Source: an uncultured Eubacterium sp.
Lineage (GTDB): Bacteria > Bacillota > Clostridia > Lachnospirales > Lachnospiraceae
Direction: 5' to 3'
DNA: 50,405 nucleotides
Assembly (NCBI GenBank): GCA_947384955.1
Contig: CANDJC010000018.1
Span: 1-50,405 of the forward strand
Shown here: positions 1 to 50,405 of the stretch, in pieces
Layout of the letters: each line of letters begins with the position of its first letter
How positions within the stretch are numbered: position 1 is the first letter of the stretch
Position numbers and translations under genes: made by a program
Notes under the pieces: model-generated
Databases searched by the model: none
What the model was told of the DNA's origin: nothing
Seen by the model: the letters and a program-made list of their open reading frames with translations, nothing else

Positions 1-366
1 TGCTGCTATGGAAGAAAAACAGATTCCTGGTTTCATATTATCTATACGCATTCCGATTTTGCACCAAATCATACGCCGCTGATTCCTACGCAGCTTCTTT
101 CAAGCGCAGGAAATTTTCTCATTGCAGCGGTATTATTCTGGTATTCTTCAAGGTCAGAGACAGACGGTACAACCGGCGCACTTTATATGATATTATACAG
201 TGCAGGCAGATTTGTCATTGAAATATTCCGCAATGACTATCGCGGCTCTGTAGGCAGCCTGTCTACTTCACAGTTAATTTCCGTTGCGGTATTCCTGACC
301 GGTATCCTGCTAATGGCCATTCTCACCAAAAGAAACAAAGAGCATAAAAATTTTTCAGCCTTTTGA
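1..366 (+). CDS. lgt: Prolipoprotein diacylglyceryl transferase, C-terminal part (5' end outside window)
   Basis: The reading frame is open from the first base to a TGA at 364-366 and encodes the last 121 residues of a membrane protein. Lgt moves diacylglycerol from phosphatidylglycerol onto the lipobox cysteine of pre-prolipoproteins at the cytoplasmic membrane. The family's C-terminal signature is visible (GRFVIEIFRNDYRG, then SLSTSQLIS), followed by a last hydrophobic helix and a basic tail (TKRNKEHK). The start lies upstream of the window. A short hairpin (409-415 with 425-431) follows before the next gene, but it is followed by A rather than T residues, so it is not an obvious terminator for this strand. 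Recognition is by remembered family motifs. Confidence 0.9.
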   Translation, partial: CCYGRKTDSWFHIIYTHSDFAPNHTPLIPTQLLSSAGNFLIAAVLFWYSSRSETDGTTGALYMILYSAGRFVIEIFRNDYRGSVGSLSTSQLISVAVFLTGILLMAILTKRNKEHKNFSAF

Positions 367-450
367 AACTTTCTGACATCATTGTGCGTCTATTAGTATG
401 TAGGAAATTTCTGCCTGTAAACCGGGCAGAAAAAACAGGAGGTTTTCGTT

Positions 451-1686
451 ATGAATGATGAGAAGAAACAGGCCGCGGTATCTGCGGAAAAAAGTACAAA
501 AGGAAAGCGTGCGGCAAAGGCCGTCATATCCACGGCACTTGCCGGGTGTCTGATTGCCAGTCTCGGACTGAACATTTATCAGGCCAGCCGGGATTTTACC
601 CAGAACAAAAAAGTCAATAAATTTATTGATGACCAGCTCGAACGCCAGGCAAAAGAAGCCGAAAAAGAAAATACCTATCAGGAAGACGGCTATATGGTCG
701 GCGACCAGTATGAAATACGCAGTACAGCCAAAATTTCGGATGCCTATAAAAACGGCAGTGACAGCGGACTTGCGGCCGAAGATAAAGAAACACTGAAAAT
801 GGCTTCTGACGTTTTAAAGAAAATTATTAAAAAGGACATGAACAATTATGAAAAGGAGCTGGCTGTCTATGAATGGATGTACAAAAATGTCGGCCAGGGA
901 CGCAGTTCTGTCGTAACGCTTCCTGGCAGCGGCGGAAGCGCATTTACTCCCCACGGCGCGTTATCCGGCCAGAGTACCGTCTGTGTCGGTTATGCGACAA
1001 CCTTCCGCATGTTTATGAATATGCTGGACATGGACTGCCATATTGTCCACAACGAATATCATTCCTGGGATATGGTGCAGCTTGATGACAACGAATGGTA
1101 CCAGGTAGATATTTACTCCGATGTGGCAGGCAGATGCCAATACCAGAATTTTAATATGACAGATGAAATTGCCAGAAGCTCCCATGACTGGGACGATTCC
1201 GCACTCCCGGAAGCAAAGGGACTGAAATATTCCTATGCCGTTCAAAACAGTAAAGAAGTTAAAAATATTTATGCGGTTCCCGCCAGAATCAAAAAATGTC
1301 TGGACAAGAAAAAATCATCCGCCTATTTCAAATTCAAAAAGCCTTTAAAGAGGGAAGAGCTGCCGATTGCAGACTTTTTGTTAAATCAGATGAATACGGC
1401 AATGATGTCGATGCAGGGGTTTGAAAATTACAATATGTCCGGCATGTGGTATCAGGATGAACAGGAACATTATATTCTGGCTGTATTTATTCAAAATTAC
1501 GGAGAATCAGAAGAATCTTCTTTTGATGAAAGCTCACCGGAAGGCAAAAAACTTATCAAAGCGGTTGCAAAAGCTTTTGGTGTGGATGTGCCGGAAGCAG
1601 AAGACAACAGCGGCACGGAGAATAAAGGCGAAGAAGTGCCTGTAGAACGCGAAACCATAAACCTTCTGACTGCAGACAGACTCTGA
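451..1686 (+). CDS. Membrane-anchored transglutaminase-like protein
   Basis: A 411-residue protein with a basic N-terminus and one hydrophobic segment at about residues 27-46 (AVISTALAGCLIASLG), suggesting a signal anchor with the rest outside the cell. The transglutaminase/protease-like core has Cys178 (STVCVGYA), His204 (EYHSW) and Asp220 (YQVDIYSD) in the family order. Such proteins are predicted peptidases or amidases; the substrate is unknown. The start is set by an AGGAGG at about 436-441. The acidic C-terminal tail (residues about 355-400) looks disordered. It is followed at 35 bases by a DUF4358 lipoprotein, an MBOAT acyltransferase and a DHHW protein, which suggests a role in cell-surface polymer processing. 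That role is inference. Confidence 0.8.
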   Translation: MNDEKKQAAVSAEKSTKGKRAAKAVISTALAGCLIASLGLNIYQASRDFTQNKKVNKFIDDQLERQAKEAEKENTYQEDGYMVGDQYEIRSTAKISDAYKNGSDSGLAAEDKETLKMASDVLKKIIKKDMNNYEKELAVYEWMYKNVGQGRSSVVTLPGSGGSAFTPHGALSGQSTVCVGYATTFRMFMNMLDMDCHIVHNEYHSWDMVQLDDNEWYQVDIYSDVAGRCQYQNFNMTDEIARSSHDWDDSALPEAKGLKYSYAVQNSKEVKNIYAVPARIKKCLDKKKSSAYFKFKKPLKREELPIADFLLNQMNTAMMSMQGFENYNMSGMWYQDEQEHYILAVFIQNYGESEESSFDESSPEGKKLIKAVAKAFGVDVPEAEDNSGTENKGEEVPVERETINLLTADRL

Positions 1687-1721
1687 CATATCAGCCTTTG
1701 AACAGAAAGGAACAAATCACC

Positions 1722-2219
1722 ATGAAAAAATATATAAGCTGTGTCCTTCTGACGGCAATGCTCGTAATGACGTCAGCCTGCGGCGGCACAGATACATCCT
1801 CAGAAACCGATTCAGAAATATCGATATCCAGATTACAGGATACCATGCTTTCAGCCGATACAACACTGCCTGAAATGACCCGGGTATCCAGCGAAGATGA
1901 CCAGGCAGAGCTCAATTTTACTGCCCTTACCGATTTAAGCTATGATATGGCAGATGCTTATTTTTATGCCTATGCCACGGAAGGTACCGCCGAGGAAATT
2001 GCTGTCATTAAATTGAAAGACAAAAATGATGCTGCCGCCATGATGGATTCGCTTCATGAGCATATCGAAAAACGCAAAGGAACCTTTCAGGAATATGCAC
2101 CGGAACAAATCAGCATGGCAGAAAATGCTGTTGTCACAAGAGAAGGCAGTTATGTTGCGCTCATCATAAGTTCTAAAAACGGCATGGTTCAAAAAGCATT
2201 CCAGGCATGTTTTGAATAA
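1722..2219 (+). CDS. DUF4358-type lipoprotein
   Basis: A 165-residue protein whose N-terminus is a lipoprotein signal: Lys2-Lys3, a hydrophobic stretch, then the lipobox TSAC with Cys20. I chose the ATG at 1722 because it gives the intact signal peptide and follows AGAAAGG at 1703-1709; an in-frame start at 1698 would put eight extra polar residues ahead of it. The C-terminal half resembles DUF4358 (ADAYFYAYATEGTAEEIAVIKL and the following helix), a domain of unknown function common in Clostridia. It lies directly before the MBOAT gene, so it is probably an accessory of the acylation cluster. It would be a substrate of the Lgt encoded at the window start. Confidence 0.75.
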   Translation: MKKYISCVLLTAMLVMTSACGGTDTSSETDSEISISRLQDTMLSADTTLPEMTRVSSEDDQAELNFTALTDLSYDMADAYFYAYATEGTAEEIAVIKLKDKNDAAAMMDSLHEHIEKRKGTFQEYAPEQISMAENAVVTREGSYVALIISSKNGMVQKAFQACFE

Positions 2220-2243
2220 TTTATTAATAAAGGAGACAAAAGC

Positions 2244-3671
2244 ATGGTCTTTAGCAGTATTGTATTTTTATGCATATTTTTCCCGGCAGTCATTATTCTG
2301 TATTATCTGTGTCCGCTGCGGCTGCGCAATTTCTTTCTGCTTTTAGCAAGCCTTTTGTTCTATGCGTGGGGTGAACCAAAATATATTGTAATCATGCTGT
2401 TTTCCACGGTTTTTGATTACTGCAACGGAAGACTTTTAGAATACTCTGAGACCAGAGGCAAAAAGCTTACATTGGGCAGAATCGTTCTTGCCGTTTCTGT
2501 CCTTGGCAATCTGGCAATTTTATGTTTTTTCAAATACACTGATTTTGCAGTTACCACGATAAATTCGCTGGCCGGGACAGATTTTTCTGTACCCGGACTG
2601 GCGCTGCCAATCGGCATTTCCTTTTATACCTTTCAGACGATGTCATATACCATTGACGTATACCGCGGAAATGTCCCTGCACAGCATAACCTGATTTCCT
2701 TTGGCATGTATGTCTGCTTATTTCCGCAGCTGATTGCAGGACCGATTGTCCGTTACAGTGATATTCAAAATGAAGTCCGCATCCGAAACACTTCATTTCC
2801 TCTTTGTGCCGCGGGAATGCAGCGTTTTTTACTGGGTCTTGGAAAAAAAGTTCTGCTTGCAAATCAAATCGGAGCATTATGGGATGAAATATACAGTCTG
2901 CATGCCGGTGATTTATCCATGGCCCTTGCCTGGCTTGGCGCTTTTTCCTATACTTTTCAGATTTATTTTGATTTTTCCGGTTATTCAGATATGGCCATCG
3001 GACTTGGGGAAATGTTTGGATTTCATTTTCCAGAGAATTTTAATTATCCGTATGAATCCAAAAGCATTACAGAATTCTGGCGCCGCTGGCACATGACACT
3101 GAGCGGATGGTTTCGGGAATATGTGTACATCCCTTTGGGCGGAAACAAAAAAGGCGCTGCCAGACAGCTTGTGAATTTATTTATTGTATGGTTTCTGACG
3201 GGCTTATGGCACGGGGCCGGATGGAACTTTATTTTATGGGGACTGTATTTCTTTGTACTGCTTATGCTGGAAAAGCTGTTTCTGCTGAAAATATTAGACC
3301 GTCTTCCTGCCTTCCTTCAGCATCTGTATGCACTCTTTTGGATTGTGTCCGGGTGGGTAATTTTTGCATGTGACGATTTAGCAAAGCTTAAAAATTATAT
3401 AAAAATGCTTGCAGGCATCGGTGTGCCCGCAGTGAACCGGCTTGCCTTATATGAATGGACTACGCATGCTGTTTTCCTTATCATACTGGCTGCTGCCTCC
3501 ACAAGCCTGATGAAAAGCCTGATGGAAAAAATTTCAAACAAATTCTGCATGCAGACCGGCCAGGCGGTTTTATTCTGGCTGAAAAGCGGCTGGTGCATGC
3601 TGGTGCTGCTATGCAGCATGGCAATGCTTGTCAGCGGCAGTTACAATCCGTTTTTGTATTTTCGATTTTAA
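2244..3671 (+). CDS. MBOAT family O-acyltransferase (AlgI/DltB-like)
   Basis: A 475-residue polytopic membrane protein of the usual length for AlgI-type acyltransferases. Family landmarks are FPQLIAGPIVRY near residue 160, the ITEFWRRWHMTLSGW block near 275-290 followed by YIPLGGNKKG, and the invariant histidine His323 in LTGLWHGAGWNF. These enzymes pass an acyl group, usually acetyl, across the membrane to a polysaccharide or teichoic acid outside. The start has AAAGGAGA at about 2230-2237. It is followed after 17 bases by a DHHW protein, the usual partner that completes transfer to the glycan. The acceptor polymer cannot be told from this window. Confidence 0.9.
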   Translation: MVFSSIVFLCIFFPAVIILYYLCPLRLRNFFLLLASLLFYAWGEPKYIVIMLFSTVFDYCNGRLLEYSETRGKKLTLGRIVLAVSVLGNLAILCFFKYTDFAVTTINSLAGTDFSVPGLALPIGISFYTFQTMSYTIDVYRGNVPAQHNLISFGMYVCLFPQLIAGPIVRYSDIQNEVRIRNTSFPLCAAGMQRFLLGLGKKVLLANQIGALWDEIYSLHAGDLSMALAWLGAFSYTFQIYFDFSGYSDMAIGLGEMFGFHFPENFNYPYESKSITEFWRRWHMTLSGWFREYVYIPLGGNKKGAARQLVNLFIVWFLTGLWHGAGWNFILWGLYFFVLLMLEKLFLLKILDRLPAFLQHLYALFWIVSGWVIFACDDLAKLKNYIKMLAGIGVPAVNRLALYEWTTHAVFLIILAAASTSLMKSLMEKISNKFCMQTGQAVLFWLKSGWCMLVLLCSMAMLVSGSYNPFLYFRF

Positions 3672-3688
3672 TAAAAAGGGGACTTTCT

Positions 3689-4837
3689 ATGAATCAGCAA
3701 AAAGCATCCTCCCGGATTTTTTTTATGGCAGCCATCCTGATTCTTTCCGTCAGCGGTATCCTGCTGTTTGTGCTTCCAGAGCACAGTTATTCTGAAAATG
3801 AAAACCGATATCTTACAACGTTTAAACAGCCTTCTGTTTCTGCCTTTTTAGATACTTCCATGCAGAAAAATATCACAGACGGAGCAAATGACCAGTTTGC
3901 GGGCCGCGACCTTTGGATGAAATTTGCCTGCAGCATGCAGCATGCAGCCGGCTTTCAGGACATCGGAGGCGTTTATCTTGGCCGAAACGGCTATTACTTT
4001 GAACGCATTTTAGACAGTGACCTGTCCGAAAAGCATTATACAGACAATCTGAATTATCTGAATCAGGCCGCGGCCCGTTACCAGACGGTAAAAACCTGTT
4101 TTCTGCCGGTTCCATCCAAGGGTGAAATTCTAAAAAACGAGCTTCCTGCAAACGCTGTATTATACGATTCAGACAGACTGTATGCTCAGGCACAAAAAAA
4201 GCTGGCAAATGTATCCCTTGCCGATATCCGAAAGGAGCTGACTGCAAAATCAAAAGACTTGCAGCTGTATTTTAAAACAGACCATCACTGGACTATGGAT
4301 GCGGCTTATACTGCATATCAGTTCTGGTGCGGCATGCATAAATATGAGCCCGGGCCGCTGAAACAGTTTAAGCCGGAATGTGTCAGTGACAGCTTTTATG
4401 GAACACTGTATTCCAAAACCCCGGAATTTCACACACAGCCGGATAAACTGCTGGTTCCGTCTGCATTACCAAAGGCAGACATTACGATTAACGGCAAAGA
4501 AGCTGACAGTATTTATGACCGCAGCAAATTAAACACAAAAGATAAATACGGTGTGTATTTCGGCGGCAATTTTGGCAGAATCGATATCAAAAGAAAGCCT
4601 GACAGCCAAAAAAAGCAGCCGGCTCCTAAGACACTCCTTGTAGTCAAAGATTCGTTTGCCAACAGCTTTGTCCCATATCTGATGGAGCATTACAGCCAGA
4701 TTACGATGCTGGATTTCAGATATTATAACAAACCGTTTTCGAAGCTGATGCAGGAAATACAGCCGGATGAACTGCTGATTTTTTATGAAATGAGCAATTT
4801 TGCACAGGATGCTGATTTTTTTAAGATTTTAAAATAA
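3689..4837 (+). CDS. DHHW family protein (AlgX/AlgJ-like, SGNH-type)
   Basis: A 382-residue protein starting at ATG 3689, chosen because AAAAGGGGA precedes it and it yields a clean N-terminal membrane anchor (IFFMAAILILSVSGILLFVL). The longer upstream frame overlaps the MBOAT gene and is not credible. The motif that names the family, Asp198-His199-His200-Trp201 (KTDHHWT), is intact. A later VVKDSFANSF stretch matches the Ser-containing block of SGNH-like acetyltransferase/esterase domains. By analogy with AlgJ and AlgX it probably accepts acetyl groups from the MBOAT protein and places them on an extracellular polysaccharide. That is inferred from family and gene order. Confidence 0.85.
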   Translation: MNQQKASSRIFFMAAILILSVSGILLFVLPEHSYSENENRYLTTFKQPSVSAFLDTSMQKNITDGANDQFAGRDLWMKFACSMQHAAGFQDIGGVYLGRNGYYFERILDSDLSEKHYTDNLNYLNQAAARYQTVKTCFLPVPSKGEILKNELPANAVLYDSDRLYAQAQKKLANVSLADIRKELTAKSKDLQLYFKTDHHWTMDAAYTAYQFWCGMHKYEPGPLKQFKPECVSDSFYGTLYSKTPEFHTQPDKLLVPSALPKADITINGKEADSIYDRSKLNTKDKYGVYFGGNFGRIDIKRKPDSQKKQPAPKTLLVVKDSFANSFVPYLMEHYSQITMLDFRYYNKPFSKLMQEIQPDELLIFYEMSNFAQDADFFKILK

Positions 4838-4844
4838 GAATCCA

Positions 4845-4873
4845 TTGACAACCGGCATCATTCAAATTATTAT
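4845..4873 (+). promoter_or_regulatory. Sigma-A type promoter for the chemotaxis-receptor gene
   Basis: A perfect TTGACA -35 box (4845-4850), a 17-base spacer and TATTAT as -10 box (4868-4873), about 40 bases before the start at 4915. It begins only 8 bases after the DHHW stop codon, so the next gene is probably its own transcription unit. Confidence 0.6.
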
Positions 4874-4914
4874 ATATGATATAGAGTTTAATTTTGCTAT
4901 GGAGGATGGAAAAT

Positions 4915-6192
4915 ATGCAAGTGGATCAAGAACAGAAGAAAAAATTACTAACAGTCCTGGCTGTCATACTAAGCCTGCCGGTTTTAGCAGTTGCCATATG
5001 GACAATCCTTATCACTATTTTAGTATCGCACGCCAGCATGGGAGTTCTGATACTGATTATCAGCGGCTGTGTCATCGGCTATGCAGCATCCCTGGTTGTT
5101 GCAAAAGTCATAACAGACATGTTTCATCGTTTTTTATCCAATGTATCAGGTATCGCAGACGGATCCGTTTCGCTTGATAATATGAACCTGCCAGTGTCTC
5201 AGAATAACGGCAGAATCAACGAAATCATGCAATCCGTAAATGAAATTGCCATATCTTACGCAAAAGTTATTTCATCCATTGAAAATGCAACTTCGGAACT
5301 AAAGGATGTTACAGAAAGCTTTAACGGCCTGTTTCAGGAAATGACAGAATCTGAAGAGAGTATGAGCGAAAATGTAAATTCTATCTCAGAAAATATTATT
5401 TCCCAGGCAGACCGCATGCAGACCATTACAAATGAGCTGGATTCTGTCAGCAGCGAAATCGACCATATTTCTTCTAATGTGGAGGACCTGACCAAAAGCG
5501 CCGATACGATGCAGGAATGCAACCAGTCTGTGGAGACATACATAACTGAACTGATTAAGCTGAATCAGGAAAACAGCGAATCGATTGAAAAAGTACGGGA
5601 ACAGACAGACCTGACAAATAAATCGGCCATGAATATCCGCACCGCTACGGAAATCATTGCAAGCATTTCCAGCCAGACCAATCTTTTAGCTCTAAATGCC
5701 AGTATAGAAGCTGCCAGAGCTGGCGAAGCCGGAAAAGGCTTTGCTGTTGTTGCAGAAGAAATCCGCAAGCTTGCCGACCAGTCCAGAGAATCTACGGAAC
5801 AGATTAACCAGAGTGTAAACGAGCTGATTGACAATGCGCAGTTCAGCGTAGAAGTAACGCAAAAAGTTACAACAGCATTTGCAGAACAGACCGAAAAGAT
5901 TAATTTCACAAGCAGCCTGTTTGATTCCCTTCGGACCGAAGTAACACAGGTAGCAGAAGCAATCGGCGGTATCGAATCTGAAGTACAGAGCCTGAATGAA
6001 AATAAAACATCCATCCTTGCTGAGGTTCAGGATGTGACAGCCTTTTCCAGCCAGAATGAAGAAAATGCGAAAACGACGCTGGAAACAGTCTATAATTTTG
6101 AAAAAATCATTTCAGACTGCCGTGAAGTTTTAGCCCGGGTTTCAGAAGTTTCGAATCACTTAATCACAAATATTCATAAACTGGCAAATTAA
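4915..6192 (+). CDS. Methyl-accepting chemotaxis protein without a large sensor domain
   Basis: A 425-residue receptor. Two hydrophobic segments lie close together at about residues 15-38 and 42-65 with only a short loop between them, so there is no room for a periplasmic ligand domain. A long coiled-coil region follows. The conserved signalling hairpin is intact: [19 protein letters not shown], then [16 protein letters not shown], the CheA/CheW-binding tip. Input may therefore come from the membrane or cytoplasm. The start at 4915 is fixed by GGAGG at 4901-4905. Upstream TTG or ATG codons in frame would place this ribosome site inside the gene. No chemotaxis genes are adjacent. Confidence 0.9.
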
Positions 6193-6195
6193 TAT

Positions 6196-6240
6196 ATGCC
6201 TTTTGTGCGAAAAGCCGGGAACTTTTCGCACAAAAGGCAT
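6196..6240 (+). terminator. Long hairpin after the chemotaxis-receptor gene
   Basis: A perfect 19-base inverted repeat (6196-6214 with 6222-6240) around a 7-base loop starts 4 bases after the stop codon. The T tract after it is short (TATTT). It is probably an intrinsic terminator. A TTGCGCA motif like those clustered near 46.3-46.9 kb follows at 6244-6250. Confidence 0.7.
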
Positions 6241-6274
6241 TATTTGCGCATTCTTTCACAAAATTTCTAAAATC

Positions 6275-6303
6275 TTGCAGCTTTCTGCATTTTCTGTTAT
6301 ACT
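6275..6303 (+). promoter_or_regulatory. Promoter of the LRR-VWA-AAA-larC operon
   Basis: TTGCAG (6275-6280), a 17-base spacer and TATACT (6298-6303), 61 bases before the LRR gene. It follows the terminator of the previous gene, so it probably drives the genes up to larC. Confidence 0.5.
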
Positions 6304-6363
6304 TTGGATACTGGCTTTTCCTGCATAGCCAGCGAATGAAAACAAGTCAGGCGGAAATCCATT

Positions 6364-7361
6364 ATGAATACTCAGATTTTTTGGGAAAAAACAAAGCAAA
6401 ACGAAGCAAAAATACTCCGCATTTACGGAACATCTCCTGAAGCAGAAGTTCCTGCACAGATTGAAGGATGCCCTGTGACGGAGCTTGCCGACTACTGTTT
6501 TGCATCCGACCCTCATCTGCCAAAACATTTTCTTATGACAGATACGCCAGATGCAATAAAAAGCAGTACCTGTGCTTTCACGGAGCTTGCCGAGTTATCC
6601 GGGGACTATCCGCAGTCAGTATGGCTGCCGGATACTCTGACGAAAATCGGAAATTATGCATTTTATAACTGTAAAAACCTCAGGCAGATTACATTCGGAC
6701 AGGCTCTTACATCAATCGGAAGCGATGCATTTATGAACTGCCATCAGCTGCATCATCTGTTTATAAGGAGCAGTATTTATGAAAAAACAGGCCTGCAGCG
6801 TATACTCAGCCAGATTCCCTGGGATGTAAGCGCTGTATTTTTCGGATATCACAGCAGCCCGGGCCAGAAAGAAGCTGTTGTCTTTTATCCTGAATACTTC
6901 GAGCTTTATGATGAAATTGCTCCTGCCCACTTTTCGGACGCAGCATTGCGGGGGAAGGGTTCCGTGCCAGGCAGAGTTTCCAGGACGGAATTATTGACTT
7001 TCATCAATATGATAAAATATTTCAAAAAGCTTGCGCGGAAGAATCGGTACTGACTTCCTGTCTGATTGCCTTTTACCGCCTGTATTTTCCAATTCATTTA
7101 TCGCCGCAGTATAAAACGCCGTACGAAAACTATATTCTGGCAAACGCACAGGCTCTCTGCCGGCATTTTATTAAAAACCGGCAGCTGGAGTCCCTTTATT
7201 TTCTGTTTCAGCAAAAGCTCATATCCCAAAATGCAGTGCCCGATATCCTGGCTATGGCTGTACAGGACGGCTGGAGTGAAGCAGGCGCCAGTATCCTGCG
7301 CTGGAAACAGGCTTTTTATCCGGATAAAAAACGTACCCGGTATGAATTTGAGGACTTTTGA
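6364..7361 (+). pseudogene. BspA-like leucine-rich repeat protein, frameshifted
   Basis: The frame starting at 6364 (229 codons, stop at 7053) contains two LRR_5/BspA-type repeats, for example LPDTLTKIGNYAFYNCKNLRQI and SIGSDAFMNCHQL. From about 6955 the coding signal moves to another frame that runs without a stop to TGA 7359-7361 and gives convincing protein (for example GIIDFHQYDKIFQKA and YILANAQALCRHFI). One extra base in the five-G run at 6950-6954 would join the two into a protein of about 332 residues. The product is probably a partner of the VWA and AAA+ proteins downstream, because the second segment ends 22 bases before the VWA start. The break could be a true mutation, phase variation or a sequencing error. 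Confidence 0.65.
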
Positions 7362-7383
7362 TACGAACCGAAAGGAGATACTT

Positions 7384-8715
7384 ATGCCGCATCTTAAATC
7401 ACAGACACAGTGGCAGACTGAAATGTCTGTAAAAATTATTGATTTTATTATCAGCGAGCTTTATGCAGATATGCGGTTTTTCCATCTCGCACTGTCTTCC
7501 CTGGTTCCCAAAACAGACCCGGCGCTTCAGACATTTGCCACAGATGGAATCTCTATCCTGTATTCCCCGGAACGAATCCTTCGTATTTTTGAAAATAATT
7601 CCAGGTTTTTAAACCGCTGTTACCTGCACAGTATTCTGCACTGCATATTTTCTCATTTATGGCTCAGAGGAAACCGGGGCCGCACGCTATGGAATCTTGC
7701 CTGTGACATTGCCGTGGAATATACCATTGATAAAATGGAAAAACCCTGTACAAAGCGCATCTTATCGTGGCTTCGAAAACAGGTTTATGATAAAATAGAA
7801 CAGGATATGACGCATATTTCCGCTTCTGTCATTTATCGGTACTTATGCAGTCTGAACGAAGAGCAGGTTCTGCAGCTTCAGAAAGAATTTTATACCGATG
7901 ACCACCGTTTCTGGCCGCAGCCGGACAGCCGGGCTTCCTCTGCAAATCAAAAAGCGAAAAATCAATGGCAGAAAATCGCAAGACAGACGCGCATGCAGCA
8001 GGAATTGCATGAAAAAGACCAGACAAAGGGCGAGCGGACTCTTTCTGCACAGCTAAAAGCAGAAAAAAACCGCCGCAGCTATCATGATTTTTTAAGCAAA
8101 TTTACCATACTGCGGGAAGAACTGCACTGTGACCCGGAAGAATTTGATTTAAACTTTTACACATACGGACTCCGGCTTTACGGAAACATGCCGCTCATCG
8201 AGCCTGTTGAAACGAGAGAAACAAAAAAAATACACGAATTTGTAATTGTAATTGATACAAGCGATTCCACCAGCGGAGATCTTGTAAAAAATTTTCTGCG
8301 CGAAACCTTTCAGATACTGCGTCAGCGCGAATATTTTTTTGATACATGCAAAATCCGGATTCTGCAGTGTGACGACCGTGTCCGTTCTGATACGGAAATC
8401 ACCAGCCTGCATCAGGCAGAGCAGTTTCTGTCAGAGTTTACGATGACTGGAGGAGGAGGCACCAATTTTTGTCCCGCATTTTCTTATGTCAGCCAGCTCA
8501 TGGAAAATGGCATCTTTAAAGACCTCAGAGGGCTGCTTTATTTCACAGACGGACTCGGCATCTATCCAAAAAAACGCCCGCCTTATCAGACGGCATTTTT
8601 ATTTTTAACAGACTACGATGAATCCAAAATTCCTCCATGGGCTATGCGTATTCGTCTTGAACCGGAGGAATTTCTATCAGCGAAAAAAATTACGGGAGGC
8701 ATCTATGAATATTAA
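7384..8715 (+). CDS. Putative metallopeptidase-like/VWA domain protein (DUF2201-like)
   Basis: A 443-residue protein. I chose ATG 7384, preceded by AAAGGAGA at 7371-7378; the longer upstream frame is the shadow of the broken LRR gene. The N-terminal half has a histidine-rich motif His82-x3-His86-x4-His91 (YLHSILHCIFSHLW) like the putative metallopeptidase domain of DUF2201 proteins. The C-terminal part is a von Willebrand A domain with a metal-binding DxSxS set Asp291, Ser293, Ser295 (IDTSDST) and a GGGGTNF block. Such proteins work with a MoxR-type AAA+ ATPase, which is the next gene and overlaps this one by 11 bases. The cellular target is unknown. Confidence 0.85.
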   Translation: MPHLKSQTQWQTEMSVKIIDFIISELYADMRFFHLALSSLVPKTDPALQTFATDGISILYSPERILRIFENNSRFLNRCYLHSILHCIFSHLWLRGNRGRTLWNLACDIAVEYTIDKMEKPCTKRILSWLRKQVYDKIEQDMTHISASVIYRYLCSLNEEQVLQLQKEFYTDDHRFWPQPDSRASSANQKAKNQWQKIARQTRMQQELHEKDQTKGERTLSAQLKAEKNRRSYHDFLSKFTILREELHCDPEEFDLNFYTYGLRLYGNMPLIEPVETRETKKIHEFVIVIDTSDSTSGDLVKNFLRETFQILRQREYFFDTCKIRILQCDDRVRSDTEITSLHQAEQFLSEFTMTGGGGTNFCPAFSYVSQLMENGIFKDLRGLLYFTDGLGIYPKKRPPYQTAFLFLTDYDESKIPPWAMRIRLEPEEFLSAKKITGGIYEY

Positions 8716-10210
8716 ACAGGCAAAGGAAGAAATTCTTCATACTGTAAAAGCATATCTGCTCAAAGACGAAGCAGGCATGTACCGCATTCCAGATATCAGA
8801 CAGCGTCCGATTCTGCTTATGGGACCTCCTGGTATCGGAAAAACACAGATTATGGAACAGATTGCACGGGAATGCAGAATCGGTCTGGTTGCCTATACCA
8901 TTACTCATCATACAAGGCAGAGCGCTGTAGGGCTTCCTTATATCCGGGAAGAAACCTTTGATGGCAGAACCTGCTCCGTCACGGAATATACGATGAGTGA
9001 AATCATTGCCAGCATTTATCAAAAAATAAAAAACAGCGGCCTTAGAGAAGGCATTCTTTTTATTGATGAAATAAACTGTGTTTCCGAAACGCTCGCGCCA
9101 ACCATGCTGCAGTTTCTGCAGAATAAAACATTTGGCAGCCAGGCTGTACCAAAAGGCTGGATTATTGCCGCTGCAGGCAATCCGCCGGAATATAACAAAT
9201 CCGTACGCGATTTTGACATGGTGACACTCGACCGGGTACGTTATATCAGTGTGGAAGCAGATTTTTCTGTCTGGAAAGAATATGCAAAAGCAGTCCATAT
9301 CCATCCAGCCATTTTAGGCTATCTGGAGCTGCATCCGAACCAGTTTTACCGGGCAGAAGCAGACGTGGACGGCCTTAAATTTGTCACCGCCAGAGGCTGG
9401 GAGGATTTAAGCTGCCTGATGAAAATCTACGAAGAGCTTCACATACCGGTTACAGAGCATATTGTATCTGAATTTATCCATCATGAGGAAACCGCCTTTG
9501 ATGCAGCTGCTTATTTCGAACTTTTTTATAAATACCAGGATGATTACGGCATACCTGAGATTCTCTCTGGCCACGTCCGTCCTCAGATTTATGCCCGTAT
9601 TTTTCAGGCAGCATTCGACGAACGGATTAGCATTGTAAATCTCCTGACAGACGGGCTGTCCGGCTATTTCATTCAGACCGCTATAGAACAGGAACGCACA
9701 AATTTATGGTACGCTTTTTTAAAAGAATACCGCAGACAGCTGTCTGACGCAAAAGATTCTGCACTGTGCTACGCAAGGCTCGTAAAGCTTCAGGAAGAAA
9801 ATTTAAAGCTGGAGCGGGAAGGAAATCTTTTCAGCCGCACACAGCTGAAAAACAGAGAATGGCTGCTGACACAGCTGAAAAACGCAGCTCCTCAGACCGG
9901 ATGCTCCGCGCAGAGTGCTTTCGAACAGGCCAGAAAAGGATTTGATATACAGCAGGAAACGCTTGAGCAAAAAGAGCTTGCGACAGAGCTTGCCTTAGAG
10001 CACGCTTTTGATTTTATGGAACAGGCATTGAAAGGCGGGCAGGAAATGGTCGTTTTTATTACCGATCTTACCATTGGCACGGAGTCTTCTGCATTTTTGT
10101 CAGAGCATCCATGCAGACGGTATCAGCAGTATAATGAGCAGCTTCTGACAGGCACGAGAAGAGAACAGCTGCTTTCAGAGCTGGCCAGAGATACAGAACA
10201 GTTTACATAA
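8705..10210 (+). CDS. MoxR-type AAA+ ATPase
   Basis: A 501-residue ATPase. Walker A is GPPGIGKT (residues 40-47) and Walker B ILFIDEIN with Asp121 and Glu122; sensor 1 is visible in AAAGNPPEYNKS, followed by the arginine-containing FDMVTLDRVRYI. The C-terminal 200 residues are helical and Glu/Lys/Gln-rich and not part of the AAA core. The start at 8705 overlaps the VWA gene and follows GGGAGG at 8694-8699. MoxR ATPases act with VWA proteins as chaperones that remodel or insert metal cofactors into client proteins. Here the downstream neighbour is the nickel-cofactor gene larC, which makes a metal-related client an attractive but unproven idea. Confidence 0.88.
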   Translation: MNIKQAKEEILHTVKAYLLKDEAGMYRIPDIRQRPILLMGPPGIGKTQIMEQIARECRIGLVAYTITHHTRQSAVGLPYIREETFDGRTCSVTEYTMSEIIASIYQKIKNSGLREGILFIDEINCVSETLAPTMLQFLQNKTFGSQAVPKGWIIAAAGNPPEYNKSVRDFDMVTLDRVRYISVEADFSVWKEYAKAVHIHPAILGYLELHPNQFYRAEADVDGLKFVTARGWEDLSCLMKIYEELHIPVTEHIVSEFIHHEETAFDAAAYFELFYKYQDDYGIPEILSGHVRPQIYARIFQAAFDERISIVNLLTDGLSGYFIQTAIEQERTNLWYAFLKEYRRQLSDAKDSALCYARLVKLQEENLKLEREGNLFSRTQLKNREWLLTQLKNAAPQTGCSAQSAFEQARKGFDIQQETLEQKELATELALEHAFDFMEQALKGGQEMVVFITDLTIGTESSAFLSEHPCRRYQQYNEQLLTGTRREQLLSELARDTEQFT

Positions 10211-10227
10211 TATTAGAAAGGATAACT

Positions 10228-11514
10228 ATGGAAAATACTTTATATCTTGAATGTTACAGCGGAATCAGCGGTGATATGACAGCTGGCGCACTGCTGGATT
10301 TAGGAGCAGACCAAAATGTACTTAAAAAGGTTTTAAACAGTCTTCCTCTCAGCGGTTTTACAGCGAAAATCAGCCAGGTCAAAAAAGCCGGTCTTCTGGC
10401 ATGTGATTTTAATGTCATTCTTGAGCACGAAAATCATGACCATGATATGCATTACCTGCATCATCATGAGCAGCATTCTGCACAGCAGTCAGAGCATGCG
10501 CATACACATGCATCCGAACATCAGCATACGCATGAACACCGCGGACTGTCTGAAATTTACTCTATCATACAAAAAGCGGATATGACTGAAACAGCCAGAA
10601 AGACAGCTGTAAAAATATTTACTATCTTAGGAGAATCGGAGGCAAAAGCACACGGGACTTCTTTAGAAGAAGTTCACTTTCATGAAGCCGGCGCAGCGGA
10701 CTCTATTGTTGATATTATCAGTGCCGCTGTATGCCTGGACAATCTGAATATTACAAACGTTATCATTCCCGCATTATATGAAGGCACTGGCACAATACGC
10801 TGTCAGCATGGAATCCTTCCCATACCGGTTCCGGCAGTCACCAATATTGTACAGGCACACCGCATCCCTCTCAGCCTGACTGGAGTCCAGGGTGAATTTG
10901 TAACCCCTACCGGTGCCGCCATTGCAGCTGCAGTCCGTACCAGCGGACAGCTCCCGGAGCACTTTCAGATTATCCGTACCGGTCTTGGCGCAGGAAAACG
11001 TACTTATGAACGTCCAAGCATTTTACGTGCCATGCTCATACAGCCAGATGCATTATCCGGACAGATGCATCATACAGATGTCATTTATAAGCTGGAAACA
11101 AATATCGATGACTGCAGCGGAGAAGCGATGGGATATGTATTTGAATGTCTGCTCAGTGCCGGAGCAAAAGATGTTCATTACTTTCCGGTCTATATGAAAA
11201 AGAACCGTCCCGCTTATCAGCTGAATGTGCTTTGCAGCGAAGCTGACATCTCAAAGCTGGAACAGATTATATTCAGCCAGACGACCACCATCGGCATCCG
11301 AAGACAGCGCATGGAGCGGTCGGTTCTGCCAAGAGAAATAAAAACCCTTCAGACCGAATACGGCAGTGTACAGGTCAAAATCTGCAAATCAAATGACAGT
11401 CTTTTTATTTATCCGGAATATGAGTCTGTCATATGCATCTGCAGACAGACCGGCCTGCCTTATTTTGAAATCTATCGTAAACTTCAGGAAATCTGCAGCA
11501 GACAATTGTCCTGA
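10228..11514 (+). CDS. larC: Nickel pincer cofactor biosynthesis protein LarC
   Basis: A 428-residue LarC (old DUF111) protein. LarC inserts nickel, with CTP, into the dithio-pyridinium precursor to make the nickel-pincer nucleotide used by lactate racemase and related epimerases. The N-terminal ECYSGISGDMTAGALLDLGA signature, the HFHEAGAADSIVDI block and the ETNIDDCSGEAMGY block are intact. Residues about 68-107 form a very His-rich loop typical of nickel-handling proteins. In Lactobacillus plantarum the two halves are joined by programmed frameshifting; here they are one uninterrupted frame. It starts 17 bases after the AAA+ gene with AGAAAGGA. No larA, larB or larE is in the window. Confidence 0.93.
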   Translation: MENTLYLECYSGISGDMTAGALLDLGADQNVLKKVLNSLPLSGFTAKISQVKKAGLLACDFNVILEHENHDHDMHYLHHHEQHSAQQSEHAHTHASEHQHTHEHRGLSEIYSIIQKADMTETARKTAVKIFTILGESEAKAHGTSLEEVHFHEAGAADSIVDIISAAVCLDNLNITNVIIPALYEGTGTIRCQHGILPIPVPAVTNIVQAHRIPLSLTGVQGEFVTPTGAAIAAAVRTSGQLPEHFQIIRTGLGAGKRTYERPSILRAMLIQPDALSGQMHHTDVIYKLETNIDDCSGEAMGYVFECLLSAGAKDVHYFPVYMKKNRPAYQLNVLCSEADISKLEQIIFSQTTTIGIRRQRMERSVLPREIKTLQTEYGSVQVKICKSNDSLFIYPEYESVICICRQTGLPYFEIYRKLQEICSRQLS

Positions 11515-11594
11515 ATTGCAGGCAGATTTGCACAAGAATAACGCTGTACTTATAGGGAATAATCACGAAATGGCTTTCTTCTGAATAAAAAGTA

Positions 11595-11624
11595 TTTACA
11601 TAGTCAAAAATAAACTGGTAGAAT
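11595..11624 (+). promoter_or_regulatory. Promoter of the CarD-family gene
   Basis: TTTACA (11595-11600), an 18-base spacer and TAGAAT (11619-11624), 47 bases before the start at 11672. Confidence 0.45.
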
Positions 11625-11671
11625 AAAACTGACACCAGATTTTTCATCTTTGAAGAAAGGAAGAATAGCCT

Positions 11672-12193
11672 ATGTTTCAGAAAAATGATTATGTAATTTA
11701 TGGAAGCAACGGTGTCTGCATGGTCAAAGATATCGGGCCGCTAGACATACCGGGCATACCGGCAGGACGGATTTATTATACACTTGTGCCTTATTATACA
11801 AAAGACAGTCAGATTTTCACGCCGGTTGACAGTACCAAAGTAGTGATGAGAGCTTTAATCTGCAAAGAAGCTGTCCTGCAGCTGATTGAAGAAATACCGG
11901 ATATTGAACCTTTATGGGTCATGGACGAAAAGCAGAGAGAAACCCAGTACAAAGAAACACTGCGCAAATGCGACTGCAGAGAACTGATAAGGATTATAAA
12001 AACCATTTACCAGCGCATGCAGACCAGAATTGCCGAAGGGAAAAAAGTCACAGCCTCAGATGAAAGATATTTTCAGCTCGCCGAAGAACGCCTCTACGGA
12101 GAATTTGCAATTGCACTGGGCATCGAGCGTGACCAGGTACGGGATTTTATCGCCGGAAAAGCAGGACATGCCGCACAGATGCAGACCGTTTGA
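11672..12193 (+). CDS. CarD family transcriptional regulator
   Basis: A 173-residue protein of the size usual for CarD/CdnL regulators. The N-terminal 60 residues match the CarD/TRCF RNA-polymerase-interacting domain (FQKNDYVIYGSNGVCMVKDI, then YYTLVPYYTKDSQIFTPVD). The C-terminal half is helical, as in the DNA-binding part of CarD (AEERLYGEFAIALGI near the end). Such proteins bind the RNA polymerase beta subunit and stabilise open promoter complexes. It has GAAAGGAAG ahead of the start, its own promoter and a strong terminator, so it is probably monocistronic. Confidence 0.9.
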   Translation: MFQKNDYVIYGSNGVCMVKDIGPLDIPGIPAGRIYYTLVPYYTKDSQIFTPVDSTKVVMRALICKEAVLQLIEEIPDIEPLWVMDEKQRETQYKETLRKCDCRELIRIIKTIYQRMQTRIAEGKKVTASDERYFQLAEERLYGEFAIALGIERDQVRDFIAGKAGHAAQMQTV

Positions 12194-12231
12194 AGCTTAT
12201 CTAAAGTATTATTAAATATGGCATACTGGTG

Positions 12232-12275
12232 AAAAGCCAGCCGTGTATTACTTTCCGTACACAGCTGGCTTTTTC
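12232..12275 (+). terminator. Terminator after the CarD-family gene, possibly bidirectional
   Basis: AAAAGCCAGCCGTGTA (12232-12247) pairs with TACACAGCTGGCTTTT (12258-12273, one bulged mismatch) and is followed by T residues. The A residues in front mean it can also end the minus-strand small gene at 12286-12438. Confidence 0.8.
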
Positions 12276-12285
12276 CTTTACGCTT

Positions 12286-12438
12286 CTATAACAATATGAC
12301 AGATTTGTGTTTTAATAATCTGGCACCGTTTACAATCAGCAAAACACCTGACGCAATTCCAGTGACCAGAATACAGATGCCCAGCACAAGACTGGAAACA
12401 GCAGTTGAATTAATGGATTTGTATAATTTTTCATTCAT
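12286..12438 (-). CDS. Small single-span membrane protein, 50 residues
   Basis: A minus-strand frame of 50 codons begins at 12438 with ATG AAT GAA AAA, preceded on that strand by a strong AAGGAGGG ribosome site 7 bases away. The protein has a polar N-terminus (MNEKLYKSINS), one hydrophobic span of about 25 residues (VSSLVLGICILVTGIASGVLLIV) with small residues that favour helix packing, and a basic C-terminal tail (RLLKHKS). The function is unknown. It sits alone, facing away from the DUF4317 gene and ending at the shared terminator. The good ribosome site and hydropathy argue for a real gene despite its size. Confidence 0.6.
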   Translation of the reverse strand: MNEKLYKSINSTAVSSLVLGICILVTGIASGVLLIVNGARLLKHKSVILL

Positions 12439-12532
12439 GGGATAAGCCCTCCTTATAAATTTTCCATTACTTTATTCTATCATACATTCCGAAAGCAATT
12501 CAATGAAATTCCATCTTTTTCATGAAAATGAT

Positions 12533-12561
12533 TTGCCTGGATGTGCCTGTACGTGTATAAT
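12533..12561 (+). promoter_or_regulatory. Promoter of the DUF4317 gene
   Basis: TTGCCT (12533-12538), a 17-base spacer and a perfect TATAAT (12556-12561), about 50 bases before the start. Confidence 0.55.
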
Positions 12562-12614
12562 AGATAACAGAAAATAAAAATATGTGGTGATACATACAGG
12601 CAGAGGTGAACAGA

Positions 12615-13751
12615 TTGAATAAAAAAGAAATAATGGAAATTAAAAAACGGCTGAAAAAAGATGACTGTACATTTACAAGAATGTGCGGATGTTATGTAAA
12701 CAGCGAGCACAGCCAGGTTACCCGTTTCGGAAAGACATTTTTAAATCTGGAAGAAGAAGAGCTTTTCAAATATCTGGAAATTGCCAAAAAAATACTTTCC
12801 GGCACAGTCGGAAATAACCTCCTGGAACTGGAATTTCCTCTTTCCGAAGAAGCCGCTGGCGGCAAACAGCAGTTTTTGCTCGGGCTGCGCGAAAGCAGAC
12901 TGAAAAATGAAGACCTGCTGGACCTTTTTTATCAGCTGATAATAGAAAACTACGATTACGCCGGCAACTATCTGATTCTTTTATTCCATGACGCTTATGA
13001 CGTGCCTGTCAGGACGAAAGACCATAAAAGCCTGGATGAATCAGAAGAAGTTTACGAATATCTGCTTTGTGCGCTGTGTCCGGTAACGCTTTCCAAACCC
13101 GGCCTGGGCTATCTGGAAGAATCCAATGAAATCGGCCTTCGGATGCGCGACTGGATTGTAGAAGCTCCTGATGCCGGATTTGTATTTCCTGCTTTTACAG
13201 AACGCAGTTCTGATATTCATGCCGCACTTTTTTATTCCAAAAATGCGAAAGAACCGCCAATGGAATTTATGGAGGGTGTCTTAGGATGCGACCGGAAAAT
13301 GACGGCATTTGAGCAGAAAGAAGTCTTTCGTTCCATATTGGAAGATACGCTCGGCCAGGAATGCGGTTATGAGACTGTCAAAGAAATTCATGACAAAATA
13401 CAGGAAAAAATTACAGAAAACGCCGAAATCAAAAACGGGGAAGAAGCAGAACCGATTGAACTGACCAAGGAAACCCTGAAAGATATTCTGAACACAAGCG
13501 GGGTAGATGAAGAAAAAATTACACAGTCGGAACAAATCTATGATGAAAGAGTCGGAAACGCCAGACTATATGCAGAAAATGTCGTTGACAAGCGTAAATT
13601 TGAAGTAAAAACCTACGATGTTGTTCTTCATGTAAAACCAGAAAAAGCATCCCAGATTAAATCTCAGATTATCGACGGACAAAAATGCCTGGTGATTCCA
13701 ATGGATGCAAACGAAAATGTTAACGTAAATGGAATCCATACAACTGTGTAA
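12615..13751 (+). CDS. DUF4317 domain-containing protein
   Basis: A 378-residue protein matching the DUF4317 family in length and in its opening (NKKEIMEIKKRLKKDDCTFT, then CGCYVNSEHSQV). The family is frequent in Clostridia and has no known function. I set the start at TTG 12615, with AGAGGTG at 12602-12608 at a proper distance; a GTG at 12606 in the same frame is an alternative that adds three residues. No signal peptide or membrane span is seen, so it is probably cytoplasmic. The next gene follows after 23 bases with a GGAGG site and is probably co-transcribed. Confidence 0.8.
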   Translation: MNKKEIMEIKKRLKKDDCTFTRMCGCYVNSEHSQVTRFGKTFLNLEEEELFKYLEIAKKILSGTVGNNLLELEFPLSEEAAGGKQQFLLGLRESRLKNEDLLDLFYQLIIENYDYAGNYLILLFHDAYDVPVRTKDHKSLDESEEVYEYLLCALCPVTLSKPGLGYLEESNEIGLRMRDWIVEAPDAGFVFPAFTERSSDIHAALFYSKNAKEPPMEFMEGVLGCDRKMTAFEQKEVFRSILEDTLGQECGYETVKEIHDKIQEKITENAEIKNGEEAEPIELTKETLKDILNTSGVDEEKITQSEQIYDERVGNARLYAENVVDKRKFEVKTYDVVLHVKPEKASQIKSQIIDGQKCLVIPMDANENVNVNGIHTTV

Positions 13752-13774
13752 TCTGAAAAAGGAGGGTTTCGTTC

Positions 13775-14488
13775 ATGGCTCTAATCGGAAAAAATAACCA
13801 TGAATCTGTACTGGATGAGGATGCTTCGCTGTTTCAGATTCCAGAAGAAAAGTCAGAAAAACAGAAATGGGCAGAAATGGACAAAAACCAGAAGCTGCAT
13901 TATTTTATTGACTATTACTTATTGAAATGTATTATCTGCATTGCCGCAGCTGTTACCGGAACTCTGTTTATCTGGAATATAATCAGGCCGCAGAAAGAAC
14001 AGACGCTGTTCCTTGCTGTTGTACATAATTCCCTGAACCAGGAAAATGAAGAACAGCTGGAACAGTTTCTTTCAGACCTTCTGATTACTGACTCTGAAAA
14101 ACAGGAAATCCATATCGATGATTCATTTGCATCCGGTTATGAATCCGATGCAAAGCTTTCAGCATATCTGGCTGCTCAGGAAATTGACCTTCTGATTGCA
14201 AATGAAACATATTTTCAGGAACTGGCACAGTCCGGCTGTTTTGAAGATATAAACGATGCGATGCCGCAGTTCGCCAGTCAGAATGAAGATTTATTATGCT
14301 GGATGAACAGTTCTTCAGATGACGGCAGCGAGTGCACCGGAGCTTACGGCATCGATATATCAGATTCAGAATTTCTGAAAAACAGCTGGTATTCTGATGA
14401 AAAAGCACTCATTGGAATCACTCGCAGCAGCACCCAAAAAGAAAATGCCATACTGACATTAACAGAACTATTTTCCAATAATAAATAA
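13775..14488 (+). CDS. Membrane-anchored protein of unknown function
   Basis: A 237-residue protein with a polar 50-residue N-terminus, one membrane span at about 51-70 (CIICIAAAVTGTLFIWNII) and an acidic domain after it. It starts after a GGAGG at about 13761. The C-terminal domain has features loosely like a substrate-binding fold (LAAQEIDLLIANETYFQELAQSGCFEDIN), as in many Clostridia anchored proteins of unknown function. It probably forms a unit with the DUF4317 gene. I do not recognise a named family. Confidence 0.65.
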   Translation: MALIGKNNHESVLDEDASLFQIPEEKSEKQKWAEMDKNQKLHYFIDYYLLKCIICIAAAVTGTLFIWNIIRPQKEQTLFLAVVHNSLNQENEEQLEQFLSDLLITDSEKQEIHIDDSFASGYESDAKLSAYLAAQEIDLLIANETYFQELAQSGCFEDINDAMPQFASQNEDLLCWMNSSSDDGSECTGAYGIDISDSEFLKNSWYSDEKALIGITRSSTQKENAILTLTELFSNNK

Positions 14489-14530
14489 CTGTACAGACAG
14501 GCTGTTATGCAAAAATATTCAATAAAAAAA

Positions 14531-14571
14531 CGCTGCTTTATCTGACAAGTTCTTTTTCTAATAAAGCAGCG
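14531..14571 (-). terminator. Terminator of the rep gene (minus strand)
   Basis: CGCTGCTTTAT (14531-14541) pairs perfectly with ATAAAGCAGCG (14561-14571). On the minus strand the stem is followed by seven T residues (complement of 14524-14530), a textbook terminator for the leftward rep transcript. It may also serve the rightward gene ending at 14488. Confidence 0.75.
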
Positions 14572-14592
14572 TATATTATAACTTTTATGTAT

Positions 14593-14680
14593 AGATTTAA
14601 TTTTTCATTTACTTTTCCAGGAAATTAAATCTTTATTTATCTCTTATAACTATTCGCAAAATGATAGTTTTTCGAATAGT
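14593..14680. repeat. Two short inverted repeats downstream of rep
   Basis: A perfect 11-base pair of arms, 14593-14603 with 14622-14632 (AGATTTAATTT), and an 8-base pair, 14649-14656 with 14673-14680 (ACTATTCG), lie between the rep stop codon and its terminator. Their role is unknown. Confidence 0.5.
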
Positions 14681-14772
14681 CAGTCCATGCCTTAATCATT
14701 CATGCTCAATAACTGTGAAACCGGACAATAAAACGATACTATCAGGCATTCTATTAATTTCTGCAAAACAGC

Positions 14773-15972
14773 TTACTGATTTAGCAGTTTTAATTCCAGC
14801 TGGTCATAATCATATTCTCTCTGATGAAAATTACTGAAATTATTTTTCGCATGCTTTTCTCCGCTGCCAGTCTGTAAATTCTCGTACGCATCATTCAGGC
14901 AGGAAATCATCCATCCGGTAGGATTTGCAATATTTTTCTGCTGACAAAACAGCTGATACGCATTTTCTAATTTTCCATAATCATATCCGGATTTTTCGCA
15001 AATGATTCTGACATCTTTCGTAGAAAATCCACGCAGCAGCATCTTTGCATCAATGATAAAATCCAGCTTGTCATCTTCTGACATTTCATCAGCAGATTTT
15101 AATATATCTTCAATTGTATCTACATTTCTCTCCGTTAAATCAACGATAAACTCTACACCATACACCTTAGCTCCCCTTCCCCCTTTCAGAGGGCTGAAAG
15201 AAACTTTCATATCTGTTTTTTCATTGATTTCCTTTATTGCTACATCCAGTACACATCTTTTAAACTCATACCATGTATTGAATTTCTTTTCAGGCGATTT
15301 TTCTACCGCTCTGTCAAAATTAGGCGCCTGTTTATTATTTAACTCCTTCCGAACAGCATCGAGTTCCGCATTTACCACGCCAATATTTAATTTTAACTCA
15401 GATAAATTAAATTCAATGCGGAATACCTGTGTTTTCAGTTTTTTGGGTATTCCCTTCCGGTAAAACGACTTGCTGCACAATAATTCATATAACCGAAAGC
15501 TGTATACATTCTTGAATTTAAGCATTGTTGGAAGTTCTAATATTGTAAAATTGGCTTTAAAATCTGATAGATATTCTTTAACGTCTGAATTGTAGAATAT
15601 CGTAAATACACCGTTTTCGTATCTGGCTCTGTCCACCACAGAAATATAATCAAATACACCGCCATTTTTACCCGGATCACTAAAACCTATAGTTCTAGAC
15701 GTCATATTAATCGCTACAGGTTCTAACTGTGAATAAAAAGACCCGGCATTTGCATTCATCAGTTTTCTCAATTCATTTGCTGTCATGCTGCATACAATTC
15801 TTCCATTTTTATCTTCTATATATTCTTTTTTCTGTATTTTTGCCAGTGATATCGCTGTTATTTTATTCTCAAGAAGACTTGACGAATACTTTGCGGATAT
15901 TAGATAATTAGATTTGGAATACCTGTCATCCTTATATGGCTCCAGCCGCTGTGAGCACTCTTTTTTATCCAT
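14773..15972 (-). CDS. Rep_3 (RepB) family plasmid replication initiator
   Basis: A 399-residue minus-strand protein of the Rep_3 superfamily, which binds iterons and opens theta-type plasmid origins. Visible landmarks of the tandem winged-helix fold are SNYLISAKYSSSLLENKI at the N-terminus, FTILELPTMLKFKNVYSFRLYELL in the middle, and TWYEFKRCVLDVAIKEINE followed by VSFSPLKGGRGAKVYGVEFIV. The C-terminal 110 residues extend beyond the usual domain. AGAAAGG lies 12 bases before the start. The iterons and promoter lie directly upstream. Together with parAB this is a complete-looking replication and partition set. The frame is intact, so it may be functional. Confidence 0.9.
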   Translation of the reverse strand: MDKKECSQRLEPYKDDRYSKSNYLISAKYSSSLLENKITAISLAKIQKKEYIEDKNGRIVCSMTANELRKLMNANAGSFYSQLEPVAINMTSRTIGFSDPGKNGGVFDYISVVDRARYENGVFTIFYNSDVKEYLSDFKANFTILELPTMLKFKNVYSFRLYELLCSKSFYRKGIPKKLKTQVFRIEFNLSELKLNIGVVNAELDAVRKELNNKQAPNFDRAVEKSPEKKFNTWYEFKRCVLDVAIKEINEKTDMKVSFSPLKGGRGAKVYGVEFIVDLTERNVDTIEDILKSADEMSEDDKLDFIIDAKMLLRGFSTKDVRIICEKSGYDYGKLENAYQLFCQQKNIANPTGWMISCLNDAYENLQTGSGEKHAKNNFSNFHQREYDYDQLELKLLNQ

Positions 15973-16002
15973 ATTTCAAATATACCTTTCTGCTGCTGCG
16001 CT

Positions 16003-16452
16003 CTACAATTTTACCGTTATTTGTTTCTATTATCTACAATTCCACCGCTAAAGTCAACTACAATTTCACCGTTAAATATATTTTTTACTCTTTTTCTACG
16101 ATTTGTACCGTCAAATATTATTTCTTTCTACGCATTTCTACGTTATATTTTTCAATGATATAATTCTTTATCTACATTCTATAACGCTATATTAGCTGAT
16201 TTCTACATTATATACCGCTAAATAATATAATTATTTTGTTATCTGACTGCTTTTAACGGTATATAATGTAGTCTTAAATGCGGTTCTATCTACATTCTCA
16301 ACGTTAAATAATTGAAATTCTCCGTTTGTCACTACAAATATCTCCTTCAAATCATACCTATAATATCTACATTTTATACCGTAAATGACTACAGTTAAGC
16401 TGGAAAACTGCTACTTCTTGCTCCGCAGCATTCTACAAAATTTTCCGCTAAA
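16003..16452. repeat. Iteron array (candidate replication origin)
   Basis: About a dozen degenerate repeats with consensus near CTACANTTNTACCGNTAAA. The clearest begin at 16003, 16034, 16058, 16096, 16128, 16172, 16203, 16290, 16368 and 16433; one is inverted (16252-16271) and one is weak (16332). Within each unit CTAC and the CCG core are 10-11 bases apart, one helical turn. Two TTATCTACA stretches (16030-16038, 16168-16176) differ by one base from a DnaA box. Position directly upstream of a Rep_3 gene makes this the expected origin and autoregulatory site. Confidence 0.85.
16029..16057 (-). promoter_or_regulatory. rep promoter embedded in the iterons
   Basis: On the minus strand, TTGACT (complement of 16052-16057), a 17-base spacer and GATAAT (complement of 16029-16034), 57 bases before the rep start. 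The spacer is occupied by the second iteron, so Rep bound there should repress its own transcription, as known for iteron plasmids. Confidence 0.6.
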
Positions 16453-16643
16453 ACTCCCTTTATTTGCGATATTTCGTTGAAGATTATTAAAACAAATAAA
16501 TAAGAAAATATGATGTTTAAAATAAAATTATTAAAAAAACAACATATAGATATCTGGCAGATATTGATATTTGAAAAATATCCGGTAAATATCTGATGCA
16601 TTCAAAATATTTGAAATATTCAAGTACGTAAAATAGCATATAA

Positions 16644-16818
16644 CTATGAATGAGTAAATCGGAAAATACATAAAATGATTTGACTTATTCATGACAAACC
16701 AGAGGTTTTAAAGATTAGAAGCATTTTGCATTGGTTATATTGTATATTTTAGGAATATTGTTTTGTATAACATTTACAAATGGAAAAAATATGTTTTGGT
16801 AATAATTTTAATTTTCTC
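16644..16818 (+). repeat. Left arm of a ~175-base inverted repeat
   Basis: This segment matches the reverse complement of 25725-25902 at roughly 80-85% by eye, with few gaps. Long exact runs include AAAATGATTTGACTTATTCA and GCATTTTGCATTGGTTATAT. Similarity fades quickly on both sides. The two arms enclose about 8.9 kb including parA and parB. Confidence 0.75.
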
Positions 16819-17627
16819 ATATATGGCACATAATATATTGATGGTTTAAAATTCTCATAGAATATATATGTTTTCATGGCCCTGTTCTCTTATATATCTT
16901 TTGATTACTTTTTTATTGCCTTGATATTCTACTGCTGTCACAAAATATCCGTCAGACTAGAATTTACCTCACCAGAGTTTTTCTTTACCTATGGACATTT
17001 TACAAATACTTCTATCGCTGCTGAATTTTTATTATTTATATTATTTTATTTTATTTGGCCTGTACGCCGGGACTAATTGCACTAAAAATTGTAAATGGTC
17101 TCTGTCCGCCCCTATTTGCCAAAAGTTTATCTTATATCTTTTGGATATTTCCAGATATATCACTTTTATTATAATACGGTCTTCTTCTTCATTTATTATT
17201 ATTTTCCTGTATTTAACTGGTCATATTAATGATACATTAGCATTAATACGTTATGTGACTTGTGCTTATACTCACTCGTCCATAATTTTCTCCTTCTCTT
17301 TTTCTATTGTATTGTTTCCAATACGTTACGATAAAGTTTGTTTTCGTAGCAGAACTGCTGGAAATCAAATATGGAGAGATTGAATTTCATTTAATTTAAT
17401 TAAACTATAATATTAATTTTAATTTCTGAATACAACATCATAATAACAAATTCATATAAAATTGTATTTGTAGGTAAATATATTTACTTCAATTTATAAG
17501 TTTTCAGGAATCGGTAGATTTTTAGATAAATTTAACCTATTTGTTGTATATATCTTTCACAATTCAAACTATATCTGGTTGTAAATAAAAACTTGTAAAC
17601 TGCTATATATTTATTCTATTATATTTT

Positions 17628-17833
17628 ATAGAAACTACTGTATCATTCAGAGCAAAATTAAAGTTTATCTCAGTCTGATTGCTTTATTCTATTGCTTATT
17701 AGACTGCTTTATTCTATTGCTTATTATAAACTGTAATAAATGAAAGTTCATTGATGACAACAATTTATTTTTAATAATACAAAACAGCCTGAGATAAACT
17801 TTAATTTTGCTCTAAATGATGCAGTAGTTTTTA
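17628..17833. repeat. MITE-like hairpin element with an internal duplication
   Basis: Arms 17628-17677 and 17785-17833 are imperfect inverted repeats of about 49 bases, including the exact run AGAGCAAAATTAAAGTTTAT. Between them two 25-base tandem copies (17677-17701 and 17702-17726) differ at one base. There is no open frame inside, so this resembles a miniature non-autonomous element or a large extruding hairpin. Confidence 0.65.
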
Positions 17834-19080
17834 TATAATGATATATTTTGACTTAGGAATTTAATTAAGCATTCGTATTATTTACCTATAAATAAATATA
17901 TCCCCGATTATCTATATTCTGATGACACATGAGCATAATTCTAAATTTATTCATATATATTTTTATTTTTTAGCATTTGTTTCAAAATTTTATGATTAGT
18001 CTAAAGTATGTTTATTTAAACTTGTTATATAAGATTTCACCAGTTTACAGCTTTTTTATATTTCAATGCTTTCTGTGAAAATTTGACTGCTGTAAGATTT
18101 GACAAATATATAAATATTAATAAAATAGTCTATTGCAGAGTTATGTAGTATTTGCCGTTTGCATTAACCTTTTTGAAATGCCGATAAATTATGTTCTTTC
18201 AGATTTTTCATTTACTTAGGAAATTTCAAAAAAATATATACCAACGGATAAAATGAAACTTGCGTTAATCAGTTTTCTGCCAAACAAGTTTTATAAACTG
18301 GTTTAGTTAAGATAATGCATGTGTATAGGTATTGCTCCGTATGTATTAATTTAGCGGTATCGTTCCAATAAAACAGTCTTTGTAGGAATTTACTTACTAG
18401 TTTTTACAATTTTGTACAGCAGTTATGATAGTTTTATTATATTTCAAACAGTTTGAATAACTTAGAATCCTTGATTTATTGAAATGTCATTAACTTAAGC
18501 TCTATATCAGCCAAATTATATCAGAATTATCCGCATAAACAGCAGTTTTCCAGCTTGTGAAACTTAGAATGACGACTTAAGTTAATGATATTCTGATTTA
18601 TCTGTATTATTATAAAAGGTAGCTCATATTGATATCAGCCCTAACCCTGCTCTGCTCGGTAAAATCTGGTCGCAGCAAAGCTACGGGGAATCAGATGTAT
18701 GACGGATTAAATTTATACAACTCTGTATGTGATTCTAATTATGACATGTTTCCAATTTTCTTTAGTTAATACAAAAATCAAATCATTAATCATATTCGTT
18801 AGATATTTAAAATGAAAAGACGATATATACATATGAAAAACAGATATTAACTTTATTACACAATTTAAAAAGTTTAGTTGTTAAAAAAGTAAAAAATACA
18901 AATAAAATTCTTAGCGTGATGATGATTACTCTTTTGCTTCTTAGTCTATATTCATAAAAAATTAATTTTCAGTGAAACAATTTATGTTCTAAATAAGCAA
19001 GTAAAATTATGAAAATAGGTATTCAGGAGGTGTATTTTAAATAAGATGTCAATAATTCGAGTTAATAAATAATTATCTAA

Positions 19081-19109
19081 TTGATTTTTTCTATTTCCCC
19101 TGTTATAAT
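19081..19109 (+). promoter_or_regulatory. Promoter of parA-parB
   Basis: TTGATT (19081-19086), a 17-base spacer and a perfect TATAAT (19104-19109), 36 bases before parA. Short inverted ATAAT/ATTAT arms after the -10 box could be an operator for ParA or ParB. Confidence 0.6.
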
Positions 19110-19145
19110 CATCATAATATAAAATTATAGAAATGAGGTACAAAA

Positions 19146-19922
19146 ATGGGAAGAATATTTGCATTGTGTTCTCAAAAAGGAGGTACAGCTAAAACGAGTT
19201 CTGCAATAGAAATTGCAACTTGTTTATCTGCTGAAAAGCATAGTGTACTTTTGATAGATTTAGATCAGCAGTGTGATGCAAGCAGAAATTCGGGTATTGA
19301 AAAACCGAATTATACAATTCATGATATTTTTCAACAGGAATGTAAAATAACTGATGCAATACATAAAACTGATTGGTATGATATTATTCCTGCATCACCA
19401 GCTTTATCCAAAGCAGATAAAATTTATATGGAGCGAGATGACGTTTATTTATTAAAAGATGTCTGTGAAATTCTTTTAAACAAATATGAATTTATTATTA
19501 TTGATAATCCGCCAGCAAGAAATACACTGCTTAATATGACTTATATTGCAGCTGATTATATTATCTGTCCTACTCTATCTGATGATAATTCAGTACGCGG
19601 TATTATTGCCGTGGAGCAAGATTTGAAAAAGTTAAGAGACTCTAGGAATCAGGATTCTCATGCTTATATCATAGGAATTATATTATCTATTTATGAAACA
19701 ACAAATTCTCATAAAAAGGCATTGGAAAGTTTAAAAAAGATTTCTTCTGCTCTGCCGGGCGATGTTTTTATTTCAACGGTACGAAAAACAATTAAAATGG
19801 CAGAAATTAAGTCGCTTTGTGTACCGTTACAGATATATGATAAATATAATAACGCTTCTTTAGACTACCGGAAAATCACTAAGCGAATCATAGATATATA
19901 TGAGGAGGATATTAATGGCTAG
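19146..19922 (+). CDS. parA: ParA family partition ATPase
   Basis: A 258-residue ParA/Soj-type ATPase. The deviant Walker A KGGTAKTS spans residues 11-18 with the signature lysine Lys11 and Lys16; Walker A' is seen in LLIDLDQQCDAS and Walker B in EFIIIDNPPA. No N-terminal helix-turn-helix extension is present, so this is the short type Ib-like or chromosomal Soj-like form rather than P1 ParA. ATGAGGT precedes the start. ParA moves ParB-bound replicon copies along the nucleoid. It overlaps parB by 8 bases. Codon use is more AT-rich than in the housekeeping blocks on either side. Confidence 0.92.
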   Translation: MGRIFALCSQKGGTAKTSSAIEIATCLSAEKHSVLLIDLDQQCDASRNSGIEKPNYTIHDIFQQECKITDAIHKTDWYDIIPASPALSKADKIYMERDDVYLLKDVCEILLNKYEFIIIDNPPARNTLLNMTYIAADYIICPTLSDDNSVRGIIAVEQDLKKLRDSRNQDSHAYIIGIILSIYETTNSHKKALESLKKISSALPGDVFISTVRKTIKMAEIKSLCVPLQIYDKYNNASLDYRKITKRIIDIYEEDING

Positions 19923-20883
19923 AAAAAATAAATTTATGGATCAAGAAACCGATTTTTTATCTATGTTAGATGATGAATCTACAGAAGACAATCTGACAAA
20001 AAGCATTGCCAGAGAACTAGATAAAGAGAACGAATCAGCAAATGAAATACTTACTGCTTTACCAGACGAGTTTATTCCATATGAGGACGAAAAACTTAGA
20101 TTGGATTTGCATCATGGAGAAGACAGAGAAAGGTTAAAAGAATCAATCAGATTGAATGGAATTTTCACGCCGGTTATTTGTGTAAAAAAGCAAGATAAGT
20201 TAATGATATTAAGCGGGCATAATCGTGTAGATGTAGCCAATGAATTGAATATAGAAGTTCCATATATATTGAAAAATGATTTATCAAATGAAGAAATGGA
20301 ACTTATATGCATAGATGATAATTTAATACATAGACAAAGAACGGATTATAAGCCTATGCAGCTTGCCTATTCAATAAAAGTAAAAATGGATGCGGAACGT
20401 CATCAGGGAATTGCTTTGAGTAACGGTTACTCAAAGCTGACGGGAGACAAGATAGGTGAAGAACATGGTCTCACAAGAAAAATGATAAATATCTATCTTA
20501 AACTTAATGAGCTTATAGAAGATGCCAAAAATCTGGTAGATCAGAAAAAAATTTCTATTAGAATGGGCTATGAATTAGCATTTTTAGATGCAGAGGAACA
20601 GCAAATTATTCTTAATTATTTAAACGATTTCAAAATCAATGATAAAATGATTAAATCAATTAGAAATGAAATTGCTAAAAAGGAGTTCAATTCTTTTGAT
20701 GAAAAAAAGACATTTATAGAATCACAATTATTACAGCTTCGAGTAACAGTTACTCAAAGCCGTAAACTGGATTTTAGGAAAGTAAGAAAATTTATTCCAG
20801 AAACTATAAAAGATGAAGATGCAGAAAATTATATTATTGAAGCTGTAAAGTTTTATAATGAAAATAAAGAAAAATTATATTAA
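19915..20883 (+). CDS. parB: ParB/RepB/Spo0J family partition protein
   Basis: A 322-residue protein started at ATG 19915, with GAGGAGG at 19902-19908. It has the ParB N-terminal nuclease-like/CTPase fold (LKESIRLNGIFTPVICVK), box II variant SGHNR (residues 100-104) in place of the chromosomal GERR, then NEEMELICIDDNLIHRQRTD, and a helix-turn-helix centre (TGDKIGEEHGLTRKMINIYLKL). It should bind centromere sites near its own operon. No classical Spo0J parS palindrome was found; dispersed CAGTTTACAGCTT-like motifs in the flanks are candidates. The divergence of box II is common in plasmid ParB proteins. Confidence 0.9.
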   Translation: MARKNKFMDQETDFLSMLDDESTEDNLTKSIARELDKENESANEILTALPDEFIPYEDEKLRLDLHHGEDRERLKESIRLNGIFTPVICVKKQDKLMILSGHNRVDVANELNIEVPYILKNDLSNEEMELICIDDNLIHRQRTDYKPMQLAYSIKVKMDAERHQGIALSNGYSKLTGDKIGEEHGLTRKMINIYLKLNELIEDAKNLVDQKKISIRMGYELAFLDAEEQQIILNYLNDFKINDKMIKSIRNEIAKKEFNSFDEKKTFIESQLLQLRVTVTQSRKLDFRKVRKFIPETIKDEDAENYIIEAVKFYNENKEKLY

Positions 20884-21826
20884 TCAAGACTGAAAAAGAA
20901 ATCTCCGAAATACATATTTAAAAGGTTTCTTTTTCAGATTTTTCAATATACTGATTTCTATAGAACTGATTTTTAGTTTTTCAGTTAGATTCTTATATAA
21001 GCAATCTACGACTAATCCTTGGAAATCCCATTATTTTTCGAGATAAGTGATTTACTAAATATCGTCTATTTTTAAAACATAACAGATATTTGTCTGGCAG
21101 TGTCTAGAAAAACTTAAAACTTTTAGAATCAAATCATCTGCTTAGTATGCGGACAAAAACAAACTATACAATTTTTATAAAAATCAAAGAATGGTTACAA
21201 AAGAATGTTGCATACAAAGATAGCAAGATATTATACGTAAAACACTGCAGTAATGGATTTTTCTGAATGGCAATAATAATAAGTCTGATTTAAAATAGAA
21301 GCACGAAAGCAGGATGAACTGTCTAACATATCATCCACAACAATCAGCCAGACAAAGACACGTTGTGAAGCTGTCCGTGAACTGCATTGTACAGAAAAAC
21401 TCTTATCCGTTTTACATAGTAGCAAAAATTATTATTGAGTTACACACTAAAGAAGCTGCTTCTGAATTAGGGCTTGCTCCTCGAAAATAAACCAGATAGA
21501 AATTGCGGTTTCTGGCGAAATACTGTATGAAAAATTTATATTACTTCAACTTTGTAAATGGAAATTGGAAAACTGCTGAACAGATATGAACTACACTCTT
21601 TCGTGAGCAAATACTGATGCATGACACAACAAAATGATACATTTCACATCTGCTGTATGGAAGATATTTATTTATATTTAGAAACTGACATTTAATACTG
21701 AAACACAGCTAATTTCCATGAAGTAAAATCCACTCTGTATGCTGGATAAAATAAAGGAGCGGATTGAGGCAGAGCTATAAATTTTTTATGCTGAAAAACT
21801 AAAAATGCGGAAGTAGTATAGTAAAA

Positions 21827-22190
21827 ATTTACAGTTCTTCTTTAGACCAATTCTGATTTATAATTCTTTTTTCAGAGTCAAAATTAGTAGTTCTCTTTCA
21901 AACTATTTCCTGGTTTTCAGTTCTTTTTCAGATTCAAAATTAACAGTTTTTCTTTAAACCATTGTCTTGTTTTCAGCTCTTTTTTTAGAGTTAGAGTTAA
22001 CAGTTCTTTTTAAACCATTTCTTGATTTTCAGCCCTTTTCAGAGTCAAGATCAGCAGTTCTGCTTTATATCATTTCCTGGCTTTTAGTTCTTTTTCAGAA
22101 TCATAAATTAATAATTTTGCTTTATAGCACTTCTTGGTTTTTAGTCTTTTTTTAGAATCATAAATTAGCAGTTCTGCTTTGCTGTAGAAT
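21827..22190. repeat. Degenerate ~56-base tandem repeat, about 6 copies
   Basis: Successive units begin near 21852, 21910, 21966, 22021, 22077 and 22133, each with a TGGTTTTCAGTTCTTTTTC block followed by AGAATCAAAATTA, CAGTTCT and CTTTAAACCATTTC-like stretches. Copies differ at many positions. It does not encode an open protein repeat in any single frame. Confidence 0.75.
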
Positions 22191-22328
22191 CAGAAGTATA
22201 TTTATAGAACTACTTGAAGCGATGGCACTATATTCATACATAAAACAGATAAAAAGTGATTTTGTAAAAATAATGTGCTAGATTTCAAAAGAATACTATC
22301 CCGACTATAAAAAATTTATGAGCGTCCC

Positions 22329-22471
22329 CATTTTTGAATTTGACATCATTGAAACCTGTATAGAATCAGGTTTTCTCATAAAAAGCATAATCACAATGGG
22401 TATTTATTCATAAATTTAGTAATTATGCGGCTTTGCAAATAAGAGATTGGAAAAATGGGAACCTCAAAATG
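22329..22471 (+). repeat. Diverged inverted duplicate, copy A
   Basis: About 143 bases that match the reverse complement of 26143-26286 at roughly 75-80% by eye, including CATTTTTGAATTTGACA and TTTCTCATAAAAAG. Both copies could be remains of the same coding sequence (a shared IFEFD..IE reading), but no family is recognised. Confidence 0.65.
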
Positions 22472-24845
22472 AAAAATCACTATATCTGGCAGTTTAAAAA
22501 CGCAAAGCAAGTCAGTATTTTATGAGACGCTTAAATCTTCTGCTGACTAGTGCTTGTCATAAAAGTTTGATATACATTGTAGATAAAACAAAAAAGATTG
22601 GTTAAATATTGCAGAAACTGGATTTAGCTTATTGAGTATACAACGCCTCAGCAACAGTCGCATTAGATTCCATGAAGTTTAAAATAAAACAATATCTAAA
22701 GAGAAAATTATGAAATAAACGGCAGTCTGGTGATAACTAATAATTTGCAACAGAGGATTTAATAATTAATTGAAAAAACGATATTCTAAGCCAGTTTTAC
22801 TGGATAATAAATTTTCAGCATCTCGTTTTGCAACAATTTTATATTGTCCAGGATATTAAGAAAATTCGTTAAAAAAGCTCATTGTTGACTGGCATAAATC
22901 TTTGAGAGATATGATAAAATATTCAATATATCAAGTCAAACTTTCAGTTTTTGCTATACATTCACAAATTGATTTTTAGAAAAAGGGAGATTTACCCTAG
23001 TTTACAGCTTTGGATTTTTTTAAAACCTGATAGAACGCAGCCCTCTATTATATTAAAAACTGATTGAGCATTTTTACAGTTTCGAATGATTCTACAAAAC
23101 TGATAAATATGATAACTGCCTGAATCTGCTATCCAATACTAAATCTGGTTTTCTGTACACTTGCAGACTAAACAGTATGAGAAGGTTTCATCACTATATG
23201 TGAACGGTGTCATAGCACAGTAAGCTATGATATGTTTTCCAGATTAACCAGACGTTCAATGTCATGACAACTTCGCACACGGTATTTTCCAATGACTAGA
23301 AAATCTTGCTTTTGGAGTAAAATACTTCGATGTTCCAGAGGGGCGAATGGCAGGAATATGAGAAGTATTTTATATTCTTTTCCTTATATTCGCAAATTAG
23401 TTTGTCACCCCAATTGCTGTAGTCAAGGATGATATTTTTCGAATTTTTGCTGAAGAAGAAAAGGCTGCGACTGCTATTCTTGCTTTTGGGAATTATGATA
23501 ATGGCATAGACTACACATTCTCCCATAAGCATATGAGCACTGGGTGTACGCTGATTTTCCAGTGTTCGGTTTTTGGATATTCAAGACAGAGACTTATTAG
23601 TGACAGGCGTTCCCCATATTTCTTTGAGTGACCGCATATCATTGTATGTACTGGAGGAAGGTCATACATGATAGAATCTATTTCGGCATTGCACGTGATG
23701 TCAGGATTATGCTGCTTTCAATAAGCCTTGCAACGCATTCTTTTGGATAACAGTTATCACACAGCAGAAATACTTACCTGTCCAAAGTGATTTAATCTAT
23801 AGCACAGTGTACATTTTGGCAACAGTTTCAGGTTTTGTTTTTGTTTCAGAGGCAGTAGTCGTGCAGAACGGACAGATAGCATATAAAGCCTTTCGCCAAA
23901 ACAAACAGACAGATAGTGCATGAAATTTTCCGTCAAAACAGAGAATAACAGTAGTATACTTATTATACAGTGCCCGTTTAGATAATTGATTCAGTTATGT
24001 GCCGTATGGTTAAAAAGTTTTAAGCGGAGTTAAAATTTTTCCCCTTACTTTTCTGTCTTAGTATCATTAATAGAAAGGATCAACGGCTGTGCAGCAGCCC
24101 GGCACGGTATTTAAGATTTTGAACAACGCTACATATCGTTCTATTTCCTTTATTATATTAATTGAGTTCTATTTCAATTCATTCTGTATTTTTTACCTAT
24201 TGAATTGCAAAGTTTATATATATTTGCTGTATTTCAAACAGTCTTAATTTCATTTTTTCAATTTTGCTGTAACTAAAATTTTATAGAACAAATTGACTTT
24301 ACATAAAAATGTTCAATTCTTGTCCGTTCTGAAATTGAATGTTGCATGTCAACATTATGAATGCATGTGATTAACTTATGAATCTGATAAAATATAAATC
24401 TAACAACCATTTTAATAAACAACTGCATTTTTTACAGTTCATTTATCAATTGTATAAAATCAGAAACAGGATACTTGCTTTAAAGTATCTGCTCTGATAA
24501 TTATAGCGTTATGTGCTGCAGAGTTAAAAATCTTTGAGCGAGTTCCGAATTCTCCCTTTTCACTATCTCTGAATGATATATAGACAATGATTAATTATTG
24601 CTAAAATCCACTTGTATTTTCTTCTAAGTAATATATATTACACCAATTTACAACTTTTTAGATTTTACGTATTTTATGAAAATCAGAACTATATATTGTA
24701 TTTGGTTATAACAGTACAATCTCTATATATCATGGAATCACAAATTTATAAACCGAAGATATACTATTTTCATAAATATTTTAGAGGAAAACCAAGTGGA
24801 TGCCCAGCCTGTTAACAGGGAAATAGAAAATTTGTACAGCTTTCC

Positions 24846-25690
24846 CAAAATCATAAAAACGTTAATCAAAAAAAGTATGATGCTTTGCTGCTTTATCTAG
24901 AAAGACGTTCCGCAGTGAACTTTCTGAGGCTCTCTGCATTCTACGCATGACAGTGTCTGGATATATATCTCTTTACACTGAAGGCGTTGCGGAAGCCTTC
25001 TTCATCTGTAAAAACGGGCCGCACTAAATATTTAATGAATGAGCATGGAATAAAATTTTTCCATATCATTTCCACTTGCACGCCGGAAGAAGCCGGCATG
25101 AGAATTTTTGAAAACTGGACAATTCCGCGGGCTTGCCGCCTGGTAGAGAAATGATTCCAGGCAAATTTTAGAAATGCTGAATGAGGAAGCTTTTTACAGA
25201 ATTGGACTGAGCTATACCAGGCCAGATTGTACACTTGATAAGACTGACTCTGAAAAACAGGTTGCATTCTGCCAGCAGTTTGAAGATTTGAAAAAATTCT
25301 CAGGGGGATTGATGTAATGCTTTTTGAAGATGAATGCATGATTCGTGATTACCAGGTCATCATGTAAACTTGATTCCCGGCAGGGAAGAAGGACAGCATC
25401 CTAATATATAGAGTGCATGAGGGTGTTAAACTGACCGAATTCTGGTTTATGAAATAGGCAGTGTTTAGGTGGAAGAATATAAAAATACGATGCTGAAGTA
25501 TTTCATAGTTTTTTAAAAACTGTCTTCTGGAAATACCTATACGGCATAATTGTCATGATTCTGTATAATGACAAAATACATCATACAAAGCTGCTGTAGT
25601 ATTTTCTGAAAAAACAGTGAATGCCTGGAACCTGTTTTCTTGCTGTCATACAGACCAAATCGGCAGACACCTCACTATACCTTCAGTTTT
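24846..25690 (+). pseudogene. Decayed IS630-family transposase
   Basis: Although every frame has stops, an IS630-type transposase can be followed across frames: a helix-turn-helix-like start (DALLLYLERRSAVNF, 24879 on), GLSYTRPDCTLDKTDSEKQ (25204 on), the first catalytic-Asp block LFEDECMIRDYQVIM (25320 on), HEGVKLTEFW, and the second block LYNDKIHHTKLL near 25562-25600, corresponding to the family's DNARIHHAKLL. The third acidic block is degraded. At least three frameshifts and several stops make it non-functional. A long minus-strand open frame at 24941-25339 is only its shadow. Confidence 0.75.
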
Positions 25691-25724
25691 CTATAGTTCA
25701 TATCTATTGAATTACTATACACGA

Positions 25725-25902
25725 AGAAAATTCAAAATAATTTCCAAAAAAAATATTTTTGTCGTTTGTAAATGTTATATAAAACAATATTTCTATAATA
25801 TACGATATAACCAATGCAAAATGATTTTGTTCTTTAAAACATCTGATTTGTAATGAATAAGTCAAATCATTTTGTGCATTTTTTAGATTTGCTCATTCAT
25901 AG
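25725..25902 (-). repeat. Right arm of the ~175-base inverted repeat
   Basis: Reverse-complement partner of 16644-16818 (see that entry). It starts 35 bases after the decayed IS630 transposase, so it might belong to the end of that element or of a larger composite structure. Confidence 0.75.
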
Positions 25903-26621
25903 CAGAATTACTTATATAACGAAAAGCAATGGGGTAAATCTTTAATTCTCAACAAAATTATAAACTGGTATATTTAATCAGAATACTTTTGAATAAAAAG
26001 AACATATGTTCCTTGTGATTTGTAATTTACAATTTATAAGTAGGTTCATATTTTACAGTTTCTCCAATAGGAAAAAGATAATCAGGATAATAGCTGTGGT
26101 GAAAATTATAAAGATTTTAATTTAACATTGCAACATGTAATACATTTGAGTTCTCCAATTTTTTTCAATCTTTTGTTTGTAAAGCCGGATAATCACTAAC
26201 TATATGAATAAATATCCGTTGTGGTTGTCCTTTTTATGAGAAACGCTGATTTTATGCCGGTTTCAATGGTGTCAAATTCAAAAATGCGAAAACTTAAAGT
26301 AATACAGCGGCAGATTTTAAGAGATTTTCTTATTAATATTCACCAGTTTACAAATTTTTGATTAAGTACAAGATATAGATTCAATTATCATGACCATGTA
26401 CAATATGCAGCCTGGATTTTATAAAAGAATATCAAAATCAAAAAGCTGTAAACTGTTGCATAGCAAGAAGCAGATATTAAAAAATGGTACACTATGAAGC
26501 TGCAAACTTGCAATCCATTTTTTGATATATACACAATTTGACAGCAAAAATTTTTTAAGGTATTTATGGGAAATACAGCATCAAAACGTTTGAATTATTT
26601 TTAAAAGCAGGTATTTTAAGA
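25903..26621. other. Gene-less AT-rich right edge of the island
   Basis: No credible gene. It holds copy B of the diverged duplicate (26143-26286, minus orientation) and three motifs related to CAGTTTACAGCTT (25954, 26341 and, inverted, 26441). Sequence character changes to ordinary gene-dense DNA at about 26.7 kb. Confidence 0.55.
26143..26286 (-). repeat. Diverged inverted duplicate, copy B
   Basis: Reverse-complement match to 22329-22471 at roughly 75-80% by eye. Confidence 0.65.
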
Positions 26622-26660
26622 CAATAAAAATATCCTGGCTGTGCATTGCTACAGCCGGGA
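26622..26660 (-). terminator. Terminator of the XRE regulator gene
   Basis: TCCTGGCTGT (26633-26642) pairs with ACAGCCGGGA (26651-26660, one G-T). On the minus strand it is followed by ATATTTTTATT. It ends the leftward transcript of the regulator at 26755-27108. Confidence 0.7.
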
Positions 26661-26754
26661 CATTTTCATTTTTGCGGTAAGAACGAAACAAAATAACATG
26701 TTTTTCAGCGTGATGTTATGTACATTTTAGATATACAGTATACATCAGTCTGGC

Positions 26755-27108
26755 TTAAAGGTTTTCTTCACTTTCCTGAACAGACGTAATTTTTAATAAT
26801 CCCTGCATATAAGCGTTTACAAGTTTCTTATCGCTGCGGGGAAGACGGTGGAAATCTGCAAGCAGCTGCTGGTCAGAAACCGTCAGCTGTTTTGGAAGGG
26901 TTCCATTTTCGTCAAAAAATTCAGACAGAGTAATGCCCAGGCCCTCGCATATCCGTATAAGTGTAGAAACAGACGGCACGTTATTGCGGTGAAAGGTATT
27001 GCTCAAGGTAGAATAGCTGATTTCAGATTCTTTTGCCAGTCGGTAAAGTGTCCAGTTACGTTCTTCGCAAAGCTGTGTGACTCTTTTTAAAACAGATTCT
27101 TCTCTCAT
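26755..27108 (-). CDS. XRE-family helix-turn-helix regulator
   Basis: A 117-residue protein with an N-terminal Cro/C1-type domain (VTQLCEERNWTLYRLAKESEISYSTLSNTF, then VPSVSTLIRICEGLGITLSEFF at about residues 8-65) and a helical tail (LLADFHRLPRSDKKLVNAYMQGLL) typical of SinR-like or housekeeping XRE proteins in Clostridia. It is read divergently from the aminopeptidase P gene, and its own promoter and a palindrome lie in the shared 298-base gap, so it may control itself and its neighbour. It stands at the right boundary of the plasmid-like island, but its composition is that of the chromosomal blocks. Confidence 0.88.
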   Translation of the reverse strand: MREESVLKRVTQLCEERNWTLYRLAKESEISYSTLSNTFHRNNVPSVSTLIRICEGLGITLSEFFDENGTLPKQLTVSDQQLLADFHRLPRSDKKLVNAYMQGLLKITSVQESEENL

Positions 27109-27134
27109 TGTATAACTCCTGTCTCCTCATATGT

Positions 27135-27163
27135 ATTATATAATCTATTTTAGTAAATGACAA
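27135..27163 (-). promoter_or_regulatory. Promoter of the XRE regulator
   Basis: On the minus strand, TTGTCA (complement of 27158-27163), a 17-base spacer and TATAAT (complement of 27135-27140), 27 bases before the start at 27108. Confidence 0.6.
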
Positions 27164-27188
27164 AAAATCGCAAAAGATAGTAATAAGA

Positions 27189-27215
27189 GATATATAAGTA
27201 TAGCGCATATATATC
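27189..27215. promoter_or_regulatory. Palindrome between the divergent genes, candidate operator
   Basis: GATATATA (27189-27196) and TATATATC (27208-27215) are 8-base inverted arms around 11 bases, between the two divergent promoters. An operator of the XRE protein is possible. Confidence 0.35.
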
Positions 27216-27266
27216 ATAGTGGCGAGATGTAAATTACAGATATAACAGCAAAGAGGGAAATAGAGA

Positions 27267-27295
27267 TTGAAAATTCCTGATGATGCATATATAAT
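27267..27295 (+). promoter_or_regulatory. Promoter of the aminopeptidase P gene
   Basis: TTGAAA (27267-27272), a 17-base spacer and TATAAT (27290-27295), leaving a leader of roughly 105 bases before 27407. Confidence 0.6.
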
Positions 27296-27406
27296 AGAAA
27301 CAGAAAATATCAGTCTGTTTTTATAAATATTTGTTTAGTGACAAGTCAGACAGTATAAAAACCGATTGTTTCTTATATCAGATATCAGGCAGAAAGGTAC
27401 AAAAAA

Positions 27407-29251
27407 ATGAAAGATTATATGCAGGTACAAGCGAAATTAAACAAATTACGTCTGCTTATGAAGGAAAAACACTTGGATGCTTATCTTGTATTAAGCAGTG
27501 ATTTTCATAATTCTGAATATGTTGGCAGTTATTTTAAATGCCGGGAGTATCTATCGGGTTTTACAGGCTCGGCAGGGAGTGTCATAGTAACACAGTCAGA
27601 AGCCGGTTTATGGACAGACGGGCGGTATTTTTTGCAGGCTGAGCAGGAGCTTTCAGGAAGCGGCATTGTTTTATACCGGATGGGAGAGGAAAATGTTCCA
27701 AAACCAGAAGAATATCTGAAAGAACATTTGGAAGAAGGCGCATGTTTAGGAGTGGATGGAAGAACAATCAGTATCAGTGCCTATCGGAAACTGGAAAAAA
27801 AGCTGAGCAGAAAAAAGATTTCCATCTGTACAAATCTGGATTTGATTGGAGAGCTGTGGTCAGACAGGCCGCAGATGTCCTGTGAGCCGGTATGGGAACT
27901 GGATTTGTGTTATGCCGGGAAAACAAGAGCACAAAAGCTTTGTGAAGTTCGAAAAGAGCTGAAGAAAAAAGGGGCTGACGGTACGGTTATTTCTTCCTTA
28001 GAAGATATAGCATGGACGCTGAATATCCGGGGCAAAGATGCTGCATGCACGCCTGTTGTCTTAAGTTTTTTGATGATAAGCATGGAGGATGCCGTCTGGT
28101 TTGTACAGCGGGGAGCAGTCAGTGAGAAGCTTATAGAAAATCTGAAATCCGACGGAATTACAGTGCAAAATTATCAGGATGTCTATGTTTATTTAGCAGA
28201 CAAACTGCAGACAGAATCGCTGTATCTTGACCCGGAGCATACCAGCTGGTTTTTGTATGAAAATGCCCGGAAAAGTTCGGGAACTATTTTGGAAGACCCG
28301 AATGTCACAATGATGCTAAAGGCCGTTAAAAATGCGGCAGAAATTGAAAATATGCGTAAGGCACATGTGAAAGACGCAGCAGCGTGCATAAAATTTATTT
28401 ACTGGCTGAAAAAGCAGATGCAGCGTAAAGCGGCAGCTGTATCGGAAGAGGAGAAAAAAGCCTGTCAGATAACTGAAATCTCGGCGGCTGAAAAACTGGA
28501 AGAATTCCGGCAGCAGCAGGAACATTATCTGGGAGCGAGCTTTGATACAATTGCCGGATATGCACAGCATGGAGCAATTGTACATTACAGCGCCAGTGCG
28601 GATACAGACGCTGTGTTAGAGCCGCAGAATCTGATTCTGGTCGATTCCGGCGGCCATTATCTGGAGGGGACAACGGATATCACAAGAACCATTGCGTTAG
28701 GACCGCTGACAGAAAAGCAGAAACATCATTATACACTTGTGTTAAAGGGGAATCTCAGACTGGCAGCAGCGAAATTTAAATATGGCTGTGCGGGAATCAA
28801 TCTGGATTATCTTGCAAGAGAAGCAATGTGGAAGGAAGGACTTGATTATAATCACGGTACCGGACATGGAGTAGGTTACTTATTAAGTGTACATGAACCG
28901 CCAAACAGTTTTCGCACGCTTGTGACGGAAAGCCGGTATGAATGCATGAAGCTTGAGGCAGGAATGGTTACATCAGATGAGCCAGGGCTTTATATGACAG
29001 GTGAATACGGGATACGTCTGGAAAACTTAATTTTGTGCAGGGAAGCCGAAAAAAATGAATACGGGAAATTTATGAATTTTGAAACGCTTACGCTTGTTCC
29101 ATTTGAAAGAGAAGCAATTTTAGTACAGGAGCTTGATGAGTGTGAAAGAAAGTGGCTGAACGAATATCATGCGATGGTTTTTGAGAAAGTAAGCGGATGT
29201 CTGGAAGAGGAAGAAAAGAAATGGCTTTCTTTCGTTACGGCACCTCTGTAA
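27407..29251 (+). CDS. Aminopeptidase P family protein (Xaa-Pro aminopeptidase, M24B)
   Basis: A 614-residue three-domain aminopeptidase P, like the eukaryotic cytosolic form and longer than E. coli PepP. Two creatinase-like N-terminal domains (for example YVGSYFKCREYLSGFTGSAG and GLWTDGRYFLQAEQEL) precede the pita-bread catalytic domain. Metal-binding residues are visible: the Asp pair in LVDSGGHYLEGTTDITRT, His in GTGHGVGYLLSVHEPP, and Glu in MVTSDEPGLYMTGEYGIRLEN. It removes N-terminal residues that precede proline from peptides in the cytoplasm. AGAAAGG precedes the start. It is divergent from an XRE regulator and followed by a structured intergenic region. Confidence 0.93.
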   Translation: MKDYMQVQAKLNKLRLLMKEKHLDAYLVLSSDFHNSEYVGSYFKCREYLSGFTGSAGSVIVTQSEAGLWTDGRYFLQAEQELSGSGIVLYRMGEENVPKPEEYLKEHLEEGACLGVDGRTISISAYRKLEKKLSRKKISICTNLDLIGELWSDRPQMSCEPVWELDLCYAGKTRAQKLCEVRKELKKKGADGTVISSLEDIAWTLNIRGKDAACTPVVLSFLMISMEDAVWFVQRGAVSEKLIENLKSDGITVQNYQDVYVYLADKLQTESLYLDPEHTSWFLYENARKSSGTILEDPNVTMMLKAVKNAAEIENMRKAHVKDAAACIKFIYWLKKQMQRKAAAVSEEEKKACQITEISAAEKLEEFRQQQEHYLGASFDTIAGYAQHGAIVHYSASADTDAVLEPQNLILVDSGGHYLEGTTDITRTIALGPLTEKQKHHYTLVLKGNLRLAAAKFKYGCAGINLDYLAREAMWKEGLDYNHGTGHGVGYLLSVHEPPNSFRTLVTESRYECMKLEAGMVTSDEPGLYMTGEYGIRLENLILCREAEKNEYGKFMNFETLTLVPFEREAILVQELDECERKWLNEYHAMVFEKVSGCLEEEEKKWLSFVTAPL

Positions 29252-29728
29252 ATGTGTGCAAGTTATCATGAGAATTTCTGTTTATAATTTTTAGGCTTTT
29301 TTTAGATTGTGTTCACAGATTAGTCACATGAAATGAGTACAATAAAAATGTATTAGCTGACAAGCTGATATAATTTTTCATAACTCAAGCCGCATGAAGT
29401 AAGATTCATGCGGCACTCCCCTATTCAGTGAGCCGGAAGTATCTGTCTGATACTTTGGGACGGTTTATATTCATATCTGTTTTAGACAGTTTCTGTTTAT
29501 ATTCCAAAAGCAATGTGGTGGCAGATTATCTGCTAAATAACGGGTGATACAGCAGCGGATAATCTGTGAAAGTGTCCGGCAGAAGAAAAGATGGTAACAG
29601 GTCAGCCTGTCTGAACTGTTACAGAAGATGTCTTTATGGCTGCACGCTGTCGAAAGAAAGAATTGCAATTTATCCGCAAAATAGTATAATGTGATAGAAG
29701 AAGCATGCACAAAACCAGAAAGGATAAA
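29252..29728 (+). ncRNA. Highly structured intergenic region, candidate unknown RNA or leader
   Basis: This 477-base gap encodes no credible protein but holds consecutive hairpins: 29389-29398 with 29405-29414 (GCCGCATGAA), about 29433-29438 with 29444-29449 (AGTATC), 29521-29529 with 29558-29566 (CAGATTATC), and 29592-29603 with 29609-29620 (GTAACAGGTCAG, one mismatch). A TATAAT lies at 29369-29374 but without a good -35 box. It could be an independent RNA or the leader of gltX. I see no T-box sequence and no riboswitch class that I know. Confidence 0.35.
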
Positions 29729-31384
29729 ATGATGGATAATAATAAATTAGCAGAACTGATTTTTCCAGATGTAACTGGAACAGTAAGCGGGCTGGAAGAA
29801 CGGTTTCCGAAACGGAATCTGAAAGAAGGCGCATATGTAACGAGATTTGCGCCAAGTCCTACCGGATATATGCATATTGGAGGTCTGTACGCAGCCATGA
29901 TTTCAAGCAGGCTTGCACAGCAGACAGGAGGGGTTTTTTATCTGCGCATAGAGGATACGGATAAAAAGCGTGAAATCGAAGGCGGAACAGAAGAAATTAT
30001 CCGCTCTCTTGCAGACTACGGGGTTGCTTTTGATGAAGGACCGTTTCCAGACGGCGAAAAAGGATACGGGCCTTATAAGCAGAGCGAGCGAAGGGATATT
30101 TACAGGATATGTGCAAAAGAATTAATGAAAGCAGGACAGGCATATCCTTGTTTTTGTACAGCAAAGGAGCTGGATGCAATTCGAAAGGAGCAGGAAGAAA
30201 AGAAAGCCGATATTGGCTACTACGGCCGGTACGCTTCCTGCAGAAATCTCTCTTATGAGCAGATAGAAGAAAAAATAAAAGCGGGGGTGCCATTTGTTGT
30301 CCGTTTAAAAGCGCCGGAAAATGCAGACGGTCATGTGACCTATTCAGACCCTATCCGCGGCAGTATTCAAATGCCGGAAAACAGAATGGACCTGGTTTTA
30401 CTGAAATCAGACGGCATTCCGACCTATCATTTTGCACATGTTGTGGATGACCATTTTATGCGCACGAATCTTGTAGTACGCGGCGATGAGTGGATGGCGT
30501 CTTATCCGCTTCATAAGCAGATGTTTGATATGTGTGGTTTTAAACAGCCGGAATATCTACATATTTCTCCGATTATGAAAATGGATGGAGCAGCGAAACG
30601 CAAACTGAGCAAAAGAAAAGACCCGGAAGCAGCGGCAGAATTTTACTTAGAGCAGGGCTTTCCGCCTGAAAGCGTTATGGAATATCTGCTTACCATTGCA
30701 AATTCCAATTATGAAGAATGGCATATGAAAAATCCGCAGAAGCCGGCAGGTGAGTTTCAGCTTTCCTTAAATAAAATGCCATCCAGCGGCGCGCTGTTTG
30801 ATATGGTGAAGCTGACAGATGTAAGCAGAGAAGTGATAGCAGGATTTACCGTAGATGAATGCGAGCGCAAGATTTTAGAGTGGGCCAAAAAGCATGAGCC
30901 TGATTTGTATCTTTTTGCCGGAAAAAACAGCGGACAGTTCAGGGAAACCATTGGCCTTTGGAAAATGTCAGGAAAAAAAGTACGCAAGGATGTGGCAAAA
31001 TGGAGCGAATTGATGCAGATGTTTGATTATCTGTATATGCCGCAGGAAAAGTTTCAAAAGACAGTTTCCTATGAGATGGATGAAAAGTATACAAAAGACC
31101 AGCTGAGGGAAGCTGTGCTTGCATATCAAAAAGATTTGTTTCTAAATTCAGATGAGTGGTTTGAACAGATGAAAGCTTTAGGGGAGCAGATGGGTTACTG
31201 CCCGAATATGAAAGAATATAAGAAAAATCCGCAGTCCTATAAAGGCTCCATTTCTGATTTATGTTCCATGATACGGATAGCTGTAACGGGGCATAAAAAT
31301 TCACCGGATTTGCATACCATTATGAAAGTGCTGGGTGAAGAAACGGTTCAGCAGCGTCTGAATGATTTTCTTGCCAGGATATAG
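29729..31384 (+). CDS. gltX: Glutamyl-tRNA synthetase
   Basis: A class I aminoacyl-tRNA synthetase of 551 residues from ATG 29729 (a second ATG follows at 29732); AGAAAGG lies at 29717-29723. The catalytic HIGH motif is MHIGG with His49 inside RFAPSPTGYMHIGG, and the KMSKS loop is KLSKRKD. LRIEDTD, RGDEWMASYPLHK and the C-terminal helical anticodon-binding part match the family. It charges tRNA-Glu with glutamate and is essential unless duplicated. It overlaps nothing, but dus starts 4 bases later, so the two are translationally linked. The G-rich plus strand here contrasts with the left block. Confidence 0.92.
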   Translation: MMDNNKLAELIFPDVTGTVSGLEERFPKRNLKEGAYVTRFAPSPTGYMHIGGLYAAMISSRLAQQTGGVFYLRIEDTDKKREIEGGTEEIIRSLADYGVAFDEGPFPDGEKGYGPYKQSERRDIYRICAKELMKAGQAYPCFCTAKELDAIRKEQEEKKADIGYYGRYASCRNLSYEQIEEKIKAGVPFVVRLKAPENADGHVTYSDPIRGSIQMPENRMDLVLLKSDGIPTYHFAHVVDDHFMRTNLVVRGDEWMASYPLHKQMFDMCGFKQPEYLHISPIMKMDGAAKRKLSKRKDPEAAAEFYLEQGFPPESVMEYLLTIANSNYEEWHMKNPQKPAGEFQLSLNKMPSSGALFDMVKLTDVSREVIAGFTVDECERKILEWAKKHEPDLYLFAGKNSGQFRETIGLWKMSGKKVRKDVAKWSELMQMFDYLYMPQEKFQKTVSYEMDEKYTKDQLREAVLAYQKDLFLNSDEWFEQMKALGEQMGYCPNMKEYKKNPQSYKGSISDLCSMIRIAVTGHKNSPDLHTIMKVLGEETVQQRLNDFLARI

Positions 31385-31388
31385 GGCT

Positions 31389-32426
31389 ATGAAATATTAT
31401 TTTGCTCCGCTTGAAGGAATTACAGGGTATATTTACAGACGAGCGCATCATTCCTTTTATCCGGGGCTGGACCGGTATTATGCGCCGTTTATCGTGCCGA
31501 AAGAGAAAAAATATCTGAACACGAAGGAACGTAATGATTTGCTGCCGGCAAATAATGAAGGGATGACGGTTATTCCGCAGATTATGACAAACCAGCCGGA
31601 AGAATTCTTAAGGATTGCACAAGTGCTTGCCAGGGATTATGGCTATCAGGAAATTAATCTGAATCTGGGCTGTCCGTCTAAAACGGTCGTGTCTAAAAAG
31701 CGCGGGTCTGGATTTCTTTCAGAACCAAAGCAGCTGGAAGCATTTCTGATACAGGTATGTAAGGAACTGGAAAAATCCGGCATGAAGCTGTCTGTAAAAA
31801 CAAGGATAGGAGTAGAAAAACCAGAGGAATTTGACACGCTTTTGAAAATTTATCAGTCAGTTCCTTTATCGGAGTTAATTATACATCCGCGTGTGCAAAA
31901 AGATTTTTATAAAAACAGGCCGGATATCAGAGCTTTTCGAATGGCATACGAGTCATATCCGGCTGCAGGATGGGAGCTTTGCTATAATGGGGATGTGTCT
32001 GACTGTGCAGATGCAGAAAGACTTTTGACAGAATTTAGCGGAATTTCCGCAGTCATGATTGGAAGAGGCCTTTTGACCAATCCGATGCTGGTACATGAAA
32101 TAAAAGCAAAGGAAAGCGGCGGGACTTTGAATAGGCGGTTTGCGGATGATGATGCAGAAAAAGCGGAGAGGAAACGCCGGTATCATTTTTACCGTTTTCT
32201 GCAGGAAGAGTATGCAGCGGTATTATATGGTGAGAAAAATATTCTATTTAAAATGAAAGAGCTGTGGTCTTATATGAGCCAGGATTTTACGGAGCCGCAG
32301 AAGTATTGGAAAAAAATGAAAAAAGCGCAGAAGCTGGCAGATTTTGACGCAGCTGTTTTTTCGCTGTGTAATGAACAAAAACTGCTTCCAGACAGGGAAC
32401 TGGTGCATAATATAAGAAAGGGGTGA
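31389..32426 (+). CDS. tRNA-dihydrouridine synthase
   Basis: A 345-residue FMN enzyme that reduces uridines in the D-loop of tRNA. Landmarks are YYFAPLEGITGYIYRRA at the N-terminus, the catalytic cysteine block INLNLGCPSKTV followed by GSGFL, KTRIGV, the FMN and RNA-binding IIHPRVQKDFYKNRPD, CYNGDV and AVMIGRGLL. I chose the ATG at 31389, which keeps the conserved N-terminus; an upstream in-frame start at 31362 lies inside gltX. Which Dus subfamily (A, B or C) it belongs to cannot be settled by eye. Linkage with gltX suggests a tRNA-maturation operon. Confidence 0.9.
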   Translation: MKYYFAPLEGITGYIYRRAHHSFYPGLDRYYAPFIVPKEKKYLNTKERNDLLPANNEGMTVIPQIMTNQPEEFLRIAQVLARDYGYQEINLNLGCPSKTVVSKKRGSGFLSEPKQLEAFLIQVCKELEKSGMKLSVKTRIGVEKPEEFDTLLKIYQSVPLSELIIHPRVQKDFYKNRPDIRAFRMAYESYPAAGWELCYNGDVSDCADAERLLTEFSGISAVMIGRGLLTNPMLVHEIKAKESGGTLNRRFADDDAEKAERKRRYHFYRFLQEEYAAVLYGEKNILFKMKELWSYMSQDFTEPQKYWKKMKKAQKLADFDAAVFSLCNEQKLLPDRELVHNIRKG

Positions 32427-32432
32427 GCGGTC

Positions 32433-33494
32433 ATAAAGCAGCTGAAGGCTTTTTTAAAGAGAAAAAATATACAGATATCTGCAAAAAGATATGGAATTGA
32501 CGCACTTGGCGCAATGGCACAGGGCTTGTTTGCCTCGCTTTTAATCGGCACGATTTTTTCAGCGTCCGGTCAGCAGCTCGGCATCCCGATACTGGAAACA
32601 GCCGGCAGTTATGCAAAAGCGGCTTCCGGTGCTGCTATGGCTGCGTCGATTGGCCTGGCTCTGCAGTGTCCGCCTCTTGTACTGTTCTCGCTTCTGGCAG
32701 TTGGGACGGCAGCCAGTGAGGCGGGCGGGGCAGGCGGGCCGCTGGCCGTGCTGCTTGTATCGATAGCGGCGTCAGAATTTGGAAAAGCGGTATCGAAAGA
32801 AACAAAAGCGGATATTCTTGTAACACCGTTTGTAACAATATGCACAGGAACGGTATTATCTGTATGGCTGGCACCTTCTATCGGTGCGGCTGTAGGTACA
32901 GTCGGTGCAGCGATTATGTGGGCAACAAGACTGCAGCCTTTTTTTATGGGAATGGCGGTTTCTGTAATCGCAGGGATTGCGCTGACACTGCCGGTCAGCA
33001 GTGCGGCGATTTGTGCGGCATTAGGGCTGACAGGGCTTGCAGGAGGAGCGGCGCTTGCGGGATGCTGTGCGCAGATGGTTGGATTTGCAGTAATCAGTTT
33101 CCGGGAAAACAGATGGGGAGGGCTGATTGCACAGGGAATCGGAACGAGTATGCTTCAGATGGGCAATATTATGAAAAATCCCAGAATCTGGCTTCCGGCT
33201 CTTTTTTCGTCTGCAATAACCGGACCGCTGGCGGCCTGTGTATTTAAAATGGAAATGAATGGGGAGGCAGTTGCAGCAGGCATGGGAACCTGCGGGTTTG
33301 TCGGGCAGATTGGCCTGTATACAGGATGGATGAATGATATTGCAAAAGGAACAAAAGCGGCAGTAACGGCATCAGACTGGACGGGAATGCTGCTTATCTG
33401 TTTTTTGCTTCCAGGCATTCTGTCCTGGCTGTTTGGAACCTTTTTTCGAAAAATCGGGTGGATTCAGGAAAATGATTTAAAACTGGAACTGTAA
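32433..33494 (+). CDS. PTS EIIC-like membrane protein, apparent non-standard ATA start
   Basis: A polytopic protein with about ten membrane segments that matches the PTS_EIIC_2 family of IIC-type permeases (RYGIDALGAMAQGLFASLLIGTI at the start, AASEAGGAGGPLAVLL, SSAITGPLAACVFKM). No IIA or IIB gene is nearby, as is usual for this family. The first standard start in frame, ATG 32514, lies within the first membrane helix. Twenty-seven residues of family-like sequence (KQLKAFLKRKNIQISAKRYG) precede it, back to an ATA codon at 32433 placed 7 bases after AAAGGGGTG. I therefore annotate 32433 as the likely start; if ATA does not initiate, the protein may be truncated or poorly made. Confidence 0.75.
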   Translation: MKQLKAFLKRKNIQISAKRYGIDALGAMAQGLFASLLIGTIFSASGQQLGIPILETAGSYAKAASGAAMAASIGLALQCPPLVLFSLLAVGTAASEAGGAGGPLAVLLVSIAASEFGKAVSKETKADILVTPFVTICTGTVLSVWLAPSIGAAVGTVGAAIMWATRLQPFFMGMAVSVIAGIALTLPVSSAAICAALGLTGLAGGAALAGCCAQMVGFAVISFRENRWGGLIAQGIGTSMLQMGNIMKNPRIWLPALFSSAITGPLAACVFKMEMNGEAVAAGMGTCGFVGQIGLYTGWMNDIAKGTKAAVTASDWTGMLLICFLLPGILSWLFGTFFRKIGWIQENDLKLEL

Positions 33495-33502
33495 AGGAAA
33501 TA

Positions 33503-34420
33503 ATGATTATGGATTTGAAATGCGAACCGGATATTACTGAACAGATTGTCATGAAAGTGTCAAGAACCAGTATTTTTGCAAATATACTGCTGTCGCTGTT
33601 TAAATTTGCAGCCGGTCTTGCCGCTTCTTCCGGGGCAATGATTTCGGATGCAGTGCATTCGGCTTCTGATGTATTCAGCACACTGATTGTAATGGCCGGT
33701 GTGAAAATGTCACGCAAGGAAGCAGATAAGGAACATCCGTATGGACATGAGCGCATGGAATGCGTAGCTGCAATTCTGTTAGCAGCAGTGCTGTTTTTAA
33801 CAGGTGCCGGAATCGGCTATAACGGAATGATAAAAGTTGCGGCTGGCAGTTATGAAAAACTGGCGGTTCCCGGCGCTTTCGCGTTAGCTGCTGCCGCTGT
33901 ATCAATTGCGGTTAAGGAATGGATGTTCTGGTATACCAGATATTATGCGAAAAAGGCAGACTGCGGAGCACTGATGGCAGATGCATGGCATCATCGTTCG
34001 GACGCTCTGTCTTCGATAGGTTCTTTTGCCGGTATATTTGGAGCAAGACTGGGATTTCCGGTGATGGACCCGCTGGCAAGCGTGATTATCTGCGTGTTTA
34101 TTGTTAAAGCTGCGTATGATATTTTTAAGGATGCAGTAGATAAAATGATAGACAAGGCATGTGATGACAGCATGATTGAGCAGCTGAAAAAAACGGTGCT
34201 CGGTCAAAAGGGTGTCATTCGCATTGACGAGATGATTACAAGAGAATTTGGGAACAGGATTTATGTAGATGTGGAAATTGCAGCAGACGGGTCAAAGACA
34301 TTATATGAAACGCATGCAATTGCGGAAGCTGTTCACGACCGGATTGAGCTGGAGTTTCCAAATGTCAAGCATATTATGGTACATGTGAATCCTGATAAAG
34401 AAAAAAAGAATAACGGATAA
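33503..34420 (+). CDS. Cation diffusion facilitator (CDF) metal transporter
   Basis: A 305-residue CDF transporter with six membrane segments and a cytoplasmic C-terminal domain. The metal site is visible: SDAVHSASD in the second helix and MADAWHHRSDALSS in the fifth, the Asp/His-x3-Asp pattern of the family, plus HPYGHERME in the loop. The C-terminal domain (VIRIDEMITREFGNRIYVDVEI, then HIMVHVNPD) ends in histidine-containing strands. It exports divalent cations such as zinc, manganese or iron in exchange for protons. Two ATG codons (33503, 33509) share one AAAGGA site. It is 8 bases behind the PTS-like gene, so probably in one operon. Confidence 0.92.
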   Translation: MIMDLKCEPDITEQIVMKVSRTSIFANILLSLFKFAAGLAASSGAMISDAVHSASDVFSTLIVMAGVKMSRKEADKEHPYGHERMECVAAILLAAVLFLTGAGIGYNGMIKVAAGSYEKLAVPGAFALAAAAVSIAVKEWMFWYTRYYAKKADCGALMADAWHHRSDALSSIGSFAGIFGARLGFPVMDPLASVIICVFIVKAAYDIFKDAVDKMIDKACDDSMIEQLKKTVLGQKGVIRIDEMITREFGNRIYVDVEIAADGSKTLYETHAIAEAVHDRIELEFPNVKHIMVHVNPDKEKKNNG

Positions 34421-34436
34421 AGACGGAAAGGGAAAA

Positions 34437-35033
34437 ATGGATAAGGAACGTTTAGACAGACAGTTTGCATTTGCCAGGGAAATAGACAAAGAAAAGAAAA
34501 TCAGCCGCCAGACGTATCTTTCAGATGCGTCCCGCAGAGAAACAGACGCGGAGCATGCCTGGCATGCGGCGGTGATGGCAGTTTTGTTAAATGAATATGC
34601 GAATGAAAAGATTGATGTGCTCAAAACCGTGTCAATGCTTTTAATCCATGATATTGTAGAAATTGATGCCGGAGATACGTATGCATATGATGAAGAAGGA
34701 AAAAAGACACAGCGCCAGAGAGAAGAGCGCGCAGCACAGCGGATTTACGGCATGCTTCCCAAAGACCAGGAACAAAAGCTGCGTGACTTATGGGAAGAAT
34801 TTGAAGAGGCAAAGACGCCGGAAGCGAAGTTTGCAAGAGCAATGGATCATATTCAGCCAGTCATGCTGAATGCAGCTGCAGACGGCAGATCCTGGGAAGA
34901 ACATCAAGTAACGCTGACACAGATTTTAGGCAGAAATAAAACTACAAAAGATGGCTCAAAAATATTGTGGGATTATGCAAGGGAAAACTGGATTGACAGA
35001 AATGTTGAAAATGGAAAAATACGGCCGGAATAG
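34437..35033 (+). CDS. HD-domain phosphohydrolase (YfbR/HDDC2-like)
   Basis: A 198-residue HD-superfamily protein. The metal ligands are His40 (DAEHAWHAAV), His71-Asp72 (LLIHDIVEIDAGDT) and a later Asp in FARAMDHIQPVML. This pattern and length fit the HDDC2/YfbR group of 5'-deoxynucleotidases, which dephosphorylate dNMPs. The exact substrate is inference. GGAAAGGG precedes the start 16 bases after the CDF gene. The stop codon lies 22 bases before the preferred hydE start, or within hydE if an earlier start is used. Confidence 0.85.
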   Translation: MDKERLDRQFAFAREIDKEKKISRQTYLSDASRRETDAEHAWHAAVMAVLLNEYANEKIDVLKTVSMLLIHDIVEIDAGDTYAYDEEGKKTQRQREERAAQRIYGMLPKDQEQKLRDLWEEFEEAKTPEAKFARAMDHIQPVMLNAAADGRSWEEHQVTLTQILGRNKTTKDGSKILWDYARENWIDRNVENGKIRPE

Positions 35034-35055
35034 TTATCATACAGGCAAAAAAGAA

Positions 35056-36144
35056 ATGGAAGGGCAGCTGTCAGAGCAAAAGGCGCTTGTAGATAAATTA
35101 CGAAAAGAACAGACGCTTTGCGATGCAGAATTAAAACAGCTGCTGGCTGTACACGAGCAGCCGGTTTTGGATTATTTGTATCTGAATGCCAGACAGGTAC
35201 AGCAGCTGCATTATGGAAATAAGGTTTATGTGCGCGGTCTGATTGAATTTACAAACTACTGCCGTAATAACTGCTATTACTGCGGCATACGCAGAGAGAA
35301 TAAAAATCTGCAGCGTTACCGGCTCAGTGATGAGCAGATTCTTAGCTGTGCGAAAGAAGGCTACAGCCTGGGATTTCGTACATTTGTGCTTCAGGGCGGC
35401 GAAGATGCGGCATACACAAAAGAAAAGTTAGGGAATATTATCCGCCAGCTGAAAGAGCAGTTTCCAGACTGTGCGGTCACGCTTTCTTTTGGCGAGCAGG
35501 ATTTTGAAACATATCAGTTCTGGCATGACTGCGGCGCGGACCGGTATCTGCTTCGGCACGAAACTGCCTGCCAGGCTCATTACCGTATGCTGCATCCGGC
35601 AGAAATGAGTCTTTCTAACCGTAAAAACTGTTTAAGCCAGTTAAAAGAGATTGGATATCAGACGGGTTCAGGATTTATGATCGGCTCTCCCGGGCAGACA
35701 CTGGACAATCTGATTGAAGATTTACGGTATCTTAAAAAGCTGCGCCCGCATATGGCAGGGATTGGTCCGTTTCTTCCGCAGCATGATACGCCGTTTGCAA
35801 AAGAAGCGGCCGGAACATTAGAGATGACCCTGAAATTATTAGCGGTGCTGCGTCTGCTGTTTCCTAAAATTCTGCTTCCGGCAACAACTGCGCTTGGCTC
35901 GATACACCCCAAAGGGCGTGAGATGGGAATATTAGCAGGAGCGAATGTAATTATGCCAAATCTGTCACCGGCGGATGTGCGCGAAAAATATATGCTTTAT
36001 GACCATAAAGCTGTGACAGGCGATGAATCAGCACAAAATATTAAAAAACTGGCAGTGCATATACAGGAGACTGGGTATGAGCTGTGCTATGAGCGGGGTG
36101 ACAGTCTTATGACAGATACACAATCAGGAGATGATAATGCCTAA
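35056..36144 (+). CDS. hydE: [FeFe] hydrogenase H-cluster radical SAM maturase HydE
   Basis: A 362-residue radical SAM enzyme with the cluster motif Cys69-x3-Cys73-x2-Cys76 (YCRNNCYYCGIRREN). HydE-type features follow: FVLQGGEDAAYTKEKL, RYLLRHETACQAHYRMLHP, GSGFMIGSPGQTLDNLI, GPFLPQHDTPFA and LPATTALGSIHP. HydE works with HydF and HydG to build the di-iron part of the hydrogenase cluster, which shows that the organism probably makes H2. HydF and HydG are not in this window. The start is uncertain because no strong ribosome site is seen; ATG 35011 or 35002, overlapping the HD gene, are alternatives. It overlaps the next gene by 8 bases. Confidence 0.9.
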   Translation: MEGQLSEQKALVDKLRKEQTLCDAELKQLLAVHEQPVLDYLYLNARQVQQLHYGNKVYVRGLIEFTNYCRNNCYYCGIRRENKNLQRYRLSDEQILSCAKEGYSLGFRTFVLQGGEDAAYTKEKLGNIIRQLKEQFPDCAVTLSFGEQDFETYQFWHDCGADRYLLRHETACQAHYRMLHPAEMSLSNRKNCLSQLKEIGYQTGSGFMIGSPGQTLDNLIEDLRYLKKLRPHMAGIGPFLPQHDTPFAKEAAGTLEMTLKLLAVLRLLFPKILLPATTALGSIHPKGREMGILAGANVIMPNLSPADVREKYMLYDHKAVTGDESAQNIKKLAVHIQETGYELCYERGDSLMTDTQSGDDNA

Positions 36145-37003
36145 TTCAGAAAATGTAACCGCAGTATCAGAAAAAGAGAACGATTTTGCCGGACAGGTAG
36201 AGCTGAGTATTCGAAAAAAATTTCATAAAAAAATATTCAGCCGTTTTGCCAAGGCTGTAAATGAATATAAAATGCTGGAAGAAAAAGACCGTGTAGCTGT
36301 CTGTATTTCCGGGGGAAAAGATTCTATGCTGATGGCAAAGTGTTTTCAGGAACTGCAGAGACATCGGAAATTCTATTTTGAACTGGTCTTTTTGGTGATG
36401 GACCCCGGATATCACATACGCAACCGCAGGCAGATAGAACAGAATGCCAGAATGATGAATATTCCTCTGACCATATTTGAAACGGATATCTTTCAGGCCG
36501 TTGAGCATATCGAAAAATCGCCGTGTTATTTATGTGCCCGCATGCGCCGCGGATATCTGTACAGCAGGGCCAGAGAGCTTGGATGTAATAAAATAGCGCT
36601 CGGGCATCATTTTGATGATGTAATTGAGACGGTTTTAATGGGAATGCTTTATGGAGGACAGATTCAGACCATGATGCCGAAACTGCACAGTACAAACTTT
36701 GAGGGGATGCAGCTGATTCGTCCGCTGTATCTCGTACGGGAAGATGATATTAAACACTGGCGGGATTACCATAACCTTCAGTTTCTGCAGTGTGCCTGCC
36801 GGTTTACCGATGCATGTGCAGACAGTAAGAAAGAGATGACTTCAAAACGTCAGGAAATCAAAGATTTAATCAAAACTTTAAAAATAACGAATCCTTATAT
36901 AGAGGGAAATATTTTTAAAAGTGTAGAAAACGTAAATCTGAGTACAGTCATAGCATATAAAAAAGACGGAATCAGACACCATTTTCTGGATACTTATGAA
37001 TAG
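36137..37003 (+). CDS. TtcA-like PP-loop ATPase (tRNA thiolation family)
   Basis: A 288-residue adenine-nucleotide alpha hydrolase with the PP-loop CISGGKDSM near residue 58. The central CYLCARMRRGYLY motif and the later CACRFTDAC supply the three cysteines that bind the [4Fe-4S] cluster in TtcA proteins; GCNKIALGHHFDDVIETVLM is another family hallmark. TtcA makes 2-thiocytidine in tRNA. Some Clostridia relatives may act on other substrates, so the symbol is left empty. The start at 36137 is preferred over 36131 because AGGAG directly abuts the latter. The gene ends the long gltX-dus-CDF-HD-hydE run. Confidence 0.85.
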   Translation: MPNSENVTAVSEKENDFAGQVELSIRKKFHKKIFSRFAKAVNEYKMLEEKDRVAVCISGGKDSMLMAKCFQELQRHRKFYFELVFLVMDPGYHIRNRRQIEQNARMMNIPLTIFETDIFQAVEHIEKSPCYLCARMRRGYLYSRARELGCNKIALGHHFDDVIETVLMGMLYGGQIQTMMPKLHSTNFEGMQLIRPLYLVREDDIKHWRDYHNLQFLQCACRFTDACADSKKEMTSKRQEIKDLIKTLKITNPYIEGNIFKSVENVNLSTVIAYKKDGIRHHFLDTYE

Positions 37004-37088
37004 CCGCAAAGGACAGGATAATCAGAGAATCCGGGATTTATGAAAATGAGAAAGAATGCAGGCAGAGGAGCTGTCTGAAAGAATAAAT

Positions 37089-37133
37089 AAAAAACAGAGG
37101 AAAGTGCATAAGGCAGCATTCCGTCTGTTTTTT
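37089..37133. terminator. Bidirectional terminator between the TtcA-like gene and trxA
   Basis: AAAAAACAGAGG (37089-37100) pairs with CCGTCTGTTTTTT (37121-37133, one mismatch). A residues on the left and T residues on the right allow termination from both sides of this convergent pair. Confidence 0.75.
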
Positions 37134-37146
37134 ATTTTGCAGATAA

Positions 37147-37455
37147 TTATTTTACAAGGTCTAAAATGGCATTTTTAGGAATCAGTCCGACCGAAGTGTT
37201 TGATACCTTTCCGCCTTTAAACGCAATCAGTGTAGGAATACTCATGACACCAAAGCGGGAAGCAAGCTGCGGCTGTTCATCTACATTGACTTTGCATAGT
37301 TTTACAGCTTCGGTTTCTGCAGAAAGTTCTTCGATTGCAGGAGAGAGGCGTTTGCATGGGCCGCACCAGTCTGCCCAGAAATCGACAATTACAGGTTTGT
37401 CAGATTGGATGACCTCGGTTTCAAAATTTTCAGTAGTAATTGTTATAACTGCCAT
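37147..37455 (-). CDS. trxA: Thioredoxin
   Basis: A 102-residue classical thioredoxin with the redox pair Cys31-Cys34 in WADWCGPCK and the cis-proline block MSIPTLIAFKGG. It reduces protein disulfides in the cytoplasm. On the minus strand AAAGGAGA precedes the start. It is one of the few minus-strand genes in the right block. A hairpin-like inverted repeat, TTTAGAC with GTCTAAA (37491-37497 and 37514-37520), lies in its leader region. No thioredoxin reductase gene is adjacent. Confidence 0.95.
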   Translation of the reverse strand: MAVITITTENFETEVIQSDKPVIVDFWADWCGPCKRLSPAIEELSAETEAVKLCKVNVDEQPQLASRFGVMSIPTLIAFKGGKVSNTSVGLIPKNAILDLVK

Positions 37456-37635
37456 TTTTTATTCTCCTTTCAGCTGTTTGGACATTTATTTTTAGACTGG
37501 ATATCATCAGTCCGTCTAAACTATTATTACAGATTAACATACGTTTCATCAAAAATCAAGAAGTTTTGTTTGACAAAAAACAGGTTACATGATATTTTGG
37601 TAACAGTTAAAAGAGGAAGGAAAGGAAGGGGAGAA

Positions 37636-37914
37636 ATGGAAACGATACGCAGACATATTATTTTTAAAGGAAGAGTCCAGGGTGTGGGATTTCGTTACCG
37701 CGCATCCTATGCGGCACGCAGCCTGAATATTACAGGATGGGTTCGAAATGAGGATGACGGTACGGTCGAAATGGAAGCACAGGGCAGTGAAGCACAGATA
37801 AACCGGATGCTTTCGATGCTGAATAAAGATTCTTATATCCGAATTGAGAACATGGATATCACGAATCTGCCGGTGGAAGAAAAAGAGCGGGGATTTAAAG
37901 TAAAAGGATATTAA
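37636..37914 (+). CDS. acyP: Acylphosphatase
   Basis: A 92-residue acylphosphatase, which hydrolyses acyl phosphates such as acetyl- or carbamoyl-phosphate. The phosphate-binding loop GRVQGVGFR with catalytic Arg20 and the GWVRN segment with catalytic Asn38 are both intact, as is the DGTVEMEAQG strand. The start at 37636 follows GGAAGGGGAG. The longer open frame upstream runs through the trxA promoter region and is not real. It is followed directly by a terminator and so is probably monocistronic. Confidence 0.93.
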   Translation: METIRRHIIFKGRVQGVGFRYRASYAARSLNITGWVRNEDDGTVEMEAQGSEAQINRMLSMLNKDSYIRIENMDITNLPVEEKERGFKVKGY

Positions 37915-37920
37915 ACGCAG

Positions 37921-37958
37921 ACATTGCGGCTGGAATTGCTGCAATGTTTATTTTTATT
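37921..37958 (+). terminator. Terminator of the acylphosphatase gene
   Basis: ACATTGC (37921-37927) pairs with GCAATGT (37941-37947), with inner GGC/GCT bases extending part of the stem, followed by TTATTTTTATT. Confidence 0.65.
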
Positions 37959-37962
37959 CTAT

Positions 37963-38004
37963 TTGTAAATTATACTTGACAAAATGTATTGTAAATTATA
38001 TACT
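37963..38004 (+). promoter_or_regulatory. Promoter with duplicated operator-like repeat
   Basis: TTGACA (37976-37981), a 17-base spacer and TATACT (37999-38004). Two exact copies of TTGTAAATTATA (37963-37974 and 37989-38000), 26 bases apart, flank the -35 box; the second overlaps the -10 box. They are good candidates for binding sites of the XRE protein encoded by the operon's second gene. Confidence 0.6.
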
Positions 38005-38042
38005 CAGAATATCAGATAAAATTGAAAAGAGGAGGAGAAATT

Positions 38043-38570
38043 ATGGATAATATGATTCAGACTGGTTTTTTATGCGGAATGGCAGCTGCCTGTTTTCTGG
38101 TTATTTTATTGAAAAAATTAGTGTATAAGGGGAGCTTGTTCAAATGCCGGTATGATGAACGCCAGCAGCTTGTCCGCGGACGCGGCTTTCAGTATGGATT
38201 TTTTGGCTGGATTTTCTTTACAGCCGGTTATATTGTACTGGATACCGGTTTTGGAAAACGGTATCTGGATACTTCTATGGCATTATTTTTAGGACTGATG
38301 ATAGGAGCTGTTATATATGCGTCTTATGCTATCTGGCATGAAGGATATTTTTCCCTAAACATCTATCCCAAACGGTTTATGGGAGTTATGACTGCGGTAA
38401 CGGTATTGAATATCATATGCAGTGTGCATTTTATATTTGAAGGAGAGTTATGCAGGGACGGAATGCTGACTTTTTTTGGAGGCTCTAATCTGGTCTGTGC
38501 AGCGGCATCTTTAGCAGTTCTTTTTGTTCTGGCTGCAAAATACGGTTATGACCATCGAAAGGCAGAGTAG
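38043..38570 (+). CDS. Polytopic membrane protein paired with an XRE regulator
   Basis: A 175-residue protein with about five hydrophobic segments (for example GFLCGMAAACFLVILL, FGWIFFTAGYIVL, MALFLGLMIGAVIYASYAIW, AASLAVLFVLAA). A cytoplasmic loop after the first span carries YDERQQLVRGRGF, a pattern seen in small membrane proteins that accompany XRE regulators in Firmicutes. GAGGAGGAG at 38029-38037 fixes the start; an upstream TTG is unlikely. The function is unknown. A single base separates it from the regulator gene, so the two are co-translated. Confidence 0.75.
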   Translation: MDNMIQTGFLCGMAAACFLVILLKKLVYKGSLFKCRYDERQQLVRGRGFQYGFFGWIFFTAGYIVLDTGFGKRYLDTSMALFLGLMIGAVIYASYAIWHEGYFSLNIYPKRFMGVMTAVTVLNIICSVHFIFEGELCRDGMLTFFGGSNLVCAAASLAVLFVLAAKYGYDHRKAE

Positions 38571-38571
38571 C

Positions 38572-38778
38572 ATGAAAAATCTGAGATTAAAAGCTGCAAG
38601 AGCTGCAAAAGATTTATCGCAGCAGGAGCTGGCAGAACGGGTTGGTGTATCCAGACAGACTGTGAATGCCATAGAAAAGGGAGATTACAATCCTACCATC
38701 CGTCTTTGTACAGCCATATGCCGGGAACTGGGGAAAACGCTGGATGAATTGTTCTGGGAGGAAGCGGAACCGGACTAA
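38572..38778 (+). CDS. Small XRE-family transcriptional regulator
   Basis: A 68-residue one-domain helix-turn-helix protein (LRLKAARAAKDLSQQELAERV, then GVSRQTVNAIEKGDYNPTI, then ELGKTLDELFW). It belongs to the YgzD/YvaO-like small regulators encoded next to membrane proteins. The start at 38572 gives the conserved MKNLRLK opening; an upstream frame starting in the membrane gene is a shadow. It probably represses its own operon through the duplicated TTGTAAATTATA sites in the promoter. Confidence 0.9.
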   Translation: MKNLRLKAARAAKDLSQQELAERVGVSRQTVNAIEKGDYNPTIRLCTAICRELGKTLDELFWEEAEPD

Positions 38779-38833
38779 TCTTATCAGATATGGTTTATAT
38801 TTAATTTATATATGAAAAGCAATAAATACATAT

Positions 38834-38880
38834 TTATTAAAATACGATTTTATTTTATTGATAAAATCGTATTTTAATAA
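38834..38880. terminator. Perfect 20-base inverted repeat after the XRE gene
   Basis: 38834-38853 pairs base for base with 38861-38880 around a 7-base loop. The stem is AT-rich (core AAAATACGATTTTAT) and lies 55 bases after the regulator's stop. It is probably a terminator, although the absence of a clean T tract leaves an operator or other role open. Confidence 0.55.
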
Positions 38881-39022
38881 TAAAAGCAGTGAAATAAGGC
38901 GTAAAATAACGGGCAGCCCGAAAGAATTCAAAATAGAAAGGATTCTGATAGTTATTGAATAGTATGAAAGATTCTGAGCATTCTATATATCATAGAGAAA
39001 AACTGCCTGTAATAGAAATCAT

Positions 39023-39051
39023 TTTATAAATGCTTTATTTTAAATTATAAT
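39023..39051 (+). promoter_or_regulatory. Promoter of the nitrite/sulfite reductase gene
   Basis: TTTATA (39023-39028), a 17-base spacer and a perfect TATAAT (39046-39051), 20 bases before the start at 39071. Confidence 0.45.
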
Positions 39052-39070
39052 TTAAGTAAAGGAGAAAACA

Positions 39071-40609
39071 ATGGATACACATGTATGGAAAAAATACATT
39101 CCGGAATTTGCAGAAACGACATCGAAATTTTATGACGGGTCATTAAATCAGGGAGATTATAAAAAATTTTCAGGCTTTTACGGAAGCTATGCTCAAAGAG
39201 GGGGCAGGGCAAATATGCTGCGTCTGCGTATGACGGCAGGCCGGGTTACAAAAGAAAAAATGGCATTTACAGCCAGAATGATAAAAGAACACCACATTTC
39301 CAGAATTCATTTTACGACCTGCCAGACCATACAGCTGCATGATTTGCAGCCGGATGCAGTAACAGATATTATGGAAAAAGCGCTGGATGCAGGAATTGTG
39401 ACAATTGGAGGCGGAGGCGATTATCCGAGAAATGTGATGTGTCCGCCTTTATCCGGTGTAGAAAAGGATGAGTATTTTGATGTTTCTCCATGGGCAGAGG
39501 CAGCCGGAGAATATCTGATGCAGTTTATCACAGCTGAGAAAATGCCCCGGAAACTGAAAACAGCATTTTCGAATTCACCGCAGAATGTCACACATGCAAC
39601 TTACCGCGACCTTGGATTTGCAGCGACAGACAATGGAACATTTGATGTATACAGCGCCGGAGGACTTGGCATCAATCCTAAGCTTGGTGTAAAGGTGGCA
39701 GAGGATATCGCACCGGAGATGATTTTATACTATATTAAGGCGATGTGGCTTACGTTTCTTGCATATGGCAATTATGAAAGCAGAGTAAAAGCACGGACGA
39801 GGTATATGCAGGAGGCGCTTGGCGGACCGCAGCAGTATAAAAATGCGTTTCTTGAAAAATTAAATGAAGTGCTGGATTCCGGAGAGAATCTTCATATTCA
39901 TAAAAAGGAACAGCCTGTTACCAAAAAAGGAAGCGGTCAAAAGATTTCAGACCGCCGTATTCTGGAACAAAAGCAGGACGGGCTTTATACCGCTGTATGG
40001 CATCCGGCCGGAGGCATTCCTGACGCAGAGGTATTTTGCAGACTGAACGATGCGGTACAAGACATGGAGGCAGTGGAAATGCGGCTGTCGCCGGATGAAA
40101 CAGCATATATTGTAAATCTTACAGCAAAAGAGGCAGAAAAAGTGCTGGAGATTACTTATGACAGTGCGCAGAGTATCTTCGAAACATCCGTAAGCTGTAT
40201 CGGAGCTTCCATCTGCCAGGCCGGGGCACGCGATTCCCAGGCACTGCTTCGGGCATGTATCAAAGCGGTCCGGGAGGCTGGGATTCCGGACGGGGCACTG
40301 CCGCAGATTCACATATCCGGATGTCCGTCTTCCTGCGGTACACATCAGACGGGAATGATTGGTTTTCGCGGCGGCATGAAAAAAACGGATGGAAAGCCGC
40401 AGTCTGCTTTTGTACTGTATGTAAACGGATGCGGCATCCAGGGAAAAGAACAGATGGGCCGCGATGCCGGTACAATTTTAGAAACAAAAATACCGGAATT
40501 TTTAGTGAAGCTGGGAAGGGCAGCAGCAGACAGCGGAATGAACTTTAAAGAGTGGAATGAGAAAAATCCTGATGCACTCGATATGATTGCAGCAGAATAT
40601 ACGGCCTGA
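39071..40609 (+). CDS. Siroheme-dependent nitrite/sulfite reductase
   Basis: A 512-residue one-subunit siroheme/[4Fe-4S] reductase. Two ferredoxin-like half domains (LRLRMTAGRVTKEKM, then a second one at about residue 305) alternate with two siroheme domains. The cluster ligands are Cys376 and Cys382 (CIGASICQAG) and Cys418 and Cys422 (SGCPSSCGTHQ), the C-x5-C and C-x3-C pattern of the family; the basic TCQTIQLHDL region is the siroheme face. It reduces sulfite to sulfide or nitrite to ammonia with electrons from ferredoxin or NAD(P)H partners. Sulfite and nitrite use cannot be told apart by eye. AAAGGAG precedes the start. Confidence 0.88.
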   Translation: MDTHVWKKYIPEFAETTSKFYDGSLNQGDYKKFSGFYGSYAQRGGRANMLRLRMTAGRVTKEKMAFTARMIKEHHISRIHFTTCQTIQLHDLQPDAVTDIMEKALDAGIVTIGGGGDYPRNVMCPPLSGVEKDEYFDVSPWAEAAGEYLMQFITAEKMPRKLKTAFSNSPQNVTHATYRDLGFAATDNGTFDVYSAGGLGINPKLGVKVAEDIAPEMILYYIKAMWLTFLAYGNYESRVKARTRYMQEALGGPQQYKNAFLEKLNEVLDSGENLHIHKKEQPVTKKGSGQKISDRRILEQKQDGLYTAVWHPAGGIPDAEVFCRLNDAVQDMEAVEMRLSPDETAYIVNLTAKEAEKVLEITYDSAQSIFETSVSCIGASICQAGARDSQALLRACIKAVREAGIPDGALPQIHISGCPSSCGTHQTGMIGFRGGMKKTDGKPQSAFVLYVNGCGIQGKEQMGRDAGTILETKIPEFLVKLGRAAADSGMNFKEWNEKNPDALDMIAAEYTA

Positions 40610-40623
40610 ATCTGTATGACTGA

Positions 40624-40660
40624 CGGGAACATATATCCTATGATATATGTTCCTGTTTTT
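40624..40660 (+). terminator. Terminator of the reductase gene
   Basis: GGAACATATAT (40627-40637) pairs with ATATATGTTCC (40643-40653), followed by TGTTTTT. Confidence 0.75.
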
Positions 40661-40785
40661 GTGTTAAGAAAATGAAAAAGAATCCGATAAAATATATAAC
40701 AGACATAAACAAATAGGCATAGCTACGGAAGGCGCGTAAATCCAAGGGAGTGGGGGAAGGATATGAAACATTGGAGCTGGATAAA

Positions 40786-41115
40786 ATGGAACAGAATAAA
40801 GAAAAAGCAGGTATCCTTACAGTCAGGCAGGGAACAAAAGTAAGAATGATTGCTATCCAGGATGTCATTTATATCGAAAGTCTTGGCAGAAAAGCAGCGC
40901 TGCATTTAGCAGACGAAATAATCGAATATTATGCGAAAATCAGCAGTCTGGAAGAGAAGCTTCACCCTGTTTTTTTTCGTGTCCACAGAGCTTATCTCGT
41001 GAATCTGAATTACGTAGAGAGCTACACAAGGCGCGAAGTCCGCTTAAAAAATGCAGAATCTGTGCTCATTTCTAAATACAGAATCCGTGAATTTCAAAAA
41101 GTGCTTGCAAAATAA
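40786..41115 (+). CDS. Stand-alone LytTR-type DNA-binding protein
   Basis: A 109-residue protein that is almost only a LytTR DNA-binding domain (VRMIAIQDVIYIESLGRKAALHL, then FFRVHRAYLVNLNYV and VLISKYRIREFQKVL). It has no receiver domain. I chose ATG 40786, with GGAG at 40773-40776; GTG 40750 in the same frame would add 12 residues but its AAGGGA is too close. Isolated LytTR proteins often regulate a neighbouring membrane protein; none is adjacent here, the next gene being nicotinate phosphoribosyltransferase 44 bases later. Confidence 0.88.
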   Translation: MEQNKEKAGILTVRQGTKVRMIAIQDVIYIESLGRKAALHLADEIIEYYAKISSLEEKLHPVFFRVHRAYLVNLNYVESYTRREVRLKNAESVLISKYRIREFQKVLAK

Positions 41116-41159
41116 CCGCAAAAGGGCTAAAATGTAGCAAATATAAGGAGTAATGCGCC

Positions 41160-42635
41160 ATGTATTACGGAGAAGGAGAAAGCTACATGCAGCACAATGA
41201 GAGAAATTTATCTATGGTCATGGATTTTTATGAAATGACTATGAGTAATGGTTTTTTTGCAGATGAAAAACATAATGCAAGAGTAGCATTTGATGTATTT
41301 TACCGTAAAAATCCGGACAAGGCTGGATTTTCTATTTTCGTGGGATTAGACCAGATTATCGAATATATTACCAATCTTCATTTTGATGATGATGATATTG
41401 CATATCTGAAAAGTCAGGAGCTGTTTTCAGAGGAATTCTTAAATTATTTAAAAAATTTTCATTTTAAAGGAGATATTTATGCCTTTCGGGAGGGTACCGT
41501 GATGTATCCGAACGAACCCGTTATTACCGTAATCGCACCGCTGATTGACGCGCAGTTAATTGAAACTGCTATTTTGCTCGAGATTAATCACCAGTCTTTA
41601 ATTGCAACAAAAACAAGACGAATTGTAAAAGCTGCAAAGGGACGTACAGTATCAGATTTTGGTGCAAGGCGCGCACATAATATGGATGCGGCCGTATACG
41701 GTGCAAGAGCTGCTTATATTGGAGGAGCTGCTTCTACTGCAACGGTGCTGGCAGGAAAGATGTTTCAAATCCCGGTAAGCGGTACAATGGCCCACAGCTG
41801 GGTTATGTATTTCAATGATGAATATACTGCGTTTAAAAAATATGCACAGACCTATCCGGATGCAGCCGTGCTTTTAGTCGATACTTATGATGTATTGGAA
41901 AGCGGCGTTCCAAATGCAGTCAGAACAGCAAAAGAAGTGTTAGAGCCAATGGGCAGACGCTTAAAAGGGATTCGTTTAGACAGCGGGGACCTTGCTTATT
42001 TATCCAAACGTGCCAGAAAAATGTTAGACGAAGCCGGGCTTAATGACTGCAAAATTATTGTATCAAACAGTCTGGATGAATATACGATTACATCGATTCT
42101 GGATCAGGGCGGGTGCATTGACAGCTTTGGCGTTGGAGAACGGCTGATTACCTCAAAATCAGAACCCGTATTCGGGGCCGTATATAAAATTGTGGCAGTA
42201 GAAGAAGACGGTGTTTTCAAGCCCCGGATTAAAATTTCTGAAAATACTGAGAAAATTACAAATCCCGGACTGAAAAAGGTTTACCGTATTTACGATCAGG
42301 AAGGAAACGCCATTGCGGATCTTCTTGCAAAATCCGATCAGGTACTGGATTTTTCCAGGCCGCTGCGTTATGTGGATCCTGTGAAACCATGGAAAAACCG
42401 TTTTTTTGAAAACTGCAGTGCAAAAGAGCTTCAGATTCCGATTTTCCGTAACGGAGAGCTCGTATACAAACAGCCTTCCATGAAAGAAATTGCTGATTAT
42501 GTCCGCTGTCAGCTTTCCAGCGAAATCTGGGAAGAAGAACAGCGCTTTGAAAATCCGCACAATCATTATATGGATATGACACCGGAACTGTATGAAGAAA
42601 AAATGAATCTGTTATATGAGGCAAGGTCAGAATAA
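41160..42635 (+). CDS. pncB: Nicotinate phosphoribosyltransferase
   Basis: A 491-residue enzyme that makes nicotinate mononucleotide from nicotinate and PRPP in the NAD salvage pathway. Family hallmarks are MVMDFYEMTMSNGFF at the N-terminus, TKTRRIVKAAKGRTVSDFGARRAHN, SGTMAHSWVMYF with the catalytic histidine and GIRLDSGDLAYLSKRARKMLD. The C-terminal SEPVFGAVYKIVAVEEDGV block fits the long Gram-positive form. Two starts are possible: ATG 41160 (AAGGAG, 9 bases away) and ATG 41187 (GGAGAAGGAG); the second matches the usual family N-terminus better, so the first nine residues may not be translated. Confidence 0.93.
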   Translation: MYYGEGESYMQHNERNLSMVMDFYEMTMSNGFFADEKHNARVAFDVFYRKNPDKAGFSIFVGLDQIIEYITNLHFDDDDIAYLKSQELFSEEFLNYLKNFHFKGDIYAFREGTVMYPNEPVITVIAPLIDAQLIETAILLEINHQSLIATKTRRIVKAAKGRTVSDFGARRAHNMDAAVYGARAAYIGGAASTATVLAGKMFQIPVSGTMAHSWVMYFNDEYTAFKKYAQTYPDAAVLLVDTYDVLESGVPNAVRTAKEVLEPMGRRLKGIRLDSGDLAYLSKRARKMLDEAGLNDCKIIVSNSLDEYTITSILDQGGCIDSFGVGERLITSKSEPVFGAVYKIVAVEEDGVFKPRIKISENTEKITNPGLKKVYRIYDQEGNAIADLLAKSDQVLDFSRPLRYVDPVKPWKNRFFENCSAKELQIPIFRNGELVYKQPSMKEIADYVRCQLSSEIWEEEQRFENPHNHYMDMTPELYEEKMNLLYEARSE

Positions 42636-42723
42636 TGTTTTTAAATAGAACCTGCACGATAAAAACGGAATCGGAACAAAAATGAAATCAGAATACTGGA
42701 ATAAAATCAGAAAGAGGAAAAAT

Positions 42724-44271
42724 ATGATGAAACGCGGCAAGGTCAGAACCGAATGCAGCCTGTTATTAATGATGATGCTTATATTTTGCATGAAACCGGT
42801 ATATCCCGTACATGCCGCAGCCCAAAGCACTGCAGACAGCATATCTTATCCCGATGCTGAATCTTCTAATGATATGGATTCTTATGCGGATACAGATAAT
42901 AGTACAGATAATAGTACATATTATCCAGTAACAGATGATACCGATTACAGCAGTCTGCCGGAGGATGGACCGGATATGGACAATGGGTGGGAAGAGCCTC
43001 CTGTTTTTTATGATATGCCAGTGCTTGATACGCAGACTCTGCATCTTGCTGCAGGAGGAGATTCGTATGAACTGCATCTTCAAAATGCCGTCAGTGCATC
43101 GTATCAGCTGGGTTCGCCTGCTGTCAGCATGTCCGTTGCCAGTCTGTCAGATGAAACAGCACAGTCCGTAACAATTACACCGATTGCAGCCGGCAGTACC
43201 GTTTTGACAGTAACTGCAGTCGGAGCTGACCAGTCACAGCACGTTCTTACCTGTGATATTACAGTTTCACAGCTGGAAGTATCCGATAAACTGGTTGAAA
43301 TTTACCTGAACGATACACAGACAGCAAAGGATGTCAGAATTGAAGGCGCTGATTTGGATGCTGTTTATTATGGCAGCAGCGGCGGATGGAATGACAGCTT
43401 TAAAGATGCGCTTACATACAGCTCCCAGTGTTCTATAGATACCGGGAATGAGGAAGTAGCAGACGCTTACTTTAGTGACGGAAACATTCATATTAATGGT
43501 TATGCAAAAGGGATTACAAACGTAAGAGGAACAATTTTCGGAGTACCTTTTTCTATTAAAGTAAAAGTGTATCATTATACACTGAATAAATATGCCGTGA
43601 ATACCTATAAAGGGAGCGCTAAAAAAATACTGAAAGTAAAAGGCGCCGGAAATCATAAAGTAACCTGGTCAGCCGGTAATCCCAATGTAGCATCTGTATC
43701 CTCAAATGGTACCGTAACGATTAACGGAATCGGCGCGACCAAAATAACTGCAAAAGTTAACGGGCGCAGATTAATCTGTATTGTAGCGGTAAGCAGCAAA
43801 ACAGCCTGCCGCGCTGTAAAAAATGCACGCGCGGTTTCACAGAAAAAAGATGTACAGTACAGTCAGGCTTACCGCATGTCACAAAATTATTATGACTGCA
43901 GTTCGCTTGTGTACCGCTGTTATGCAGTTCTTGGCATCCGCTTCGGAAATACAAATCCGCACTGGGCGCCGACGGCGGCAGAAGAAGGCCGCTGGTGTAC
44001 GAATACAAAACATGTAGTTTCGACACAGCCTGTTGATATTTTAAGCTGTAAACTGGTACCGGGAGATACGATTTATTATTCTTTCAATGGGAATAACGGA
44101 CGCTATCTGAATATTGACCATACAGCTATCTTTGCCGGGTACGCATACGATGAATCAGCCGGGTATTATGGAACGGTTATCGAAGCAAGCAGTTCACGCA
44201 ATGCTGTTGTCGAACGTATGTATTATCCTGGAAATACTACAAAATTAATAGGGCGCCCAAGTAAAAAATAA
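42724..44271 (+). CDS. Secreted Ig-like (Big_2) and NlpC/P60 domain protein
   Basis: A 515-residue secreted protein. The start at 42724 follows AGAGGAAA and begins a signal peptide (MMKRGKV, a hydrophobic Met/Leu-rich core, cleavage near VHAAAQ). An Asp/Ser/Thr-rich linker follows up to about residue 85, then two Ig-like regions, the second a clear Big_2 domain (VTWSAGNPNVASVSSNGTVTI). The C-terminal NlpC/P60-like domain has the catalytic Cys392 in YDCSSLVYRCY and His466 in NIDHTAIFAG. Such enzymes cut peptidoglycan stem peptides. It probably acts on the cell wall of its own or competing cells. An in-frame ATG at 42682 would put a charged segment ahead of the signal peptide. Confidence 0.85.
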   Translation: MMKRGKVRTECSLLLMMMLIFCMKPVYPVHAAAQSTADSISYPDAESSNDMDSYADTDNSTDNSTYYPVTDDTDYSSLPEDGPDMDNGWEEPPVFYDMPVLDTQTLHLAAGGDSYELHLQNAVSASYQLGSPAVSMSVASLSDETAQSVTITPIAAGSTVLTVTAVGADQSQHVLTCDITVSQLEVSDKLVEIYLNDTQTAKDVRIEGADLDAVYYGSSGGWNDSFKDALTYSSQCSIDTGNEEVADAYFSDGNIHINGYAKGITNVRGTIFGVPFSIKVKVYHYTLNKYAVNTYKGSAKKILKVKGAGNHKVTWSAGNPNVASVSSNGTVTINGIGATKITAKVNGRRLICIVAVSSKTACRAVKNARAVSQKKDVQYSQAYRMSQNYYDCSSLVYRCYAVLGIRFGNTNPHWAPTAAEEGRWCTNTKHVVSTQPVDILSCKLVPGDTIYYSFNGNNGRYLNIDHTAIFAGYAYDESAGYYGTVIEASSSRNAVVERMYYPGNTTKLIGRPSKK

Positions 44272-44354
44272 AATAGTTACCGGTATAAATCATTATAATC
44301 TGCAGATACTGACACTGCAGCAGCTTTATGCTGTCAGAAAGGAGAGTCAGTATC

Positions 44355-44537
44355 ATGGATATCAACGGTTTTCCAATCGGATTTACTATGGGAATGGCAA
44401 TGGGACATGACGCGCTGGATGCTTACAGTAAGCTGACAGAAGCGGAAAAAGAAAAAGTAATCAATGAATGCCGTGATGCAAAAAGCAAAGCGGAAATGGA
44501 CAGAATTATTGACCGTTTATGCGGAAAATGGATTTAA
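44355..44537 (+). CDS. Small protein of unknown function, 60 residues
   Basis: A 60-residue protein beginning MDINGFPIGFTMGMAMGHDA, with AAGGAGAG at 44339-44346. The N-terminal 20 residues are Gly/Met/Phe-rich and the rest is a charged helical pair (KLTEAEKEKVINECRD, AKSKAEMDRIIDRL). There is no signal peptide. I do not recognise a family. The strong ribosome site and a strong terminator 5 bases after the stop show that it is a genuine gene. A longer frame upstream (44328) lacks support. Confidence 0.7.
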   Translation: MDINGFPIGFTMGMAMGHDALDAYSKLTEAEKEKVINECRDAKSKAEMDRIIDRLCGKWI

Positions 44538-44541
44538 AAAT

Positions 44542-44585
44542 AAAATACAGCTTATCCTGCCTTACAGGATAAGCTGTATTTTTTA
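44542..44585 (+). terminator. Strong terminator after the 60-residue gene
   Basis: A perfect 18-base stem (44542-44559 with 44565-44582) around CCTTA, followed by TTTTAT. Upstream A residues suggest it may work in both directions. Confidence 0.85.
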
Positions 44586-44685
44586 TCTGCAGCATTCGAC
44601 AGCATTCCAGGCATTGACTACGAAAGCATTTTTTGTTACATTTATAATATACCATTGTCATATGGAGAAAGAGAGGGAATTGCTT

Positions 44686-46158
44686 ATGCTAAAACAATGG
44701 AGCGGAACAGAAAGACCATCGGATGAGGTACTGTCAGCCAGACTTAAGACGGCCCGGGATAAACTTTCCAGACAGCAGATGCAGTTAAAGGATATGAAAC
44801 TGCCGGTTCTGGTTTTGGTAGAAGGGTGGGGCACATCTGGAAAAGGCTCAGCAATTGGAAAAATTATTAAAGGAATTGACCCGCGCTTTTTTAAAGTAGC
44901 ATCTATGGAAGAACCAACTGTAGAAGAATTAAGAAAACCGTTTTTATACCGGCATTTTGTGAAAATCCCGGAAGCAGGGAAATTCCAGTTTTTAGATTCC
45001 GGCTGGATGGATGAAGTAGTGGAAGCAAAGCTTCATCAGAATCTGGACCCGGAAGACTATAAAAACAGAATTGACAGCATTAAACGTTTTGAGCGCCAGC
45101 TGACAGATAACGGATATCTGGTAATGAAATTTTTCCTCCATATATCCAGGAAAGAGCAGAAAAAAAGAATTGAAAATCTGCTGGAAAATAAAGATGCAAA
45201 ATGGCGTGTCGGAAAAAAAGATAAATGGCAGAATTCTCATTATGAAAAATGTCTGGATGTATACGACAGCTATCTGGAAGATACCAATATGCCGTCAGCA
45301 CCATGGTATATTATCGATGCAAAATCCAGGAAATGGACAGAGCTGCAGATTTTAGAAACACTGACGCAGGGAATTGAAATTGCCCTGAATAACCATACAA
45401 TGTCCGTACCGCTTCTGCAAAATGTTTTCCCGCTTATACCAATGCCAAAGCTTTCTGACATTCCGCTGGACAGCGCTTATATAGAAGATGAGCTTTATTC
45501 GACACAGTTAAAACAGCTGCAGCACAGGCTGGGCGAGCTTCACAACCGGCTGTACCGGAAAAAAGTTCCTGTCATTATTGCTTATGAAGGCTGGGATGCG
45601 GCTGGAAAGGGCGGTAATATTAAGCGCCTGACAGAAGCGCTTGACCCAAGAGGATATGAAGTACATCCGATTGCGAGCCCGGAACCGCATGAAAAAGCAA
45701 GGCACTATTTATGGCGTTTCTGGAACCGGATACCAAAAGACGGGCATATCGCGATTTTTGACCGCACCTGGTACGGGCGTGTTATGGTAGAACGTCTGGA
45801 AGGCTTCTGCAGTGAAAATGACTGGATGCGTGCATATAATGAAATGAATGAATTTGAAAAAGAACTCCATGACTGGGGTGCAGTCATTCTCAAATTCTGG
45901 GTACAGATTGACAAGGATACACAGCTGCAGCGTTTTACTGACCGTCAGAATACACCGGAGAAGCAGTGGAAGATTACGGATGAAGACTGGCGCAACCGTG
46001 ACAAATGGGATTTGTATGAAGAGGCTGTCAATGAAATGATTCAAAAGACAAGTACCGTATATGCTCCATGGCATATTCTGGAATCCGTCGATAAGAAATA
46101 TGCCCGTATTAAAGCACTTCAAATTGTAGTAGAAGCATTAGAGCAGGCTTTAAAATAA
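44686..46158 (+). CDS. Tandem-domain polyphosphate kinase 2 (polyphosphate:AMP phosphotransferase type)
   Basis: A 490-residue protein with two PPK2 domains. The first (about residues 10-230) has the P-loop VEGWGTSGKGSAI; the second (about 275-490) has YEGWDAAGKGGNI, RHYLWRFWNRIP and FDRTWYGRVMVERLEGF. In class II PPK2 enzymes the fused pair transfers phosphate from polyphosphate to AMP, making ADP. In the first domain the Walker B-like DRTWYGR becomes FLDSGWMDEV, so only the second domain should be fully catalytic, as in the Pseudomonas class II enzyme. Start 44686 has GAGAGGGA 7 bases ahead; ATG 44662 is an alternative. Confidence 0.88.
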   Translation: MLKQWSGTERPSDEVLSARLKTARDKLSRQQMQLKDMKLPVLVLVEGWGTSGKGSAIGKIIKGIDPRFFKVASMEEPTVEELRKPFLYRHFVKIPEAGKFQFLDSGWMDEVVEAKLHQNLDPEDYKNRIDSIKRFERQLTDNGYLVMKFFLHISRKEQKKRIENLLENKDAKWRVGKKDKWQNSHYEKCLDVYDSYLEDTNMPSAPWYIIDAKSRKWTELQILETLTQGIEIALNNHTMSVPLLQNVFPLIPMPKLSDIPLDSAYIEDELYSTQLKQLQHRLGELHNRLYRKKVPVIIAYEGWDAAGKGGNIKRLTEALDPRGYEVHPIASPEPHEKARHYLWRFWNRIPKDGHIAIFDRTWYGRVMVERLEGFCSENDWMRAYNEMNEFEKELHDWGAVILKFWVQIDKDTQLQRFTDRQNTPEKQWKITDEDWRNRDKWDLYEEAVNEMIQKTSTVYAPWHILESVDKKYARIKALQIVVEALEQALK

Positions 46159-47123
46159 AAATATTTCATGAACTGTAATTTTAAAATATCAGAATTATCA
46201 CAGCTGCCTGGCTGGGAATCTGCTATATTTATTGGAAACAGACCTTAAAACCTTTCTTTTCATTACTCAAAACATTGCGCAGTCTGGTTATCTGCGCAAT
46301 GTTTTATTCATTATTACATTCTCAAAAACTTATATTCGTATGATAGTTTTTTTAAACAGAAGTTGCGCAAATTGATATAGCAGAAGATAGTTCACATCTA
46401 TTATATTGTTTGCGCATTTTATCTGTAATACTATCTTTGGTATCCTAAATAGCTACTCAGCCTGCTGCTATTAAAAAGCTTATAAAAAGTTGCGCATTAA
46501 AAACTACAGTACAGACAAAATGATTTCATCTTCATCTAAACTGCCTGTCATCTCAAATCATTTTCATCACTGGAAAATTTGTTGCAAAGTAATTTGAAGA
46601 AAGCAGAAGCGCATCTTTTAAAACTAAATATAAAACTGCTTTTAAATTATATTATGAATACAGAAGGCAGGCTGAATCATATATCATAGTTAATGAAATA
46701 CTTCCTGAAAATATTTTCAATAGAGTTGCGCAATTTAATCTATTTTATTACTAAAAATCATATATCTCCACAAGACACAGATAGCGCAACACATACAAAT
46801 TCAAAATTGTCTTTGAGAGATTTCTGATTTTATACATTTAATTATTGCGCATCTGGCGTCTGAAGTCTGGGCAACACAAATGCAGACTTTTTTATAGATG
46901 TTTATTCTCTTTGAAACCGTTTCCTGTATTTTGTTGCGCAAAAAAATATTTTAATGAAATCTTTATATTCCATGCATTTTAACCGATATTCAGTTGTCAG
47001 CATACATTATCTGCATAACTCTGCAGTAATAAGCAGGCTGTATCAATTTAAATACTGATTTGGGAATATTTTATCCGTAACACGGTAAAACAAATATACA
47101 AAACAGATTATGGAGGAAAGTTT
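46159..47123. other. Gene-less region with clustered TGCGCA motifs
   Basis: 965 bases with no credible gene between PPK2 and aroB. Ten GCGCA-containing copies related to GTTGCGCAA occur at about 46275, 46293, 46362, 46411, 46489, 46609, 46725, 46784, 46844 and 46933, in both orientations, in AT-rich DNA where such a motif should be rare. Spacing is irregular (17 to 119 bases). The first two form the arms of the PPK2 terminator. No rep gene is near. Confidence 0.6.
46269..46307 (+). terminator. Terminator after PPK2, built from TGCGCA arms
   Basis: AAAACATTGCGCA (46269-46281) pairs perfectly with TGCGCAATGTTTT (46293-46305) around 11 bases. It is symmetrical with A and T flanks, 110 bases after the PPK2 stop. 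Confidence 0.7.
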
Positions 47124-48245
47124 ATGAACATATTTCATGTAGAGCTAAAAAAAACGGTCGACGACAGCTACGATATTGAAGCAGGCTATTCCCTGGAAGA
47201 AAAACTGATTGCAGATATTCGAAACGGATTAGCAGGAAATGTACAGAAATTCGCTGTGATTACAGACAGCAACGTCAAAGGTCTCTATGCAGAAAAAATT
47301 ACTGCCCTGTTAAAAAGTGCCGGTTATTCGGCCAGCTTATTTGTATTTGAAGCCGGAGAAAAAAGCAAAACCCGTCAGACCAAAGCTGAGATTGAAGATG
47401 CCATGCTTGCAGAAGAATTCAGAAGAGACTGCTGTATCATTGCTGTCGGAGGAGGAGTCGTGACGGATTTAGCCGGTTTTATAGCCGGCACATATGCGCG
47501 CGGCGTGCCGTTCATTAATTATGCAACAACGCTTCTGGCTGCCGCAGATGCCTCTGTAGGGGGCAAAACGGCTGTTGATACACCGTTAGCAACCAATCTG
47601 ATTGGCATTTTCAATCAGCCTGAAAAAGTCTATCTGGATATCGCAGCATGGCAGACACTTCCGCCGCGTCAGATTGCAAGCGGTCTTGCTGAAACAATTA
47701 AGCATGCATGTCTCGCCAGCCATGAATTTTTCGAATATCTGGATACGCATATGGACGATATCTGGGCCTTTGAGAAAACGGCATGTGAACACATTGCACA
47801 GGAAAACTGCCGGATAAAATATACCGTTGTCATGCAGGACGAACATGAAAAAGGCCTTCGGGAGGTTTTAAACCTGGGACATACAGTAGGACGTGCGATT
47901 GAAACGGTCAGCGATTACAGGCTGCTTCACGGCGAAGCTCTTGCAATCGGCTTAGCAGCGGAAACAGCCCTTGCACGCCATTTCGGATACCTCAGCGCTT
48001 CAGAACAAAGCGAGGTGCTCCGTCTGCTGAAAAAAGCCCGCCTTCAGACGGCAGTCCCGTCTTATATAGACAGAGAAGCGCTGGTACAGAAACTATATAC
48101 AGATAAAAAAGTGAAAAACGGAAAGCTGAGATTTGTCATTCAGCAGGGAATCGGCAAGATTGCAGAATATGAAAACGGCGTATATGCCATACCAGTCGAA
48201 GAAGAAACCGTGCGAAAAATCATAATGGACATGCCCGGCAGGTAG
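47124..48245 (+). CDS. aroB: 3-dehydroquinate synthase
   Basis: A 373-residue AroB, the second enzyme of the shikimate pathway, which turns DAHP into 3-dehydroquinate with NAD and a metal ion. The NAD-binding EAGEKSKT, the core AVGGGVVTDLAGFIAGTYARG, TTLLAAADASVGGKTAVD and NLIGIFNQP, and the metal-binding Glu and His residues in AETIKHACL, LNLGHTVGRAIE and LLHGEALAIGLA are all visible. TGGAGGAAA precedes the start. It stands alone, without other aro genes, between two stretches that carry TGCGCA motifs. Confidence 0.95.
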   Translation: MNIFHVELKKTVDDSYDIEAGYSLEEKLIADIRNGLAGNVQKFAVITDSNVKGLYAEKITALLKSAGYSASLFVFEAGEKSKTRQTKAEIEDAMLAEEFRRDCCIIAVGGGVVTDLAGFIAGTYARGVPFINYATTLLAAADASVGGKTAVDTPLATNLIGIFNQPEKVYLDIAAWQTLPPRQIASGLAETIKHACLASHEFFEYLDTHMDDIWAFEKTACEHIAQENCRIKYTVVMQDEHEKGLREVLNLGHTVGRAIETVSDYRLLHGEALAIGLAAETALARHFGYLSASEQSEVLRLLKKARLQTAVPSYIDREALVQKLYTDKKVKNGKLRFVIQQGIGKIAEYENGVYAIPVEEETVRKIIMDMPGR

Positions 48246-48514
48246 CCGGCAGCCAGAGTTCCCCTGACAAATCCGTTTTTGTCAGGGGTGTATCAGGCAG
48301 ACTGCTGTTACAGTATTTTACGGATGGATTTTTGTTGCGCAAATCAATTTTAAGATGCGCAACAAAATCGGATGCCATAATTGCGCTGCAGACAGGCCTG
48401 AATTTAAAACCTAAGGTCAGCATTTATCAAATATCATGCAGTTTATTAAAATTATTATAATTGATATGCAGGCTCCTCCCGCATCTCGGGCATATTTGTG
48501 TGAATCTGTCCGGG
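48246..48514. other. Intergenic region with hairpins and TGCGCA palindrome
   Basis: It holds a hairpin 48261-48271 with 48278-48288 (CCCCTGACAAA) that may end aroB transcription although no T tract follows on the plus strand, and a second inverted repeat, TTTGTTGCGCA (48331-48341) with TGCGCAACAAA (48356-48366), plus a partial ATTGCGC at 48380. No gene is seen. Confidence 0.55.
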
Positions 48515-49090
48515 TTACAGATTCATCGAATTATAGAGCGCGTCTTTATCATCCTGATAAATAGACAGATACCTTTTGGTAATTTCAATGCTGGAATGGT
48601 TGTAGATATTCATAATCAGAGCCGTTGGCGTGCCCATTTTCCATGCATGATAGCCAAATGTCTTACGCAGGGAATGGCAGCTGATATTTCCTTCAATATG
48701 GCTGGCATCCGCCGCGTCTTTAATAATATGGTAGGCACGGTTTCTGGATAACGGCTGATAATGATTTGTGCTGCTGCAAAAAATATATTCATCATCCCTT
48801 TTAAAAGGTTTTTTCTTTTTTAACATCTTAAATGCTGAAATACAGCTGGAATTGAGTGCAATGACAGCATGTTTTTTTGTCTTCTGCTCATAAATATCAA
48901 TATGATTTTTATACCTGCGTGTCTGTGTGTCATAAACATCCTGCCATTTCAGACGCAGCAGGTCACTGATTCTAAGCGCTGTATTTATGCCGATTACAAA
49001 AAGGGTATAATCCCGATAACTGTTTTTCGCTAAATAATAATCTTTCATCTTTTCAATTTCCTCTTTTGTTCTTATAGGTGATGTTACCAT
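48515..49090 (-). CDS. Catalytic-domain-only tyrosine recombinase
   Basis: A 191-residue tyrosine recombinase started at 49090 (minus), 6 bases after AAGGAGGAG; the 24 extra codons upstream run through this ribosome site. All active-site residues are present: Arg40 (TALRISDLL), Lys70 or Lys72, His139-x2-Arg142 (CHSLRKTFG), His165 (YNHSS) and nucleophile Tyr174 (KRYLSI). The N-terminal core-binding domain of XerC/XerD or phage integrases is missing, as in the FimB/FimE invertases of about 200 residues. It could invert a nearby segment, resolve replicon multimers or be a relic of a mobile element. No obvious target inversion site was found. Confidence 0.88.
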   Translation of the reverse strand: MVTSPIRTKEEIEKMKDYYLAKNSYRDYTLFVIGINTALRISDLLRLKWQDVYDTQTRRYKNHIDIYEQKTKKHAVIALNSSCISAFKMLKKKKPFKRDDEYIFCSSTNHYQPLSRNRAYHIIKDAADASHIEGNISCHSLRKTFGYHAWKMGTPTALIMNIYNHSSIEITKRYLSIYQDDKDALYNSMNL

Positions 49091-49290
49091 CTTTTGCTCC
49101 TCCTTTGTATGGCGCATGATATTTATCGATAAATGCTTATTACACGGCCGGTTCCTATACAAGTCACCCGAAAACCGTATATGCAGCCGTGCATAAAAAG
49201 AAATACAGAAATAGTCAAATGCGACATATAAAATTCATTCTTTTGTATATGATAGTAGCTTTGATTTCCTGATTATTCAAGAGAACGGGG

Positions 49291-49319
49291 TTGTATCCAG
49301 CCGCTCTTTTTATTATAAT
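49291..49319 (+). promoter_or_regulatory. Promoter of the sugar-nucleotide transferase gene
   Basis: TTGTAT (49291-49296), a 17-base spacer and a perfect TATAAT (49314-49319), 40 bases before the start at 49360. Confidence 0.6.
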
Positions 49320-49359
49320 GAAAGTAATTATTTATAAAAAAAGGAAGGTGCAGTAAATT

Positions 49360-50405
49360 ATGCAGACAGTTATTATGGCAGGCGGAAAAGGCACCCGGAT
49401 TGCTTCTATGTGCGCGGATGTGCCAAAACCTATGATTCCCATATGCGGAAAGCCTATTTTGGAGCATCAGATGCATGTATTAAAACGCCAGGGGTATACC
49501 GATATCATACTCATTACCGGCCACCTTGGAGACTCCATCCGCCACTATTTTAAAACCGGAGAAAAATTCGGTGTCTCTATCCGATATATCGAAGAAACAA
49601 GTCCTCTTGGAACAGCCGGCGCTCTTTATTATTTAAAGGATATCATAAAAGAAGATTTTCTGCTGATAAATGGCGACATTATATTTGATGCCGACCTTGC
49701 AAGAATGCTTGCATTTCACAAACAAAAAGGCGGCATGGCTACGATACTGACACATCCGAACAGCCACCCGTATGACAGCGGACTTGTTATTTCAGACAAT
49801 GACGGAAAAGTCCGTAAATGGCTGACAAAAGAAGAGGAGCGTACCTATTGCCGCAACAGCGTCAATGCTGGCATTCATATATTAGCGCCTGGCATTCTGG
49901 ACTTTTTTACAAAACCGGAAAAAACAGATTTAGACCGGGATATTTTAAAAAAACTGATTCCCGCACAGCAGCTGTATGCCTATGCTTCTCCTGAATATGT
50001 AAAAGACATGGGAACTCCCCAGCGTTTCCAGGAAGTGACAGAAGATATGCAAAAAAATCGAATCGTGACCAAAAACCTTCAAAATAAACAAAAAGCCTTC
50101 TTTCTTGACAGAGACGGAACCTTAAATGTATTTAAAGATTTTATCAAAAAAGCAGAGGATATCGAGCTTCTGCCGGGAGCAGCCCAGGCTGTCAGGCTCA
50201 TCAATGAAAGCGGCTATCTGGCTGTCATTGTCTCAAACCAGCCAGTCATTGCCAGAGGCGAAGCTTCTTTTGCAGAAGTGGACAGAATGATGGATAAAAT
50301 TGAAACCCTGTTAGGCATGGAAGGCGCTTATATTAATGACCGTTTTTACTGTCCGCATCATCCAAACGGCGGCTTTGAAGGAGAAGTGCCGGAATTAAAA
50401 ATAGC
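49360..50405 (+). CDS. Nucleotidyltransferase/HAD-IIIA phosphatase fusion (heptose-type), 3' end outside window
   Basis: An open frame from ATG 49360 (AAGGAAGG ahead) to the window end, 348 codons visible. The N-terminal 230 residues are a sugar-1-phosphate nucleotidyltransferase (VIMAGGKGTRI, DVPKPMIPICGKPILEH, LLINGDIIFDADL, SVNAGIHILAPGIL). From about residue 245 a HAD-IIIA phosphatase begins (AFFLDRDGTLNVF with the nucleophile Asp, then IVSNQPVIARGE). This fusion resembles a D-glycero-manno-heptose 1-phosphate transferase (HddC-like) joined to the bisphosphate phosphatase GmhB, giving nucleotide-activated heptose for surface glycans. The sugar is inferred from the domain pair only. Confidence 0.85.
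   Translation, partial: MQTVIMAGGKGTRIASMCADVPKPMIPICGKPILEHQMHVLKRQGYTDIILITGHLGDSIRHYFKTGEKFGVSIRYIEETSPLGTAGALYYLKDIIKEDFLLINGDIIFDADLARMLAFHKQKGGMATILTHPNSHPYDSGLVISDNDGKVRKWLTKEEERTYCRNSVNAGIHILAPGILDFFTKPEKTDLDRDILKKLIPAQQLYAYASPEYVKDMGTPQRFQEVTEDMQKNRIVTKNLQNKQKAFFLDRDGTLNVFKDFIKKAEDIELLPGAAQAVRLINESGYLAVIVSNQPVIARGEASFAEVDRMMDKIETLLGMEGAYINDRFYCPHHPNGGFEGEVPELKI

What the first reader, a model, noticed from the sequence alone, without database searches (positions are those of the whole stretch)
14489..27400. Plasmid-type replication and partition module at an apparent G/C skew switch: candidate working origin of a chromid or secondary chromosome
Seen: an intact Rep_3 gene, iterons, and parA-parB in a 12-kb AT-rich island between blocks of housekeeping-type genes. 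Hand counts on sampled 60-base lines gave C above or about equal to G on the plus strand to the left (for example C19/G12 at 10801, C22/G15 at 10861, C19/G12 at 7501; a few lines in 12.8-13.2 kb go the other way) and G above C to the right (G22/C7 at 33241, G19/C9 at 31981, G19/C11 at 45601). Known: minus-to-plus skew marks origins. Inference: the island may be a long-used origin rather than a recent inert insertion. Oddly, the left-block genes would then be head-on to replication.
Basis: partly seen in the sequence, partly recalled or inferred. Interest (0 to 1): 0.75.

Follow-up and report, generated by a model that had tools for sequence, protein, structure and literature searches.

The report
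Tiny second chromosome with swapped origin
A gut bacterium keeps what appears to be its only copy of some core genes, including the enzyme that loads glutamate onto tRNA, on a 57-kb DNA circle also found in related species, and in this species the circle's replication start appears to have been replaced in place by that of a different plasmid type.

Summary
The finding holds and grows. The window is a 50,405-bp contig; contig C205 (6,610 bp) of the same draft overlaps it by exactly 55 bp at both ends, closing a 56,905-bp circle. The same gene order, circularly permuted, fills contigs of 57.0, 57.5 and 63.1 kb in three congeners (not themselves closed) and a 65.4-kb circle in Eubacterium plexicaudatum ASF492; five more of 12 congeners show pieces. 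The circle carries the only glutamyl-tRNA synthetase found in the genome (the other hit is GlnRS) and the only AroB above cut-off. GC skew is about 0 left and +0.18 right of the island, changing again near a tyrosine recombinase opposite. A 2020 paper.9 kb the smallest chromid. But the cassette is not ancestral: seven congeners carry a different ParAB there, five a different Rep_3; the window's rep-iterons-parAB matches a 229-kb E. plexicaudatum plasmid (85/79/82% aa), an apparent in-place replacement. Essentiality and copy number are untested.

The parts
1..14488 (+). Left arm of the circle: lgt (3' part, 1-363), transglutaminase-like, DUF4358, MBOAT, DHHW, MCP, LRR_5, VWA, AAA, larC, CarD-like, DUF4317, 237-aa gene; all + strand, skew about 0
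   Evidence: Pfam/NCBIfam; skew
14773..15972 (-). Rep_3 initiator of the replacement cassette
   Evidence: PF01051, PF21205; 85% over residues 12-359 of 399 to Rep on E. plexicaudatum C4; 80-81% to three IMG/VR loci
16003..16382 (-). Iteron array, 8 direct copies (about RCGKTNNANAWNGTAG), proposed origin
19146..19922 (+). ParA
   Evidence: PF13614; 79% to C4 of E. plexicaudatum, about 26% to the congeners' ParA
19900..20883 (+). ParB-like centromere-binding protein
   Evidence: 82% to C4
21820..22180 (.). 56-nt tandem repeat array in the part of the island without long frames (candidate centromere or spacer, untested)
24577..25659 (.). Decayed stretch also present in the ancestral island of G002 (78% over 853 nt; looks like a transposase remnant, by recall)
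26755..27108 (-). HTH regulator at the right edge of the island; 85% copy on contig C218
27407..48245 (+). Right arm: Xaa-Pro peptidase, gltX, dus, PTS EIIC, CDF, HD, hydE, ttcA-like, acylphosphatase, NIR/SIR, LytTR, NAPRT, Big_2, PPK2, aroB (47124-48245); skew +0.25 falling towards 0
   Evidence: skew
29705..31384 (+). Glutamyl-tRNA synthetase, the only one found in this genome
   Evidence: TIGR00464 325.6 bits, cut-off 289.95; PF00749 search of 13 genus genomes; the other hit is GlnRS
48515..49162 (-). Short tyrosine recombinase (215 aa), 85-89% identical in five congeners, near the second skew change; candidate dimer-resolution or terminus recombinase
   Evidence: PF00589
49224..49285 (.). 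Conserved non-coding block before the recombinase gene, limits approximate (candidate target site or promoter)
   Evidence: Alignment of six species, clear in five
49360..50405 (+). Sugar-nucleotidyltransferase gene (a HAD part and the name HddA by recall), inserted between the recombinase and the transporter gene in this species; runs on into contig C205
   Evidence: PF00483

Best explanation
The island is the origin and partition region of a 56,905-bp circular chromid, of which the window is 89%. A plasmid-type initiator (Rep_3) binds the iterons beside its gene and loads the host replisome. Forks leave in both directions, one co-directional with the right-arm genes and one head-on to the left-arm genes, and meet roughly opposite, near a tyrosine recombinase that may resolve circle dimers; ParAB segregates copies. 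The body of the circle is inherited vertically among congeners, while the rep-iteron-parAB cassette of this species has replaced a different Rep_3-ParAB cassette in the same interval, probably by fusion with a plasmid of the E. plexicaudatum C4 type followed by deletion of the plasmid body and the old cassette. Shown: circle closure by contig overlaps, synteny, core genes found in single copy, skew pattern, iterons, likeness of the cassette to plasmid cassettes. Inferred: bidirectional firing, Rep-iteron binding, direction and route of the swap, role of the recombinase, essentiality.
For: Closure: the reverse complement of C205 overlaps the window by exactly 55 bp at both ends; the left-end 55-mer occurs in the genome twice, at those contig ends; C205 carries the genes that lie between recombinase and lgt in congeners, in order. 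Separate replicon: E. plexicaudatum C6 (77,782 bp) repeats its first 12.4 kb at its end at 97-99% identity, so a circle of about 65.4 kb; contigs of three other congeners are permutations of the same order. Core genes: GluRS with this gene block and nowhere else in 8 of 13 genus genomes; AroB above cut-off in 8 of 13, each with this block; a 67% GltX relative has other neighbours in a Coprococcus MAG. Origin: the skew profile repeats in five species. Swap: Rep 85%, ParA 79%, ParB 82% to plasmid C4 but about 26% or no match to the congeners' cassette; the congeners' cassette was not found in G000 nor in window plus C205.
Against: No read depth or laboratory data. The overlaps are assembly-graph overlaps and only one was checked genome-wide. 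The contigs of G002, G003 and G005 show no end overlap, so their closure rests on permutation. GC is below the chromosome: body 42.3%, whole circle 39.7%, sampled contigs 44.7 +/- 2.3%; in E. plexicaudatum the body is 37.2% against 43.5 +/- 2.4%. E. plexicaudatum has a 229-kb plasmid, larger than its 65-kb circle, against the usual size order. Four of 13 genus genomes show no GluRS, and G009 has a different one on another contig. The skew minimum is at the island's right edge, not at the iterons. The island's right half holds a decayed stretch shared with one congener's island. No parS was identified. In G009 the skew is plus in 13 of 14 windows.
Confidence: 0.88

Rival explanations
1. The island is a recently integrated plasmid in an ordinary chromosome, and the flanks are chromosomal.
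For: Plasmid-like island (30.5% GC, delta* 77.8) in a body with a chromosome-like signature (delta* 28.0; 20 chromosome pieces average 27.2, maximum 48.0); the draft is fragmented (271 contigs).
Against: Circle closure, permuted contigs of about 57-63 kb in congeners, a contig with 12.4-kb end overlap in ASF492, and a different rep-par cassette in the same interval in congeners.
Confidence: 0.04
2. An ordinary accessory plasmid that picked up a block of housekeeping genes and is not required by the host.
For: Plasmid-type replication; GltX and NAPRT relatives do occur on plasmid records; G009 has a GluRS on another contig; GC below the chromosome.
Against: Same gene order in five species, with a few genes lost or gained, at 44-89% protein identity; no other GluRS and no other AroB above cut-off in this genome; no second Lgt in the listed part.
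Confidence: 0.06
3. The window cassette is the ancestral one and the congeners were replaced.
For: E. plexicaudatum and G010 hold relatives of the window cassette on other contigs.
Against: The other ParAB lies with this gene block in all seven congeners for which I fetched contigs reaching into the interval (Rep found in five), and the other Rep stands next to DUF4317 in one genome of another genus, G222.
Confidence: 0.05

Closest known systems
Chromids of Butyrivibrio and Pseudobutyrivibrio (BhuII 91,776 bp; PxyII 88,942 bp; pINBov266 266 kb)
   Same: Plasmid-type replication, genes said to be present only there; in pINBov266 repA and parB sit at the skew switch (passages of PMC5716241, PMC7523725, PMC6249431). 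The same family by recall. Rep relatives of 28-40% lie on Butyrivibrio megaplasmids.
   Different: Here 57-65 kb, conserved in order across five species, with the only GluRS found, and with an exchanged origin cassette. Whether those chromids share the gene block was not tested; I did not search for their sequences by name.
Large secondary replicons with gltX: Lachnospira eligens NC_012780 (627 kb), Ruminococcus albus 7 NC_014825 (353 kb), Monoglobus NZ_OY725739 (368 kb)
   Same: A glutamyl-tRNA synthetase gene on a record filed as plasmid.
   Different: Enzyme 45-46% identical, replicon 5-11 times larger; I did not test whether it is their only copy.
Small replicons with host genes: Leptospira biflexa 74-kb replicon (abstract start), a chromid of Dinoroseobacter shibae of 72 or 86 kb (passage of PMC4373377), Borrelia cp26 (recalled)
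   Same: Small circles that carry host functions.
   Different: Other bacteria; gene content and replication type not compared. The D. shibae one could be cured according to the figure legend seen.
229-kb plasmid C4 of E. plexicaudatum and IMG/VR contigs L269-L272
   Same: Same rep-parAB type (Rep 75-85%; ParA 79-83% and ParB 67-82% where reached); iterons shown for C4.
   Different: About 30-32% GC, without the chromid genes (whole of C4; 10.7-21.2-kb stretches of the IMG/VR contigs). The likely donor type, not the chromid.

Membership tests
Chromid (Harrison et al. 2010 criteria as quoted in PMC5716241 and PMC7523725) | Plasmid-type replication and partition | tested here: met
   Rep_3, iterons, ParAB
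Chromid (Harrison et al. 2010 criteria as quoted in PMC5716241 and PMC7523725) | Separate replicon | tested here: met
   Two 55-bp overlaps with C205; contig with 12.4-kb end overlap in ASF492
Chromid (Harrison et al. 2010 criteria as quoted in PMC5716241 and PMC7523725) | Composition similar to the chromosome | tested here: inconclusive
   Dinucleotide signature of the body within the chromosomal range in both species; GC 2.3 points lower for the body, 5 for the whole circle, 6 for the body in ASF492
Chromid (Harrison et al. 2010 criteria as quoted in PMC5716241 and PMC7523725) | Core genes that are chromosomal in other species | tested here: met
   gltX and aroB found once above cut-off, lgt once in the listed part; a gltX relative in another, chromosome-like neighbourhood in a Coprococcus MAG (neighbour functions by recall)
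Chromid (Harrison et al. 2010 criteria as quoted in PMC5716241 and PMC7523725) | Usually larger than the plasmids present | tested here: not met
   ASF492: 229-kb plasmid against a 65-kb circle. The criterion is worded 'usually', so I keep the working name mini-chromid
Chromid (Harrison et al. 2010 criteria as quoted in PMC5716241 and PMC7523725) | Genes essential for growth, indispensable | not testable with these tools
   No other GluRS found, but no curing experiment
Rep_3 iteron-type replicon | Initiator with both Rep_3 winged-helix domains | tested here: met
   PF01051 and PF21205 above cut-off
Rep_3 iteron-type replicon | Direct repeats beside rep | tested here: met
   8 copies at 16003-16382
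ParABS partition | ParA ATPase, ParB and parS | tested here: inconclusive

The most novel reading that the evidence does not exclude
A genus of gut bacteria runs a 57-65-kb chromid, smaller than the smallest one claimed in the papers I found, that holds its only glutamyl-tRNA synthetase, and one species has exchanged the whole initiator-origin-partition cassette of this replicon for that of a plasmid type of the genus without moving the origin's place, so the gene body outlives its replication engine.
Probability: 0.7. Interest if true: 0.82.

Novelty: new variant of a known kind. Interest (0 to 1): 0.72.

Why it matters
Work in E. coli reports that gaining an essential gene can destabilise a plasmid and that plasmids rarely carry such genes (abstract and passages of PMC8297927). 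Here a replicon of 57-65 kb carries the apparent sole GluRS in several species and seems to have survived an exchange of its origin. It is present in ASF492, a member of a standard gnotobiotic mouse community whose genome paper reports no evidence of plasmids (passage of PMC9600240), so essentiality, copy number and origin exchange can be tested in a cultured strain. It may also show how genome bins lose a core gene: three congener bins (G001, G006, G008) show neither the two genes used to trace the replicon nor a GluRS.

Tried and rejected
Integrated plasmid in a chromosome: rejected after the circle closed. rRNA operon in the recombinase-lgt gap, as on some secondary replicons: no Rfam match in six loci covering G002:C3 and parts of G004:C6 and G005:C28. 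AroB copies on other contigs as true duplicates: 28-33% identical in the four contigs tested (G000:C54, G007:C66, G007:C109, G012:C120), below the TIGR01357 cut-off. The island as a clean insertion: another cassette occupies the interval in congeners. Automatic repeat finding did not separate iterons from shuffled sequence; only the motif written after reading did. My pattern for the congeners' iterons was poor (6, 3 and 1 copies) and I draw nothing from it. Canonical parS: none. Viral contigs with GltX: five relatives of 29-35%. Congeners' Rep in the plasmid collection: no record with 80% coverage, identities of 22-31% among the 12 of 177 listed. IMG/VR contigs with the window-type Rep: of nine L271 proteins scanned against PHROGs three had no match, four matched families of unknown function, one a tail-fibre family weakly, one a dUTPase; Pfam on five of them gave a thermolysin-type protease and a Uma2 domain, so plasmid or phage-plasmid stays open. 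Print: searches, seen as listings plus the passages cited; no description of this replicon or of an exchanged chromid origin in what I saw.
Full report
What was checked. Between ParB and the HTH gene, from 20.9 to 26.7 kb, only one open frame reaches 80 codons (132 codons), and it has no Pfam match. The skew step is real but runs from zero to plus: mean +0.017 over 1-14 kb, +0.175 over 28-46 kb (my averages). Because 29 of the 30 flanking genes that I placed are on the + strand, coding strand cannot produce the step; it shows in third codon positions and not significantly in the other two.

The circle. The window is contig C18 of a 5.06-Mb draft of 271 contigs. Searching that genome with the recombinase-to-lgt stretch of a congener found contig C205, 6,610 bp. 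Its reverse complement overlaps the window's end by exactly 55 bp and the window's start by exactly 55 bp; the left-end 55-mer occurs in the genome at those two contig ends only (the right end was not searched genome-wide). The sum is 56,905 bp. C205 carries the end of the nucleotidyltransferase gene, then a transporter, a short-chain dehydrogenase, a polysaccharide deacetylase, a lipoprotein (these four names by recall) and the start of lgt, the congeners' order apart from the inserted nucleotidyltransferase.

The same replicon elsewhere. Of the 12 other genomes of the genus searched, four (G002, G003, G004, G005) have the same gene order on one contig each, cut at different points of the circle, with a few differences (for example the PTS gene is missing from three, and the 237-aa gene was found in G003 only); five more (G007, G009, G010, G011, G012) have pieces. 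Three (G001, G006, G008) show neither the GltX nor the DUF4317 of this replicon. Its contig C6 begins and ends with the same 12.4 kb at 97-99% identity, so it is a circle of about 65.4 kb, and C4 likewise closes to about 229 kb. The other congener contigs show no end overlap. The ASF genome paper says the chromosome of ASF492 is contained within six contigs and that no evidence of plasmids was found (passage, PMC9600240).

Core genes. PF00749 finds two proteins in this genome, one on the window and one on C109. The first is a bacterial GluRS (325.6 bits, cut-off 289.95); the second is GlnRS by two models, as is the one on the E. plexicaudatum chromosome; in the other genomes I take the second hit as GlnRS from its score. 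GluRS goes with this gene block and was found nowhere else in 8 of 13 genomes; G009 has a different one (260 bits, just below the cut-off) on another contig; none was found in 4 of 13 (G001, G006, G007, G008), which I read as bins that lack all or part of this replicon, an inference. AroB above its cut-off was found in 8 of 13, with this gene block in all eight. Lgt is listed once in each of nine genomes (G000, G002, G003, G004, G005, G007, G009, G010, G011), but that list was cut at its weak end. In a Coprococcus MAG the gltX relative (67%) has other, chromosome-like neighbours (functions by recall).

Skew and likely mechanism. Rotated to a common start, G002, G003, G004, G005 and the window show one profile: about +0.25 right of the island, falling to about 0 near the recombinase, near 0 from there to the island. 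On the closed 56.9-kb circle the detrended cumulative skew has its minimum at 27,175 and its maximum at 46,038, with an amplitude beyond all 10,000 block permutations. The simplest reading is bidirectional replication from the island with forks meeting near 46-49 kb, the left half being transcribed against the fork. The recombinase there is related to Xer and integrase models but below the NCBIfam cut-offs. It is 85-89% identical in five congeners, as well conserved as NAPRT and PPK2, and has a conserved non-coding block in front of it. That it resolves dimers is inference. G009's 40.5-kb contig lacks the recombinase and has plus skew in 13 of 14 windows, which would fit one-way replication or a chromosomal place; that contig is not closed and the congeners' Rep was not found on it.

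The exchanged origin. In congeners the interval between DUF4317 and the Xaa-Pro peptidase holds another cassette: a Rep_3 protein of 428 aa in G002 and another ParAB. That ParAB was found in all seven congeners for which I fetched contigs reaching into the interval (G002, G003, G004, G005, G009, G010, G011) and its Rep in five of them (not G009 and G010), and that Rep also stands next to DUF4317 in one genome of another genus, G222. The window's cassette is about 26% identical to it where it matches at all, and the congeners' cassette was not found in the window's genome. Instead the window's Rep (residues 12-359), ParA and ParB are 85, 79 and 82% identical to those on the 229-kb plasmid C4 of E. 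plexicaudatum, which has 7 copies of the same iteron motif, and 80-81, 79-83 and 67-79% to IMG/VR contigs L269-L271 of 89-126 kb. E. plexicaudatum thus carries both cassettes, on separate circles. An in-place swap through a transient fusion would explain this; the route is inference. The right half of the island holds a decayed stretch 78% identical to part of G002's island, so old and new material may be mixed there.

Against the reading. The GC of the circle is below that of sampled contigs (20 of 271 contigs, first 20 kb each), and in E. plexicaudatum the body is six points below 20 samples of C1; the dinucleotide signature of the body is within the chromosomal range in both. The circle of E. 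plexicaudatum is smaller than a plasmid of the same strain. There are no read-depth data, no parS, and no proof of essentiality. That C18 belongs to this bin rests on shared repeat families (the island has 83 matches in the genome, six of them on C18 itself), the C205 joins and the missing GluRS elsewhere; a close congener in the same sample is not excluded.

Comparison with print. The closest known are the Butyrivibrio and Pseudobutyrivibrio chromids; a 2020 paper calls the 88,942-bp PxyII the smallest chromid reported (passage, PMC7523725). Smaller replicons with host genes are in print: a 74-kb one in Leptospira biflexa (abstract start) and a Dinoroseobacter chromid of 72 or 86 kb (passage, PMC4373377). 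GltX on larger secondary replicons occurs in Lachnospira eligens and Ruminococcus albus. Uni- and bidirectional chromids told apart by skew, with dif opposite the origin in the bidirectional ones, are described for Pseudoalteromonas (passages, PMC7858055). I found no description of this replicon or of an exchanged chromid origin in nine searches of an open-licence library. The GTDB name Eubacterium_J and the placement in Lachnospiraceae are recalled; NCBI places the species in Eubacteriaceae.

Noticed in passing
L027-L038 (E. plexicaudatum C4) and L072-L075 (C6): Both contigs repeat their ends (9.3 and 12.4 kb), so a member of a standard mouse community described as without evidence of plasmids has at least two extra circles.
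   Followed up: partly
window 16644-16817 with 25725-25902; 22329-22468 with 26145-26286: Inverted pairs of 140-180-nt repeats inside the island, whose families recur on many other contigs of this genome.
   Followed up: no
window 49360-50405 and contig C205 (L224): A nucleotidyltransferase gene inserted just beyond the conserved block before the recombinase gene; in G003, G005 and G007 its relatives (73-75%) lie on other contigs.
   Followed up: partly
L088-L090 (G009:C31): A 40.5-kb version without the recombinase, GltX and the congeners' Rep, with plus skew in 13 of 14 windows; a 45% GluRS relative lies on another contig.
   Followed up: partly
window 14776-14830 (Rep C-terminus) and L066:4355-5641: Two otherwise dissimilar Rep_3 proteins share a C-terminal motif, FHQR(E/D)YDYD(Q/E)LE..LLNQ; weak hits in other genera rest on the same end. 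A docking peptide for a host protein is possible.
   Followed up: no
L269-L271 (IMG/VR): Contigs filed as viral carry the same rep-parAB cassette (L272 has part of the Rep); plasmid or phage-plasmid not settled.
   Followed up: partly
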